In this document: positions 1 through 64,000 of the stretch, one piece after another
Layout of the letters: every line of letters starts with the position of its first letter
Position numbering within the stretch: position 1 is the first letter of the stretch
Assembly: GCA_003024785.1 (NCBI GenBank)
Contig: PUQB01000041.1
Span: 515,348-579,347 of the forward strand
From: Selaginella tamariscina
Taxonomy: Eukaryota; Streptophyta; Lycopodiopsida; Selaginellales; Selaginellaceae
DNA length: 64,000 nucleotides
Reading direction: 5' to 3'
Position numbers and translations under genes: made by a program
The notes under the pieces: generated by a model
The model's input: the letters and a program-made list of their open reading frames with translations, nothing else
Databases searched by the model: none
What the model was told of the DNA's origin: nothing

Positions 1-3000
1 GGCCAGAGGATATTCTCTTGAAGATGATCGAGTTTAGTCGATTGCATAAAGAGATTAGGGTTAAGCACTCTTATGGCCATTCAGGAGCTCCTTGGAAGTT
101 TAATTTGCATGATATCTTAAGGTGGTGCATCCTTATGGAAGGTATGTAGCGTATTTTACTATATCTAAGCATATACGTGTATGCGCATACATATATACAA
201 TAATCTATATGTATGTTTCTGTACCTGATGTGTTATTGTGCAGAAACTCATACGAGCTTCCGGAGTAACTCTGACTTATTTGTTAACATCGTATATATCC
301 AACGATTAAGAACTCTAGAAGACCGTGCCGCTGCTTCAGACCTCTTTAAGCGCATTTTTGTAGTCTTCCTTCAAGGTGAGGCGTATGTGTGCAAATATTA
401 TCTATGTAACATACATGTATAAAACTTACATGTATGCATGTGTAATATACAGTACTATAGCTAAGTTCTCTCTCTCTCTTTCTCACCCACACACACGCAC
501 GCGTGCACAACCACAGCAAGACAGCATGCACACAAACCTACGGACACGAGATTAATGAGGACTAATTTATTTTCAGGTGTTATTATCCGGATGTTTCCTT
601 GTCGGCTAATAATCTTAGAATCGGCCTTGCCAAGTTGAAGCGGCCAAAAAACAGCGTGGCTCTTGAGGAATATTCTAAACATCTTGACCTTCTTCCTGGA
701 GTGGGTATGTTTTGGAATTTTTCATGCACTGTATAAAGAACAGATGGATGTGTATGCTTTTTGGACCTCTCAAGTCAGGCAAAACCCGTGCGCACACTAC
801 CTGTAAGATGAGCCAGCATACGTGTGTGCGTTTGCATAAATTTTATATACATCAATTTGTAAGTGTGATCATTGTTACTGTCATATATGATAGACGTTAT
901 ACGTAAACTTACATATTGTGCTATAAGTTTTATTTATATAAACTTACCTCTGCTCATGCATGCATCCATAGCATATACTAATTACCATTATCTTTTTAGG
1001 GAATACGCTTTATGAGTACCATTTATTGGGATCAACAGACACAACTGAGCTACTAGGCTGTTCTGAACAGCATGACACAACTCGTTACTTGAGAGAGGAA
1101 TATACGGCAGCCGAATGTTCGATGCAATGTCTTGTTTGTCTCAAACGGTCTTGTCAGCTGAAAGAAGGGTGTCTACCGTCAAGAATGTTCTCGCAAGCTG
1201 GTCAACGCTGAAGAAGAGCAGAATATTCCAGTGGACCAGGGGTCATTGTTGGTCTTCTGAACCAACTCTTGGAGCAGCTTGAAGCAGGTGTGCGTGTGTG
1301 CGTGTGTGTTTTTGTATATAATATTATGTGTGTGTGTGTAGAGGAAGAGAGAGAGATGTGCTTATATAAGAAATTTTATCAGGGACTAAGCTGGATTTTG
1401 GTCTGGGATGCTCTTACAGTTGGTGATTTCTCTGAGGTATGATGCATTTCAATCTATTATGTTTTATTTTGAGTGTTAACTATTATATGGTATTATTATA
1501 AGTAATGCTGTTTAACGTTGGCACTTTAATTAGTGTTGAGAGAAAGGAAAATGCTGGACCTTTTGAATGGATTGATGGTGATCTCCTTCAAGCTGTCAAA
1601 CGTGGAGACTGGATTCTCCTTGAGAATGCGAACTTATGTAATCCCACGGTATGTCTCAGTGTCTGCGTAGATAGATGGATAGATAAATAGATGGAGGGGG
1701 TGGGATGCTTGAGATTGTTCTGCTTTATGTAGGTGCTGGACAGGCTAAACTCGCTTTTGGAACCAGGCGGCAGTCTCAAGGTCAACGAGTGTCGTCTCTT
1801 TTTCACACTCAATCCTGCAAACGGTGAAGTTTCAAGGGCTATGCGTAATCGTGGCATAGGAATATTCGTGTCAACGCCTGCTGAAGAAGAAATTGTCCTC
1901 TCAGATGCTTCAAGTTTGATTAAATCCTTTGGTGTCCCTGGTTTACCACTAATAGAGGTTTTGTTTAATTAAATATAGTAGTTTTATTGATCGAGTAAAT
2001 AGCTGTTCTCGCTTTTTAGCTTATCTGTGATTGTCTGTACATGCATATTTAAATGGTTTACGTCGTTGTTTTATAGGAGATGGCAAAAGTTCATGTGAAA
2101 GTGAGGAGCTGCAACCCTTGGTCGATAAGTTTACGTGAGGTACAGCAATTGTTCGAGAGCGAGAGAGAGAGAGAGAGTTAATGCTAAAATTGTTTAAAAT
2201 ATATGTCAAATTTGTTATGTAGTATTTCGGCTTTCTTATTTGTTCTTGAAAATGTTCAGGTGCTGCTAGAAAGAGGTGGAAGTTTTCACTGGAGCATGCA
2301 CTATAGTTGGGAACAGTCTTATCTTGCCTGCATAAACACGGAACAACACTCTTCTGCAGTAAACATATTCAGGTTTGTGCTTTATTCTTTTTAGTACAGC
2401 GATGCTGTAATATACGTGTATTTATGTGTTTTAAATATGCATTTTAACAAACCGGCTTTCTTACTACCTCGTTTTATGTGCCAACTGGATGGCCATTTCT
2501 ACTAACGTTGCGCGAATATTCCAGTCGATCGGCTCGTACTGTTCCTCGTACGGAGTTGCTCAAGTGGCTACACGATATAAAGAACTTAACTGCGGAGATT
2601 TATTCAGAGAAGGTTCGTATATTCCATCTGTATATAGATTATTTTTCACATAAATATACATATAAACATATTTCTGATAGAGTTAAACAGGGTCGTATGA
2701 TCATATTTGCATATAGGTGGTAAATATTATAGACATATAGTTCCGCAGTAATAGCTATTTAAAGGTTCTATACACAGGTTTATTACTTATTATCTGACTT
2801 ATATTGTAGAGCATTGAAATCCCGGAAATTAATACCGACACAGTTGAAATCGACAAGAAACTCCTGTACGCGATTGTATGGGCTTTGGAGCAAGCTCCTA
2901 TTTTCGAAATAGATAGGCGTGTTCAATGGATAAGGTATATATCATTTTCTCTTACAAATATATAATAAAATACTATGTAACTCATATGTGTAATACGTCA

Positions 3001-4467
3001 TTAACTAAAATCAAGTATTACATTCTTACAAATGTGTCGAATACATGCATACGACCAAACTATGGATTCTCTCTCTCTCTCTCTCTCTCTCTGTGGCACG
3101 CACGCACACAATATACCTCTTCTATAGTTTACTGAAATGAATAATGATATGACATGGATATTAAACTTTGTGTTATATTTTATATAGAAAGTTTTCCATG
3201 GAGAATATGCAGAAGAAGGTTCCTGCTCTTGCCTTGAGAAGGAGCATCCTGTTTCAGGAGCATTGACAGATGCATGGGATCATTTCAAACAAGTGACCCA
3301 ATTTGAGCGGGACAGGTTAAGTCATCATTAATTAAATTATACAACTTGGGTTTTGATTAATTTAAATTCATTGATTGTCTTATGATGGATTGACTAAAGT
3401 TTTGTATATATTTCAGACTCTGTGAGCGAGAATGGCGTGCTTGCTGAAGTAAGTCATTTAACTTTTCCGTATATAAGACATAATATATATATAATTTTGT
3501 GATATTAACTTTGTGAAATGCGCAGTGCCTGCAGTTCGTCACAGGAAACATGCAACTCTTGGTTGACCAGCAGAGAAGTCAGGCTTTGCAGGCCCATGCT
3601 GCAGTTTTTCCTACGATTGAGGTATATATACGTACATTAGTATATGTAGATGCTAGAGATTTTACGGAAATGTTTTGCAGGCTCCTGCGAACGACACTCA
3701 TTCAGTTTCAAAGCTAGAGCTTGTGCCACAACCTGGTAATAATGTTGTATAGTTTCTGGCCTTTTTTTAAGAACAATGCTAGTTCTTTAATGTATATTTT
3801 TCTGTTTCTACAGATAAAGGAGCTTTCTAAAGAAGCAGCCGGACCTATTTGCTCCTCCCGATATCGCTGACCCGGTTTCCATGCAAGTAAGTGTGTGTGT
3901 GTGTTTGAACTTGAGTATATACAGTTAACACTAATTTATATATATATGCGGCGGACCAGATTTTGATAAAATCATGGAGCTATTACATTATAAATTCTTG
4001 TATACTTTATATTTCTTTGCACTTATATTAATGTATAAGAAATTAGAGAGAACGAAATAGGTTTTATTTTACTTCAATTTCCCACCCACTGCCACAGAAA
4101 AGACATATTAACATTAAACTTACATAATATTTAATATTTTAATATATAGCTCATTAATTTATAGAACAGTATAGAAATATATTTAAACTTAATATTGTTT
4201 GAACTAGTCTAGCCTTCTTCCTGATTCAGTTTTTTAATTTAATATTGTTTGAACTAGTCTAGCCATTCAGTTTTTAATAAAACATTCCTCTGAAGTGATA
4301 ATTCTTAATATTACAAGGTCTCTCTCTAATTTTATATTAACAAGAAAGATAATAAAATATTAGAGGTTATAAATTTATAAAATAGAATTATTAGTTTCAG
4401 TGTTAAGTTTGGGTCTCCACAGGCTTTGCAGAATCAGCGCGGCCTGTTTGCCCAGGATGGACGTCAG
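1..4467 (+). pseudogene. MDN1: Midasin (MDN1/Rea1) fragment, AAA5-AAA6 region, decayed
   Basis: Midasin is the very large dynein-like AAA+ ATPase that removes assembly factors from pre-60S ribosomes in the nucleus. Family-like exons with GT-AG borders lie at 1-141, 244-375, 577-about 810, about 1001-1287, about 1530-1648, 1733-1957, 2077-2139, 2260-2372, 2478-2612, 2810-2934, 3188-3315 and 4423-4467. Recognisable blocks are PWKFNLHDILRWC, a Walker A motif GPLKSGKT (763-786), TDTTELLGCSEQH, WILLENANLCNPT, LDRLNSLLEPGG and GEVSRAMRNRG. The 5' part of the gene lies outside the window. The reading frame breaks between exons 2 and 3, on both sides of the Walker A motif, and twice within 1001-1287. 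The exon at 1733 also lacks the roughly 18 residues the family normally has between NEC and RLFFTLNP. I read it as a pseudogene. A poorly corrected sequence of a live gene is the alternative. Confidence 0.82.
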
Positions 4468-5183
4468 GTGCGTGCGTGCGTGCGTGTGTGTGTGTGTGGC
4501 TCTCTACATATTGTGAGAAGAGTAGAGCAAGTGTCTTGGTGTCCAAGGGACTTGAAGACAAAATGTAGTTGGATGTGTGTGTGACGGGGAGTTGATATAT
4601 TTGTGAGTTTATGATTCACTGTAAGGCCTGATATATGATCAATAAAGCATCAAATTTGGGGAAACTCTGTCAAATTTTTTACTCGGAAACCCTAGAAAGC
4701 TTAGAAAATGCTGCCAAATTCCTTATATACGCTCCTATGTTTTATAATGTATGTGGTATGTACACACACAATAAAAGGCATATACACCCCACCCACACAC
4801 AAAGCAGATATATGCACTTATATAGATATCTTATGTCTTATGTCTTATATATTAGAATCACATTTATATTGTATATATGTTCAATGTATGTGTAGCTAGA
4901 CGAAAACAAGTCCTATCAGAATGCATGCGACAATGTAATTTGTTTATATATATATGCATCTGTGTGTACGAGCAAGTCTATTCACGTACATATAAAAGTA
5001 TGTACAGCAGTTAAAACTTCTCTTATATGTATACAGATTTCAAGTAGTTCTTTATATTTAGATTATGTGTGTACATACGTACTTAATAATGGTTAGTTTT
5101 GGTTTATAGAATGAGTTATACACATATGTTCAGCACATATAATGAACATGTGTTTTATAATGGTTTTGGTTTTGTATGTTTTA
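4468..5183. other. Non-coding gap between MDN1 remnant and proteasome-like gene
   Basis: This stretch is AT-rich with GT/CA and TA microsatellites. The small open frames near 4635-4899 are low-complexity and have no family resemblance. I see no exon for the missing N-terminal prosequence of the following proteasome-like gene, although a short one could be hidden here. Confidence 0.5.
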
Positions 5184-6131
5184 GCATGGAACTACCATTA
5201 TTGGTTTTCGATTAAAGCATGTGGGTGTAATAGTAGCCGCAGATTCTGGATTTACACATACACATCCTGTGACCAAAGAAGAAGTGCTAGAATTAGACAC
5301 CAAAGTTCCGAGTAAAATATTCATGATTAAAGAAGGGTGGTTTGTGGCCGGGTCAGGAGAATGGCAAAACTTTACAGCATTTGTGAACATGTGCAAGGAA
5401 AAAGCCATAGCAGTCGAATCCGTTGCAGATATGTCAAGACAAATGGTTATACTCCTCCGAGATGTTGTTAGGATTGCTAAGAAGAATAGACGAGTTAACA
5501 ACACTGTAAGCATCGAGTCGAATGATGTGGTTTTTTTACGGTCTTCAAAAAGGTATTTATTTATATATATATATAAACAACATTATATAAACTAAACTAC
5601 ATTATATAAGCATTTTTACAAATGATTATATATAATATATTATATTACTTGAAACTTTAATATTAAATTTAGACAAAGCGTTCTTGCGGTGGATTTCAAT
5701 TGAGAATGGAGTAAAGGGAGTTCAGGAAGAGGTCTGTTACGGTTTTGGATCAGGTGGTTGGCACGCAGGTCCGTATCTTCGCAACAGAATTGTTGAAGCG
5801 CGTCCCAATAACACGCAAGAGGCATTCAATCTTGGTGTACAAGCTATGCAATATGGCATTACACATGATCCAGATCATTCTGGTGGCCTTATATGCGTAC
5901 ATGTACTTGGTGCGAATGCGGCAGACATGGAAGTTTTAAAGGTAAATTTAAAATATTATAATAGTATTTAATTCATTATACCATTGTTTTATTATTTATT
6001 TTATTTATATAATGCCATAACTTAGGGTACTTAACATTGTATGACTGAAACATGCTTCGTTTTTGTTTTTGCACAAGAAGCATGACGTTCAAGGAGTTGT
6101 ACTCGTGAACAACCTCGACTTACATGTTTAA
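5184..6131 (+). CDS. Divergent proteasome subunit beta type-5-like, partial
   Basis: Beta-5 is the chymotrypsin-like N-terminal-threonine protease of the 20S proteasome core. Three exons are read. Exon 1 is 5184-5505 (acceptor TTTTAG, donor GTAAGC), the second about 5673-5941, and the last 6078-6131, ending in TAA. Exon 1 opens with HGTTIIGF, matching the GTTTLAF maturation site, so the Thr after Gly would be the nucleophile. VGVIVAADSGFT gives Asp17, and a lysine in the TKVPSK segment is in the place of Lys33. The second exon has YGFGSGGW and the SGGLICVHVLG core strand. Exon 1 ends in phase 0 but the second exon needs a one-base carry-over, and the GTMIAGWD-like strand between them is missing. 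A short exon has therefore been lost or overlooked. The prosequence is also absent. Its identity as a beta-5 relative is firm. Whether it is functional is doubtful. Confidence 0.72.
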
Positions 6132-9100
6132 AAAGTTTACAAGTAAATTTAATATATTATAGTAATTTTAAATTTATTATTAACATCATTTTATTATTTA
6201 TTTATGTACTGTCGAAGGAGTTGGTTGTCAACTTGGAATTCATTCTTACATCTCTACAAAATTTAAGATAAATATATTTTAATAATATTAAATTCATTAT
6301 TAACATTATATTATATTATTTATTTATGCAATGCAAATGATGTTAAAAGAGTTATAATATTGAAACTATCTTAAGACATAGATTCCATATCTATATATAC
6401 ACATATATATCTCTCAAGTCCATGAATATATGCAGAATATATACAAGAAATATTGTTTTGTTTCTTAATACTTCACCCGCTTCTTCTTTTGACAATATTA
6501 TTAACAATGTGAAAGTCACAAAGGGTGGTTACAGGAGTCGCTTTCATGCCTTTCTTCAAGGGGACTTGATAGTGTGCCAAATAAACCTTTGTCTGGGTAT
6601 ATTGTAACAAGCAAGCGATATCGCTAGAGAACATATCATAAATTTGCCAAACTTTACATTCGAGGAGATAAACATCCTCAATGTGCCGGATTCAGGCTAT
6701 CACACGATAATCTTTCTGATAATGTCCATCTGCTTGCCGTCGACGAGGACACCCTCTGAACACAAAGGTGGCCTCACGTGTCTATAAAAGTAAGAGAAAG
6801 AGTTAAAAGGGTAGAGGGCATGCAGAGCACGGTCGTCCGAGTCGACGTGAGAGAAAACCTCTGCCGATTGTATAATGTGACACTACTCTAAGAAAATCAT
6901 GAGGAGCAACCGGCTTATACGCACGAAGACTTCATAAATAGGAAAAACAGAAAACACAAGTAGTTAGAATGTGTGCTTCCAATCAAAAGGTTATTAATTT
7001 AAGCATTAATTGTATTGATTTAAAAGTGTAGGTAATGTAATATCTAACCTTTATATTATCTTTAAAATATATAGACATTTGTGTTGTGTGTAAGTTAAAG
7101 ACATGGTCGTACACACAGATAGATAGCTAACATATATACACCATGTGTACATGCATAATTAAGGGTATCACATTTTGCAATTGTAATATACACACACTTC
7201 TTACTTATGGAGTTGTATACAGACTTCTATTACAAACTCTCACTTACTAATTCATTAGAATAAGCCCGTGAGGATGTAAATATATGAGTTTGAGAAATAA
7301 ATTAATTTTGAGAAAGAAAAAGCTTATTCAAACCCATATAAAGGCACTCAACCACACATTTAATTTGACTTTTATTTAAATTTTAAAAAATCATTAATTA
7401 TTTAATTACTTTTATTTAAATTAAAAATATGTATTTTAATTTGTTTATAATTATATAAGAATATATATAATTAATGGAACTGTCGCAATATGCATTTAAG
7501 ACTTAAATTAAATTAATCTATTGAAAAAATGTTAAACAACTTTGGTCATAATTTGTGATAATGGAGTCTCAAATGGCTAGGTTATATAGTTGTAGAGGCC
7601 ATCCTTCATATGCAACAGGTAAGTTAGTAACTTAATAATCATTATGTCATCCTTAAAGTAGCTTAAAAGGGTAACAATCTAATGGTTTTGGAGTTGAAAG
7701 CATTTTGAACAGGGTTATTATCCACAGTGTGATTTCTTATGTCATACTTTCACTTTGAGTGTGAAGTGAAAAATTTGTTTAAACTTAATAAACAAATCTA
7801 TTTTTCGAGTCTTTCAAGTCCACCTTTCTCAAATTGATGCAGTAACTCTAATTGATGATGAGGCTCCCATAACAGAAAAAAAAGAAGTTGAAGGAGAGAT
7901 AACATTTATTCCTCATTATGTTTTTATGTTGAAATCCATATACTCGTATGAATTCTTTGCTATCAAAGAGTGTTGAAAAAGTGGTTCATCCCTCAACATA
8001 CATAGATGGGCCCGTTTGAAAGAGAACATGAAGATCCTATAACATGTGTTATTGTGCGGGTGATTTGGCCTTCATTTGTCATAATGAATCAATACGTCGA
8101 AAAAGACGAGTAGTTATTGGTTATTAGGGAGGGATTTTTAGGAGACTATAGATTCTACTAGGCATCTTCCTTGGGTTCATCAATGTGCTCCTTGCCAAGT
8201 TCCACATGTCATTTAGTTGCTAGTTGATTTGGCGAGCTTTTGTGACTTGGTTCATCATGTAGATTCATATTTCTCAGGGTTTAGTAGTTTTGTATCTTTG
8301 GCTTGTGCCTTCTTCATGAGTGTCGCTAACAACTTCGTGCTCGCTAATTTCTAGTTGAACTTATTTGTGCACATCCTTTAAACATTTCAAATCCCCTCAA
8401 ACAGGTCATTGGCTAAAGCTCTCATAGTCAAGAGTTGTCAATTGTGTGCTCATAGTTAAGTGGAATGTTTCAAAGATATATGTTGAGTCCAATATTAAAT
8501 TTAAATTTTAAGACAACTATAGATCACCTTTTTTTCTTTTTTCTTCTTATGTCTTTCCTTGGTGAGGAGGGCTCTCTTTTGTGGGTTCCTCATTTGTGTC
8601 CTCATGGCCCCCTTTGTCATTAGCACTATGGTCACCCTCTTATCCTCATCTTCCATGTGATCTTTGAACCCATTGGTAGTGCAAGGTCGAAAACATCACC
8701 TCATAGGGGTTTCAATTTTCCTCCTTCGTCTTGCATAAATCTACGTAGAGAGTGGAGTAATCTTTTCCTATAGTCCTCAAGAAGTCCATGTTCTCACTAA
8801 CCTTTTTATGGTCCTATGGTCCTAAAAAATGTTGCTGATGGGGATGTTCACTAGGATGCTTTATCAAAAGTAAAAGCCAACAAAATATACTTTCAACACC
8901 TTGTGAGGCTTTATGCATTGCAAAGTTTTTGATAACTACACCCCTTAGAGTATAGTCACCTTTGAGGATTGACTCTTGGTTTTCCTTTGGATAATCCAAC
9001 TCTAGCTTGCCCTTGACCTTATGCAGATCCATGAATCTCTTTGTTAGGGAAGTGTTGATTTCTTCATGAAACTAAATGTCACAATCCTTCAAGTCAGCCT

Positions 9101-9755
9101 TCTCCTTTGCAAAAGTAAGCTATATTTTAATAAAGTGGCAAAATATGATGAAAATGGTAAGAACGAGATTGTTTTTAAATGAATTAAAAATTAAAAATTA
9201 AAAATTAAAATAAATATTTAGAATATCCATGGAATATTTTCAAATATGCTTTATTAATTAACTTTTTATTAATAGAACTAAATAAAGTTTATCATGAATT
9301 GTGTTTCATTTATAAGTCTACAATTTTGAGAAATAAAATATTCTAGATGACCAATTTGTTAGTTTATTTTTTATAATAACTATGAAATTAAGGTTTTATA
9401 TAAAGAGCATATCTGGTTATATGAAATATTAAAATGTTATTTCTCAACTTTGAGAGATCCTTTTCACTTGCCACAATAAATATTAATCCACGTTTACTAA
9501 ATAGATGACAATTGCATTTCTATTTTTCATGTAGGAAAGAAAAATAATAGTTTTTAAAAAAAACATAAACATTGAAGCCTTTTTTTGACAATTCCCAAAC
9601 ATTAGGCATTTGGCGAGATGACTTTAAACAACTTCAACATGGTGTTTGAAATTACATATAAATTATGGTGATTATGTAGTACACAACGAACCACAGATGG
9701 TGGATTCGGTCGCGAAAGCCATAACCAAACCGACTTGGTCGTGAAATGAACTTTA
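6132..9755. other. AT-rich stretch without a nameable gene
   Basis: Two adjacent pieces look exon-like on the plus strand, about 6470-6597 (ends at a GTATAT donor; contains NNVKVTKGGYRSRFHAFLQG) and about 6620-6730 (contains NLPNFTFEEINILNVPDSG). I recognise neither. From about 6950 to 9755 there are AT-rich spacers, a short AAATT tandem run near 9185-9212, and a minus-strand 72-codon frame at 8814-9032 with no resemblance I can name. No RNA gene was seen. Confidence 0.4.
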
Positions 9756-10112
9756 CACTACAAAATCCACAATCTATTAGAGGGTTATCATAGGGGCTTT
9801 TGATAGTGTGTTTCTATATGTATTATAAATAATATTTTTGAGTGATACATATTGTGGTATTTTCACCATCTTATATAGTGTTATCATAATCGACTTATAG
9901 TGTGACAAGTTAGATGTTAAAGATAGTGTCAAACATAGTGTGTTTTTATTGAGAATTGTGGTGTATTTTATAATGATATTCTTTGTGGTTTATGCAACGG
10001 TAAATAAAGCAACATATTTAAACATTAAAATTGTGGATATTTAATTCATTTAACAAGTGGAGTAAAAGCCATATTTATTAAATATCCATAGTGGATAAGC
10101 GTCCACTATGGA
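9756..10112. mobile_element. Possible CACTA-type transposon terminus with subterminal repeats
   Basis: The sequence CACTACAAAA at 9756 matches the terminal CACTA motif of plant En/Spm-type elements. Within the next 200 bases the heptamer ATAGTGT recurs about five times (near 9810, 9886, 9906, 9921, 9936). A perfect inverted repeat CCATAGTGGA/TCCACTATGG with a 6-bp loop sits at about 10087-10112. Dense short subterminal repeats are typical of CACTA ends. I could not find the partner TAGTG end or a 3-bp target duplication, so this is tentative. The element would extend to the right, over the phosphatase gene. Confidence 0.35.
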
Positions 10113-10765
10113 ATTACAACCGAATCTCCCAAGGTTTAGTACAAATAACATTCAAGGTTTGAAAATTAAGGCTATGCCATACCGATTTGTCGACTTTGAC
10201 CACACCTTTAGCAATTGCTCGGTGTGCAACATGCTTCATTGCATTAGGGAACCGTAAGATTGAATACTTTTGCTCATGCTGTTTGTTGTATGTTGCAGCA
10301 AATGATTTTAGTGTCACCAATGAAAGTGACTCCTTTGGCTTCTGGAGAAGAATGATTCCCAAGAGTTTATAGTCCTCAATGTGAAGATAATCAAACCTAT
10401 CTTCCTAGTTGTCAGGCAGCTGTTTTAAACAATATGATCATTAAATTAAAAGTGTGAATTTGAAACTTTACCATGTATGCACGTTGTAACTAAAGTGGGC
10501 ATGATACGTGAAAATGGGAATATAAAATAAATTACTAATTAATACTTAAGTTTTAATTATTAATTAATCATTTAATTAATATGTAATTAAGCCTTAAATA
10601 TTAATTAATTAATTAATTAATCCTTCAATAACCTTACTTAGTAAGGAATATTCCTAAAATATCTTAGAATATTCATATTATTCTAAAAATAATTTACAAT
10701 AATGAAGAAATACTATCAAACATAATTATAAATGAAATCATTTTCTTATCAACATGTTAATTTTT

Positions 10766-12944
10766 TTATAAATACTTTCTTTCTATCATACAAAGAAATC
10801 TTTTCATTTTGTCTAAATCATCACTCTCCGGATTAATCAAATCATTTTGGTCAATATCTTGATGTTGTTGCCACCACTTAACACTCTCACGAATGCAATT
10901 GGGAGTTGCCATCCTTGTTAATACATAAGATGTGATAAGAGAAGGTCTGCATAAAGGCTCATCTAAAAACTGACGTTCCTTAAGAATAATATTATAAAGC
11001 GCCCAGTTGCTATCCTTCATTTTATAAAATTCAATATCACGAGAAAGAAAAGCTTCAGGAAATGTATGATACGGTGGATACTGTTCACAAAAATTTTCGA
11101 GATTCTTCTTTCTGAGGCACGTATCCAAGTAGTTCATTAGCTCATCCATGATATCGGTATCAGAATATGGATCGAAAGTGATTGGATGAATACAAGCAAT
11201 GTTTTGGTTGAGCATAGCCTTTTGAGGAAAGTCGTCTACTACTAACATCTGTGCGTTCTTCATTATCCTTAAGCGACTAATCTCCCCATGAGTCCCAATT
11301 ATTCTTTCATTCTTGAAGAAGTATGGCTTGCTTTCCTTTCTTATATTGTGAAATTCGAGAGGTTTATGACATATTTGCTGGTCAAAAATCCAATCTTTAC
11401 GAATCACCTCTTCTGCAACACTACAATGTTTCTTAAGTAAATTCAACAGCGGTGTTAAGTTATGAATATGCATGCATGACCAAATCCCCACAAGCGCACC
11501 CATCTCCTTAAGCTTTTAAAAGAGACGATCCAACCCTGGACGAAAAATAATATCATATCGAAATTTACCATGACAAGGAATGAAATCTCCTTGTTTGATT
11601 TCTTTTTTTCTATCCTGGGGCCTTTGTCGATGAAGCAGAACACCATTGACATCCAACAACACAATATGGCCATGAGTAACATGGGATAACATTGCCTCTT
11701 GAATACTTTGCAAATCACTTGTTTGCTCCCTTTCACATTTATCCGTTGACACTATCTCATTGCCTATCCCTTCATCATTTAATTGTACATCATCCTTACA
11801 CGATTCAAATATTGCATACACTGAAGAAATTGATTTCGGAACTGAAGCTAATAGAAATTGTTCTGGTGTTGTGATCCAGACTTTGTCAGCGCCCTTCCTT
11901 CTTTCATAGTATGGACACAAAACAGCATTATGTGGAATGGTATAAGAATTGTCGTCCTTCATCTTCTCCATGAGCTCAGCTACACGTTCCTGGTTGAGTG
12001 GCCTGTAATTGAAGTTTGGGTTGACGCTGCAATATTTAACCCTACAAGGATAAATCTTATCATCCAACATCATTTCCTTGTGACTTATTGCAGCATGAGA
12101 TGCCATAGGTGCAACTGACAAAACGATTGATGATTTTCTTTTGCGATCCGAATCAACATGTGTGATCCCCGACTGCAGCTCTTCTAGTGTTCTCGGTACA
12201 CTCTTCTAGCTCCCAAGCTCCCTAAGCAAATTGAACGTGATCTGTAGAGAACCTGAGACCGAGCCACCCTCTCAATCTCCATTATGATGTCGCTGTGTTC
12301 TTCTTCAATGTGAAGAGGGAAGATTGCTTCACTTGCTGATTTTCTGTATTGTGAAGCAATATCTCCTGACAATACACCTACTCGATGAGTCTGAAGATTT
12401 TCGAAGTAGACATCCAGATGGATCCCCTCTATAGATGGGCTTTCGTTGAGTTGAAGAAGAACTCCAAGGTCAACATCATTAGTGAACACGTGAACGTCAT
12501 TATCCACAAGTCGACAAAACCACCCAAATTAATGTTGTAGCTGACGACCTCTGGATCCGAGAACGTGACATTGGATGGAACAAGGCATATGTGTCGAGAA
12601 TCGTCCAATCTGGGTTCGCAGCCTACTTTCGGGTGCTTGACTAGCGAATCTACTTTCCATTGTTTTGCTTGTCCATGAGATGTGACAGAGGTTAATTTGA
12701 CAACAGCCATGGTTGCTCCAATGCGCTTCCATTTATCTTAAAATATGGCCAAGTTGATTCCAGAATCCCCCTGCCCATCTCTTCTCCTGCTCTTGTCTTT
12801 AATGTCACCTCAATTCCACATCTGAATACAAAAATGATTAGTTCAAGTATCCGAGTATAACAGATTTTATTTTAATTCTTACCCAGAATTTGACGACGAC
12901 TCCATACTAATGACTCGATCTCCTTGTTTGATCAAATCGTCCTT
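10766..12944 (-). pseudogene. FCP1/NLI-type HAD phosphatase gene with in-frame TAA
   Basis: The FCP1/SCP family are HAD phosphatases that typically act on phospho-serine in proteins. The 11516-12121 part carries motif I as LLDVNGVLL (plant members often have DxNG) and RPGLDRLF. It stops at TAA (11516-11518), then the same frame continues KLKEMGALVGIWSCM, FDQQICHK and motif III-like MLVVDDFPQKAMLNQN down to 10766. One TAA thus splits an otherwise continuous domain of about 450 residues. Upstream, on the same strand, an exon at 12883-12944 with clean splice borders and an exon starting at 12821 (GIEVTLKTRAGEEMGRGI) lead into 12184-12710. That stretch has two frame changes (near 12715 and 12500), and I do not recognise it. 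It may be the N-terminal half of the same protein or a separate gene. The locus lies between a CACTA-like end and a palindrome array, so capture by an element is possible. Confidence 0.7.
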
Positions 12945-13046
12945 CTGCAAAATAATACACTATGAATACAAATCATATAAAAACGCACACACACTTGTAT
13001 AAACCCGAATATACAAAAATAATACACAGAGAGAAGTAACGTAATT

Positions 13047-13133
13047 AACTGTCCGAAGCTCACATTTGTGCTAGTGCAAAAGAAAGATAACATTTCGTTT
13101 TAGAACCACCACAAATGTGAGCTCTGGACAGTT
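13047..13133. repeat. Short hairpin: 24-bp inverted repeat
   Basis: Arms 13047-13070 and 13110-13133 are inverted copies matching at 22 of 24 positions, with a 39-bp loop. The arms begin AACTGTCC. The hairpin sits between the 5' end of the phosphatase gene and the first palindrome array. It could be a tiny foldback element or a transcribed hairpin. Confidence 0.75.
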
Positions 13134-13244
13134 TTACATAGATTCCTAGCTTTTACTCGAAATATTATAAAAGATGATAAAAGTAAATAAAATGAGATAT
13201 GCAACTTATATATACTAATACACATATATTCACATGGAAGGTGC

Positions 13245-14747
13245 GGCGGGATTAATCTCGCCACCCCTTCAATGCCTCCTGAAAGAGTGGGCGGGATTAA
13301 TTCGCCACCTTTCTGGAGGCCTTGAACGAGAGTGCGGAATTAATCTTGCCACCCTTCTCGGTCTCAGAGAGAACTGGGCAGGATTTATTTCTCACACCCC
13401 TTCAGTGACTCCAGAAAGGGGGCGGGATTAATCTCGCCCACCAAGTGATGGTTAAATGAATTTCCCCACCCTTCCCAATTCTCTCCATTGGTATGTTGTA
13501 AACCTTCTACGTCTCAGACAGAAACGTTTAGGATTGGTCCGATTCACCAATGGAGAAAAAAGAGAAGGGTGGCGGGATTCATTCCTCCAACATGCATTGA
13601 AGACTCGGCGGGATTAATCCCGCCGCCCAGGGCCTTTACTCGGTCCCTATGCGGCGGGATTAATCCCGCCGGACGCCAATTCCCTGCGCGGAATCGGCGG
13701 GATTAATCCCGCCGCCTAGGCACTTCAGGCAGGCCAATGGCGGCGGGATAAATCCTGCCCGATTCCGCGCAGGGCATGTGTACGCGGCGATTAATCCCGC
13801 CTCTAGGCCCTTCACTCGGGCCTTAGTCGGCGGGATTAATCCCGCCGAACGCCAATGCCCTGTGCGAAATCTTGCGGGATTAATCCCGCCGCCTAGGCCC
13901 TTCAGGCAGGCCAATGGCGGCGGGATAAATCCCGCCCGATTCCGCGCAGGGCATGCGTACACGGCGGGATTAATCCCGCCCACCATGTAAGGGATGGTGA
14001 AATTAATCCCACCACCCTTCTCAGTTCCCTCCATTGGTGTTTTGTAAACCTTCTCCGTCTTAGACAGAGTTTGTCGGGATTGATTCAACATACCAATGGA
14101 GGAAAAAAGGGGGCGGGATTAATCCCGCCACCGGGCAATGAAGGTTCGGAGAGATTAATCCCACGCGCCCTTTCGTAAATCATGCGCTCACACATATATA
14201 TTGGCTGCGGCATTTTGAACAGGGATGGGTGGGGGCGGCCGCCGCTTATATCCTGCGGAAGTGCCTGAGCGGCGGATTAATCTCGCCGCCCTCCGCGAAG
14301 GGCATGAGTGGGGCGGGATTAATCCCGCTGTTCATGTCCTGCGTGAATTCCCTGGGCGGCGGGATTAATCCCGCTGCCTTACGCGCAGGACATGTCATGC
14401 AGGCTCTTCGTTAGCCTTCCGTGCAGGATCTTTCATGCAGGCTCTTCGGTTAGCCTCATGAGCGGCGGGATTAATCCCGCCGCCCATCCCCTGTAAATGC
14501 CCTGCGCGGAATCCGCAGGATTAATCCCGCCCATTAGGGCCTTCACACAGGCCATTGCCGGCGAGATAAATCCCGCCGCATTCCGCGCAGGGCATGGGTG
14601 AGCGGCGGGATTAATCCCGCCGCCGAGGCCCCTCACGCAGGCCATGGGCGGCGGGATTAATCCCGCCGCCATGGCCCCAACCATATAGCGGCGGGATTAA
14701 TCCCACTGCCGAGGCCATAAACCTATAGCGGCGGGATTAATCCCGCC
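13245..14747. repeat. Array 1 of the 18-bp palindrome GGCGGGATTAATCCCGCC
   Basis: About 29 perfect or degenerate copies of a sequence identical to its own reverse complement are strung at 43-47 bp steps. The first is at 13245-13262 and the last at 14730-14747. Perfect copies include 13607, 13653, 13696, 13829, 13963, 14603 and 14650. Spacers are also related: ATTCCGCGCAGGGCAT and its reverse complement alternate between units, and a higher-order period of about 177 bp (four units) is visible (13742 versus 13919). The edges are more degenerate than the middle. Most changes are C-to-T or G-to-A, several at the two CpGs of each unit. The block is GC-rich inside an AT-rich region. Open frames across it are a by-product, because two of the three frames through the palindrome lack stops. 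Confidence 0.95.
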
Positions 14748-14760
14748 GCTCGAGGGGCTT

Positions 14761-14836
14761 AGCATGTGTGCGAGAGATAAAATTAATAAATAAAAAAATT
14801 ATACATATAAAACACACACATATATATATGTGTGTG

Positions 14837-14869
<33 letters not shown>

Positions 14870-15585
14870 GTATGTATATAGGAGTGTACGTGTGTGCAAG
14901 AGATAGATAAATAAATAAAATTATACAGTACTGGTACACATAATATATGTGTGTACATAGGTATATATATGTGTGTATATGTATATCGTGTGTATGCGTG
15001 TGAGCGAAACAAATAAAATCATACAGATAAACAAACACACACACACATATATATACACAGGAGTGTGTTGTGTGTGCGAAAGATAAAACTAATAAATAAA
15101 TAAAATTATACAGATAAACATATATATGTGTGTATATAGATATAACCCATAATGATATAAGCATATATATAAACTAGTGTTGTATACTATTTGTTAATAT
15201 GCATTGATTATATATATATATATATATAAAGCAATGTGCGTGTGTGTGGGAGAGATAGATCAATAAAAAAAATTATATAGATACTGGTACACATAATATA
15301 TGTATATATATGTATATAGGTATATATATATGTGTATATGTATATTGTGTGTATGCGTGTGTGAGCGAAACAAATAAAATCATACAGATAAACAAACACA
15401 CACACACACACATATACATACACAGGAGTGTGCGTGTGTGTGCGAGAGATAAAACTAATAAATAAATAAAATTATACAGATAAACACACACATATATATA
15501 TGTGTGTATATAGATAATAACCCATATGAATATATAAGCATATATATAAACTAGTGTTGTATACTATTTGTTAATATGCATTGAT

Positions 15586-15637
<52 letters not shown>

Positions 15638-15903
15638 GCAGTGTGCGTGTGTGTGGGAGAGATAGATCAATAAAAAAAAATTTATAGATACTGGTACACA
15701 TAATATATGTATGTATATATGTATATAGGTATATATATATGTGTATATATATATCGTGTGTATGCGTGTGTGAGCGAAACAAATAAAATCATACAGATAA
15801 ACAAACACACACCCACACACACATATACATACACAGGAGTGTGCGTGTGTGTGCGAGAGATAAAACTAATAAATAAATTATACGCACACTCCTATACATA
15901 TAT

Positions 15904-15936
<33 letters not shown>

Positions 15937-15945
15937 GATCTCACC
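14761..15945. repeat. Microsatellite-rich long tandem repeat
   Basis: TA, GT and mixed TATG tracts are embedded in a longer repeat. A segment beginning AGGAGTGTGCGTGTGTG recurs near 15058, 15424 and 15836, so the unit is roughly 370-410 bp, with a related older copy near 14880. Phrases such as AACTAGTGTTGTATACTATT and GAGCGAAACAAATAAAATCA recur in each unit. The many open frames here are low-complexity artefacts. Confidence 0.85.
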
Positions 15946-15984
15946 TGTGTGCACAGCCGCCGCCGCCGATTTCACAGCCGCCTC

Positions 15985-16910
15985 TTGAAACCCTAAGAAT
16001 ATACCTAAACCCTAAAGGAATTAAATATATATATTAACCCTAATAGAATATTCCTTCTGAGAATATACTTAAACCCTAAAAAGAATAAAATATAGATTCG
16101 CCCTAAACGAATATTCTTTCATTATATTATTAGCGCGTGCGTGGTGTATCACATACACCCCAAAAATATAAATCATGCAGGGATTTAACATGTGTGTGTC
16201 CATGAGAGTGTTAAAGTTTCATGTGTATCAATACATACATACACATTGCATATATTAATACACATAATATATACATACACACGTGTATACACACAGACAT
16301 ACATACATATTACATGGGTTTAGGGTTTAGGGTTTAGGGTTTTGGATTTAGGATGGATCATGCATGGTGTGTATGTATGAGAGAAGAGAGAGTGTTGAAA
16401 AATTATTTTTGTACACATTGCATATATTAGTACACATATACTTACACATATTATACACAGATATACATACATAGTATATGAGAGAAGAGAGACAGTACAT
16501 ATTATGGATCATGCATGGTGTGTATTATACACACACATACATACATATTAGTACATAATATTAGAGAGACCGAGTACATATTATAGATCATGCATGGTGT
16601 GTATGTTTGAGAGAAGAGACAGTACATATTAACATGGATCATGCATGGTGTGTATGTATGAGAGAAGACAGAAAGTACACATATATACATACAGAGTACA
16701 CATATATACATACACACGTGTATACACACAGACATACATACATATTACATGAGTAAATTCATTGTGTTACATATTAGGGTTTAGGGTTTAGGATGGATCA
16801 TGCATGGTGTGAAGAGAGAGTGTTGAAAAATTATTTTTGTACACACATGTTACACAGGGTTTAGGGTTTGCTCCCAACAAGCTTAATATAAATATTACAC
16901 ATGTAAATTC
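15985..16910. repeat. Interstitial plant telomere motifs with CATGCATGGTGTGTATG repeats
   Basis: Runs of TTTAGGG lie at about 16318-16345, 16776-16795 and 16855-16872, and AAACCCTAA-type copies in the opposite sense at about 15985-16080. Between them a degenerate unit containing GGATCATGCATGGTGTGTATG and GAGAGAAGAGAG recurs at least five times (near 16353, 16505, 16586, 16635, 16795). This is the plant-type telomere heptamer, but too short and scattered to be a chromosome end. Confidence 0.75.
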
Positions 16911-17124
16911 AATGTGTTACATACACACAGATTGAGTACATATATCATACATGCGTTGAACATGATGTTTTCAATAAAGAAGCAACATATTTCTTCAGTT
17001 TGGTTTAGGGTTGTGCATGTGTGTGCATATGTGTTTTTGTAAGTTCTTGTAATGCGTGTGTAAATTTATGATTGTGTTTATATATGTGTGCAAAACAAAC
17101 ATCGAATAATTAAGAAAATAATAT

Positions 17125-17850
17125 TAATAAACACACTATGAACATATTTTAAATTATACATAATAATATATGATTTTATCTAATATATAGCCATATATAG
17201 TTTTAATAATATATATTAATTTAATATTGATAAAAAGGTTTAACATTGAAATATTCTTGAAATAATAAGAAATTAATTGAGAAAATCCCATTAATATATA
17301 CAAATGTAAATTAAGTACTCAAATAATTAACTAAATTAATTATCATAATCATGTTTAATATTGGAATATTCTTGGAATAATAAGAAAATAATAAAGAATA
17401 TCCCATTAATATAAAGAAGATTAATTACTCAAGTAATTAAGGAAATGATATTAATATATATATTAAACTATATATGACTAATATTAGATAAAATGATGTA
17501 TTATTATGTATATTTAAAATATGTTCATAGTGTGTATTAATTTAATATTGATAATAAGGTTTAACACATGAATATTCTTGAAATAATAACAAATTAATTG
17601 AGAAAATCCCATTAATATATACAAATGTAGAATAATTACTGCAATAATTAAGAACAAGACTAATTTAATTATGATAATCAGGTTTAATATTAGAATATTC
17701 TTCAAATATTAATAAAATAATAAAGAATATCCCATTGATACTAGGAAATGAAAACTAAATACTCGAGTAATTAAGAAAATAATAATAATAAACAGACTAT
17801 GAATATATTTTAAATGATACATAATAATATCAATTTATTTATTGTATAAG
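17125..17850. repeat. AT-rich foldback with internal tandem copies
   Basis: About 70 bp at 17132-17207 (containing GAACATATTTTAAATTATAC) recurs as an inverted copy at 17466-17535. A third, directly oriented copy lies near 17797-17835. Between and after the arms, a unit with GAATATTCTTGAAATAATAA and ATCCCATTAATAT recurs about four times. No gene is seen here. Confidence 0.7.
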
Positions 17851-18222
17851 TATATATATATATATATAATATAAATATACTTGAATACTAAGAATGTAGA
17901 ATATAGTCTAAAATTTCGTAATATTAAACAGCTTGAATCACTTGAATAACATTAAATGCAATTTTAAAATACTCATTGGAACTGGAGAGTATATATGTCA
18001 GAGTGTCGGATATTTGTGTCAACTCATCTTAAATTTTATTTTCTGTTCTTTTTAAAAAATTTGAATTTCTGACATATGTATTGTCGGTCTGACATGTAAA
18101 TTTGAAAATGCATTTAATTTCCCACTCAAATTCAGATCTGGTTCTTTCTCCGGCAAGGGTTTCTTCATTTCTGTATTTTTCACTCTTTAGATCTTCTTTT
18201 TTCTTCATAGTGATCATCTCAG

Positions 18223-18286
18223 GAGCGAGATTAAATTGGGTGCTATTCTTTATAGGAAAGCACGGCGCCTTCAGTGCTGTTTACAA
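18223..18286 (+). other. Protein-kinase-like P-loop exon fragment
   Basis: After an acceptor at CATCTCAG and before a donor GTAAGT, 64 bp read IGKHGAFSAVYK. This resembles the glycine-rich ATP loop (GxGAFSxVYK) of Ser/Thr kinases, with one extra residue. No other kinase exon follows, because palindrome array 2 starts 170 bp downstream. It may be a captured or orphaned exon, and chance is not excluded for so short a piece. Confidence 0.3.
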
Positions 18287-18456
18287 GTAAGTATTATAAA
18301 CAAATTTAAAAATACTTATAAAGATTCACTCTCTTACATTCTCTCTTAAAATTACAATTTAGGGGTTTAGGAATGCATTAGGATTATAATATATTCCGTT
18401 AGGGATTTATCCCGTTTAAATATCCTTTTAACTTAATATTCTAGGTTAACCGGGGC

Positions 18457-19094
18457 GGCGGGATTAATCCGGCCATTTCTTTTTCGCCTCTTCGAAGAGG
18501 TGGCGGGATTAATCCCGCCACCATCTCTCGGGCAATGCTTCTCCGCCACTGAAAAAGAGTGGCGGGATTAATCCCGCCGATAACCTTCTCAACTGATGAA
18601 GAGTTACCAGAATTTATTAGAAAGAGTTGTCGGCGGGATTAATCCCGCCAACCATTTTAGGAGGCAGGGAAGGGGTGGCGGGATTAATCTCGCCACCACA
18701 TCCCTGTTTTAAGGATTTGGGGACAGGATTTATCCCGAGATCTCTTTGAAATCATAGTTTTGGAGAGAGTTATGTGCGGGTTTAATCCCGCCACCCATTC
18801 CCCGTCGTAAGAATTGTGGGCGGGATTAATCCCGCCGACTCCTCCGAAGGGTTGAATCGCGGCGGGATTAATCCCGCCGACCTCCTCGTCGGAAGAGTCG
18901 GCGGGATTAATCCCGCCGGACTCCCCCGAGGAGGAAGAGGCGGCGGGATTAATCCCGCCGGCTCTTCCTTGTCGGAGGGAGTCCAAGGCGGGATTAATCC
19001 CGCCGACTCTCTCCGAAGGGGTTGAGTCGGCGGCGGGATTAATCCCGCCGACCGTTCCTCGTCGGAGGGATTCGTGGGCGGGATTAATCCCGCC
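18457..19094. repeat. Array 2 of the 18-bp palindrome GGCGGGATTAATCCCGCC
   Basis: Thirteen copies start at 18457, 18502, 18561, 18632, 18677, about 18722 (degenerate), 18775, 18819, 18861, 18900, 18942, 18987, 19032 and 19077 (fourteen with the degenerate one). Nine of them from 18502 onward are perfect. Spacing is mostly 39-45 bp. From 18819 on, every step is a multiple of three (42, 39, 42, 45, 45, 45), so both strands stay open and both encode GGINPA repeats. The spacers differ from array 1 (TCCTCGTCGGA-like). The array ends about 150 bp before the first exon of the DUF7869-like gene, where it could act as a promoter or a subterminal protein-binding region. Confidence 0.95.
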
Positions 19095-19242
19095 CATCAG
19101 TTGTATTAATCAAACATGAGATATTATCTCTAAACATAATTATGTATTATTGCATATGCATATTATTAAGTAACCGTAATTCAGATTTCTTAGAAATATT
19201 GCATAAACAGATATCATAAATAATACAATTATTTATGTGCAG

Positions 19243-22200
19243 GACAATATGTTTAATACTGGAGATAAAGTATGTCTTCTTCGGAACAACGAGATAGTTG
19301 GCACTGGAACTGTGGAAGTTCGAGATAATAATGCATCATGTCACAATATTGCCCAAGGATCTTGTGTGTACGTATGGGTGAACACCATTTACAAGCATGT
19401 TGAGGTTCTGGGAATGGAATTTGAGGAGGGTTCTCCTGTATTGTGGAATTTGGATGAAGTCAAGGCTGACACAGAATATGCAGAGTCACAAACAAATAGT
19501 AGCACGAGTTTACCAGATGATGGCTTGCCTGCTGTGATGGATGAGGTGATTCTCTTTCTTCGTGAGATTGAAGTCGGAAGAGGCATCATCACAGCTATAA
19601 ATCCAATGGAAGCAGTGTCAGAAGAGAAACTAGGGTCCGACTTCGTGGGTGTAGTTGTGACAGAGGTTTCACCTAATGGCACATTGTATCCTGGATCCCT
19701 CGTGAGGTGGCGAACATCTGAATTAAGACGGCAAGATGGTTCAACATATTCTGGGTTGGATTTCAATAATAACAACCCGGAAGAACAACTCATATTTGAA
19801 GAGGTTCCTTGCATTGGTCCTATTGTAAGAAAAAGGCGATTCATGGGTTGTAGATCTTCCCCTGCAAGTTTCAGCAAGAGGGTAAAGATGGATCCTACAT
19901 CTTCCGAAAGTGTTACGAGCATTTCCACGATTGACTGTTGCAAGAAGAAGTGTTGTCAGATGGCAGACCGGAATGAAATTACCCAATGTAGACATGTCTT
20001 TCGTATGCTCACCCAAAAGCAAAGGCATGAGTTTGTATATGCTGCACTAACTGGGTGTATTGATGGAATGGCCTCGGACACAGGTTATCAGAGTACATCC
20101 ATGGTATTTAATAAGGTGGCCATCTGCTTCAAAGCTTGGTACAGTATATACGGGATCCCAAAGACCACGTTCTACCGTCGGAGGGATGAGTGGCTAGATG
20201 GAGCGCGAACCTCAGTTCATGGGAACACTCGCTTGGTCAAAACCCGCTCTCACATCATGGCAGCCATAGAGATACTCAAGGCTTTTGTGGAAGCAAATGC
20301 AGACAGGATGCCTCACAAATGCCGAACCACAAATGCAGGGGTCAGGGAAAATCTCAAGGTTTTGCCTTCAATCTACACTCAATTGAAGCTGTGTGAACAT
20401 GTGAACAAGTGCCTCAGTTTGATGGGGCTCCAAGCAATCTGCACTGGTACCTTCAACAACATATGGAATACTCATTTTAAGGATGTGGAGATTGCAAAAC
20501 ACTCTAGCTTTTCTAAGTGTGACACTTGTACATCATTGAAGGCTGCAGAGGCTTGTGCAAAAACCTTGGTGGAGATCACTACCATTCAAAGAAGATGGAG
20601 GCCCACATGATTGCACAACAAACTTGCCGGTCTCAGTACTATGCACACCGCATGCTTTCTGTGTCACGCCCATCAGAGTACCTGTGCTTGATCCATGACA
20701 AGATGGATCATTCAAAGACCAGCATTCCAAAGCTCTTTGCAACACCAAAGTGCCTTGGAAATGTCATGAAACTTCCGATTTCATTGACAGGTGTGCTAAC
20801 ACATGGACACGGTTGTGAGTCATATGGACACTTTTCACTTCCACATTGGTCTAGCGACTCCAATTTCACTATTGGGTCGTTAGCCATGTGTTTCAGAAAC
20901 CTTGAAGCCCACTCACAGACAAGTCCTATCAGTGATCTCAAAGTGAAGAAACAACACCTTCAACCTTTACATAATGCTCTCATGAACACATCTGCACTTG
21001 AGGCTACTTGGGAATATGAGAGGCATTGTCAACAGCCTGCACAAAAAAGATGGCCCTGTTGAGAGTTCTGGTTCAGTGGAGGGATCTAGCTCAAATAGTG
21101 TACATGTGTCCTCAACATCAAATAAGCTTCCTCGTCATTTGCTTTTACAGATGGATAATTGTGCAGGCGAGAACAAAAATAGGTAAATCATTTTACTTAA
21201 GGGTTTCTCAAGCTCATACTTACTTTTATTTTCTAGATATGTGCTAGCATACTTGTCAATGCTTGTTGCCAAAGGTGTGTTTGAAACAATCACGCTCAGT
21301 TTCCTTATGGTTGGTCACACTCATGAAGATATTGATGCGTTCTTCAGCAAGGTCTCCAACTCTACAAAAAGGACAAGTGCACTTACCTTACCGCATATGA
21401 TGAATCTTTTTGAAAATTGCATCTCCAAAAAAAGTTGTGCTTTGCTTGTGACTGAGGTGCCAGACTTCAAAAAATTTCTCAAGGAGTATATAAAAGAAGG
21501 GAGTGATTCTTTAGTTGGTCACCTTGTGCCGCTACAATTCTTTTTCTCCATACGAGATGGTATACCTATTATGCAGTACAAGTTACGGCCATCAGAGCAG
21601 GAGTGGTTACCGAAAGAGGGCTTAATGCTCTTCAAAAGTGGAGAGGATGGAAAGCCACTTCTCCCAGAAGGACAACCAGACCCTATTCCATTGAGTGCCC
21701 AGGCTCAAGGAACAAGAGGTTATTATTGATGGCATCAAAAAATATGTGGCATGGGTTCAAAAATCGATGCCAAAGAATTCTGATAAGGCAACTGGTTACT
21801 CAGAACTATATAAGCATGTGGTCGACTATTGGGAGACTGTTGTTCGAGAGTTGGAAGGGCCTACTGTCACAAGTACAGAATTGCAACACCCTTTCTGGCC
21901 TAAAACAAGGTGGCGAGAGGAGATTGAAATGACATCACTGAGCACAGACGACATAGAAGCCAGTAGTGATGTGGAAGTGCAAACCCCACACTTTGTTGGA
22001 CAAAGGAACCAAAAACCTAAAGCATACTTTGATTGTTGCAGGATCTTCAAAAACTAATGATGGTTCTCATTACTCCAGATGCGTCATATAATCAGCCTAT
22101 TTGGATGGGTCAAATTATCGACACACCTGAAGTAATCACAAAAAATAGTATTGTTAAGGTTGCATGGTTCAAACCACAAAAAAGGCGACACGAGAAGGAG

Positions 22201-22365
22201 AGCGAAAGATATAATGGATGCCTAGAGAAAACATGGTCTCCCAATCAAAAAGACCCAGCATGTTTTATAAATGTTAAATCCATTCGATATGGGTGGATGT
22301 CAAGAAGCGTTGATAAAGTCACGATTAACAAAACTGCAAGGGAATGTATGTTTTCTGAAGCTTAA
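19243..22365 (+). pseudogene. DUF7869-like, transposase-like gene
   Basis: The first exon is read from an acceptor GTGCAG at about 19242, or from ATG 19249. The N-terminal 200 residues (NTGDKVCLLRNNEIVGTG onward) resemble the accessory module seen in plant transposase-like proteins. Next come a basic linker, a C-x4-C-type cluster (CCKKKCCQ) and RRRDEWLDGAR. The core has GVLTHGHGCESYGHF, then QMDNCAGENKNR (21148-21182), a 54-bp GT-AG intron (21183-21236) and LMVGHTHEDIDAFFSK (21304-21351). The D...GHTHEDID pattern is the hallmark I associate with the family labelled DUF7869, and would fit an RNase H-like fold. The C-terminal part (about 22060-22350) contains WMGQIIDTP and VKVAWF, like a reader or BAH-like module. 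Frame changes near 20570, 21030 and 21710 break it, though the total length of about 1000 residues is preserved. It could be a domesticated or a mobile gene. The function is unproven. Confidence 0.72.
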
Positions 22366-23059
22366 AGCAATTACAAAATTATAAAATATCATATATTTAA
22401 TATTCATAATTATTATAAACTCTTTAATAATAGTACCAAATTGTATACTTAACTATATAAATTTAAAAAATGATATGGAAGATTGACTATATTATTATAG
22501 GATTTTATATATATATTATTACTACTACAAATTTTTAATTAATAATGTTATATTTAAATATTAATATTTTAATAACAACATCAATATTTATATAATGTAC
22601 CTCTTATGCTCTTCCTTAATTGTTATATTAGGCAATATATTATATAATTTAATACTTCTACTTTTATAATGTTATTAATTTTTGTTCAATGAATGCTATA
22701 ATTTATTAAAGGGTAGAATACAAAATAGAATATTCTAAAGAATATTCTCTTTTCAAACATATATTCTAAAGAATATTCCTTTAATATTAGAAAATGCTAA
22801 TTAAATAGCTAAAATTGCTAATTATTAGGAAATGGACTATAGCCATGCCCATTTTATACTTGCATATGTAGTCAGGTGGTTGTTCCTATTCCACAGTTTG
22901 AGTGTCACTGTTAGTGCATAGACCTTTTTGTTTTCCCATGGACTATTTCCTTCTCGCTTAGAGCTAAATTTGGATTCATTGCTCTCTAGCCCAATGTCCT
23001 TCTACAAATAGAATTATAACCATACGTAAACAATACAGGAAATCAAATACATATACATT
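22366..23059. other. AT-rich downstream region
   Basis: AT-rich sequence follows the transposase-like gene, with AGAATATTCT inverted motifs near 22722-22775. I did not find a terminal inverted repeat matching the region upstream of array 1 or array 2, so the right end of any element carrying the gene is undefined. Confidence 0.4.
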
Positions 23060-24467
23060 ACCTTTTGTGAATTTGGGATTGCTTTTGGAAGTTTGTTCTT
23101 ATCAATAGAGGTGCACTAAGGTTTCTTGGAGTTGATAGGATGGTCCTGAACATATAGGCCTTGTCATGTAAGTTGCAAACAAATGAATTAAATTACCAAC
23201 CTTTGGAGGTTGCATGGTACCCCACAGAAGTTCTTCCTCCTCTGAATCACTCTTAGAGTCACTATTGTTCACATCTCCTAGCCTCTAAGTTGCCACATAT
23301 GTTAGCCATCCCATAATTTGTAAAGGAAATCTAATTACATTTTGAGAATTCGGTATAACTCGTTGTCCACCAATCAGAGTTTGCTTGGTTGACTGCTGTT
23401 AAAGGTAAAATATTAGGAGCATAGGACATCCTACTGTGGAGAGAATAAGGGTAGAAAGGTCCGTAGTAAGCATGGAAGGAAAGGCTGAAATCCTTACCGA
23501 GAGGAAAAGGTGCGTAAGGAAAAGGAAAGAAAGGCTATGAAGTACCGAGAGGAAAAGGTGCGTAAGGAAAAGGAAAGAAAGGCTGTGAAGTACCGAGAAG
23601 AAAAGGTGAGTAAGGAAAGGAAGGAAAGGCTGTGAAGAAGGAAAATCCTTACCGAGAGGAAAAGGAAAAGGTGAAGGAAAAGGAAAAGGTAAAGGATGAC
23701 GTGGCGAAAGGAAGGGTAGTTAAGGAGTAGTTAGGAAAAAGGAGAAGGGGTCTCCAGAAGGGTTTCAACAGGAAGTTCTAATAGGAGAAAGGGTCTCCAT
23801 TTGAAGTTCTAGCAGGAGATAAAGGTTCTCTACACTTTGTCTTTTGTATTCATGTTAGTAATGAAAGGTGCATATTAGAGAATCTTGTGTGTGTGTATGT
23901 CTACTCTCAATGAATGGATCTAACAAGGCAATAACCAAAATCCGTTCTTGCCCTTGACTTTGGAGACCAGTCATAGTGGCACTGGGAGAAGTCTGATATA
24001 TATACAGATATATTGAGAGTTGAGGAAGGAAAGGGTGTAGCCTTTCCTGTACGTTGTATGAAAGGTTTCCTGTCTGTGTGAAGGAAACAGGTTAAATAGG
24101 AACCTGTTTAACAACTGCCTTATTCTGTCCTTTGAGTCACTACCCTTAACATTGTCATCCTCAATTGTTGTAGGCTGCAGAGAGGAGGGCTTCAAAGAAT
24201 TTCACAAGTGATTACAAAAAATCTTACCTTCTTTAAGAGCACAGGTAACATCACTTGCTTTTTGTCTCTCCCCTTCACCAATATTATTATCTTGAAACTT
24301 TGGATCTGTTTCACTTGAATATGCATCTCCATGCCTCTGCACAATAAAGATTACAAATTTCTAAAACGTCCAACACAACAGATAACTTGCCTTTTGTGAA
24401 TTTGGAATGGGGGCCATGTTGATTGGTGTGTCAATGTCCTGTAACTTGTTCCCCAGTTTCTTGGTAG
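23060..24467 (-). other. Exon-like minus-strand pieces of an unknown acidic protein
   Basis: Several minus-strand segments have plausible splice borders and acidic composition. About 24385-24467 reads KLGNKLQDIDTPINMAPIPN. About 24225-24340 reads SSETDPKFQDNNIGEG and ends GAAG|GTAAGA. About 24120-24185 reads TTIEDDNVKGSDSKDRI. About 23200-23290 reads VNNSDSKSDSEEEELLW. About 23060-23110 reads KLPKAIPNSQK, echoing the first piece. I do not recognise the protein. Gypsy A abuts its 5' side at about 24468. Confidence 0.35.
23470..23710. repeat. Purine-rich tandem repeat, about 48-bp unit
   Basis: A unit containing AAGTACCGAGAGGAAAAGGT then GCGTAAGGAAAAGGAAAG is repeated about three to four times with decay. 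Nearly all bases on the plus strand are purines, a composition prone to triplex or unusual structure. Confidence 0.75.
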
Positions 24468-24579
24468 TGCTACCTATTGTGGTGGAGGGACGACTTGGTG
24501 AGCGTCCAGTGCGAGTCCTTGTGGATAGCATGAGTAGTGATAACTTTGTGTCAACAAAGTTAGTGGAGCAGTGCAACTT

Positions 24580-25235
24580 TCCACAAAGATTGTGCCTCAA
24601 TATGAATTTGAGGGCTCAGTTATCACATAGAGCTATAGTGCTTGTGTGGAGGAGTTATAGCTGTAGGTTGGCAAAACCCAGCTGGTGCAGCTGCACGAAG
24701 ACTGTGCCTCAATAGGAGATTGAGGGCTCAGCTATCACACAGAGCTATAGTGCTTGTGTGGAGGAGTTACAACTGAAGGTTAGCAAAACCCAGCTGGTGG
24801 AGCTACACGAAGACTGTGCCTCAATACAAGATGGAGGGCTTAGCTATCGCACAAAGCTACAGTGCTTGTGTGGAGGAGTTACAAATGTAGGTTGGCAAAA
24901 CCCAGCTGGTGCAGCTGCACGAAGACTGTGCCTCAATACGAGATTGAGGGCTCAGTTATCACACAGAGCTACAATGCTTGTGTGGAGGAGTTACAGCTGG
25001 AGGTTGGCAAAACCCAGCTGGTGGAGCTGCACGAAGATTGTACCTCAATACAAGATGGAGGGCTCAGTTATCACACAAAGCTACAGTGCTTGTGTGGAGG
25101 TGTAGGTTGGCAAAACCCAGCTGGTGGAGCTGCACGAAGACTGTGCCTCAATACGAGATTGAGGGCTCAGTTGTCACACATAGCTAAATTGCTTGTGTGA
25201 AGGAGTTATAGCTAGAGGTTGGCAAAACTCAGCTG
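24580..25235 (+). repeat. 112-bp tandem repeat inside gypsy A protease region
   Basis: The phrase ACTGTGCCTCAATACGAGAT recurs at about 112-bp steps (near 24589, 24701, 24813, 24926, 25038, 25140), giving six units. In one frame a unit encodes EGSAITQSYSACVEELQLE and KTQLVELHED, that is, the segment that follows the protease active site. Because 112 is not a multiple of three, the frame rotates from unit to unit. The same repeat is present at 54640-55450. Confidence 0.9.
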
Positions 25236-25540
25236 GTGGAGACTTTCTTTCTTGCGGAGCTAGTGTGTGTGGATCCTAAGATCTAGTGGAGCACCAAGCA
25301 CATGAAGCTTGAGTATAATGAAGTGAAAGACATTTGGTTTGGAACAAAGCTTGAGTCTCCAAACAAGTTCTTTTACTGTCACCTTGAGCAAAGCTGTTGT
25401 GCGAGGAGTTTGTTGACGTCTTCCCTCCTGAGTTACCACCACATGTAAGAGGTGTGGAGCATGAGATTGTATTGGAACAAGGTACGAAAGCCATTTACTG
25501 TAAGCCATTCCTATTGAGCCATGCTAAGGAGTAAGAGGTT

Positions 25541-27690
25541 AAGAGACAAGTGATGGAGCTATTGGAATATGGCTTCATACAACTAAGTAAGTCTCCATTT
25601 GGTGCACCAGTATTGCTTGTCAGGAAGAAAGATGACACCATGAGGATGTGCATAGATTACAGAGCTCTCAACAAACAAACAGTGAAGGACAGGATGCCCA
25701 TGCCACATGTGGATACTATCATGGATTATCTTAGTGGAGCCAGAATGTTCACCAAGATAGATTTGCATAGTGGGTATCATCAGATTGTTGTGAAGGAGGC
25801 AGATATCTTCAAAACTGCTTTCAACACTAGCTTTGGGCATTTCAAGTTCATTGTTTTTGCCATTTGGCTTAACAAATGCCCCAGTCACATTCACTCGGTT
25901 GATGACTGAGGTGTTTGGTGACTACTTGCATGACTTTGTGGAGATCTTCCTCGATGATATTCTTATTTACAGTAAGAATATGAAAGAGCATGTGAAGCAT
26001 TTGTAGAGAGTTCTTCAATTGCTGAGGGAGAACAAGCTCTATGCAAAGAAGAGCAAATGTGCATTTGCTCAATGCAAAGTGGAGTATTTGGGTCACATTG
26101 TGACGCCAAGTGGAGTGAAGACTGATTCACAGAAGGTGGCAGTGGTGAAGCAATGGCCAGTTCCTAGCAATGCACAAGAGTTATGGAGTTTCTTGAGCAT
26201 GGCTGGTTATTACCAGCAGTATGTCAAGGATTATGCTAAGAAAGCTTCTTTGTTAACTAGGTTGTTGAGGAATGACATTTCCTTTGCATGAAGTGCTTCA
26301 GAGAAGAGTAATTTCCAAGCTTTGAAATGAGCTTTGGTACGTGCACCAGTTTTATGTATTGCAGATCCCTATAAGCCTTATGAGGTATCGTGTGATGCAA
26401 GTGGAGTGGCCATTGGAGTTGTACTTATGCAAAAGGGAAGGCCTATTGCTTATGAGAGTCGTACTTTGAATCTTGCAGAGCAACGGTACTCAATGTATGA
26501 GCAAGAATTACTAGCTATTGTTAATGCATTACGAGTTTGGAGGCACTATCTTTATGGTGCAAGTTTCAAGGTGTTTACAGATCACAAGCCTTTGGTGTAT
26601 CTGTTCATACAGAAAGAGTTAAACTCTCGGCAAGCTCGCTGGATGGTTAAGCTCATGGAGTTTGGCGAATTTCCTATTGAGCATCGTGCGGGAAAGGCTA
26701 ACGTGGTGGCAGATGCTTTGTCACGCGTCAGGAGAGCCACAGTAGTGGGAGAATTCCAAACACGCTTATGTAATGCATTAACAAGGATAGTTAGTGAGTT
26801 TAGCCAGGTAGTTTAACATGCTCAAGCACAAGACGCCGAGGTGCAGGAGCTTAGAGGATAGCTAAAGCCACCATTCTCATTTTAGGATGGAGTTTTGTTC
26901 TACAATGGCCGTGTGTACCTTTCTCGTGTGGACCATTTGATCAACCAGGTACTATATTTTCATCATGATCGCCCGAAGGCTGGTCATTTTGGTGGGAGAA
27001 AAACGTATGAGTTGATCAAGAGGAGGTTCTACTAGAGGAATATGAAAGCTGATATCATAAAGTACTGTAGGACTTGTGACAAGTGTCAGTAAGTAAAGGT
27101 GCCTAGGGAGAAACCAGGTGGGCTATTAGTACCATTGCCTATTCCAGCCTATTGCAGTATCTCTATGGACTTTGTCACCCGTTTGCCAAGGACACAGTAG
27201 CATTGGAATGAGTCCATACTATGCTATGTTTGGACGGCATCCCAAGATAGCTTTTGAGCTAGGTTTAGCAAGTAAGAAAGCTCAAGGCAACATGGATGAG
27301 GAAGCTAAAGATCTAAGTGTTGAACTTGGAAACATTCAGAGTTTGTGTAAGAAGAACTTACAAGCAACTCAGAGTCGAGCTATTAAGTTTGTTAATGAGC
27401 ACATAAGCTCTCAAGAGTTCCAGGTGGGAGATTATGTATATCTCCAAGTGGTATTTGCCACACATGTAAGGTGGAACCTTATTATGGCCTTACAGAAGGG
27501 ACGGAATGATAAGTTGTCTCCTAGGTACTCAGGTCCTTATGAGATTCTGGAGCGTATGGATAAGGTGACATATCGACTATGGTTGCCAGAAGGAGTGAGG
27601 GTGCACCCAATGTTTCATGTTAGCTAGTTAAAGAAAATACTCACAAGGAATGAATCCCGGGTAGATTCTTTGTGGATGTACGAGGCTAAT
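25541..27690 (+). pseudogene. Gypsy A pol remnant: RT, RNase H, integrase without core
   Basis: Reverse transcriptase starts near 25550 (GFIQLSKSPFGAPVLLV, MRMCIDYRALNKQT, TKIDLHSGYHQI). The catalytic YxDD equivalent reads FLDDILIYS after a frame change near 25860. RNase H at 26334-26816 has SCDASGVAIG, YEQELLAI and FTDHKPL, carrying the D-E-D residues, and ends in the ADALSR region. The integrase zinc finger (HHD..., CRTCDKC) follows near 26960-27090. Then [10 protein letters not shown] runs directly into [17 protein letters not shown] at about 27190, so the DDE core is missing. The C-terminal domain ends at HPMFHVS. Stops and frameshifts occur throughout. Confidence 0.88.
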
Positions 27691-27755
27691 GATACATGAC
27701 CAATTGAATAAGTTATACTGCCTTTGAGGACAAGGACTTGCTAATGAGGGAGGAT

Positions 27756-27939
27756 TGTTATGACCCATATAATGAATCAAAGAATATTCCCTAAAAATGT
27801 ATAAGCTAAAATATTCCTAAAGAGCTATACCTAGATTTAAGAGAGAATTAAGGGCACACTAAGATGAGACTAAAGACAGCTCGGGGGAGGCCGGGTGGTT
27901 TTATGAGGATCTCTAGTTTGTACGTAGTGGTTCCTAACA
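27756..27939 (+). repeat. Gypsy A 3' LTR
   Basis: This is a 184-bp LTR beginning TGTTATGACCCATATAATGA and ending GTGGTTCCTAACA. It matches the LTRs at 44244, 54045 and 35293. The left target duplication cannot be tested because the 5' LTR is absent. Confidence 0.88.
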
Positions 27940-28193
27940 AGTCACACACAGGCACACTCAATAACAAAACAATACATAGTTGCAATATTAACAACAACAT
28001 TAGTCTAAAATTGTCTCCATTTGGGAGCCATTTATGAATAATATGTATATGTGTGTGTGTTGTTTTTATATATATATATATATTATATATTGATTTTCTT
28101 AATAATATACGTCCATATGCAAACGAATATATGTATTATGAATGCTTGGCTTCATAAAGTAACAAACCACTATAAGATTGTCTCTAATTGAGA

Positions 28194-28234
<41 letters not shown>

Positions 28235-29489
28235 TTATTTGATAATATACATGATTATTTATAAACAAAAATATATTTATAAATGCATGTATACATTAAA
28301 TATTACTTGAATAAATATTTGTGGCTTTTAACATTATGCCCCTATTTAATAATCACATGTTTACTATCACCTTAGGTTATTGTGATAATTTTTAATAGGG
28401 AACTTTCATATTTAACAAGTTCAACACTAACAAAGAGTTTTATGAAAGAGGATGATTCACAAATAAAGAGTGATGTCTAAAGGTGGTCTTAATGAATTAT
28501 AAAAGTATATTTGCTAGTAAGAGAAAGTAAGTTTGACTCAATTCAATTTATTTTTGGGTTGAATGGTCAATGTTAAGAAACATAGTACAATGAACACAAA
28601 ATAGTGGCTTATGTCCTTTTCTACATAAAAATGTTCGAAATGTATTATGTAAATAATTACATAGGTAATTATTTGATTTCATGTAGTAATGTGTTATAGT
28701 TCTAACTTGGTGGGTTGACTACTTGGGTAAAGATTGTGGGATATGTGGAATATATGAGATATGTGGGCAAAAGATTCAAGTGTAACTGAGTCATCATAAC
28801 TAAGGACCCTTTTATAACTACTAATTGGCCCTTTGCCTAGTTGGGATAAGGGAAAATAAAAAGGTTGTGACACAATGTGTGTGTATACACACACAAAATA
28901 GCACATGGATGAGCTAAACCTATAAATATATACTTTAAGTTCTTGTTACATGATTAGAAGCTTAAGAAATTTTAAAATACTTTAAAGATAAAAAATGAAG
29001 AGTAAGGACATACTTTGCATTTTGTATTAAAATTCATTACAAGAGTCTTAGTTATTATGGATAAAAGTGCATGGCAAAATTTAACTGGGAACTAGCAAAT
29101 ATTACAAGAATATGTTTGTGCAATTTAATTTATGTGTTTTTTTATTGTAAAAAACTTGAATGTATAAATTAATTGTAAAAATCTTTTAAAAAAATTGAGC
29201 CTATGGCATGTAAATAACCAATGTAAAAACTTAGGTTCGTGGTTGATAAATAACCAGTGAAAAACTTGAACTTGTGATATGTAAATAACTAATGTAAAAC
29301 ATAACATAAAAACATAATAAAAAACAAAAGAGAAACACCTTTGTATTTTATTATTTTTTTTACAAATACCAAAATATATGAAATCTGCCAAAAACCATGT
29401 TATGCATTTGAAACTGGAGTAAATGGTTTTCTGGTGCAAGAAGTTGATATTAATTATTAATTTTCATATGGTGCCTAATGAAATAGTTT
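27940..29489. other. AT-rich spacer with TA microsatellites
   Basis: TA tracts lie at about 28062-28085 and 28198-28232. The minus-strand open frames at 28694-28906 and 29125-29439 are low-complexity, and I do not accept them as genes. Nothing else is seen. Confidence 0.5.
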
Positions 29490-31139
29490 AAGTAAATTTA
29501 CTTTAACATTAATTTATTAGATTTAATTTTAATTCATATGGTAATTACAACATGATATATTGATATATGTATAAATTTGTGTATGCATGTTTAACATAAA
29601 AGCACTTTCATTAAAAAAGAAAAAGCAATATTATACAGCACACATACACATGTCTACACTTATATATAATGGATCATGATATTATTATTTTCAAACGATT
29701 TAAAGATTATATAAGAGAAGCATATTTTTGTTTATTCTAAATAAATATGTTAATTAAACTTATTATAATCTATATCTCACAAAAATTGGATATACATATT
29801 GTCCAAAAACTTTTAAAGCACCAGGTCTTATTATTAAACAATATTTTGAAGGTAAGTATTATGTATTGTTTGGGTGAGTATATTATAGATCAAATTATTA
29901 TTTGTTTAAGAAGAACTCATCCGTTTTTGACAACTTTAAAATGAATTGTTTAGTTGCTAGAATTTTATTTTTTATGGAAATTTACATGAAATTAATGTGT
30001 GATTGAGATAGTTTGAATCATATATTAATATAAATCTATTAATTATTTATTCATTATAATAAAGAACCGAATTTGAACAGAAAATTCCTAAATAACCTTT
30101 AAATTTTATATTAATTAAATTGCAAATATATATAGATATTTAATCCCATGAATTAAATAAACTGAAATTAATTATTTATTCATTTTTTTAAAACCTTATC
30201 TGAAATGTAAGTAGATAAAGCATTTAAATGAAAAATTAAATAAATTAACCCATACAGTAAACAAATTAAAATAAATACCCCTTTTAAATATAAATAGCAT
30301 ATACTATTTAAATAGTTTTTAAAAAGGTTACTTGAAGAATTTTCCCATACTTAATTGGAATTGGAATTTGGAAAGGTAATATAAGAAATACTTGTATGGA
30401 CATGGGATAAGAGAGATTTGGAATCAAAAAATTTATCAAACAGCAAATAAGCAGCCAAATACCATTCTCACATTGTGAAAAAAAATTAAATTAACAGGTT
30501 AATTCAAATTAAACAGGTATATTTTATATAGCGTCTTCCCTCTTATAATCCTCCATTTTATTTTGGACTTGCCCTTTATTGTATCATATCATCTACATGT
30601 ACAATTCTCTTTGGTATTATCCGATATCAATATTTTATAAATATATATCAGATTTATTAATTACAATTGTATTAGACCACCAAATATCTTACCTCCAAAT
30701 TACACCTCAAAAGCTGTTTCATACTTCTCTGCCTCTTCCGATCCACATGTTTCATACTTCCTAAGCATCTGCAGGATGGTCATGTCAAATACAATCCCTC
30801 CATCCCCTTCCCCTCTCTCTCTCTCTCACACACACACTACAAAACCTCATCAACTACTGCAAATAGAACTTGCTTAGGATGTTCATCCAGTTTCAGAATC
30901 TTCTTCAGAGTCTTCTTCAGAATCTGATGCGGAGCACTTTGTTGACATAAAGTTGTAGTTGGTTTCTGCGGAGTCCTCAACCTGGAAAGCACCACAGAGG
31001 CCATTCTTGTTCTTGTAAACAAATGGCGCCATGGATTTCCAGACATTTTTAGACCTCTGGCCCGGTTCAAACACTGGCCGTGAATAAAGGGCGCTAAGGG
31101 CACGCAACAAATCCCTGCCTTTGAAGATCATTAATATTC
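29490..31139 (-). repeat. Segment R1: third copy of the small-gene duplication
   Basis: From about 29490 this segment matches 41190-43100 in the same orientation and 57150-58950 inverted. Shared landmarks include GATATATTGATATATGTATA (29560; 41198), AGCATATACTATTTAAATAG and the exons of the unknown small gene. The match ends at about 31139, within the first exon, where a different sequence leads to the gamma-tubulin-complex pseudogene. Confidence 0.8.
30693..31131 (-). pseudogene. Unknown small gene, copy R1 (5'-truncated)
   Basis: The exon 1 remnant at 30846-31131 begins MIFKGRDLL and contains VYKNKNGLCGAF, VEDSAETNY and the acidic run SDSEEDSEEDSE. It then changes frame before DEHPKQVLFAVVDE and ends at a GAG|GTTTTG donor. 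Exon 2 is at 30693-30768, and an exon 3 remnant lies near 30530-30575. The first roughly 50 residues found in the other copies (MGRRRRGAKRAPQEE...) are absent. I do not recognise the family. Confidence 0.6.
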
Positions 31140-31790
31140 TCGTCTCTCACATCAAGATAATATCTTTTCTATTCAGGTGGTTCATGTTAAGCCAAACTCG
31201 ACCGCAAAACATTTTGCAATCCAGCAGAGGTCAGAATGCTATAAGAAATATCCAACGACGTAATACGTTTTGTTCTGTTCTGCAGAAACGCAAGGGCTGT
31301 GTGTGAAGAAGTTGCCTTTCCAGACAAGACACAAGAGGTCAGAAGAATTATATACACACACGTAGTTATATATTTTGATAGCAATTTATAGACGTACCAA
31401 TCGGCGTGGTTGTGGAGAAAAGCGCGTGAACGAATACTCACCCAGTATCCTTTCGGAATTATATACATATGCGTGTGTATGTGATTATACACGCACTCGC
31501 GCGCGCGCGTGTGCGCACGCACACACAGGAGTTGCAATGATTGTAGTGTCTTTAACAGATGCTAGATATCGGCTTTTACACCGTCAGGATATGCGTACAC
31601 CGTCAGGCTTTTACAGGAAAATCTTCACCTTACGTGGCCTTGAAACGTTATTAATGGGTCGGGGACTGGGGCGGATAATTTCATCACTGCGCTCTGCTCT
31701 CATGTATGTACCCATATCCTGGATACGCATCACGCACACACACAGACCGATAGATAGACAAATAATTGATCGTATTGTGTAGTTATAGCC
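31140..31790 (+). other. Exon-like pieces upstream of the GCP pseudogene
   Basis: Plus-strand pieces with splice-like borders occur at about 31179-31340 (EEVAFPDKTQEV in one frame), about 31397-31443 (YQSAWLWRKARERILTQ) and about 31529-31703 (DMRTPSGFYRKIFTLRG, ending at CATG|TATGTA). They may be 5' exons of the gamma-tubulin-complex pseudogene that follows, but I cannot match them to that family. Confidence 0.35.
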
Positions 31791-31959
31791 TGCGTTAAGT
31801 GTTTATAAATCTGTACATTTGTGCTTCGTAAGCATGTCTCCGTCACACACACATGTACACACACGACTACAGCCAGATGCACACACGCACGCAGAATGTT
31901 ACTGTTGTGTATTTATATGTTTACACGCACACACACACACATATATATATTGATATTTT

Positions 31960-32678
31960 CCTCCTGAGTTCTTAAACGCTCTATGTAATCAGAAGTGGAA
32001 AGTTTCAGCTGGCCAGCATCAGTTAGTTGAAGCTCAAAGAATGTTCGAAGCTGCTTTGCAGAAATCCTCTTGTGATGGCGACAGTCACGCAGAACAATGA
32101 TTCTGAATGTCAACCGCAACAGTAAGTTTTTTCCTGCTACATCCCGTTTGTGTGTGATGTATGTTCATTTTGTCTTTTGCAGGTTTGCAGGCATTTGACT
32201 TCATCGAGCTCGGTTACCATGGCCTCTTGATTTAGTTCTTACTTTCCGTTTGTACAAGTTAATATTCAGACAGCTGCTTCGTATAAAGCACGTCGTATTT
32301 GCTCTGGGAGAGATCAGCAGCTCTTTGCACGTTTCTAAACCCACATACAATGTATTAATTTTGCATCATTATGAACATCAGTTCTTGTAGGTAATGGATC
32401 GCTCTTTGCTTAAATGTACTCTGTACGAGAAGGACCGATTTCGTACACTTCAGCTTTTCAGGTGTGTGTGCTCCAGTGCATGCATGCATGCGAAATTGTA
32501 CTTCATCCAGTGAATGTAGAATGAATAAACAAGTTTGAAACCTTTAACTTGATGGGCTTTCATTAGGCATCAAATTGGACATTTTATCACGGCGTGCAGT
32601 CTCAGTTACTACAGGTTATTTGGGGCGACTTCCTTCACGGCATCCAACACGAGGTAACATAGCAACATGAAGTAGAGT

Positions 32679-32716
<38 letters not shown>

Positions 32717-32935
32717 CACACACACACACACACACAAAGAGGTTAATGAGAATGTTCTCTTGCAGATTAAGGACATGCAGGATATAGATGTTGTGCATAT
32801 AAATAGTTGAACAACGCAGTACGCCATTAAGTGCTTAGTGATTGGTTTTGTACTTAGATGTTCTTGGACGCTGGTTCAAAAAGTGCTACACGAAACTGTC
32901 AACCAGCACAGTAAGCAATATGTAGAACAAACATA
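31960..32935 (+). pseudogene. Gamma-tubulin complex component (GCP)-like pseudogene
   Basis: GCP proteins form the ring that nucleates microtubules. Exons with GT-AG borders lie at 32183-32330, 32391-32461, 32567-32653 and from 32766. The first reads GLQAFDFIELGYH, then, after a one-base frame change, PLDLVLTFRLYKLIFRQLL and RIKHVVFALGEI. This matches the family block WPLSLVI...YQLIFRLLFHCKHVE. Exon 32567 reads FYHGVQSQLLQVIWGDFLHG and the next IKDMQDIDVVH, matching the helices before HxxFL. Stops follow at LNNAVRH*. A possible further exon lies at about 31965-32090 (NQKWKVSAGQHQLVEAQRMF). It is closest in feel to GCP2/GCP3, but the subtype is not certain. Fragments of a second copy lie at 50480-50720 and 56326-56740. 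Confidence 0.62.
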
Positions 32936-33353
32936 AAGCACCAACCTGTAGGAGCATGTGGATGAAGTAGATACCCTGAGAATAGTGACTGCAGTGGTGA
33001 ATTGCTGGCTGAACACAATGCACACTATTACTTATAAGTGTCACTTCAAAATTTTGTGGCTAATTTAAGCATCGGTTGTTTTTGAAACAAGCATCCCACG
33101 TCTTGATGTGTTAATACATGTATTTTGTATGTTGAATGATTGATATTGTAGTTGAAAAGTGATTTTTTGTGAGATAAGAAATCTTATTACTTAATATAAA
33201 ATCTTTCATTATTGTCAAAACATCGACATGTTCTTGTGTTCAGAAAGTTATTGTTGTTGGAGATGCATCACATCTGCTTGCACTCAGAATATACATTCAT
33301 TGCTCAACAGTGGAGTAGTGAGTAGGGTTTCATGGCTTGGCATAGACAGAGGG

Positions 33354-33583
33354 TGTGAGAGACTGTATGCCCATAATAACACACTGTATTTATAATATAT
33401 ATAAATATAGTATAAGGGCTTTTGGGGGGGGGTAGCGAGAGAGAGCTAAGAGCTTATGGGGAGTTGGGAGCGTGGAGAATTGCAGGGAGACTGCCTAGTT
33501 CGGGGATGAGCTCTTGCTCTACGGTTGGGTGGTGAGTGAGGCAGCTTACTACTATTAGGCCTGCTGTGGGCAGGACTGTTACA
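33354..33583 (+). repeat. Gypsy C 5' LTR
   Basis: This 230-bp LTR begins TGTGAGAGACTG and ends GACTGTTACA. It is followed immediately by the tRNA-like primer site TTGGTATCAGAGG, which fixes it as the 5' copy. Confidence 0.9.
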
Positions 33584-33699
33584 TTGGTATCAGAGGCAGT
33601 TAAGGCTTGTGTGGTGGTTGCCTTTTTATGTCACCATGTCAGATTATGAGGCAATTGTCAATCCAAGGGTGATTGATAATCAATGGCGATTGATAATCC

Positions 33700-34837
33700 A
33701 ATGATAGTCCATTTGCAGAACATTTCAGGGAAAATAAGACATATGAATTGGTGAAACGTCGCTTATATTAGAAAAACATGAAAGCAAATGTGCTGAATCA
33801 TGTTAAGACATGTCAAGGTTGCTAAATGATTAAGGCTAAGCGAGTTGCTAATCTAGGTTTATTGAAGTCTTGCACCAAAGGTGGGAAAGCATCTCAATGG
33901 ATTTCATCACTCATATGCCATGCACAGTGACGTAGAACGAGAAAATCTGAGTGATTGTTGATCACTTGACCAAGTATGCTAAGTTCATTCTGTTGAAGGG
34001 GAATGTAACCAGCAAGGTGGTCTATTTGACTCAAGTGTTTTTGGAGCATGGAATGCTATTGAACATCATTAGCAATTGTGACTCCAAATTCACCAGTTCT
34101 TTTTGGGTGTCGTTCTATTGAGCTTTATCAACCGGATTGAATTTTTCTAGTGGAGATCACCCTCAGACTGATGGGCAAACTGAGCGGTGAATCAAATTGT
34201 GGAGGATATGTTACGAGCAAGTGTCCGAGAGAAGCCGGGGCAGTGGGATAAGTTTTTGCCATTAGTAGAGTTTGCTTACAACAACAGTATGCATAGTGGC
34301 TTGGGTTATAGTCCATATTATGCATATCATGGCAGGCATCCAAGAACTCCAACCAATGTGGGTATTCCGTGGAGTAAGCTTGGTACTGATCAACAAGCTC
34401 GTAGCCTTGTTGGAGAACTGGAAGAAGTCCTACTAATTTGTAGTTAGAACTTGCTTAAAGCTCATGATAGAGTACACAAGTATGCTGATGCAAAATGCTC
34501 TTATCGGCAGTTCAAGGTTGGAGAGAAAGTATATCTACGAGTGGTATTTCCTTCATCTCTTAAGCGGGGATCTATAACTCAGCTCAAAGCCAGCAAGTCA
34601 GACAAGCTTGCACCTCGTTATGCCGATCCATTTGAGGTTATTAATGAAGTAGCGTATAAGTTACACCTACCTACAAGAGTGCAACTTCATCCAGTCTTTC
34701 ATGTGAGTCAGTTGAAGACTACTCTTGTACATGACAACGTGCATGTGAATCTAGAGACGGATGATGGACACAAGGATGAAACCCAAGATGATGATAGTCC
34801 AGTCCCAGCTCCTCCAAAGCGATGTCGCAGAACTTGA
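33700..34837 (+). pseudogene. Gypsy C integrase remnant
   Basis: The zinc-finger part reads TYELVKRRLY then KTCQGC. The core follows in decayed form (VIVDHLTKYAKF; NCDSKFTSSF; GDHPQTDGQTE), giving recognisable positions for the D-D-E residues. VEDMLRASVREKPGQWDKFL, YYAYHGRHP and the C-terminal [11 protein letters not shown] follow, then an acidic tail DDGHKDETQDDD. Stops occur near 34185 and 34445. Unlike element A, the core region is present. Confidence 0.85.
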
Positions 34838-34887
34838 ATGTGCACAATACGTCCTTGAGGACAAGGACTTCAATAAGGGGGGAGGAA

Positions 34888-35126
34888 TGTGAGAGACTAT
34901 ATGCCCATAATAGCACATTGTATTTATAATATATATAAATATAGTATAAGGGCTTTTGGGGGGGGGGGGGGGGGGTAGCAAGAGAGAGCTGAGAGCTTAC
35001 GGGGAGCTGGGAGCATGGAGAATTGCAGGGAGACTGCCTAGCTCGGGGGTGAGCTCTTGCTCTACAGTTGGGTGGTGAGTGAGGTAGCTTATTACTATTA
35101 GGCCTGCTATGGGCATGACTGTTACA
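34888..35126 (+). repeat. Gypsy C 3' LTR
   Basis: This 239-bp copy of the 5' LTR is lengthened mainly by a long G homopolymer near 34957-34974. It ends GACTGTTACA before the flank TAGGG. Confidence 0.9.
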
Positions 35127-35292
35127 TAGGGTCATCCCTTGTTGGTGTACAAATTGTGGTGGAGGACACAAACAATAGCTTTGCATTGTCACCGACCATC
35201 TTTGCTTGTATGGAATTCATGATTTGGCTCCTCCACATGCTTGGCACCCTAGTCAAGAAGTACAAAGACATAGATTAGCTAAAGCCCAATCT

Positions 35293-35484
35293 TGTTAAGC
35301 ACCACTATGTACACCCTCACAAAACCACCCGACCTCCCCCAAGCTGTCTCTAAACTCCACCGCCGCTCTCCAAAAAGCTTTCAATACTAAGATGCCTTCC
35401 TTAATTCTCTTAGATTTAGGTATAGCTCTTCAGGAATATACCTTTTTGAGGAATATTTTTTGATTCATTATATGGGTCACAACA
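35293..35484 (-). repeat. Solo LTR of the gypsy A family with perfect target duplication
   Basis: The 192-bp sequence runs TGTTAAGCACCAC...GTCACAACA on the plus strand, the reverse complement of the LTR at 27756. It is flanked on both sides by AATCT (35288-35292 and 35485-35489), a perfect 5-bp duplication. That indicates insertion followed by LTR-LTR recombination. It sits next to CACTA transposase remnants. Confidence 0.92.
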
Positions 35485-35489
35485 AATCT

Positions 35490-38000
35490 AAAAAAGCTAT
35501 TGAAGAACATGTCTCTCTCAATGAGACTAGTAGTGGTGAAGAGGACATGGACTATGAGATGATAGCAAAGCAAAGTGTATTGCATTTACATGATAATCTT
35601 TCACATTAAATTCCATAAGCTCTCTGCACCCACCTTTATGACAATGATTTTGGTTCTAATGGTTTCTTATATGAAAGAAGTTTAGAAGATGAAAAATTCA
35701 ATGCTAAGTGTTTGGACTAAAGACATATTCTTGATTTCTTGAAGAATTGGTAAATGATCAAGAGCAACTTAGAAAATATTTATAACATTACAGTTTTAGC
35801 TTTTTGTCTCACACTTTTAAATATTCAAGCTAGTACACTTATTTCTTCAATAATGATGGACAAGTTTGTGAGGTTTGCACTTTCCTTTTTATTCTTTTTT
35901 CTTGTTTATACTATATAAATAAGTTTTTGAAATGGCTACTACCAGCTAACAACACGTTCTCAAAAACTATAATGCAATTAGACAACATGCTTTGAAAACT
36001 AGTTTGTCATATGTGAGGATACACACATGTGTGAACAACTGTGTGTGCTCAGGTGACACATTGTCTTGTGTGTTATGACATTGCAAAGCTTATGTCTTTC
36101 GATAGAGACCATCATAGCAAGGATAATTTTTTAAGGATTCTAACAGACAATTTATCTTGGAAACATTTTGAGCAATTTTGGTCTAACTTTGCAATTGATG
36201 CGCGCAATGTACACTTGTCCAAACTAATGGGTATGTCCTTCAAAGCAAATGAAACACTTGTACTCAATTTAGATAGTAATTGCGGTTATCAACAATCTTC
36301 CTCCTAAATTGGCAATGAAGCTAGTATGTTTTGAAGTTTAAATTACATATTCTTGTATTTGTAACTACCATCACACTTGCAAGACATGAACAAACTACAA
36401 GACCATACATATATTTGCAAATCTTGGTTAATGAACTTCAAGAACTATGGAGGGGAGTGCCATGCACAAATGTTTCCAAATTAGAGGGTGAACAAAACTT
36501 CACATTACGTGCAATGTTGTAGTAGACTATCAATGATTATCCAAGCCTAAGATTTTGTTTTGGTTTGAGTACTAGTGGTCTTTTTGTGTGTCTGGGCTAT
36601 GACATTGAGTTCATGGTAGCTGTTTACACAAAGTTATCTTTCTTAGGCATAGACATGTCCTCCATGAAGATCATCCATTCTGAACTATTGAAAATTAGTT
36701 ATTTAATACATTTTTATTTAAACCACATTCTCTAAGTTGATACTTTTTTCTTTCATAAAGGAAATTTGATGGACAAGATGAATTACGTGAGTCCCCCTTG
36801 CATTTATAATACAAAATTTGGTACGACCTTTAACATGAATTTGGTGGGCAAGTTCCTAAAATGAAGTGGTTATCAACTTTCTCATAATTGCATCACTAAA
36901 AATGTTGGAATTGTCTTGGAAAAATAGCTTACTAGTAACGCTAATTCTAGAGAGGTTAGGCAGGATTTAAAGCAATACAAAAACAAATATGCACATATAC
37001 AAGGAAAGAGGAAAGGGACTTAGATACTAAAGCAAAATGAGTTGAAGGAGTACAAAAAAAGATTAAGGAACTTCCATGCTCCATCTAATATGGTAGTGTT
37101 ATAAGCATGTTTGTCAATGAGAATGGAACTTTCATTGGTTTAAAAAGCTATGATTACTACTTTTTTGTTTAAATAATTATAATGCTACTTATTTCTTTTC
37201 ATGTTTCACTTATTTTCACTTTTCAGGATGTGCTTCCCATTGTAATCATGGAACCACTAACTCAAATAGGCTCTTTACCTTCTTGGGGATGTATTAAAGT
37301 AAGATACACAACTTGTATGTGTGTTTGAAGTTTATTATTTATATAGGTTTGTATCGTAAAAGTAGTGAATTCCACCAGAATATCGGAAATGAGAGCAAAG
37401 GCTATAGAGTGCATCTGTTTGCTAGAAAGTGAGTCACCTACCAATGCAATGACTTCCCATGTTCACTTTCTTGTCCATTTGGTTGATGAGGTACAGCTTT
37501 GTGGTCCTTGTCCAACTAGAAGCATGTGGTTTGTGGAATGTTTTCTAAAGTTCATAAAGGGTCAGGTACATAACATGCTAAAGCTAAAGGATCCATTGTA
37601 GAGGGTCTAATAAAACATGAAGCACTAAGTTTTATGGATGCAACACACACTAAACTTTTTCCAATGGCACCAATTTGGGAGGACAGGGTTAATGCGGTTG
37701 TTTTTGAAGGCCCAAGGAAAATAGTTAGACTCTCAATGTGGATGTTGACAACATTACTATTTTTCTTTGGAATAACGAGGAACTTTTCCAAGAATATTTT
37801 GAGCAATATGAAACACTTTGCAAAGCTATAGAAATGGATAGACAAGCGTTCAAGAGGAGGTATAGAAGCTCACGCTACTCGACTGGGTTGGAATAATTGT
37901 CTTTAAAACCTAACTTACCTTGGCTAAGACAAACAATGCAAGAGGATTTAAATAAATGGTTGAGACATTCCAAACCAAACTATTGAGTATACAAAGGATG
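35490..38000 (+). pseudogene. CACTA (En/Spm) transposase remnant
   Basis: The clearest part is about 37380-37690: RAKAIECICLLES, HFLVHLVDEVQLCGPCPTRS, WFVECFLKFIKGQV and, after a frame change, EGLIKHEALSF. This matches the C-terminal DUF4218 block of plant TNP2-type CACTA transposases (HLxxHLxxE...GPVxxRWMYPFERYLKxLKGYV...EGYIxEE). Upstream at 36041-36307 an open frame (MSFDRDHHSKDNFLRILTDN) may be an earlier part of the protein. Many stops interrupt the rest. I did not find CACTA termini around it. Confidence 0.65.
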
Positions 38001-38446
38001 TTTGCAAAAGGTGTGTAATATTTGTCTTCACATTTTGGAAGTTATATGATTCATTCCCCTAAATCAGTATTGAAGCTCAGCACTTTCATGTAGGCCGCAA
38101 GGATGACACATGCGTAAACATGTAGTGCCTTTAACTCTAAGCTTAGGACACTACACTACACTATAGTTATGGATTTGAGAGCCCACCCCCCTCCCTCCCT
38201 CCCTCCCCCCCCCACCCATTTTAAGGAATTGACAAGTGAGTTGGCATGAAATCTCTATGCTAGATGCTATTTACTTGGAACTCCTTAAGGGGGTAAGTTT
38301 GACAGTGAGTGAGTACTCTAACCCTAATAACCTAGATTGGTCATACCAAAACCCTCAATTCGTATGCATTATAGAGATTGAGTTTATGTTTTGATTGTTC
38401 CCAAATATAAAATTAGGGATTATGCAAAGTGAAAAGTAAAAACTAC
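38001..38446. other. Spacer with a C-rich tract
   Basis: A CCCT/C tract lies at about 38186-38216. No coding or regulatory signal is seen otherwise. Confidence 0.5.
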
Positions 38447-40713
38447 GAACATGTTACCAAACAAAAAGAGTTAATTAAATCTATAAATGTGGCGTACTCA
38501 TTCACATGACCATAGATTCATCAATGGTAAGGGTTGTGAAACTCTTAAAATGTAAGCATTTAAAGTTAGGGCGGCACAAAGGGTGTGCCTTGACGAGATT
38601 AACTAGGCTTATGTTGATAAGGCCCCTATTTTCATGTTTACATAAGTGGCCTAGCACCAAATGCCAATCCTGAGATCTTTTTATGACAAAAACTTTTTGC
38701 ATGTGCATTTAAGGTGGAGATTTAACTTTGTGTTAAAAGTTATTAGGGCTTTATGTCCTAGGGTTAGGGCATCATGTTTAATTAGGGCTCATGATGATGT
38801 GGCAATATCCAAAATTGGGGCATTAAAAACAAGTGGAAGAATTTTTTAAAAGCTAAGTTTTAGAGTTTCTTAAAAATACCTAACGACACCCAATTATATT
38901 TCAATAAATAACAATAGTCAACTTCCAAAGTAATGTCTTAATTATGAATATAAATTATGTTAGAAAAATTAACTAGTAACTAACATTAATCATTGTATGC
39001 AAAGCCAACCAAAAATTCACATTGTTTATATTACCCCCTTTTGCATAATGCTAAGCCAAGTATTTAAAAACTATTATTAACTAGTTGAGCCATCATATGT
39101 GTCATAAAGTCACTTGTAAACCTTCTGCTCACTTAAATGTAGAAAATTAATTAATTAATTAATTTATATTAATTAGAATTTAAATAGGAGGTTTCTAGTT
39201 AATATTGTTTATCAGCTGCTTGGTTAAATCAAGGAATAAAACTTTCTTTATTCCGAATATTAAATGGAGTTTACAACCTAGTCATCGAGTGCATTACAAG
39301 TAATTTGAATTCATTTCAAATGCTTAAATCAACACTTTCACATTTCATTTTCACATTTCCACCATATAATATTCTCATTTATGTTTTTGCTTTTATAATA
39401 TTGGCCCAATTTCGTGCTTGAGTTCAAGTTGAGTTGACGAACTCTTAAAATTGAAAAAAATAAGATTAACATGAATAAATCTCAGTTTAACATTTTGAAA
39501 ACCAAACATTGTTTTAAATGATATCAACATGAATAAATTTAAAATTTACATTTAAGACAAAACTTAAAACATAAACTTGTCAAATAAATTTCATTTTAAA
39601 AAAACACAACATATTTACATGATTAAATTTTAAATAAATATTTACAAACTAGACATTATACTCAAATGCTACAAGTCACAAAAGCCACAAATGATGTATT
39701 ATAAACCAGCTTGGTAAGAAGGAGAGCTTCTCTCTTAGGTTCCGCCTCAACATATTCTAACAAAATATAATTAGTGGTAATAGTGATACATACATATATA
39801 TAATATTTATAAAATAATATATAAATACATATATAAATTTATGCTAATATAGAAAATATATGAATATATGTATTTGTATATATTTATCAAAATATATGTT
39901 ACAGGCATATATGACATATATATACAAACATTCAGATATAGACATGTATAATTTGCTATACATATGTATATATAGAGTAAATTATGCATGTCATGTATTA
40001 TACATATCTATAGCTATACATATGCTATCCATTTGTATAGTATGCATGTACAAGCATATATAGACATGTATTTATACATAACATGCATAAGGATAATATA
40101 AACATTAATAACATTCTTAGGAGAGCTTCAAATGTTAAGTTTTAAAATTTAAATAAAAGAAATAATTAATCTTTTCTTTATAATGCAAATGCAATAAAAG
40201 GACAAGTGAACATGTGAGTGTGTACACGTGGGTGCATGCATGTGTGTAGATAAGAAAATCATTATGTAATGCTCACTCACCAAGTTCATGATACAACATA
40301 AACATGCATTAATGATATAATTCATTGAACAAACAAGTCATGGTAATGTCCCTAAATATTCTAGTGGACAACAGAGGCCCATAAGAATGTCCTTAAGAAT
40401 TGAATTACATTGCAAAATTGCAACCTACATATCTAAAACATGTATATTGACTAAACTATAGTAAGATCTTCTATTTTATTCTCCAACACAGCTGTAGAAA
40501 CTCAAAACACATTATATTACTAATTCATTAAAATTAACGAGACATTACGTTCCGAACATAAATTGTAACTAGTATATATGTTATCTAAAATATTTTTTAA
40601 GATTAAGGTTAATATTAATTTAATTTTAGTAATTTTAAGATTAAGATTAATTATTTGTGATATCAATTGAAATAGTGTTGACTTTAACATTAATTAATTA
40701 AGATTTAATTTTA

Positions 40714-41180
40714 AGGGAAAATTACATTTATATTCCTGAAATTTATCATATTTACATATATTCTTAAAAAATTTATATTACATATATATCACTGAAACTT
40801 CAATTTAAAACTTCATAAATTTTAAAATTAAAAATTAAAAAATATTTTTAAAAAATCAATAAAGTTTTATAATTAATTTGTATTTTATTATATTTAGGTC
40901 CAAAATACAACCTATTAAACATATATATCACAATATAATATAATTATTTTATAAAATATTCCATTTACTATGATAATTTTTGACATTTAACAATTAATAA
41001 ACTTTAATTATTTCATTTGTAATATATTATGAATTGAAATACATTTTTAGTTAATATTGTTATTTTAAAAGTCAAAATATTACAACTGAAGTTTTAAAGG
41101 GTATATACATGAATAAAACTTTTATTCAGGATATATATGTAAATATGATAAATTTCAAGGGTATAAATGTAATTTTCCTT
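40714..41180. mobile_element. 467-bp MITE with long inverted repeats
   Basis: The element begins AGGGAAAATTACATTTATA and ends with the near-perfect inverse TATAAATGTAATTTTCCTT, and the terminal inverted repeats run for about 90 bp. It is flanked by AATTTTA on both sides (40707-40713 and 41181-41187). The matching sites in the two sister segments, near 29520 and 58910 (inverted), carry a single GATTTAATTTTAATT and no insertion, so they show the empty site. It has no coding capacity. Confidence 0.92.
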
Positions 41181-42166
41181 AATTTTAATTAGTACCTGAT
41201 ATATTGATATATGTATAAATTTGTGTATGCATGTTTAACATAACTTAAAAATAAAAACAATATTAATTAAAAATATTTATTTTAAGCTGGTTACCAATCT
41301 CGTAAAATTAACACACACATTAATATAGCATATGATTTAAAAATGGTTTAAAGATTTGTAAGAGATTTTTTTTTTTTTTTTTTTTTTGTTCTAAATAAAT
41401 TAAACTTATTATAATTTATATCTCATGTAAAATTAAATACATATTAACTTTTAATGTAACCAACATACTCAATATTAAACAATATCTTTAAGGTAAGTAT
41501 TATGTATGTGTCTAAGTGTGTAAATTAACTATTTTGTTTAAGAAGTAATCAGTTTGTGACAACTTTAAGATAAATTGTTTAATTGTTAGAATTTATTCTT
41601 TTTCTGGAAATTACATGAATTAAAGTGTGAATTGAAATATTTTAAATCATATATTTTTTATAAAAATTTATTAATAAAGAGAACATTGAAATAGTTAAAC
41701 CATGAACTTAAACAGAGAATAACTTTTAAATTTTATATTTTCAACTTGACACTAATTTTTGTTTTGAATTAAAACTTTAGACGAGATAAGTATCCCTTGA
41801 ATTAAATAAATTGAAATAATTAATTACTTTATTATTTTAAAATATTTTTAAAACGTAAATAGATAAAGCATTTAAATAAAAATTAAATGAATTACCCTTT
41901 TGAATATAAATAGCATATACTATTTAAATAGTTTTTAAAAAGGTTACTTGGGACCAAACTTAAATTGTTTATAAGAGAGATTTTGAATGAAAACTTTATC
42001 AAACAACAAATAAATAAGAAGCATCAAATACCCCGTAGACGAGTACCCAGTCTTGAATATTTAATTCTTACATGTGATTCGAATTTTATGCTGAAAAAAA
42101 TCAAATTAACAAAGTTAATTCAAATTTAAAACAGAAGTATACATATTTTTATTAAGGTACACTTAC

Positions 42167-43182
42167 AACGTCTTCCCTCTTATAATCCTCCATCTTATTT
42201 TCGACTTGCCCTTCCAAGTCCTGAACAAAAACTGTTAATGTATCAATTTACATATACAATTCCTTGGTATTATCTATTATGGTTCCAGAATAATAATGGA
42301 CACGTTCAGTAATTAAGTGTGGTAGAATAACCTAGTCTCATGCCTCGTATATATCACAGACTTATGTCTTAGACCACTTACTTATCCGATATCAACACTA
42401 TCTATCTATCTATCTATATCACAGATTTATTAATTACAATTGTATTAGACCACCAGATATCTTACCTCCAAATTACAACTCAAAAGCTGTTCCATATATT
42501 TCTCTGCCTCTTCCAATCCACATGTTTCATACTTCCTAAGCATCTGCAGGATGATCATGTCAAATACAAAATTCGCCTCCCTCCTGCGCCCCCCCTCTCT
42601 CTCTCTCTCACAGACCATGTTATTTGTGTAGTGTGAAACACTAAGAAAATAAATTATATATATAGAGAGAAAGACAAACCTCATCAATTACTGCAAAGAG
42701 AAATTGCTTAGGATGTTCATCCACCCAAACGGAGTCTTCAGAATCTTCTACAGAATCTTCTTCAGAATCCTCTTCAGAATCTGCTGCAATGCACTTTTTA
42801 TAAAATTTCTCGTAGGTGGTTTCTGCGGAGTCCTCAACCTCAAAAGCACCACACAGACCATTCTTGTTCTTGTAAACATAACAACGACATAAACTCCAGA
42901 CATTTATAGACCTCTGGCCGGGTTTCAAAGGCCCGGCGAGCATAAAAGACGTTAAGGGCAGCATATCTGCAATATTTTCCAATACTTGCAGATAGATCGG
43001 GCACGCAACAAATGATAGAATCTCCTGTCTTTGAAGATCATCAATACTCTCGTTCTCTGACACTTACACTCGTTGCAATTCCGCAATGCATACTGTGCAA
43101 TCTTCTCGTTCCTTGCACGCAACGGGATACATTTTCTCTCCTCCTGTGGCGCCCGCTTCGCACCTCGTCGTCTCCTGCCCAT
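42167..43182 (-). pseudogene. Unknown small gene, copy R3
   Basis: Exon 1 (42680-43182) starts MGRRRRGAKRAPQEERK, then NEKIAQYALRNCNEC. After a one-base loss near 43025 it continues EILSFVACPIYLQ, FMLAGPLKPGQRSINVW, VYKNKNGLCGAFEVED, the acidic run DSEEDSEEDSVEDSEDS and DEHPKQFLFAVIDE. Exon 2 is 42466-42543 (KYETCGLEEAEKYMEQLL), exon 3 is 42167-42220, and a short last exon lies near 42085-42110. All splice sites match copy R2. I do not recognise the protein. It is basic at the N terminus and acidic in the middle, with a short helical C-terminal tail. Confidence 0.65.
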
Positions 43183-43290
43183 GAACCTTAACCAGCCCTA
43201 ACATGGGTTTAATTGTACTGCTACGTGAAAAGGTTAATCCTTTTTGCAATATTCATAGGGTAAATCCGAACCGTCCGAGTAGCATATTCT

Positions 43291-43639
43291 ATATTCATGA
43301 GACCTTAATACCTAATTAAAGGTTTTTTTATTAATTAATGCAGGTTTGTTTTGTTGTACCAATGATGTTGCTGTCGTATCGAGAAGACGGACGTTTGTTG
43401 TAGGTCAATTGATACGTTGTTACGTGGTGAGAGTAAGAATCAGTATAATTTAATTTATGAAGTGATTTTGAAGTCTAAACTCACATGAAGGCCAAGTCAT
43501 AACGATAATTTTTAAATTAGTTGTTGAATATTTATTTGGATTGAACATTTATTATTAGTGTTTGTATGTGAGATCGGCTAAATCCTAAATCTGAACCCAT
43601 TTGATAACCACTTAAATCATGAATTTATGTAACTTCATT
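43291..43639. other. Short unassigned spacer
   Basis: This is AT-rich sequence between duplication arm R3 and the copia-2 fragment, with no coding signal. It may contain the degraded 5' part of copia-2, but I cannot show that. Confidence 0.45.
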
Positions 43640-44243
43640 TAATAATTATCCCCATTGCGTTGTTTAACCACCAAAGGCGAATGAGGAAAAGAGTGGTGGT
43701 CCAAAAAAGAACAAATGATATAAGGAAAAGTATAAGGCTGATGGGAGTGTTGATCGATATAAAGCAAGATTGGTTTGCCCGTGGTACAAGGACTGATTAC
43801 ATAAAAACGTTCAACCCCATGGTAAAGTTGACTACCATTCGACTCTTATTAATTTTGGCTATAAACTGACATACGCACAGCCTTTTTGAACGGCGACTTG
43901 GATGAGGAGGTGTACATGGCACAACCACTAGGTTTTATTAAGCTATGTGAAGAAAACCTTGTTTGCAAGCTCAACAAAGCTTTATACGGCCTTAAACAAT
44001 TTACCAGAACGTGACACATTTACAAATAAAATCTTATCTTTCAGCTCAATGAGCTGCATATTGCCTTGAAATCCATGTGCGGCACAATAGGAAGCATGGC
44101 ATCCCGAGTTAACAGAGGAGAAATAGTATGCTATGACTAACCTCAACCTTATTGCTACACTCATTGGTAACAAGTGTGAAGCTGTTTGCCGAAAGTGACT
44201 AGGACATGATCAAACTCCTGAGGAGGAGAAAGTGTTCAAAACT
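43640..44243 (+). pseudogene. Copia-2 reverse transcriptase, first half
   Basis: The fragment reads RYKARLV-like IDIKQDWFARGTRTDYIKTF, then NPMVKLTTIRLLLILAIN. After frame changes come ERRLG/DLDEEVYMAQPLGF and NLVCKLNKALYGLKQ, the standard Ty1/copia RT order. It ends with PEEEKVFKT at 44243, where the gypsy LTR begins. The continuation of this RT lies at 53271-54044 on the minus strand. Confidence 0.8.
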
Positions 44244-46932
44244 TGTTAGGCACCACTACGTACAAACTAGAGACCCTCACAAAACCACCCGGCCTCCCCC
44301 AAGCCGTCTCTAGTCTCCACATGCTGCTCTCCAAAAGTCTTCCCATATTCGTGTGCCCTTAATTCTCTTAGATCTAAGTATAACTCTTTAGGAATATTCT
44401 AGCTTATACCTTTCTAGGGAATATTCTTTGATTCGTTATATGGGTCGTAAAATCCTCCCCCATTAGCAAGTCCTTGTCCTCAAGGGCAGTATAACTTACT
44501 CAACTGGTCCTATATCATTAGCCTCGTACATCCACAAAGAATCTACCCGGGACTTGTTCCTTGTGAGTACTCTCTTTAACTGGCTAACATGAAACACTGG
44601 GTGCACCCTCACTCCTTTTGGCAGCCGTAGTCGATATGCCACCTTATCAATACGCTTCAGAATCTCATAAGGACCTGAGTACATGGGAGACAACTTATTA
44701 TTGTGTCCCTTTCGTAAGGCCACAACAGTGTTCCGCCTTACATGTGTGGGCAAATACCACTCGGAGATATACATAGTCTCCCACCTGGAACTTTTGGAAG
44801 CTTTGTGCTCATTAGCAAACTTAATAGTTCGGATTTGAGCTGCTTGTAAGTTCTTCTTGCACAAAATCTAAATGTTTCTAAGCTCAACACTCAGATCTTT
44901 AGTTTCCTCATCCATGTTGCCTTGAGCTTTCTTACTTGCTAAACCAAGCTCAAAAGCAGTCTTGGAATGCCGTCCAAACATAGCATAATATGGACTCATT
45001 CCAATGCCACTATGTCCTTGGCAAATGGAAAACAAAGTCCATAAAGATACTGCCCCATCGCCTGTCTGGAATAGGCAATGGTACTAATAGCCCACTTGGT
45101 TTTTCCTTGGGCACCTTTACTTGCTGACACTTGTCACAAGTCCTGCAGTACTCTATAATATTAGCTTTCATATTCCTCCAATAGAACCTTCTCTTGATCA
45201 ACTCATACGTTTTCCTCTCTCAAATTAACCAGCCTTCAGGTGATCATGATGGAAATATAGTACCTGGTTGATCAAATGGTCCACACGAGGAAGATACACA
45301 CGGCCATTGTAGTACAAAACTCCATCCTAAAATGAGAATGGTGGCTCTAGCTGTCCTTTGAGCTCCTGCACCTCAGCGTCTTGTGCTTGAGCATGTTAAA
45401 CTACCTGGCTAAACTCACTGAGCATCCTTGTTAATGCATTACATAAGCGTGTTTGGAATTCTCTAACCACTGTGGCTCTCCTAACGCATGACAAAGCATT
45501 TACCACCACGTTAGCCTTTTCCACGCAATGCTCAATAGGAAATTTGCCAAACTCCATGAGCTTAACCATCCAGCGAGCTTACTGAGAGTTTAACTCTTCC
45601 TGTTTGAACAGATACATCAAAGTTTTGTGATCTGTAGACACTTTGAAACTTGCACCATAAAGATAGTGCCTCCAAACTCATAATGTATTAACAATAGCCA
45701 GTAGTTCTTGCTCATATGTTGAGTATTGTTGTTCTACAGGATTCAAGTACGGCTCTTATAAGCAATAGGCCTTCCTTCTTGCATAAGTACAACTCTAATG
45801 GCCACTCCACTTGCATCACACGATACCTCATAAGGCTTAAAGGGATTTGCAATACATAAAACTGGTGCATATACCAAAGCTTGGAAACTGCTCTTCTCTG
45901 AAACACTTCATGCAAAGGGAATGTCCTTCCTCAGCAACCTAGTTAACAGAGAAGCTTTCTTGGCATAATCCTTGACATACCGCCGATAATAACCAGCCAT
46001 GCCCAAGAAACTCCGTAACTCTTCTGCATTGCTAGGAACTGGCCATTGCTCCACCACTGCCACCTTCTGTGGATCAATCTTCACTCCACTTGGTGTCACA
46101 ATGTGACCCAAATACTCCACTTTGCACTGAACAAATGCACATTTGCTCTTCTTTGCATAGAGCTTGTTCTTCCTTAACAACTAAAGAACTCTTCGCAAAT
46201 GCTACACATGCTCCTTCATATTCTTACTGTAAATAAGAATATCGTTGAGGAAGATCTCCACAAAGTCGTGCAAGTAGTCACCAAACACCTCAATCGTCAA
46301 CCGAGTGAATGTGACTGGGGCATTTGTTAAGCCGAATGGCATAACAGTGAACTCAAAATGCCCAATTATCTTGGTGAACACTCTAGCTCCACCGAGATGA
46401 TCCATGATAGTATCCACACATGGCATGGGCATTCTATCCTTCATTGTTTGCTTGTTGAGAGCTCTATAGTCTATGCACATCCTCATGGTGCCATCCTTCT
46501 TCATGACAAGCAATACTGGTGCACCAAATGGAGACTTGCTCAGTTGTATGAAGCCATATTCCAATAGCTCCATCACTTGTCTCTTAACCTCTTGCTCATT
46601 AGCATGGCTCAGTCGAAATGGCTTACGGTAAATGGCTTTTGTACCCTATTCCAACTCCACACCTCTTGCATGTGGTAAGCCATGAGGTAGCTTGGGAGGG
46701 AAGACGTCAGCAAACTCCTCACACAACAGCTTTGCTCAAGGTGACAGTAAAAGCACTTGTTTAGAGACTCAAGCTTTGTTCCAAACCAAGTGTCTTTCAC
46801 TTCACTATACTCAAGCTTCATGTGCTTGGTGCTCCACTAGATCTTAGGATCCACACGCACTAGCTTCGCAAGAAAGAAAATCTCCACCAGCTAGGTTTTG
46901 TCAAACTCTAGCTGTAACTCCTTCACACAAGC
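44244..46932 (-). mobile_element. Gypsy B/E, 3' half (LTR, integrase, RNase H, RT, protease repeat)
   Basis: The 3' LTR is 44244-about 44451. Reading leftward from 46932 come a remnant of the protease tandem repeat, RT (GFIQLSKSPFGAPVLLV; catalytic motif changed to FLNDILIYS), RNase H with frameshifts (45480-45910), the integrase finger (CRTCDKC), then LPRT joined directly to [12 protein letters not shown], so the DDE core is missing as in element A. The C-terminal domain ends [10 protein letters not shown]. It stops at 46932 at an inversion junction with copia-1. Its 5' half is 54045-55462. Confidence 0.9.
44496..46576 (-). pseudogene. Gypsy B/E pol remnant
   Basis: RT at 46202-46576 contains MRMCIDYRALNKQT and ends NMKEHV. 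The connection domain at 45908-46180 has NKLYAKKSKCAF and LGHIVTPSGVK, then WPVPSNAEELRSFLGMAGYY. An integrase finger piece is at 45010-45201 and the integrase C-terminal part at 44496-44864 ([20 protein letters not shown]). The second Asp of the RT FLDD motif is preserved but the first is Asn. Several frame changes separate the pieces. Confidence 0.85.
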
Positions 46933-46993
46933 TACACACCATAGCATACATTAGACTTCCAAGTAGATTTCGAAATGGTACCTTTTGCATGGC

Positions 46994-47860
46994 CTATTGC
47001 TCCTCCTTGCTAGAAGGACATTTATCCTTGGTTAAGAACTTGATGTTACCAGGTTCCTTAGGTACAAGAGATGGATTGCAATCAGCATAGCCATACGTCT
47101 CAAGTACTTTGGTCAAGTACTGTTGTTGAGATACATGAAGTAGACGTCGTTTCCTATCACAGTAAATCTCCAGTCCTAGAAAATACCGTGCTTCCCCAAG
47201 ATCCTCCATAGCAAAAACCTTTCCAAGTTTTGCCTTAAAACACTTCAAATAATCAATGCTATTGCAAATCAAAAGTGAATCATCTACGTAAAGAGCAACT
47301 ATAAGTAAAAACTTTCCTTCCCTTTTAATGTAGACGTTGGATTCTGGAGAAATGGGTGTGAAACCGTCTGCTTTGAAAAATGCATCAATTTTCTGCCACC
47401 AAGCTCGCGATGCTTGCTTAATCCCATAAAGAGCTTTCTTGAGTTTCCATACAAGGTGCTCCTTTCAGGAACAACATAACCTTTGGGCTGTTGGAGATAA
47501 ACTTCTTCCAGTAAATCTCCATTTAAAAATGTTGTTTTAATGTCAGTATGATGAATCTCAAGATCAAAATGAGCACAAAAGAAAGTAAAATTCGAATGCT
47601 TATCATTTTTACCACCGAGAGAGTAAGTCTCGAGATAGTCAACGCCATACTGTTGTTTGAAACCCTATGCCACAAGCCGTGCTTTGTGACATTTGATGGA
47701 GCCATCTGCATTCAACTTAGTCTTATAGACCCAGTGGCAGCCAAGAGCTGAAGCTCCCTTTGGTAAAACCGTTACCTCAAAATCCCATGCGAGTGATAGA
47801 GTCAATCTCCCTATCCATTGCTTCCTTCTAGTGAACATTATCCGAGCTAGCCATAGCCTC
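46994..47860 (-). pseudogene. Copia-1 reverse transcriptase remnant
   Basis: The best piece, 46994-47272, reads LGKVFAMEDLGEARYFLGLE then VSQQQYLTKVLETYG, the classic copia RT palm end. Upstream, 47280-47860 carries decayed RT (KGYVVPERS; the SLLIV(A)LYVDD-type motif region near 47270-47300) with several stops and frameshifts. Confidence 0.8.
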
Positions 47861-47861
47861 T

Positions 47862-48997
47862 TTAAAAGAGATTGGCTCTAGCACACAGGCAGAGATTAAA
47901 GGTAAAAGCATACAAGCACTCTGCATTTTCAATGGCTTTCTTGCTTGGAATTTTCATCCGCTTTCCTCTTCCTAGCTCCTTAATTGCTGGTGTAGGATCA
48001 ACTATCACTGGAGATGGAGATGTGGATTCAGCTAATTCATTATCAACTTGGATCACTGAGTCAGCTCCTCCTTGATCAAGAGACTCTACAACAAGATAAT
48101 CATTCCAAACATCTGCATTAAGAATGTTGTCGTCCCAGAGCCACTCACGTGGAAACATCACAAAATCAAGGTCAGGAATAGAAGCTGTCTCAAAATAAGA
48201 ATTTTCCTTAAAAAATTGTACCTCTTCCTGCCTACATATGTGAATAGTGCTAGTCAATGGATCCATCAAGCGGTAAGCATGAGGACTTGTCTCTGACATG
48301 CTTACAAACATTAGTTGTTGTCCAGAAGGTTCAAATTTTGAATGTAGATCTGAGGGATAAGCAATACACCCAAAAATACGTAGATTAGCCACATTAGGCT
48401 TAATTCCCGTAAACCGTTCTTCAGGAGTTTTCCCTCTAATTGCGACAGTGGGATGATGGTTAAGAAGAAAAACTGCATACCTTACGGCTTTGCCCAAAAT
48501 TTCTCAGGAGTATTTGCATGTGCAAGAAGACATCTTGCTATATCCACGATAGAACGATTCTTTCTTTCTGCGACCCCATTATGTTGAGGTGTATATGGTT
48601 CAGTGAGTTGCCGTTGAATCCCAGAAGTGGAACATAGCTGATTGAAATTGCAATTCACAAATTCACCACCATTATCAGTCCTCAACTTTTTGATTCGACA
48701 ACTAGTTTGGTTCTCCACCAATGCTTTCCATTCTATAAAGCAATCCAAAACTTCAGATTTAGTTTTCAAGAAATAAACCCAAGTTTTTTGACTAAGATCA
48801 TCCATAAAGGTTGCCTTGCAAAAAGATGGAATACAGATTGGGCCACAGACATCACTATGGACAAGCTCCAACAGTTCATGTGCCCTACTCCCGATTGTTT
48901 TGAATGGTTGGCAATGATGCTTGCCAAGAGCACATGCCTCGCATGGAGAAAGAGTCAAATCGTTAGATACATTCAAACCATTTACCATTGGTCTCAA
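47862..48997 (-). pseudogene. Copia-1 integrase
   Basis: The zinc-finger end reads CEACALGKHHCQPF. The core has HSDVCGPI, LRTDNGGEF and HNGVAERKNR, giving the three acidic residues D, D and E. A frame change near 48490 leads to AVRYAVFLLNHHPTVAIRGK and NLRIFGCIAYP, typical of the copia integrase C-terminal GKR region. A long spacer with acidic character follows, toward RT. The catalytic residues are intact even though the frame is not. Confidence 0.88.
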
Positions 48998-49094
48998 ACT
49001 TTCAATCTCGGAAATTGAGCAATGACTTACAAATTTCCTTTCCTGGGTGCTACGGCAACCACGTTGTTAGAATACTTTCTTTGGATAATACAAG

Positions 49095-50201
49095 TCATAT
49101 CATTAAAAACGACCGTATTACCCATTTAGCAACAGAAAGTAAATCTTTGCGTAAGGAAGGAGCAAACATTACCCCAGCGAGTGTGAGATCCCCTTCATAT
49201 GTGTGAATACTGATATCACCGATTACATGCACATGATGCTCACTATTGTCTCCCAGTTGAACTGCATGTTGGCCAAGACAGTCATGATACTTAACATAAT
49301 GATCCTTATGCCAAGTTAGGTGAGTAGTAGCACCAGAATCTATCACAAAAGAGCCCTTTACCGTTGTGTTGTTGCAAGCTTTGGTTTTGATCTCAGCAAC
49401 ACAAACCTCCTCAAGTAGGTGTCCATAGTTAGCTGATGTCTTCCTAGACTTGATCTCCTCCAATTGCTTTTGAAGATGTTTCATCTTCAATCTGCATTCA
49501 TTCTCATCATGGTTAGCTTTGTTACAGTAACCATAATTTTTCTTTTTCTTATCCTTCCCATTCTCCTTCAGCTTGGACGTGTTCAACTCTCCTTCTGGTT
49601 TTCCCTTATTCTTTTTCTTCCTTGCAATTTGCTTAGAAGTTCCTGCAAACAAGGCTTGATCAGAATTTGAGCTGCCAATTCTCACATTCTTCCACATGAT
49701 TATCTCCTTCTTAACGGCAAGTATTGCACTGCTAAGTTGAAGCTTCTCAACCTGCATCAAGTTTCTTTGAAGGGAGTGAAAAGAGTTGGGTAAAGAACGA
49801 AGAAAGAAGTAATTTTGGAGGGAAGGAGGAAGCTTGTTGTCTTTGTTGGACTCCTCAATTTGCTTGTATGTGTTCTTCATGTTGTTCACGAACTGGTCAA
49901 AGTTCTCGGATTCGGACCACCACATATTGACCATCTCTGTGTAGAGGTGTCCAATCTGCACATGAGTCTGCAACTTGTGCTTGTCGCAGAGCTTCTTCCA
50001 CAGATCTTTGCTGGTGTAGTTCTCCTCGAGATTGAGATCATTTAACACACTCTCCGTCACAGCTAATCCAATCATTGCCATGCCTTTATCCTCTCGCCGG
50101 CTCCAGGTGTCCAGCTTTTGGTATCCAGCATCAGCTCCTGGTTTGAGCTCGTCTCCATTGACCACGCCCCAAACTCCCTCGCCTTTGAGGATGAGTTCCA
50201 T
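49095..50201 (-). CDS. Copia-1 gag-protease
   Basis: This is a continuous 368-codon frame. The N-terminal gag region contains LTESVLNDLN-like VTESVLNDLNLEENYTSKDL, then WKKLCDKHKLQ and a UBN2-type block (LYTEMVNMWWSESENFDQFV). A lysine-rich stretch precedes a zinc knuckle that has lost its first Cys (YGYCNKANHDENEC). The protease active site reads FVIDSGATTHLT. The frame ends soon after LLSVAKWV. The start used is ATG 50201, about 110 bp from the LTR. It is the best preserved retroelement frame in the window. Confidence 0.85.
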   Translation of the reverse strand: MELILKGEGVWGVVNGDELKPGADAGYQKLDTWSRREDKGMAMIGLAVTESVLNDLNLEENYTSKDLWKKLCDKHKLQTHVQIGHLYTEMVNMWWSESENFDQFVNNMKNTYKQIEESNKDNKLPPSLQNYFFLRSLPNSFHSLQRNLMQVEKLQLSSAILAVKKEIIMWKNVRIGSSNSDQALFAGTSKQIARKKKNKGKPEGELNTSKLKENGKDKKKKNYGYCNKANHDENECRLKMKHLQKQLEEIKSRKTSANYGHLLEEVCVAEIKTKACNNTTVKGSFVIDSGATTHLTWHKDHYVKYHDCLGQHAVQLGDNSEHHVHVIGDISIHTYEGDLTLAGVMFAPSLRKDLLSVAKWVIRSFLMI

Positions 50202-50309
50202 TTGGCGTCTCCAGCTTGAGAAATTTCCAGAACCATCAAAAATGGTAATGGAACGGCCGTTGGAGAATGTGATGGTAGCTCTCCATCTTTCTGACCCTGC
50301 CCGATACCA

Positions 50310-50479
50310 CGATAGAATGAAAGATCTTTAATTAGAAAGAAAAGAAACAACTGTAATGCTTATTAGTTCATGCATAGCATATATACAACTCTACGTTTAA
50401 AATATCTCGGCAACTGTTAAGCCTTGAAAGCGGCGGTGCCGGAGATTAAGGCTGTCATCTCCTTGATTTCAGCTCAACA
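50310..50479 (-). repeat. Copia-1 5' LTR
   Basis: This 170-bp sequence on the minus strand begins TGTTGAGCTGAAATCAAGGA. It matches 56154-56325 on the plus strand closely. The primer site lies just inside it. Confidence 0.9.
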
Positions 50480-50720
50480 AGGACATGCAGGAAATAGAGG
50501 TTGTGCATGAGCTTAGTGATTGGTTTTGTACTTAGATGTTCTGGACGCGTGGTTCAAAAAATGCTACACGAAACTGCCAGCCAGCACAGTAAGCAATGTG
50601 TAGAACAAACAGAAAGCGCCAACCTGTAGGAGCATGTGGATGAAGTAGATTAGTGTCTGCAGTGGTGAATTGCTGGTTGAACACAATGCAAAAGTACCCC
50701 TGCAATCAAGGAAATCCATG
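50480..50720 (+). pseudogene. GCP pseudogene fragment, right flank of copia-1
   Basis: This matches 32770-33020 closely in the same orientation (AGGACATGCAGGAAATAGAG; GAACAAACAGAAAGCGCCAA). It begins exactly at the AGGAC target site beside the LTR. In the intact copy this is just inside the exon starting at 32766. Confidence 0.85.
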
Positions 50721-51894
50721 AAACAATCTATGGTCTTCCTTCCTTCCTACCTGCTTATCTTAGAAGATGAAGAAGAAGAAGAGCAGATCAACAATTAATA
50801 TAATGATAATCTTTTAAACGTTCTGGACTTAAGTGTTTTCTGTCTTGGGATGTCTAGGAGGTAAAGCATTTCATAGAGAAGCCTGTTGGACTTCAGAGCA
50901 TCTCTGAAGAATATACAAGACTGACGTCTGTAGCAACCATTTATATTCAAAGGTGCTTAGTAGATTATGTATTAATACATACACATACCTATCTAGTTAA
51001 TTAGTGATTGTTTGCTTGTCTTTAGGTGCTTGAACTGAGATCTTTGTTTCTTGACAACATGAGCTGTCTACATAAATATTAAAAGAAGCATCAGGTGTCG
51101 GAGCATGCAGTTGATGACGCATCTTATGTATATAATGTGATGTGTACGAATTACACTTCTATTGTATTCTTTCATTTGTTTGTACAACATATTCTTTCAT
51201 TTGTTTGTACATCTCAACATATTCTTTCATTTGTTTGTACATCTCATCGTAGTATCGGAGGCATGTTACGATCCTTGTGACTTTGATAGGGTTAATACTT
51301 GTATTTTTTAAAATTGTGAACTATTGGAGTCTCTCGTACACGATGAAGCTCAAAATTTTCGCAATAAGTGTTTTGTGATGGAGTGCGATGGCGGCCAAGC
51401 ATTTGGGATTCTCCAGCGTTACCAACTAAACAGGCTATATAAATTCTAAATTTAAAATGCATTATTTCATATTTATTGTACATATTTATACGTTTAGAAT
51501 TATTATTACATTTATATGGAGAACTCATTAGGAAATTACATAAAACCAGGTTGATTTTATTGCTACTCCATTGGTTGTATGCAAATTCTAAGTAACAAGT
51601 TTGAAATCATTGGAGCTATTCAATACGAAGAGATTTCATGTTGTTTAGAGCCACCGACTATCTCAATTATCACTGCATAATGATTTTCAAAGGTTACGAA
51701 TGAGCTCAAGCATATCGAGTGTTTCTTGAAGGGTCAATGAATAAATTTTTTATATTGGTTGTTATACTTGTAAGGCTTTGGACACGATGAGGCTTAGGGT
51801 GTACCACTACAAGTTCAATAACGAGCTGCAATAGGCCAAAGAAAGGTTAAGGAAAACTAGAGACTTTAGTAGTTGCAGCTACGTTTTGACGCAC
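50721..51894. other. Non-coding spacer with a 30-bp triplicate
   Basis: The unit ATTCTTTCATTTGTTTGTAC is repeated three times at about 51168-51245. The rest is AT-rich, with no gene seen. Confidence 0.6.
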
Positions 51895-52720
51895 GTGATA
51901 CTCGCTCTGATGCCCCAGTGGGCAGTACACAACTTCACGCCCTAGTGGGCCGCGTTAAATGCCCCAGTGAGCATGCTACATAGGTTTGTACCAGTGGGTG
52001 ATACTCAGTTAGATGCCCAGTGGACAGCACACAGCTTGAAGCCCTAGTGGTCAGTACAGTTAGTCACTTCTGTGAGCGATACTTCAGATGTCCCAGTGGG
52101 CAGCACATAGCTTGAAGCGCCAGTGGGCAACACACATCTTGAAGCCCCAGTGGGTAGCACATAACTTGAAGCTCGAGTGGGCAGTACAGTCAGTGGGTGA
52201 TACTCAGTCTGATGCCCCAGTGGTCAGCACACAGCTTGGAGCCCGAGTGGGCAGTACAATCAATCACCCCGGTGGGTGAAACTCAGTCAATTGCCCAGTG
52301 GGTAGCACACAACTTGAAGCCTGAGTAGGCAATACATAGTCAGTCATTTAGTGGGTGATACTTTGTCAGATGCCCTAGTGGGCAACACACATCTTGAAGC
52401 CCCAATGGGTGGTACACAATTGAGAGTGATATGTGTAGAGACTGTCCATAGTATTTGTGGTACCTTCATGAGGGGAATGTTGGGATGGACAATGAGGCAC
52501 CACACAATTTGAAGCCCCAATGGGTGATACATAGTTAGACGCCCCAATGGGCAGAGTCCCAATGGATTCAGACATCCCAATGTGGGCAGTACACAACTTG
52601 GAGCCCCAATGAGTGGTACACATCAAATGCTTTAATGGCCAAGATACATTTGGAGCTCCAACTGAGAGTGTACGGTTGGATGTATGCAGTATACAATGTG
52701 TGGTAAATGCTGCAAGTGTT
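51895..52720. repeat. Minisatellite with core GCCCCAGTGGGCAGCACACA
   Basis: About 20 degenerate units of 28-40 bp alternate CCCAGTGGGCAG-CACACA-CTTGAAG with CAGTGGGTGATACTCAGT. Units late in the array change CCAGTGGG to CCAATGGG. Open frames on both strands are by-products. Confidence 0.88.
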
Positions 52721-53270
52721 GTATATTCTTGAAGATTGGGTTCTTCACACTTCCCAGTTCTCTGAGTGGAGGTTGTTGTCAAAAAGCTTATACCTCATGA
52801 CTTTAGTTCCTTTATGAACGGAGTGGAAGCAATGAGAGATTCAAAGTTTGGCTACGTTCACAAAAGCATGGTATGGAGTACACAAATCTTCCAAGGTAAC
52901 TTTCCTTCGTGTTTTAATAGCACTTACTGAAAATACATTCAATGTATGTGAAGAACACATTCCCTCACAGTGAAATAAATCAAGTCTACATAAATGTTAC
53001 ATGAAGCATCAAGTGCTTTCTCTTTCTCTTGTTACACATGCGGGCTGATGCAATGAGGAGCACGGATTATCTCCAGTTGTTTGTGGATGAAACATTGTGG
53101 TAGAATGATCTGGTGCTGTGTCCACTGAGTTGTATTCAGATTTGATCCTGCATGTTTTCCGTGTTGAGATTTCTGGAATAATGCTCAGTACTTCATTGCA
53201 TTGCTTCAATTACATAAATAGGGCTTTTGTGACACTTCATCCTCACTGACAGGTAGACTCGTGACTGGAT

Positions 53271-54044
53271 TGCTTAGTTGGACTCTTGTTTGGATAGCTG
53301 ACGTGGTTTTGTATATCTCCACTCCTCAAGGAGCATGAGCATCTTCAAGAAAACTTCATGTTTGATGTGAGGAAGAGCTTCAGTTGGCACATCCGCTAGC
53401 ATTGAGTTTGTTGGGTAGAATTTCAGCTGAATCATTCTCTTCTGAACTTGCTCTAGTATAAAGTGAAAATGGAGATGAATGTGCTTGGTTAGGTAATAGA
53501 ACTCTGAGTTTTTAGTCAAAGATATGGCTAACTAACTGTTGCCAATAGCTTAACTGCCAATAGCTTAACTACCCATGTCTCGATCTGAAGATCCTGTAAC
53601 AACCTTCTCGGTCACACTGTTTCCTTAGCTGATGTATTCAGCTTTAGTGCTAGACATTGTAGTGATGGCATGTCGTTTACTACACAGCTCACAACATTTT
53701 CATTAACCAGGAACACATAACAAGAAGACTTTCGATCATCAAGCATATGTGTAGCTGACCAATCTGCTTTCACCTCTGCAATATGTCAATGTTAGATGCC
53801 TAATGAAGAAGATGCGCCAAAGGGAAAAGAAGACATGTAGAAATGGCTAATGAGAAGGTCAATAGCTGCATTTCTCATCTCTGGGTTCTAGAAACGTGCC
53901 ACATGATCCTTTTTACATCGGTCCAATGAGCTTTCAAGGGGCGCTTTAAGTACTTTGCCACAATGCCTACAGCATAAGCAATATCCAATCTTGTGGAGAC
54001 CACCAGGTAGATCAAATTGCCAACTACAAAACGATAAAGAGTTC
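53271..54044 (-). pseudogene. Copia-2 RT end and RNase H (second half)
   Basis: Read leftward from 54044: RTLYRFVVGNLIYLVVSTR, LDIAYAVGIVAKYLKRPLKA, HWTDVKRIMWHV, then RNase H VKADWSATHMLDDRKSS and finally LKFYPTNSMLADVPTEALP. That is the copia order through to the C-terminal PTxxxLAD motif. It is interrupted on the right by a gypsy LTR at 54045. Its first half is the plus-strand RT at 43640-44243. Confidence 0.85.
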
Positions 54045-54253
54045 TGTTACTACCCGTATAACAAATCAAAGAATATTCCCTAAAAATGTATAAGCTAGAA
54101 TATTCCTAAAGAGCTATACTTAGATTTAAGAGAATTAAGGGCATACGAATATGGGAAGCCTTTTGGAGAGCAGCATGTGGAGAATAGAGACAACTCGGGG
54201 GAGGTCGGGTGGTTTTGTGAGAGTCTCTAGTTTGTACGTAGTGGTGCCTAACA
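54045..54253 (+). repeat. Gypsy B/E 5' LTR
   Basis: This 209-bp sequence runs TGTTACTACCCGTATAACAA...GTGGTGCCTAACA, matching 27756-27939 and the inverse of 44244-44451. The primer site directly after it proves its polarity. Confidence 0.9.
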
Positions 54254-55462
54254 ATTGGTATCGGAGCAAGGTTTGAGATGAGTGACCGGTGGGAAGGAGA
54301 GGATAATGGAGACGTTGGACACTAAAAGGCAAATTGTCCAAGGAGAAGCAAGCCCAAGGGCAAAAGTTTCAATGGTAGCAAGGACAAGTAGACGCCTAAG
54401 AAGCTTTAGGAGATGGAGCATGGAGAGGAGCACAAAGGAGACTTCTCTAACCACAAAGTAAATTTCTATTTGTTCTTGCTCAATAGGTAAACTACATGGC
54501 ACGGGAGGAGTCACACACACGTGCTATTGTGGTGGAGGGACGACTAGGTGAGCGTCCAGTGCGAATCCTTGTGGATAACATGAGTAGCAATAACTTTGTG
54601 TCAACAAAGTTAGTGGAGGAGTGCAGCTTGCCCACGAAGAATGTGCTTCAATATGAATTTGAAGGCTCAGCTATCACATATAGCTACAGTGCTTGTGTGG
54701 AGGAGTTACAGCTAAAGCTTGGCAAAACCCAACTGGTGGAGCTACACAAAGACAGTGCCTCAATACGAGATTGAGGGCTCAACTATCACATAGAGCTACA
54801 GTGCTTGTGTGGAGGAGTTACAGCTGGAGGTTAGCAAAACCCAACTGGTGGATCTACGCGAAGAGCCTCAATACGAGATTGAGGGCTCAACTATCACACA
54901 GAGCTACAGTGCTTGTGTGGAGGAGTTATAGCTGGAGGTTGGCAAAACCCAACTGGTGGAGCTGCACGAAGAGCCTCAATACGAGATTAAGGGCTCAGCT
55001 ATCACATAGAGCTACAGTGCTTGTGGAGGAGTTACAACTGAAGGTTGGCAAAACCCAACTGGTGGAGCTACTCAAAGAGCCTCAATATGAGATTGAGGGC
55101 TCAGCTATCACATAAAGGTACAGTGCTTGTGTGGAGGAGTTACAGCTAGAGGTTGGCAAAACCCAGCTAGTGGAGTTGCACGAAGACTGTGCCTCAATAC
55201 GAGATTGAGGGCTCAACTATCACACAGAGCTATAGTGCTTGTGTGGAGGAGTTACAGCTGTAGGTTGGCAAAACCCAGCTGATGGAGTTGCACGAAGATT
55301 GTGCCTCAATACAAGATTAAGGGCTCAGCTATCACATAGAGCTACAGTGCTTGTGTGGAGGAGTTACAGCTGTAGGTTGGCAAAACCCAGCTGGTGGAGC
55401 TGCACGAAGACTGTGCCTCAATACGAGATTGAGGGCTTATTTGTCACATATAACTAAATTGC
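54045..55462 (+). mobile_element. Gypsy B/E, 5' half (LTR, primer site, protease)
   Basis: The 5' LTR 54045-54253 is followed by the primer site TTGGTATCGGAGC. About 250 bp of decayed leader or gag follows, then the protease RLGERPVRILVDNMSSNNFV (54539 onward), where the usual D-S/T-G is D-N-M. A tandem repeat of the following segment runs 54640-55450 (units about 100-112 bp, about seven copies). The element stops at 55462 at the second inversion junction. The outer LTR flank is AGTTC. Confidence 0.9.
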
Positions 55463-56325
55463 CGCCTTGATTTAGCCTACATGGTCATTGCTCTCAGTTA
55501 GTTTTCCACTAATCCAAGTAGAAAGCACACTGGGACATGGCTAAATCAGTGATGCGTTATGTAAAGCAGACGCTTGGTTATGGGGTGTTATACCAACTAG
55601 CGAGACGTTCATGTTAATTGCCTACAGTGACAGCAGCATGGCAGATGACAGTGGCAATTACAAGTCCACTAAAGATTTTGTTTCCAGCTTGGAAGCAGTC
55701 TAGTTCTATGGAGCAACAAGAAGCAAGTTCACGCTGCTCTCTCTTTTACATAGGCAGAATACCTTGCTGCCTCTACTGCCTCACGAGAAATTCTTTGGTT
55801 TCAAGATTTCCTTAGAGCTCTTGGCCAGGAAATATCACTAATCAAGCTTCATGTTGACAACAAAGGAGCTATCGATTGGTGTAACAGTGAGGTAACACAC
55901 TGGAAGTCTCGACATGTTGCCAAGCATTATCACTATGTTCGAGATTTGGTAAAAGCAGGATTTTTGAAAGTTGAACACATTTCTTCACATCAGCAGCTTG
56001 CGGACATTTTCACGAAGCCACTGGCCAAAGAATTATTTATTGAGCATCGGTCAGCAATTGGAGGCCTTGCCTAGCAAGGCCCTGACTGAGGAGGAGATAA
56101 AGTACAGATGCAAAGCAGCCGCAGCAGCAGTCATCACCCTTGTTTAGGAGGAGTGTTGAGCTGAAAATCAAGGAGATGATAGCCTCAATCTCCGGCACGG
56201 CCGCTTTCAAGGCTTAACAGTCGCCGAGATACTTTCAACGTAGAGTTGTATATATGCTATGTGTGAACTAATAAGCATTACAGTTATTTCTTTTCTTTTC
56301 TGATTAAAGATCTTTCATTCTGTCA
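55463..56325 (+). mobile_element. Copia-1, 3' part (RNase H and 3' LTR)
   Basis: This part begins in the motif RLDLAYMVIALS. The RNase H segment follows with frame changes: AYSDSSMADDSGNYKS, HAALSFTEAEYLAAS, LHVDNKGAIDWCN, HYHYVRDL and QQLADIFTKPLAKE. It thus keeps the copia RNase H acidic residues. A purine tract TTAGGAGGAG precedes the 3' LTR (56154-56325). The outer flank GTCCT is the reverse complement of AGGAC at 50480. Confidence 0.92.
56154..56325 (+). repeat. Copia-1 3' LTR
   Basis: This is a 172-bp LTR, TGTTGAGCTGAAAATCAAGG...CATTCTGTCA, the near-identical inverse of 50310-50479. Confidence 0.9.
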
Positions 56326-56740
56326 GTCCTTAATCTGCAAGATCATTAACCTGTGTGTGTGTATGTGTGTGAGAGAGAGATCACTCTACTTCATGTTGCT
56401 ATGTTATCTCGTGTTGGATGCCGTGAAGGAAGTCGCCCCAAATAACATGTAGTAACTGAGACTGCACGAAATGTCCAATTCGATGCCTAATGAAAGCCCA
56501 TCAAGTTAAAGGTTTCAAACTTGGTTATTCATTCTACATTCACTACAATTTCGCATGCATGCATGCACTGGAGCACATACACAGCACACACACACCTGAA
56601 AAGCTGAAGTGTACGAAATCGGTCCTTCTCCTACAGAGTACATTTAAGCAAAGAGCGATCCATTACCTACAAGAACTAGATGTTCCTAATGATGCAAAAT
56701 TAATACATTGTATGTGGTGCAAAGAGCTAGTGCACACACA
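56326..56740 (-). pseudogene. GCP pseudogene fragment, left flank of copia-1
   Basis: This is the reverse complement of about 32345-32770, including the exons at 32391-32461 and 32567-32653 and the intervening CA/GA microsatellite. It ends at GTCCT next to the LTR, exactly where the fragment at 50480 starts. The two are therefore halves of one interrupted locus. Confidence 0.85.
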
Positions 56741-56994
56741 TAATACGCCCACAAAACTCATAAATAAATTAAATATGACCTGACGAAGTTTATGATATAT
56801 AACAACGACAAAACAAACCTCTATGTATACATATATATGCATACTTATTATATGTGTGTGTATATACATATTAATATGTGATACATACTTAGAACACTAT
56901 ATACACATATAATATGCAAACAATATAAATGTAATGTCGTTCAAAGATGTATTTGGAAACAAATTTCATAAATGAAAAGGTAAAATATCTATAA
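56741..56994. other. AT-rich spacer
   Basis: This sequence has no counterpart in R1, where about 1.2 kb of other sequence separates the small gene from the matching GCP exons. No gene is seen. Confidence 0.5.
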
Positions 56995-57059
56995 TTAATA
57001 GAATATGCTACGGACGGTTCGAATTAACCCTATGAATATTTAGCCTTTCCATGTAGCAG

Positions 57060-57093
57060 TATAATTAAACCCTGTTAGGGCTGGTTAAGGTTC
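57060..57093 (+). promoter_or_regulatory. Telo-box-like and site-II-like promoter motifs
   Basis: AAACCCTGTTAGGGCTGG lies about 25 bp before the ATG of the small gene, followed by GGTTCATGGGC. AAACCCT (telo-box) with GGGCT/TGGGC elements is typical of plant ribosome-biogenesis and translation gene promoters. The same block (AACCCATGTTAGGGCTGG) is kept at about 43188-43210 in the inverted copy. The function is inferred from motif only. Confidence 0.4.
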
Positions 57094-58178
57094 ATGGGCA
57101 GGAGACGACGAGGTGCGAAGCGGGCGCCACAGGAGGAGAGCATATGTTTCCCGTTGCGTCCAAGGAACGAGAAGATTGCACAGTATGCATTGCGGAATTG
57201 CAACGAGTGTAAGTGTGAGAAAGCGAGGGTATTGATGATCTTCAAAGACAGGGAGATTCTATCATTTGTTGCGTGCCCGAGCTATCTGCAAGAAATGGAA
57301 AATCTCGCAGATATGCTGCCCGTAATGTCCTTTATGCTCGCCGGGCCTATGAAACCCGGCCAGAGGTCTATAAATGTCTGGAGTTCATGGCGTTATTATG
57401 TTTACAAGAACAAGAATGGTCTGTGGTGCTTTTCGGGTTGAGGACTCCGCAGAAACCACCTACATGAAAGTTCTTGAAAGGTGCTCTGCAGCAGATTCTG
57501 AAGAGGATTCTGAAGAAGATTCTGAAGACTCCGTTTGGGTGGATGAACATCCTAAGCAATTTCTCTTTGCAGTAATTGATGAGGTCGTCTCTTCTCTCTC
57601 TATATATATAATTTATTTATTTGCTTAGTGTTTCATACTACACAAATAACATTAGAGTGTGTGAGAGAGAGAGGGGTGGAGGGAGGGAGGCGAATTTTGT
57701 ATTTGACATGACCTTGCTGCAGATGGTTAAAAAGTATGAAACATGTGGATCGGAAGAGGCAGAGAAGTATATGGAACAACTTTTGAGTTGTAATTTGGAG
57801 GTAAGATATTTGGTGGTCTAATACAATTGTAATTAATAAATCTGTGATATATATATATATATATATATATATAGTGGTTATATCGGATAAGTAAGTACTG
57901 TTTTAAGATATTTGGTGGTCTAAGACAATGTCTGTGATATATATGAGGCATGAGATGCGAACTTAATTACTAAATGTGTCCATAGTACCAAGAGAATTGT
58001 ATATGTAGATGATATGATACACTAACAGTTTTTGTTCAGGACTTGGAAGGGCAAATTGAAAATAAAATGGAGGATTATAAGAGGGAAGACGTTGTAAGTG
58101 TACCTTAATATGTTTTAAATTTGAATTAACTTTGTTAATTTGATTTTTTTTCAGCCCAAAATTCGAATCACAATGTGA
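57094..58178 (+). pseudogene. Unknown small gene, copy R2 (best preserved)
   Basis: There are four exons with consensus splice sites: 57094-57583, 57723-57800, 58040-58093 and 58155-58178 (ending ITM-stop). Exon 1 reads MGRRRRGAKRAPQEE, NEKIAQYALRNCNECKCE, EILSFVACPSYLQEMENLAD, FMLAGPMKPGQRSINVW and VYKNKNGLW. It then has a 2-base loss near 57422 relative to R3, followed by VEDSAETTY, the acidic run SEEDSEEDSEDS and DEHPKQFLFAVIDE. Exons 2-3 encode a short charged helix (EEAEKYMEQLLSCNLE; GQIENKMEDYKRED). The exon phases all fit. Restoring two bases would open the whole frame of about 210 residues. The family is not recognised. The basic start, acidic centre and telo-box promoter suggest a nuclear role, but that is a guess. 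Confidence 0.68.
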
Positions 58179-61100
58179 AGACTGGGTTCTACTGGGTATT
58201 TGATGCTTCTTATTTATTTGCTGTTTGATAAAGTTTTCATTCAAAATATCTCTTATAAACAATTAAGTTTGGAAATAGTATATGCTATTTATATTCAAAA
58301 GGGTAATTCGTTTAATTTTTATTTAAATGCTTTATCTATTTACGTTTATTTTAAAAATAAAAAAATTATTTCAATTTATTTAATTCAAGGGATACTTTTG
58401 ATCTATATATTCGATAATCTAATTAAAATTTTAATTCAAAACAAAAATTAGAATCCAAGTTGAAAATATAAAATTTAAAATTTCAATGTTCTCTTTATTA
58501 TAATGAATAAAAAATTAATAAAATATGAGTTATATTAATATATGATTTAAAATATCTCAATTCACACATTAATTCATGTAAATTTCCAGAAAAAAAAAAA
58601 ATTCTCAAAATTATTGTCACAAATTGATTACTTCTTAAACAAAATAGTAGATTTGATAAATTATAATAAGTTTAATTTATTTAGAACAACCAAAAAAACA
58701 AAAATATCTCTTACAAAACTTTAAACCATTTTTAAAATCATATATGAACCTGTACGTGTGCTATATTAATGTTTGTGTTAATTTTACGAGATTGGTTAAA
58801 ATAAATGTTTTTTAATTAATATTGCTTTTATTTTTTATTGAATTACTTTTTATGTTAAATATGCATACACAAATTTATACATACATCAGTATATCAGGTC
58901 GTGATTGCTATACTAATTAAAATTAAATCTAGTTAATTAATGTCTATTTCAGTTATCACAAATCTTAAAATTACTAAAATTAATATTAATATTAACCTTA
59001 ATCTTTAAAATATTTTCAAATAACATATATACTAGTTACATTTGCTTTTAAGATTTTCTATTCCGAACTTAAAGTCTCGTTAATTTGAATGAATTAGTAA
59101 TATAATGTGTTTTGAATTTCTATGGCTGTGTTAAAGAATAAAATAGAAGATCCTACTATAATTTAGTCAATATACATGTTTTATATATGTAAGTTGCAAT
59201 TTTGCAATGTAATTTAATTCTTAAGGACATTCTTATGGGTCTCTATCATCTAGTAAAATATTTATGAACATTACCATGACCTGTTTGTTCAATGAATTAT
59301 GTCATTAATGCAGGTTTATGTCGTATCATGAATTTGGTGAGTGATCACTACGTAATGATGTTCTTATATACACACATTAATTATTATTTTTATTTAAATT
59401 TTAAAACTTAACATTTAAAGCTCTCTTGAGAATGTTATTAATGCTTATGTTATTCTATTTTGCATTATACATGTTATGTATATATAAATACATATGTATG
59501 TATAAATACATGTCTATATATGTTTATACATGCATAACATGCATACTATACAAATGGATAGCATTTGTATAGCTATAGATATATAATACATGACATGCAT
59601 AATTTACTATATATAAACATTTTTGTCAAAATATGCTAATATACATTATGCAAATATACATATGTATAGTAAATTATACATGTCTATATCTAATGTGTAT
59701 ATATATATAAATTCATGTCATATATGCTTGTGTACATATATTTTGATAAAATATATATAGATACATATTTGTATTTATAAATATAGGTATTCATATATTT
59801 TTCTATATTAGCATAAATATATATATGTCTGTATATATGTTTTATAAATATGGTATATATGTATGTATCACTATTACCACTAATTATATTTTGTTAGAAT
59901 ATGTTTGGGCGGAGGTAAAGAGAGAAGCTCTCCTTCCTACGAAGTTGGTTTAGGATACATCATTTGTGGTCTTTGTGGCTTGTAAATGACAAAGCATTTG
60001 AGTATAATGTCTAGTTTGTAAATATTTATTTAAAATTTAATCATGTTAATAAAATCTGAATATGTTGTGTCTTTTTAAAATGTAAAACTGAAATTTATTT
60101 ATGTTGACAACATTTGAGTCTAACGATTCATATTGACATTCCTCACAAACTTCATGTATAAACATCACCTTCACATAACTTGTCAAAAATGAAATTTATT
60201 TGATAAATTTATGTTTAAGTTTTGTCTTAAATATAAATTTTAAATTTATTCATGTTGATATCATTTAAAAACAATGCCTGATCTTTAAATGTTAAATTGA
60301 GATTTATTCATGTTAATTTGATTTTCATTAATTTTAAGAGTTTGTCAATTAAACTTAAACTTGAACAAAATTGGGCCGACCTTATAAAGACCAAAACATA
60401 AATGAGAATAATGTGTGATGGAAAATGTGGAAATAAAATGTGAAGATGTTGGTTTAAGCATTTGAAATAGATTCAAATTATTTGTAATGCACTTGACGAG
60501 GAGGTTGTAAACTCCGTTTAGTATTAGGAGTAAAGAAAGTTTTATTCTTTAATTTCACCAAGGGGCTAAAAATAATTTTAATTAAAAACCTTTTATTCAA
60601 ATTCTAATTAATATAAAGAAATTAATCAATTTATTTTTTGGGTTTAGGTGATAAACTTTGTAAACATGTAAAAGTTTACAAGTGACTTTATGACACATGT
60701 GATGGTTGAGCTAGCTAACTCAATAATGGTTTTTAAATACTCGGCTTAGCATTATGTGAAAAGTGGTAATATATATAATTTGAATTTTTAGTCGACTTTG
60801 CATACAGTAATTAATGTTAGTTGTTAATTAATTTTTCTAACATAATTTAGCTTCAGAATGGAACATTAACAAGGACATTGACATTTTTAGAGGTTAACTA
60901 TTGTTACTTATCGAAATATGTTAATGAGCCTATATGTAATAAAAAACATATTCACTTCATACACTTGAGTATTTATGAATAGTCTAATTGGGTGTTGTTA
61001 GGTCTTTTCAACAAACTCTAAAACTTAACTTTTAAAAAAATTTTTCTTTGTTTTTAATGTCCCAATTAGATTTTGAAACATGATGCCCTAACCCTAACCC

Positions 61101-61355
61101 TATGACTATAAAGCCCTAATAAATCTCCACCCTAAATGCACATGTAAAAGGTATTTGTCATAATAAGATCTCAGGATTGGCATTTGGTGCTCAACTTATA
61201 CATAAGCCTAGTCAATCTTTGTGTTGCCCTAACTTTCAATGCTTACATCTTAAGAGTTTCACAACCCTTACCATTGGTGAATTTGCGGCCCTATAAAGAG
61301 TACACCCACATTTATAGATTTATTTAACTCTTTTTGTTTGGTAACATGTTCAAGG

Positions 61356-64000
61356 CTTTTTATGTGAACAATCATGATTTTTGAAGGAATGTTTAAAGTT
61401 TATTCATGGGGCTAAATACAAGTGTACATAAAAACATCCCAACGGATTTTATATAAACCTACTCTTATTCCATCCCCCTAAACCCAAGCATCGCTGAGTG
61501 TTCGAAGAAGAAAGTAATCGATTCAGACCTTTACGGGTCTAGTCTCTCGCCCGGATACTGTCTCGAGCTTCAATCTCCAAACCACAGCTCACAAGCACAC
61601 ACCAAAGAAAAAAGCAAACACAAACAAACGAGGCCAAACCAATCTGCAGCAGATGCCCAAAGTAGCTCCATGACAACCACTATAGCATACCACATACACA
61701 TCCACCAAAATCAAACATCAAATGCCCAAGGATATGCCCAATACGCATCAGAGTGACCACTTATTGCAAACACACCAAACCTCTTTGTAAACAAGAACCA
61801 TCTTTGCAGTTGCCCTCTTAGAAGATACCCAATAGACCTTAGAGCAATCCCTCGCAAACTGTATAGCACATGCCCATCAAAGAGGAGTAACACCGTACCA
61901 GATTAGCCATACTCGTTTCCAAGCATGGGAGCCTCACGCTCGGGGTGTACTAGGCTCAACGCACACGCCGACAAGCCATAAATGGTGGTCCTTACCACCT
62001 CAAACATGGGGCCGCACTTCCACTAGTAGCTCAAGTCCTGGGAAGCCGACTCAAAAAGATGCCACTACTGCAACCAGCAAGAGGCAATGAAGCACAAAAC
62101 GCAAATGCCTGAACCAACAAAGTGTATAACTCCTTCTAGACACCCAACCAGCAACACGTGTTCGGGGTCTTCAGTCTCTGACCATTCAGCACAGGCCCGT
62201 GGGCGATGCCTAACCCGAATCAGTGAGCCAATCAAGTGCATACGAATTTGCCACACAGCTTTGCCCATTCATCGCAAGTGCCACACAAGGAACAACCAAC
62301 ATCGCCACAAGCAACGAGCTAATCAAGTGCGCATGCCACCAGAAACAACCAACATAAACAACCAACATCGCAAAAACAACCAACGTCGCAAGGAACACGA
62401 CCAACAACATACACATACGCAAGTGCCTGAAACAGCAAATTGCATAACTTCTTCTAGGCAAACCAACCAAACCCGCAACATGTCACTCGGGGTCATGATT
62501 TTTATGTGAACAAATCATGAAGCTTGAATTTGCCGAGTTGTAACAGATCTCAGCAAGGTCTTCTATGATACCACTTGCAAAATAGGTTGGACTAAGGATA
62601 CTATTATGAAGACGAAAGAGCTGCTCCAAGTATAGTGGTTGTTATGGACTAAAGGAAGCAGTTCATGTGCTCCACTAGAACATGCTTTGGGCGTCGGGCA
62701 TGTACTAAACGATTGCATGGTGATCGGCCCTCATGAAAGATGCTAGTGTTATTATTTTGAGAGTTTATTTGGAAACATAGGTAAGATAATAGAAGGATAA
62801 AAAGTGACGAGCTCAAATCTCTATAATTAACAAAGTGACCGAAGTTGAAAGATAACTTTCGGGCCAGCTTTCACTGTATAACATTGAAGAACGAGATGGA
62901 TTATGTAGGAATGAGCATTGGGAGTCCATGTTTTTGAAGTGCATTAAGAGTACCTCACCAAATGAACCAGAGAGAGGTTTGTAACATCTCCCTCTCTTCA
63001 CTATTCTATAGCTTAAGTCTTTGTGCGTCATTGATGAGGCAGTGGCTGTTTGGTCTGGATACCTTGGAACACATGGGAGAGTTTCTTTGAAGAGAAAGGG
63101 ATTGTCATTGGACGGGGTATTAAACGAGAGATCCATGAACAGGAACGAGAAGCCTTAATTGAGAAAATAGGTTGAACCTGGTGTAGTTTGAACATGTAGT
63201 TTTCAAAATTCCTACAAGATATCAACGAGGTTAACTTTTCCGACGGGATGATTCACTGGTTGAGACTAATACAGAACCTGGTGCACAAGATTTTATAGGC
63301 CGCTTCAAGTACACATTGGTGGTACTAGCAAAGACAGGTGCTCAAGTGTTCTTTTATGCAGAGTATTACAGGTACTGTTTGACTGCTAAAGGTGTAGAAG
63401 TTGATGATTTCACTGGAGGTTTCATATTGGAGAAGGCCATGCAACCGTCTTCTTCTCTTGAAATATTGTCAGTTAGCTTGATTGAATGGGAAATATGCAT
63501 TCTGCCTCTATGAAATGGTGCAAGGCCAGGATACACATTAGCTTTGGAAACTATGTGTAAGGATTTTCCAACCTGTTTGACAGGGATTTTGGTGGAAGGC
63601 TAGATGCCTTACGTGGAGATATTATTGAAGTTGCTAGGCATAGAAAGAAAACTTGGTTTGCCAAGGTGGAGAAAGTGGACATGAAAAATAAGAAAGTGTT
63701 GTGATATGGTTGAAGAGAGACTGATCATTCAAAAACAAGTCTCAAGACTAAATGTTGAGGTTGTTAAGGAAGGAAAACAAACTTGGTATGTCATATACTA
63801 AAAGGTCTCATATAGTCTTTGTGATAGGAATAAACTACATCTTATAAACTTGCATCTTAAACTATAGAGCTTTGGAAACTTCTCTTGAAAACTTACCTAT
63901 AATCCACAATTATATATAGTTAACTCACAAGTGTAGTTCAAGTGAAGTTAGTATAGTTTCCAGGTGAGGTAGGCTGTTGGGGTTTATAATGACAATTATG
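61356..64000. other. Right-hand region without a nameable gene
   Basis: About 61,440-62,520 is a C/A-rich stretch in an AT-rich neighbourhood with internal repetition. 62,820-63,520 has exon-like plus-strand pieces (for example FKYTLVVLAKTGAQVFFYAE, then GVEVDDFTGGFILEKAM at 63310-63460) that I do not recognise. A 107-codon minus-strand frame at 62813-63136 overlaps them and is not convincing. Retroelement remains are possible but no diagnostic motif is visible. Confidence 0.4.
62096..62495. repeat. Direct repeat of about 80 bp plus CAACCAACATCGC units
   Basis: Segments at about 62096-62175 (GCAAATGCCTGAACCAACAA) and 62418-62495 (GCAAGTGCCTGAAACAGCAA) are direct copies. Between them AACAACCAACATCGC is repeated four times or so. 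Confidence 0.7.

Follow-up and report, generated by a model that had tools for sequence, protein, structure and literature searches.

A transposon family in Selaginella tamariscina with two internal arrays of an 18-bp palindrome, candidate sites for its own activation

Our analyses show that two arrays of the 18-bp perfect palindrome GGCGGGATTAATCCCGCC (hereafter P), found in a 64,000-nucleotide stretch of the genome of Selaginella tamariscina (the window), are internal parts of one abundant family of terminal inverted repeat (TIR) transposons, which have a 4-bp target duplication and carry a divergent pair of genes, referred to here as gene A and gene B. P occurs tens of thousands of times in the genome, and every sampled site lies within or abuts this element. 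As to function, we give about even chances to the reading that the arrays are clustered sites at which a dimeric factor activates the element or frees it from silencing.

At up to six mismatches the arrays of the window comprise 29 and 14 units of P, 10 of the former and 10 of the latter being exact; an overlapping six-mismatch site at 18846 was excluded from the array count, and sites with six mismatches at 2509 and 18399, both outside the arrays, were left uncounted. At up to three mismatches the window contains 35 sites, against a mean of 0.01 and a maximum of 1 in 100 dinucleotide shuffles, which bears out the two arrays of about 43 copies described in an earlier account made from the letters of this stretch (the sequence-only reading). 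The genome-wide search proposed there, allowing up to two mismatches, returned 59,903 sites in the 300.7-Mb assembly, with 27,128 exact copies and 0 for the reversed control. In a 295.7-kb sample picked around P clusters and DUF7869 genes, 417 of 417 sites (up to three mismatches) were inside or directly abutting copies of one DNA transposon. P thus belongs to the interior of a single transposon family, and a free-standing repeat of insulator or centromere type is not supported. Satellite DNA, in the sense of free-standing head-to-tail arrays independent of transposons, was likewise rejected, all sampled arrays (6-28 units) lying in or abutting element copies. The 18-mer was also detected in one stretch of viral contigs and in 49 bacterial genome stretches, of which 48 have a single site and one has two; these occurrences were taken as convergence. 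P was not found in print in a search of a library of open-access papers, which gave one unrelated match, and the Rfam and tRNA scans of the window returned 0 matches each.

The family has a full length of ~14.8 kb and 27-bp inverted ends, left and right differing at two positions, and the window copy lies between ATGT at 10473-10476 and ATGT at 22866-22869 (Table 1). Searching the genome with the terminal repeat pattern at up to three mismatches yielded 2237 and 2132 matches (control 0). The 4-bp target duplication was identical in 9 of 17 end pairs (4/7 and 5/10 in two sets) and partial or absent in the other eight. The element thus combines terminal inverted repeats with a short target duplication of constant length, the features by which TIR DNA transposons (class II) are recognised. 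The order gene A, array 1, array 2, gene B was the same in all seven copies with both genes and both arrays, the window copy included. Against copy C3, the compared copies show 93-99% identity over long genic blocks, in agreement with the recent spread proposed in the sequence-only reading.

Table 1. Features of the transposon copy in the window (positions of the window)
Feature	Position	Strand	Remarks
Whole transposon copy	10477..22865	+	12.4 kb, shortened; homology to other copies stops at both points
Left terminal inverted repeat	10477..10503	+	ATGCACGTTGTAACTAAAGTGGGCATG
Gene A	10769..12905	-	Broken in window copy: frame shifts, one stop
Predicted first intron of gene A	12945..15944	-	Contains array 1; donor-/acceptor-like sequences conserved in other copies
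95-nt hairpin	13044..13138	-	Stable; in predicted first intron of gene A; MFE -44.9 kcal/mol, z -8.55
Array 1	13245..14747	.	29 units of P, up to 6 mismatches
AT-rich centre	15945..18286	.	Simple repeats, telomere-like TTTAGGG runs; includes predicted 5' exons of both genes
Predicted first intron of gene B	18287..19242	+	Contains array 2; conserved splice-like sites
Array 2	18457..19094	.	14 units of P; first eight with irregular spacing kept in several other copies, rest variable in number
Gene B	19249..22365	+	DUF7869 (PF25273, E=2.2e-27); frame-shifted in window copy
Predicted intron of gene B	21183-21236	+	
Right terminal inverted repeat	22844..22865	-	About 5 bases shorter than in other copies

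Gene A of the window copy is without ~2.4 kb present in copy C3. Its product carries a C-terminal NIF/FCP1-phosphatase-like domain (PF03031, E=3.4e-12 in the open copy L080), of the kind found in CTD phosphatases of RNA polymerase II and probably inactive; no homologues at E<=0.001 were found among 8000 scored. A resemblance of its middle part to ParB or methylases was not borne out by Pfam, which gave 0 matches. Gene B shares its domain, well above the cut-off, with the Pfam DUF7869 proteins (PF25273), an entry with no stated function whose name was absent from the open-access literature searched. The product of gene B is probably a transposase. A relative (P0001) shows 36% identity over 97% of the query, with acidic motifs conserved in its alignment with gene B. 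A sub-threshold TNP1/EN/SPM trace was detected in gene B (E=0.041). A PDB sequence search returned 0 matches, and the DUF7869 piece gave 26 pattern matches but 0 true relatives in viral contigs. The CCCTAGGG sites found in a direct duplication of one older DUF7869 relative were judged a different repeat.

Conserved splice-like sequences suggest that array 1 lies in the first intron of gene A and array 2 in that of gene B, on either side of a centre presumed to be the divergent promoter region. The sequence-only reading had proposed to check whether the arrays sit beside DUF7869-like genes, and they do, array 2 lying in the predicted first intron of one. A single further P was found in a predicted 61-bp intron of gene A in 7 of 7 copies retaining that part. 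Under the preferred reading, a symmetrical, dimeric DNA-binding factor would bind the clustered sites in the predicted first introns flanking the central promoter, together with the additional intronic P. This factor would most likely be encoded by the element itself, in gene A or in the helix-turn-helix-like part of gene B, and at high density on the arrays it may activate both genes or lift silencing from its own family, as compared below with VANC. Being symmetrical, P would function in either orientation, and unequal exchange would alter array length. Of the cooperative binding of a dimeric protein suggested earlier, the symmetrical site for a dimeric factor is still the interpretation that we favour, now with the arrays placed beside a DUF7869 gene.

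This reading is supported by the genome-wide count of P with its zero control and the uniform location of the sampled sites; the constant order of genes and arrays, the conserved intron borders and the single intronic P; and an identity of P of 0.87 between array 1 and array 2 where spacer identity is near random (0.51, against 0.48 for shuffled spacers), together with varying array length, the rarely varying inner A/T positions of P given below and the parallel with VANC. It is weakened by the domain searches, in which neither gene A nor gene B showed a DNA-binding domain above cut-off, by the lack of any upstream P-like site, within five mismatches, in two DUF7869 relatives of this genome that are older and decayed, and by the comparison of copies, in which P barely exceeds spacers or flank in conservation. 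Indeed, in a slippage-free block of array 2 the between-copy diversity was 0.043 for P, 0.052 for spacers and 0.042 for the flank, the values for the array-1 block being 0.017, 0.034 and 0.022, respectively. The claim that spacers vary far more than P therefore holds between units and not clearly between copies of the same unit, and spacers as conserved as P in other copies, which the sequence-only reading had named as evidence against itself, were in part what we found. Such a result is expected of mostly inactive copies, so that the argument from copies is weakened while that from unit to unit is intact. A first estimate, drawn from best BLAST matches, gave 45/1685 for P and 363/2517 for spacers in array 2, 57/1790 and 221/3458, respectively, in array 1, and 577/14652 for unique flank; it was dropped in favour of the block comparison because unit slippage inflates spacer divergence. 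Nor do the CpGs of P appear protected, which was one of two possibilities raised in the sequence-only reading: P had 15/614 between-copy CpG transitions, gene B 19/654, gene A 52/1361 and the remaining parts of the element 18/546.

The missing clear extra constraint on P between copies would also suit a functionless intronic minisatellite, grown by slippage and unequal exchange and carried along by a successful transposon, as would the unit numbers of the copies examined (6-28 in array 1, 9-20 in array 2) and the relatedness of spacers within arrays, in both orientations. Neighbouring P sites of the sampled loci are 44-46 bp apart in 202 of 353 pairs and 36-50 bp apart in 287. We nevertheless regard this explanation as unlikely, since in the fixed block of array 2 P is kept (identity 0.875) at irregular spacing and amid unrelated spacers, none of whose 21 pairs exceeds the 99.9% shuffle level, and since the two arrays that share this motif are separated by 3.7 kb and the motif also appears in another, small intron.

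Somewhat more doubtful is an intronic enhancer bound by a host factor, to which the location of the arrays in predicted first introns beside the presumed promoter, the symmetrical GC arms and the A/T core would be suited; P has a CCCGCC half, which we take to be like E2F sites, and a TTAATCC that presumably resembles some homeodomain sites. The 18-mer is, however, confined to the element within the 295.7-kb sample, and the A/T core is better kept than the CCCGCC part, unlike in a plain E2F site. Among 427 units, which are related by descent and whose profile is not one of independent events, the inner A/T positions 8, 11 and 12 vary in 3, 6 and 4 units and positions 9 and 10 in 26 and 35.

Complementary double changes in P amount to only 12 of 45, which, taken with the rarely varying inner A/T positions, suggests that the sequence and not a stem is what counts. 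It is accordingly improbable that P and its partly complementary spacers act through intronic hairpins or cruciforms affecting splicing or small-RNA production, the would-be loop positions being among the best kept. A lone P folds into a UUAA loop on a stem of 7 bp (-12.6 kcal/mol), array 2 has a folding z of -31.3 against 20 shuffles, and the neighbouring 95-nt hairpin has the same 5' arm in all eight copies, but such folding is expected of any array of a perfect palindrome. Finally, repeated transposase-binding sites are common in transposons and both arrays recur in the fuller copies, but internal sites of this kind, required for transposition and not for expression, are very improbable here, the arrays being central (2.8 kb separate the left end of the window copy from the closest array edge, and 3.8 kb on the right side) and P lacking at the element ends.

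The tens of thousands of P copies are thus explained as internal parts of one transposon family, whose ends, target duplication and genes are now named, and DUF7869, a domain without stated function, gains a mobile-element setting. Among known systems, CACTA (En/Spm) elements have ends that begin with CACTA, a 3-bp duplication and subterminal arrays of TnpA motifs. The family described here resembles them as a large plant transposon with two proteins, short-motif arrays and the faint TNP1/EN/SPM trace; however, its arrays are central, and membership was rejected on its ATGCA ends and 4-bp duplication. A 4-bp target duplication is known from Sola, which has a Sola-type transposase, and from other superfamilies, and its length fits in a comparison made on the duplication alone. 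Mutator/VANDAL elements duplicate ~9 bp, and membership in that group was rejected because the duplication here, where present, is of 4 bp.

The arrays offer a second instance, open to testing, in which a motif repeated in arrays may allow a transposon to recognise and activate itself. Tentatively, and with the balance against it, we consider an independently evolved, family-specific self-activation or anti-silencing, in which a DUF7869 element with no relation to VANDALs would itself encode a reader of P (e.g. in gene A) and intronic arrays flanking a divergent promoter would keep the element active, enabling some two thousand copies and perhaps a tenth of the genome. If true, anti-silencing directed by sequence would extend beyond VANDALs. 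In Arabidopsis, the VANC anti-silencing proteins of VANDAL elements act on family-specific motif arrays (PMC5735166, PMC10398659). In a VANC-type system the protein that binds the motif is encoded by the element, and its expression is accompanied by loss of DNA methylation over the motif regions. The VANC motif is the 9-base YAGTATTAY in a single orientation, in contrast to the 18-bp palindrome described here, and our element differs further in its proteins, its clear inverted ends and its 4-bp duplication; anti-silencing is suggested by analogy. Both systems share a short, dense motif restricted to one transposon family, its location in introns (predicted in our case) and upstream of the element's own genes, and tandem repeats that grow and shrink. 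Dense arrays of a family-specific motif in predicted introns or upstream regions of element genes, a mark of VANC-type systems, are what we found in Selaginella tamariscina.

The palindromic arrays are parts of a transposon with terminal inverted repeats (the element), which spans about 14.8 kb when full and is represented by one copy in the window. The palindrome, P (GGCGGGATTAATCCCGCC), occurs in the window at 35 sites with up to three mismatches, against 0.01 expected, and the two arrays described in the sequence-only reading were borne out, with 29 units in array 1 and 14 in array 2 at up to six mismatches. The step of about 45 bp that it had noted was recovered across the sampled loci, in which 202 of 353 neighbouring pairs lie 44-46 bp apart. 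Both arrays constitute GC islands (57% and 56% GC, respectively, versus 36.6% for the window), with CpG observed/expected ratios of 0.98 and 1.14 (0.55 for the whole window; 0.60 and 0.77 for the spacers only).

Copies of the element were surveyed in 20 chunks, each of 10 kb, taken at the P clusters listed first for contigs 1-3. Seven copies, that of the window among them, carry the two genes together with the two arrays, the remaining copies in the chunks being partial, and all seven display the same order: gene A (minus strand, NIF-phosphatase-like C-terminus), array 1, 3.0-4.2 kb of other DNA, array 2, and gene B (plus strand, DUF7869). Homology between copies ends on both flanks of the element, whose termini are inverted repeats, ATGCA[C/A]GTTGTAACTAAA[G/A]TGGGCATG. 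This terminal repeat was matched at up to three mismatches 2,237 times on one strand and 2,132 on the other (control, 0), and 13 facing pairs 13.9-15.0 kb apart, plus one ambiguous, were identified by eye among 100 matches listed. With about 2,000 copies of 14.8 kb each, the family could account for around one-tenth of the genome; since many copies are partial, this extrapolation lies on the high side. Target duplication was checked in ten of the facing pairs and in seven pairs seen whole: the 4-bp flanks were identical in five of the former (TAGA, CGTT, CTAT, TGGT and ATTG) and not in the other five, and they matched in four of the seven whole pairs (see table). Copies without target duplication may be recombinants. 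The telomere-like run at the centre of the window copy has more CCCTAAA runs close by and is found in other copies too, and in locus L087 (G000:C918:76500-86499) the centre of the element occurs twice, as inverted copies on either side of a run of N.

Throughout the 300.7-Mb assembly (1391 contigs), in which the window occupies C738:515348-579347, P was found 27,128 times exactly and 59,903 times at up to two mismatches, while P read backwards gave 0 hits in both searches. In the sampled sequence, which totals 295.7 kb with the window, 354 of 417 sites at up to three mismatches fell in element-homologous segments, 63 formed four array stretches directly abutting such segments and none lay elsewhere, in a sample that represents about 0.1% of the assembly and is not random, because it was picked around P clusters or DUF7869 genes. 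Array 2 accompanied four of the six DUF7869 loci examined among the nine best rows, and in the two loci devoid of it (C633 and C1182) gene B is also missing its N-terminal part. Upstream of two older DUF7869 relatives of the same genome, both decayed, P was not found. In one bacterial assembly, the Prevotellaceae MAG JAIRUB, the 18-mer was also observed repeatedly no more than 100 bases away from contig ends (L013, L022, L026, L027, L033, L037 and L039); there it looks like part of an assembly-breaking repeat, with no tie to the plant element seen so far.

Gene B is disrupted by frame shifts in the window, where a piece of it matches DUF7869 (PF25273, E=2.2e-27); long open frames exist elsewhere in the genome (1,053 codons in many places), and the L087 gene B is open as far as the predicted intron. 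For gene B, one full-length relative was found in a public contig (P0001; 36% identity across 97% of the query) beside a partial one, and the N-terminal part of the gene bears a TNP1/EN/SPM trace below the cut-off (E=0.041). Given its setting and the acidic motifs that it has in common with its relative P0001 in the alignment, gene B is taken as a putative transposase. An open copy of gene A encodes an NLI-interacting-factor-like phosphatase domain (PF03031, E=3.4e-12), outside which Pfam and homologue searches yielded zero matches above the cut-off. It reads DVNGV at what we take to be the place of the catalytic motif with two aspartates, and on this ground the phosphatase is probably inactive. 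The window gene A is missing about 2.4 kb present in copy C3.

Conserved splice-like sequences would place array 1 within the first intron of gene A and array 2 within the first intron of gene B; the donor-like sequence of gene A was not found in some copies, e.g. C1a. Gene A has a further predicted intron, of 61 bp, that holds a lone P with two mismatches, the same in the seven copies keeping that part. The predicted first intron of gene A also contains a hairpin, pre-miRNA-like or a captured MITE, whose 5' arm is identical in eight of eight copies, its 3' arm and surroundings being variable. Elsewhere, the window harbours TTTAGGG runs and Ty1-like and Ty3-like frames, which together would point to a plant, and two related 112-bp tandem arrays near the Ty3-like frames.

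Predicted and observed features of the window, and flanks of whole element copies
Feature	Position	Strand	Remarks
Proteasome-subunit-like frame	5185-5595	+	PF00227, E=0.0003, just below its cut-off
Element, window copy	10477-22865		flank ATGT both sides
Predicted first intron, gene A	12945-15944	-	donor seen at 7 places and acceptor at 8, window counted
Hairpin	13044-13138	-	95 nt, MFE -44.9 kcal/mol, z -8.55
Array 1	13245-14747
Telomere-like (GGGTTTA)n run	16316-16352		element centre
Predicted first intron, gene B	18287-19242	+	donor and acceptor each seen at 9 places, window counted
Array 2	18457-19094
112-bp tandem array	24582-25241		6.0 copies
112-bp tandem array	54633-55437		7.3 copies
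Another repeat, inverted pair	38447-43292 and 56998-61351		~4.4-4.8 kb
Same repeat, partial third copy	29506-31151
Element copy C1c			flank ATGT both sides
Element copy C1a			flank ATAT both sides; one end base missing
Element copy, one in C2			flank TAAT both sides
Element copy C1d			no full duplication; 3/4 flank bases agree
Element copy, second in C2			no duplication; three shifted bases in common
Element copy C3			no flank match

The earlier claim that spacers vary far more than P stands between units but does not clearly stand between element copies, where P is hardly better kept. Identity across the two arrays is 0.87 for P and 0.51 for spacers (0.48 when shuffled); within arrays, spacer identity reaches 0.60-0.74 versus 0.50, and some spacers are related in either orientation (378 pairs of array 1 gave 37 matches in plus and 33 in minus orientation; 78 pairs of array 2 gave 9 and 8). 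Among copies, with units aligned without slippage, array 2 (13 copies) showed a diversity of 0.043 in P, 0.052 in spacer and 0.042 in flank; the values for array 1 (8 copies) were 0.017, 0.034 and 0.022, respectively. This pattern fits neutral decay of inactive copies, in which case constraint, if any, would act in the active lineage only. Over 427 units, changes numbered 3, 6 and 4 at positions 8, 11 and 12 of P, and 26 and 35 at positions 9 and 10, although these are not independent events because the units are related by descent. Of the 45 cases in which both partners of a pair of positions had changed, only 12 were complementary, which speaks against stem selection. Protection of the CpGs of P, also proposed from the sequence, is not supported, since their transitions between copies (15/614) resemble the 19/654 of gene B and the 52/1361 of gene A; at non-CpG C/G sites the figures were 8/782 for P and 74/7549 for gene B.

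Most likely, the arrays are putative binding sites of a symmetrical factor serving the self-activation of the element: bound to them, such a factor would let the element activate itself. The closest worked-out parallel is VANC21 (PMC5735166, PMC10398659). There, the motif YAGTATTAY is dense in the non-coding parts of VANDAL21, forming tandem repeats that grow and shrink, both upstream of VANA21 and within introns of the VANC21 and VANB21 genes, and motif density is reported to be important for localisation. Array 2 comprises 10-20 units across four copies. The two systems have in common family specificity, density, intron placement (predicted here) and such length variation; motif, symmetry, proteins and target duplication set them apart.
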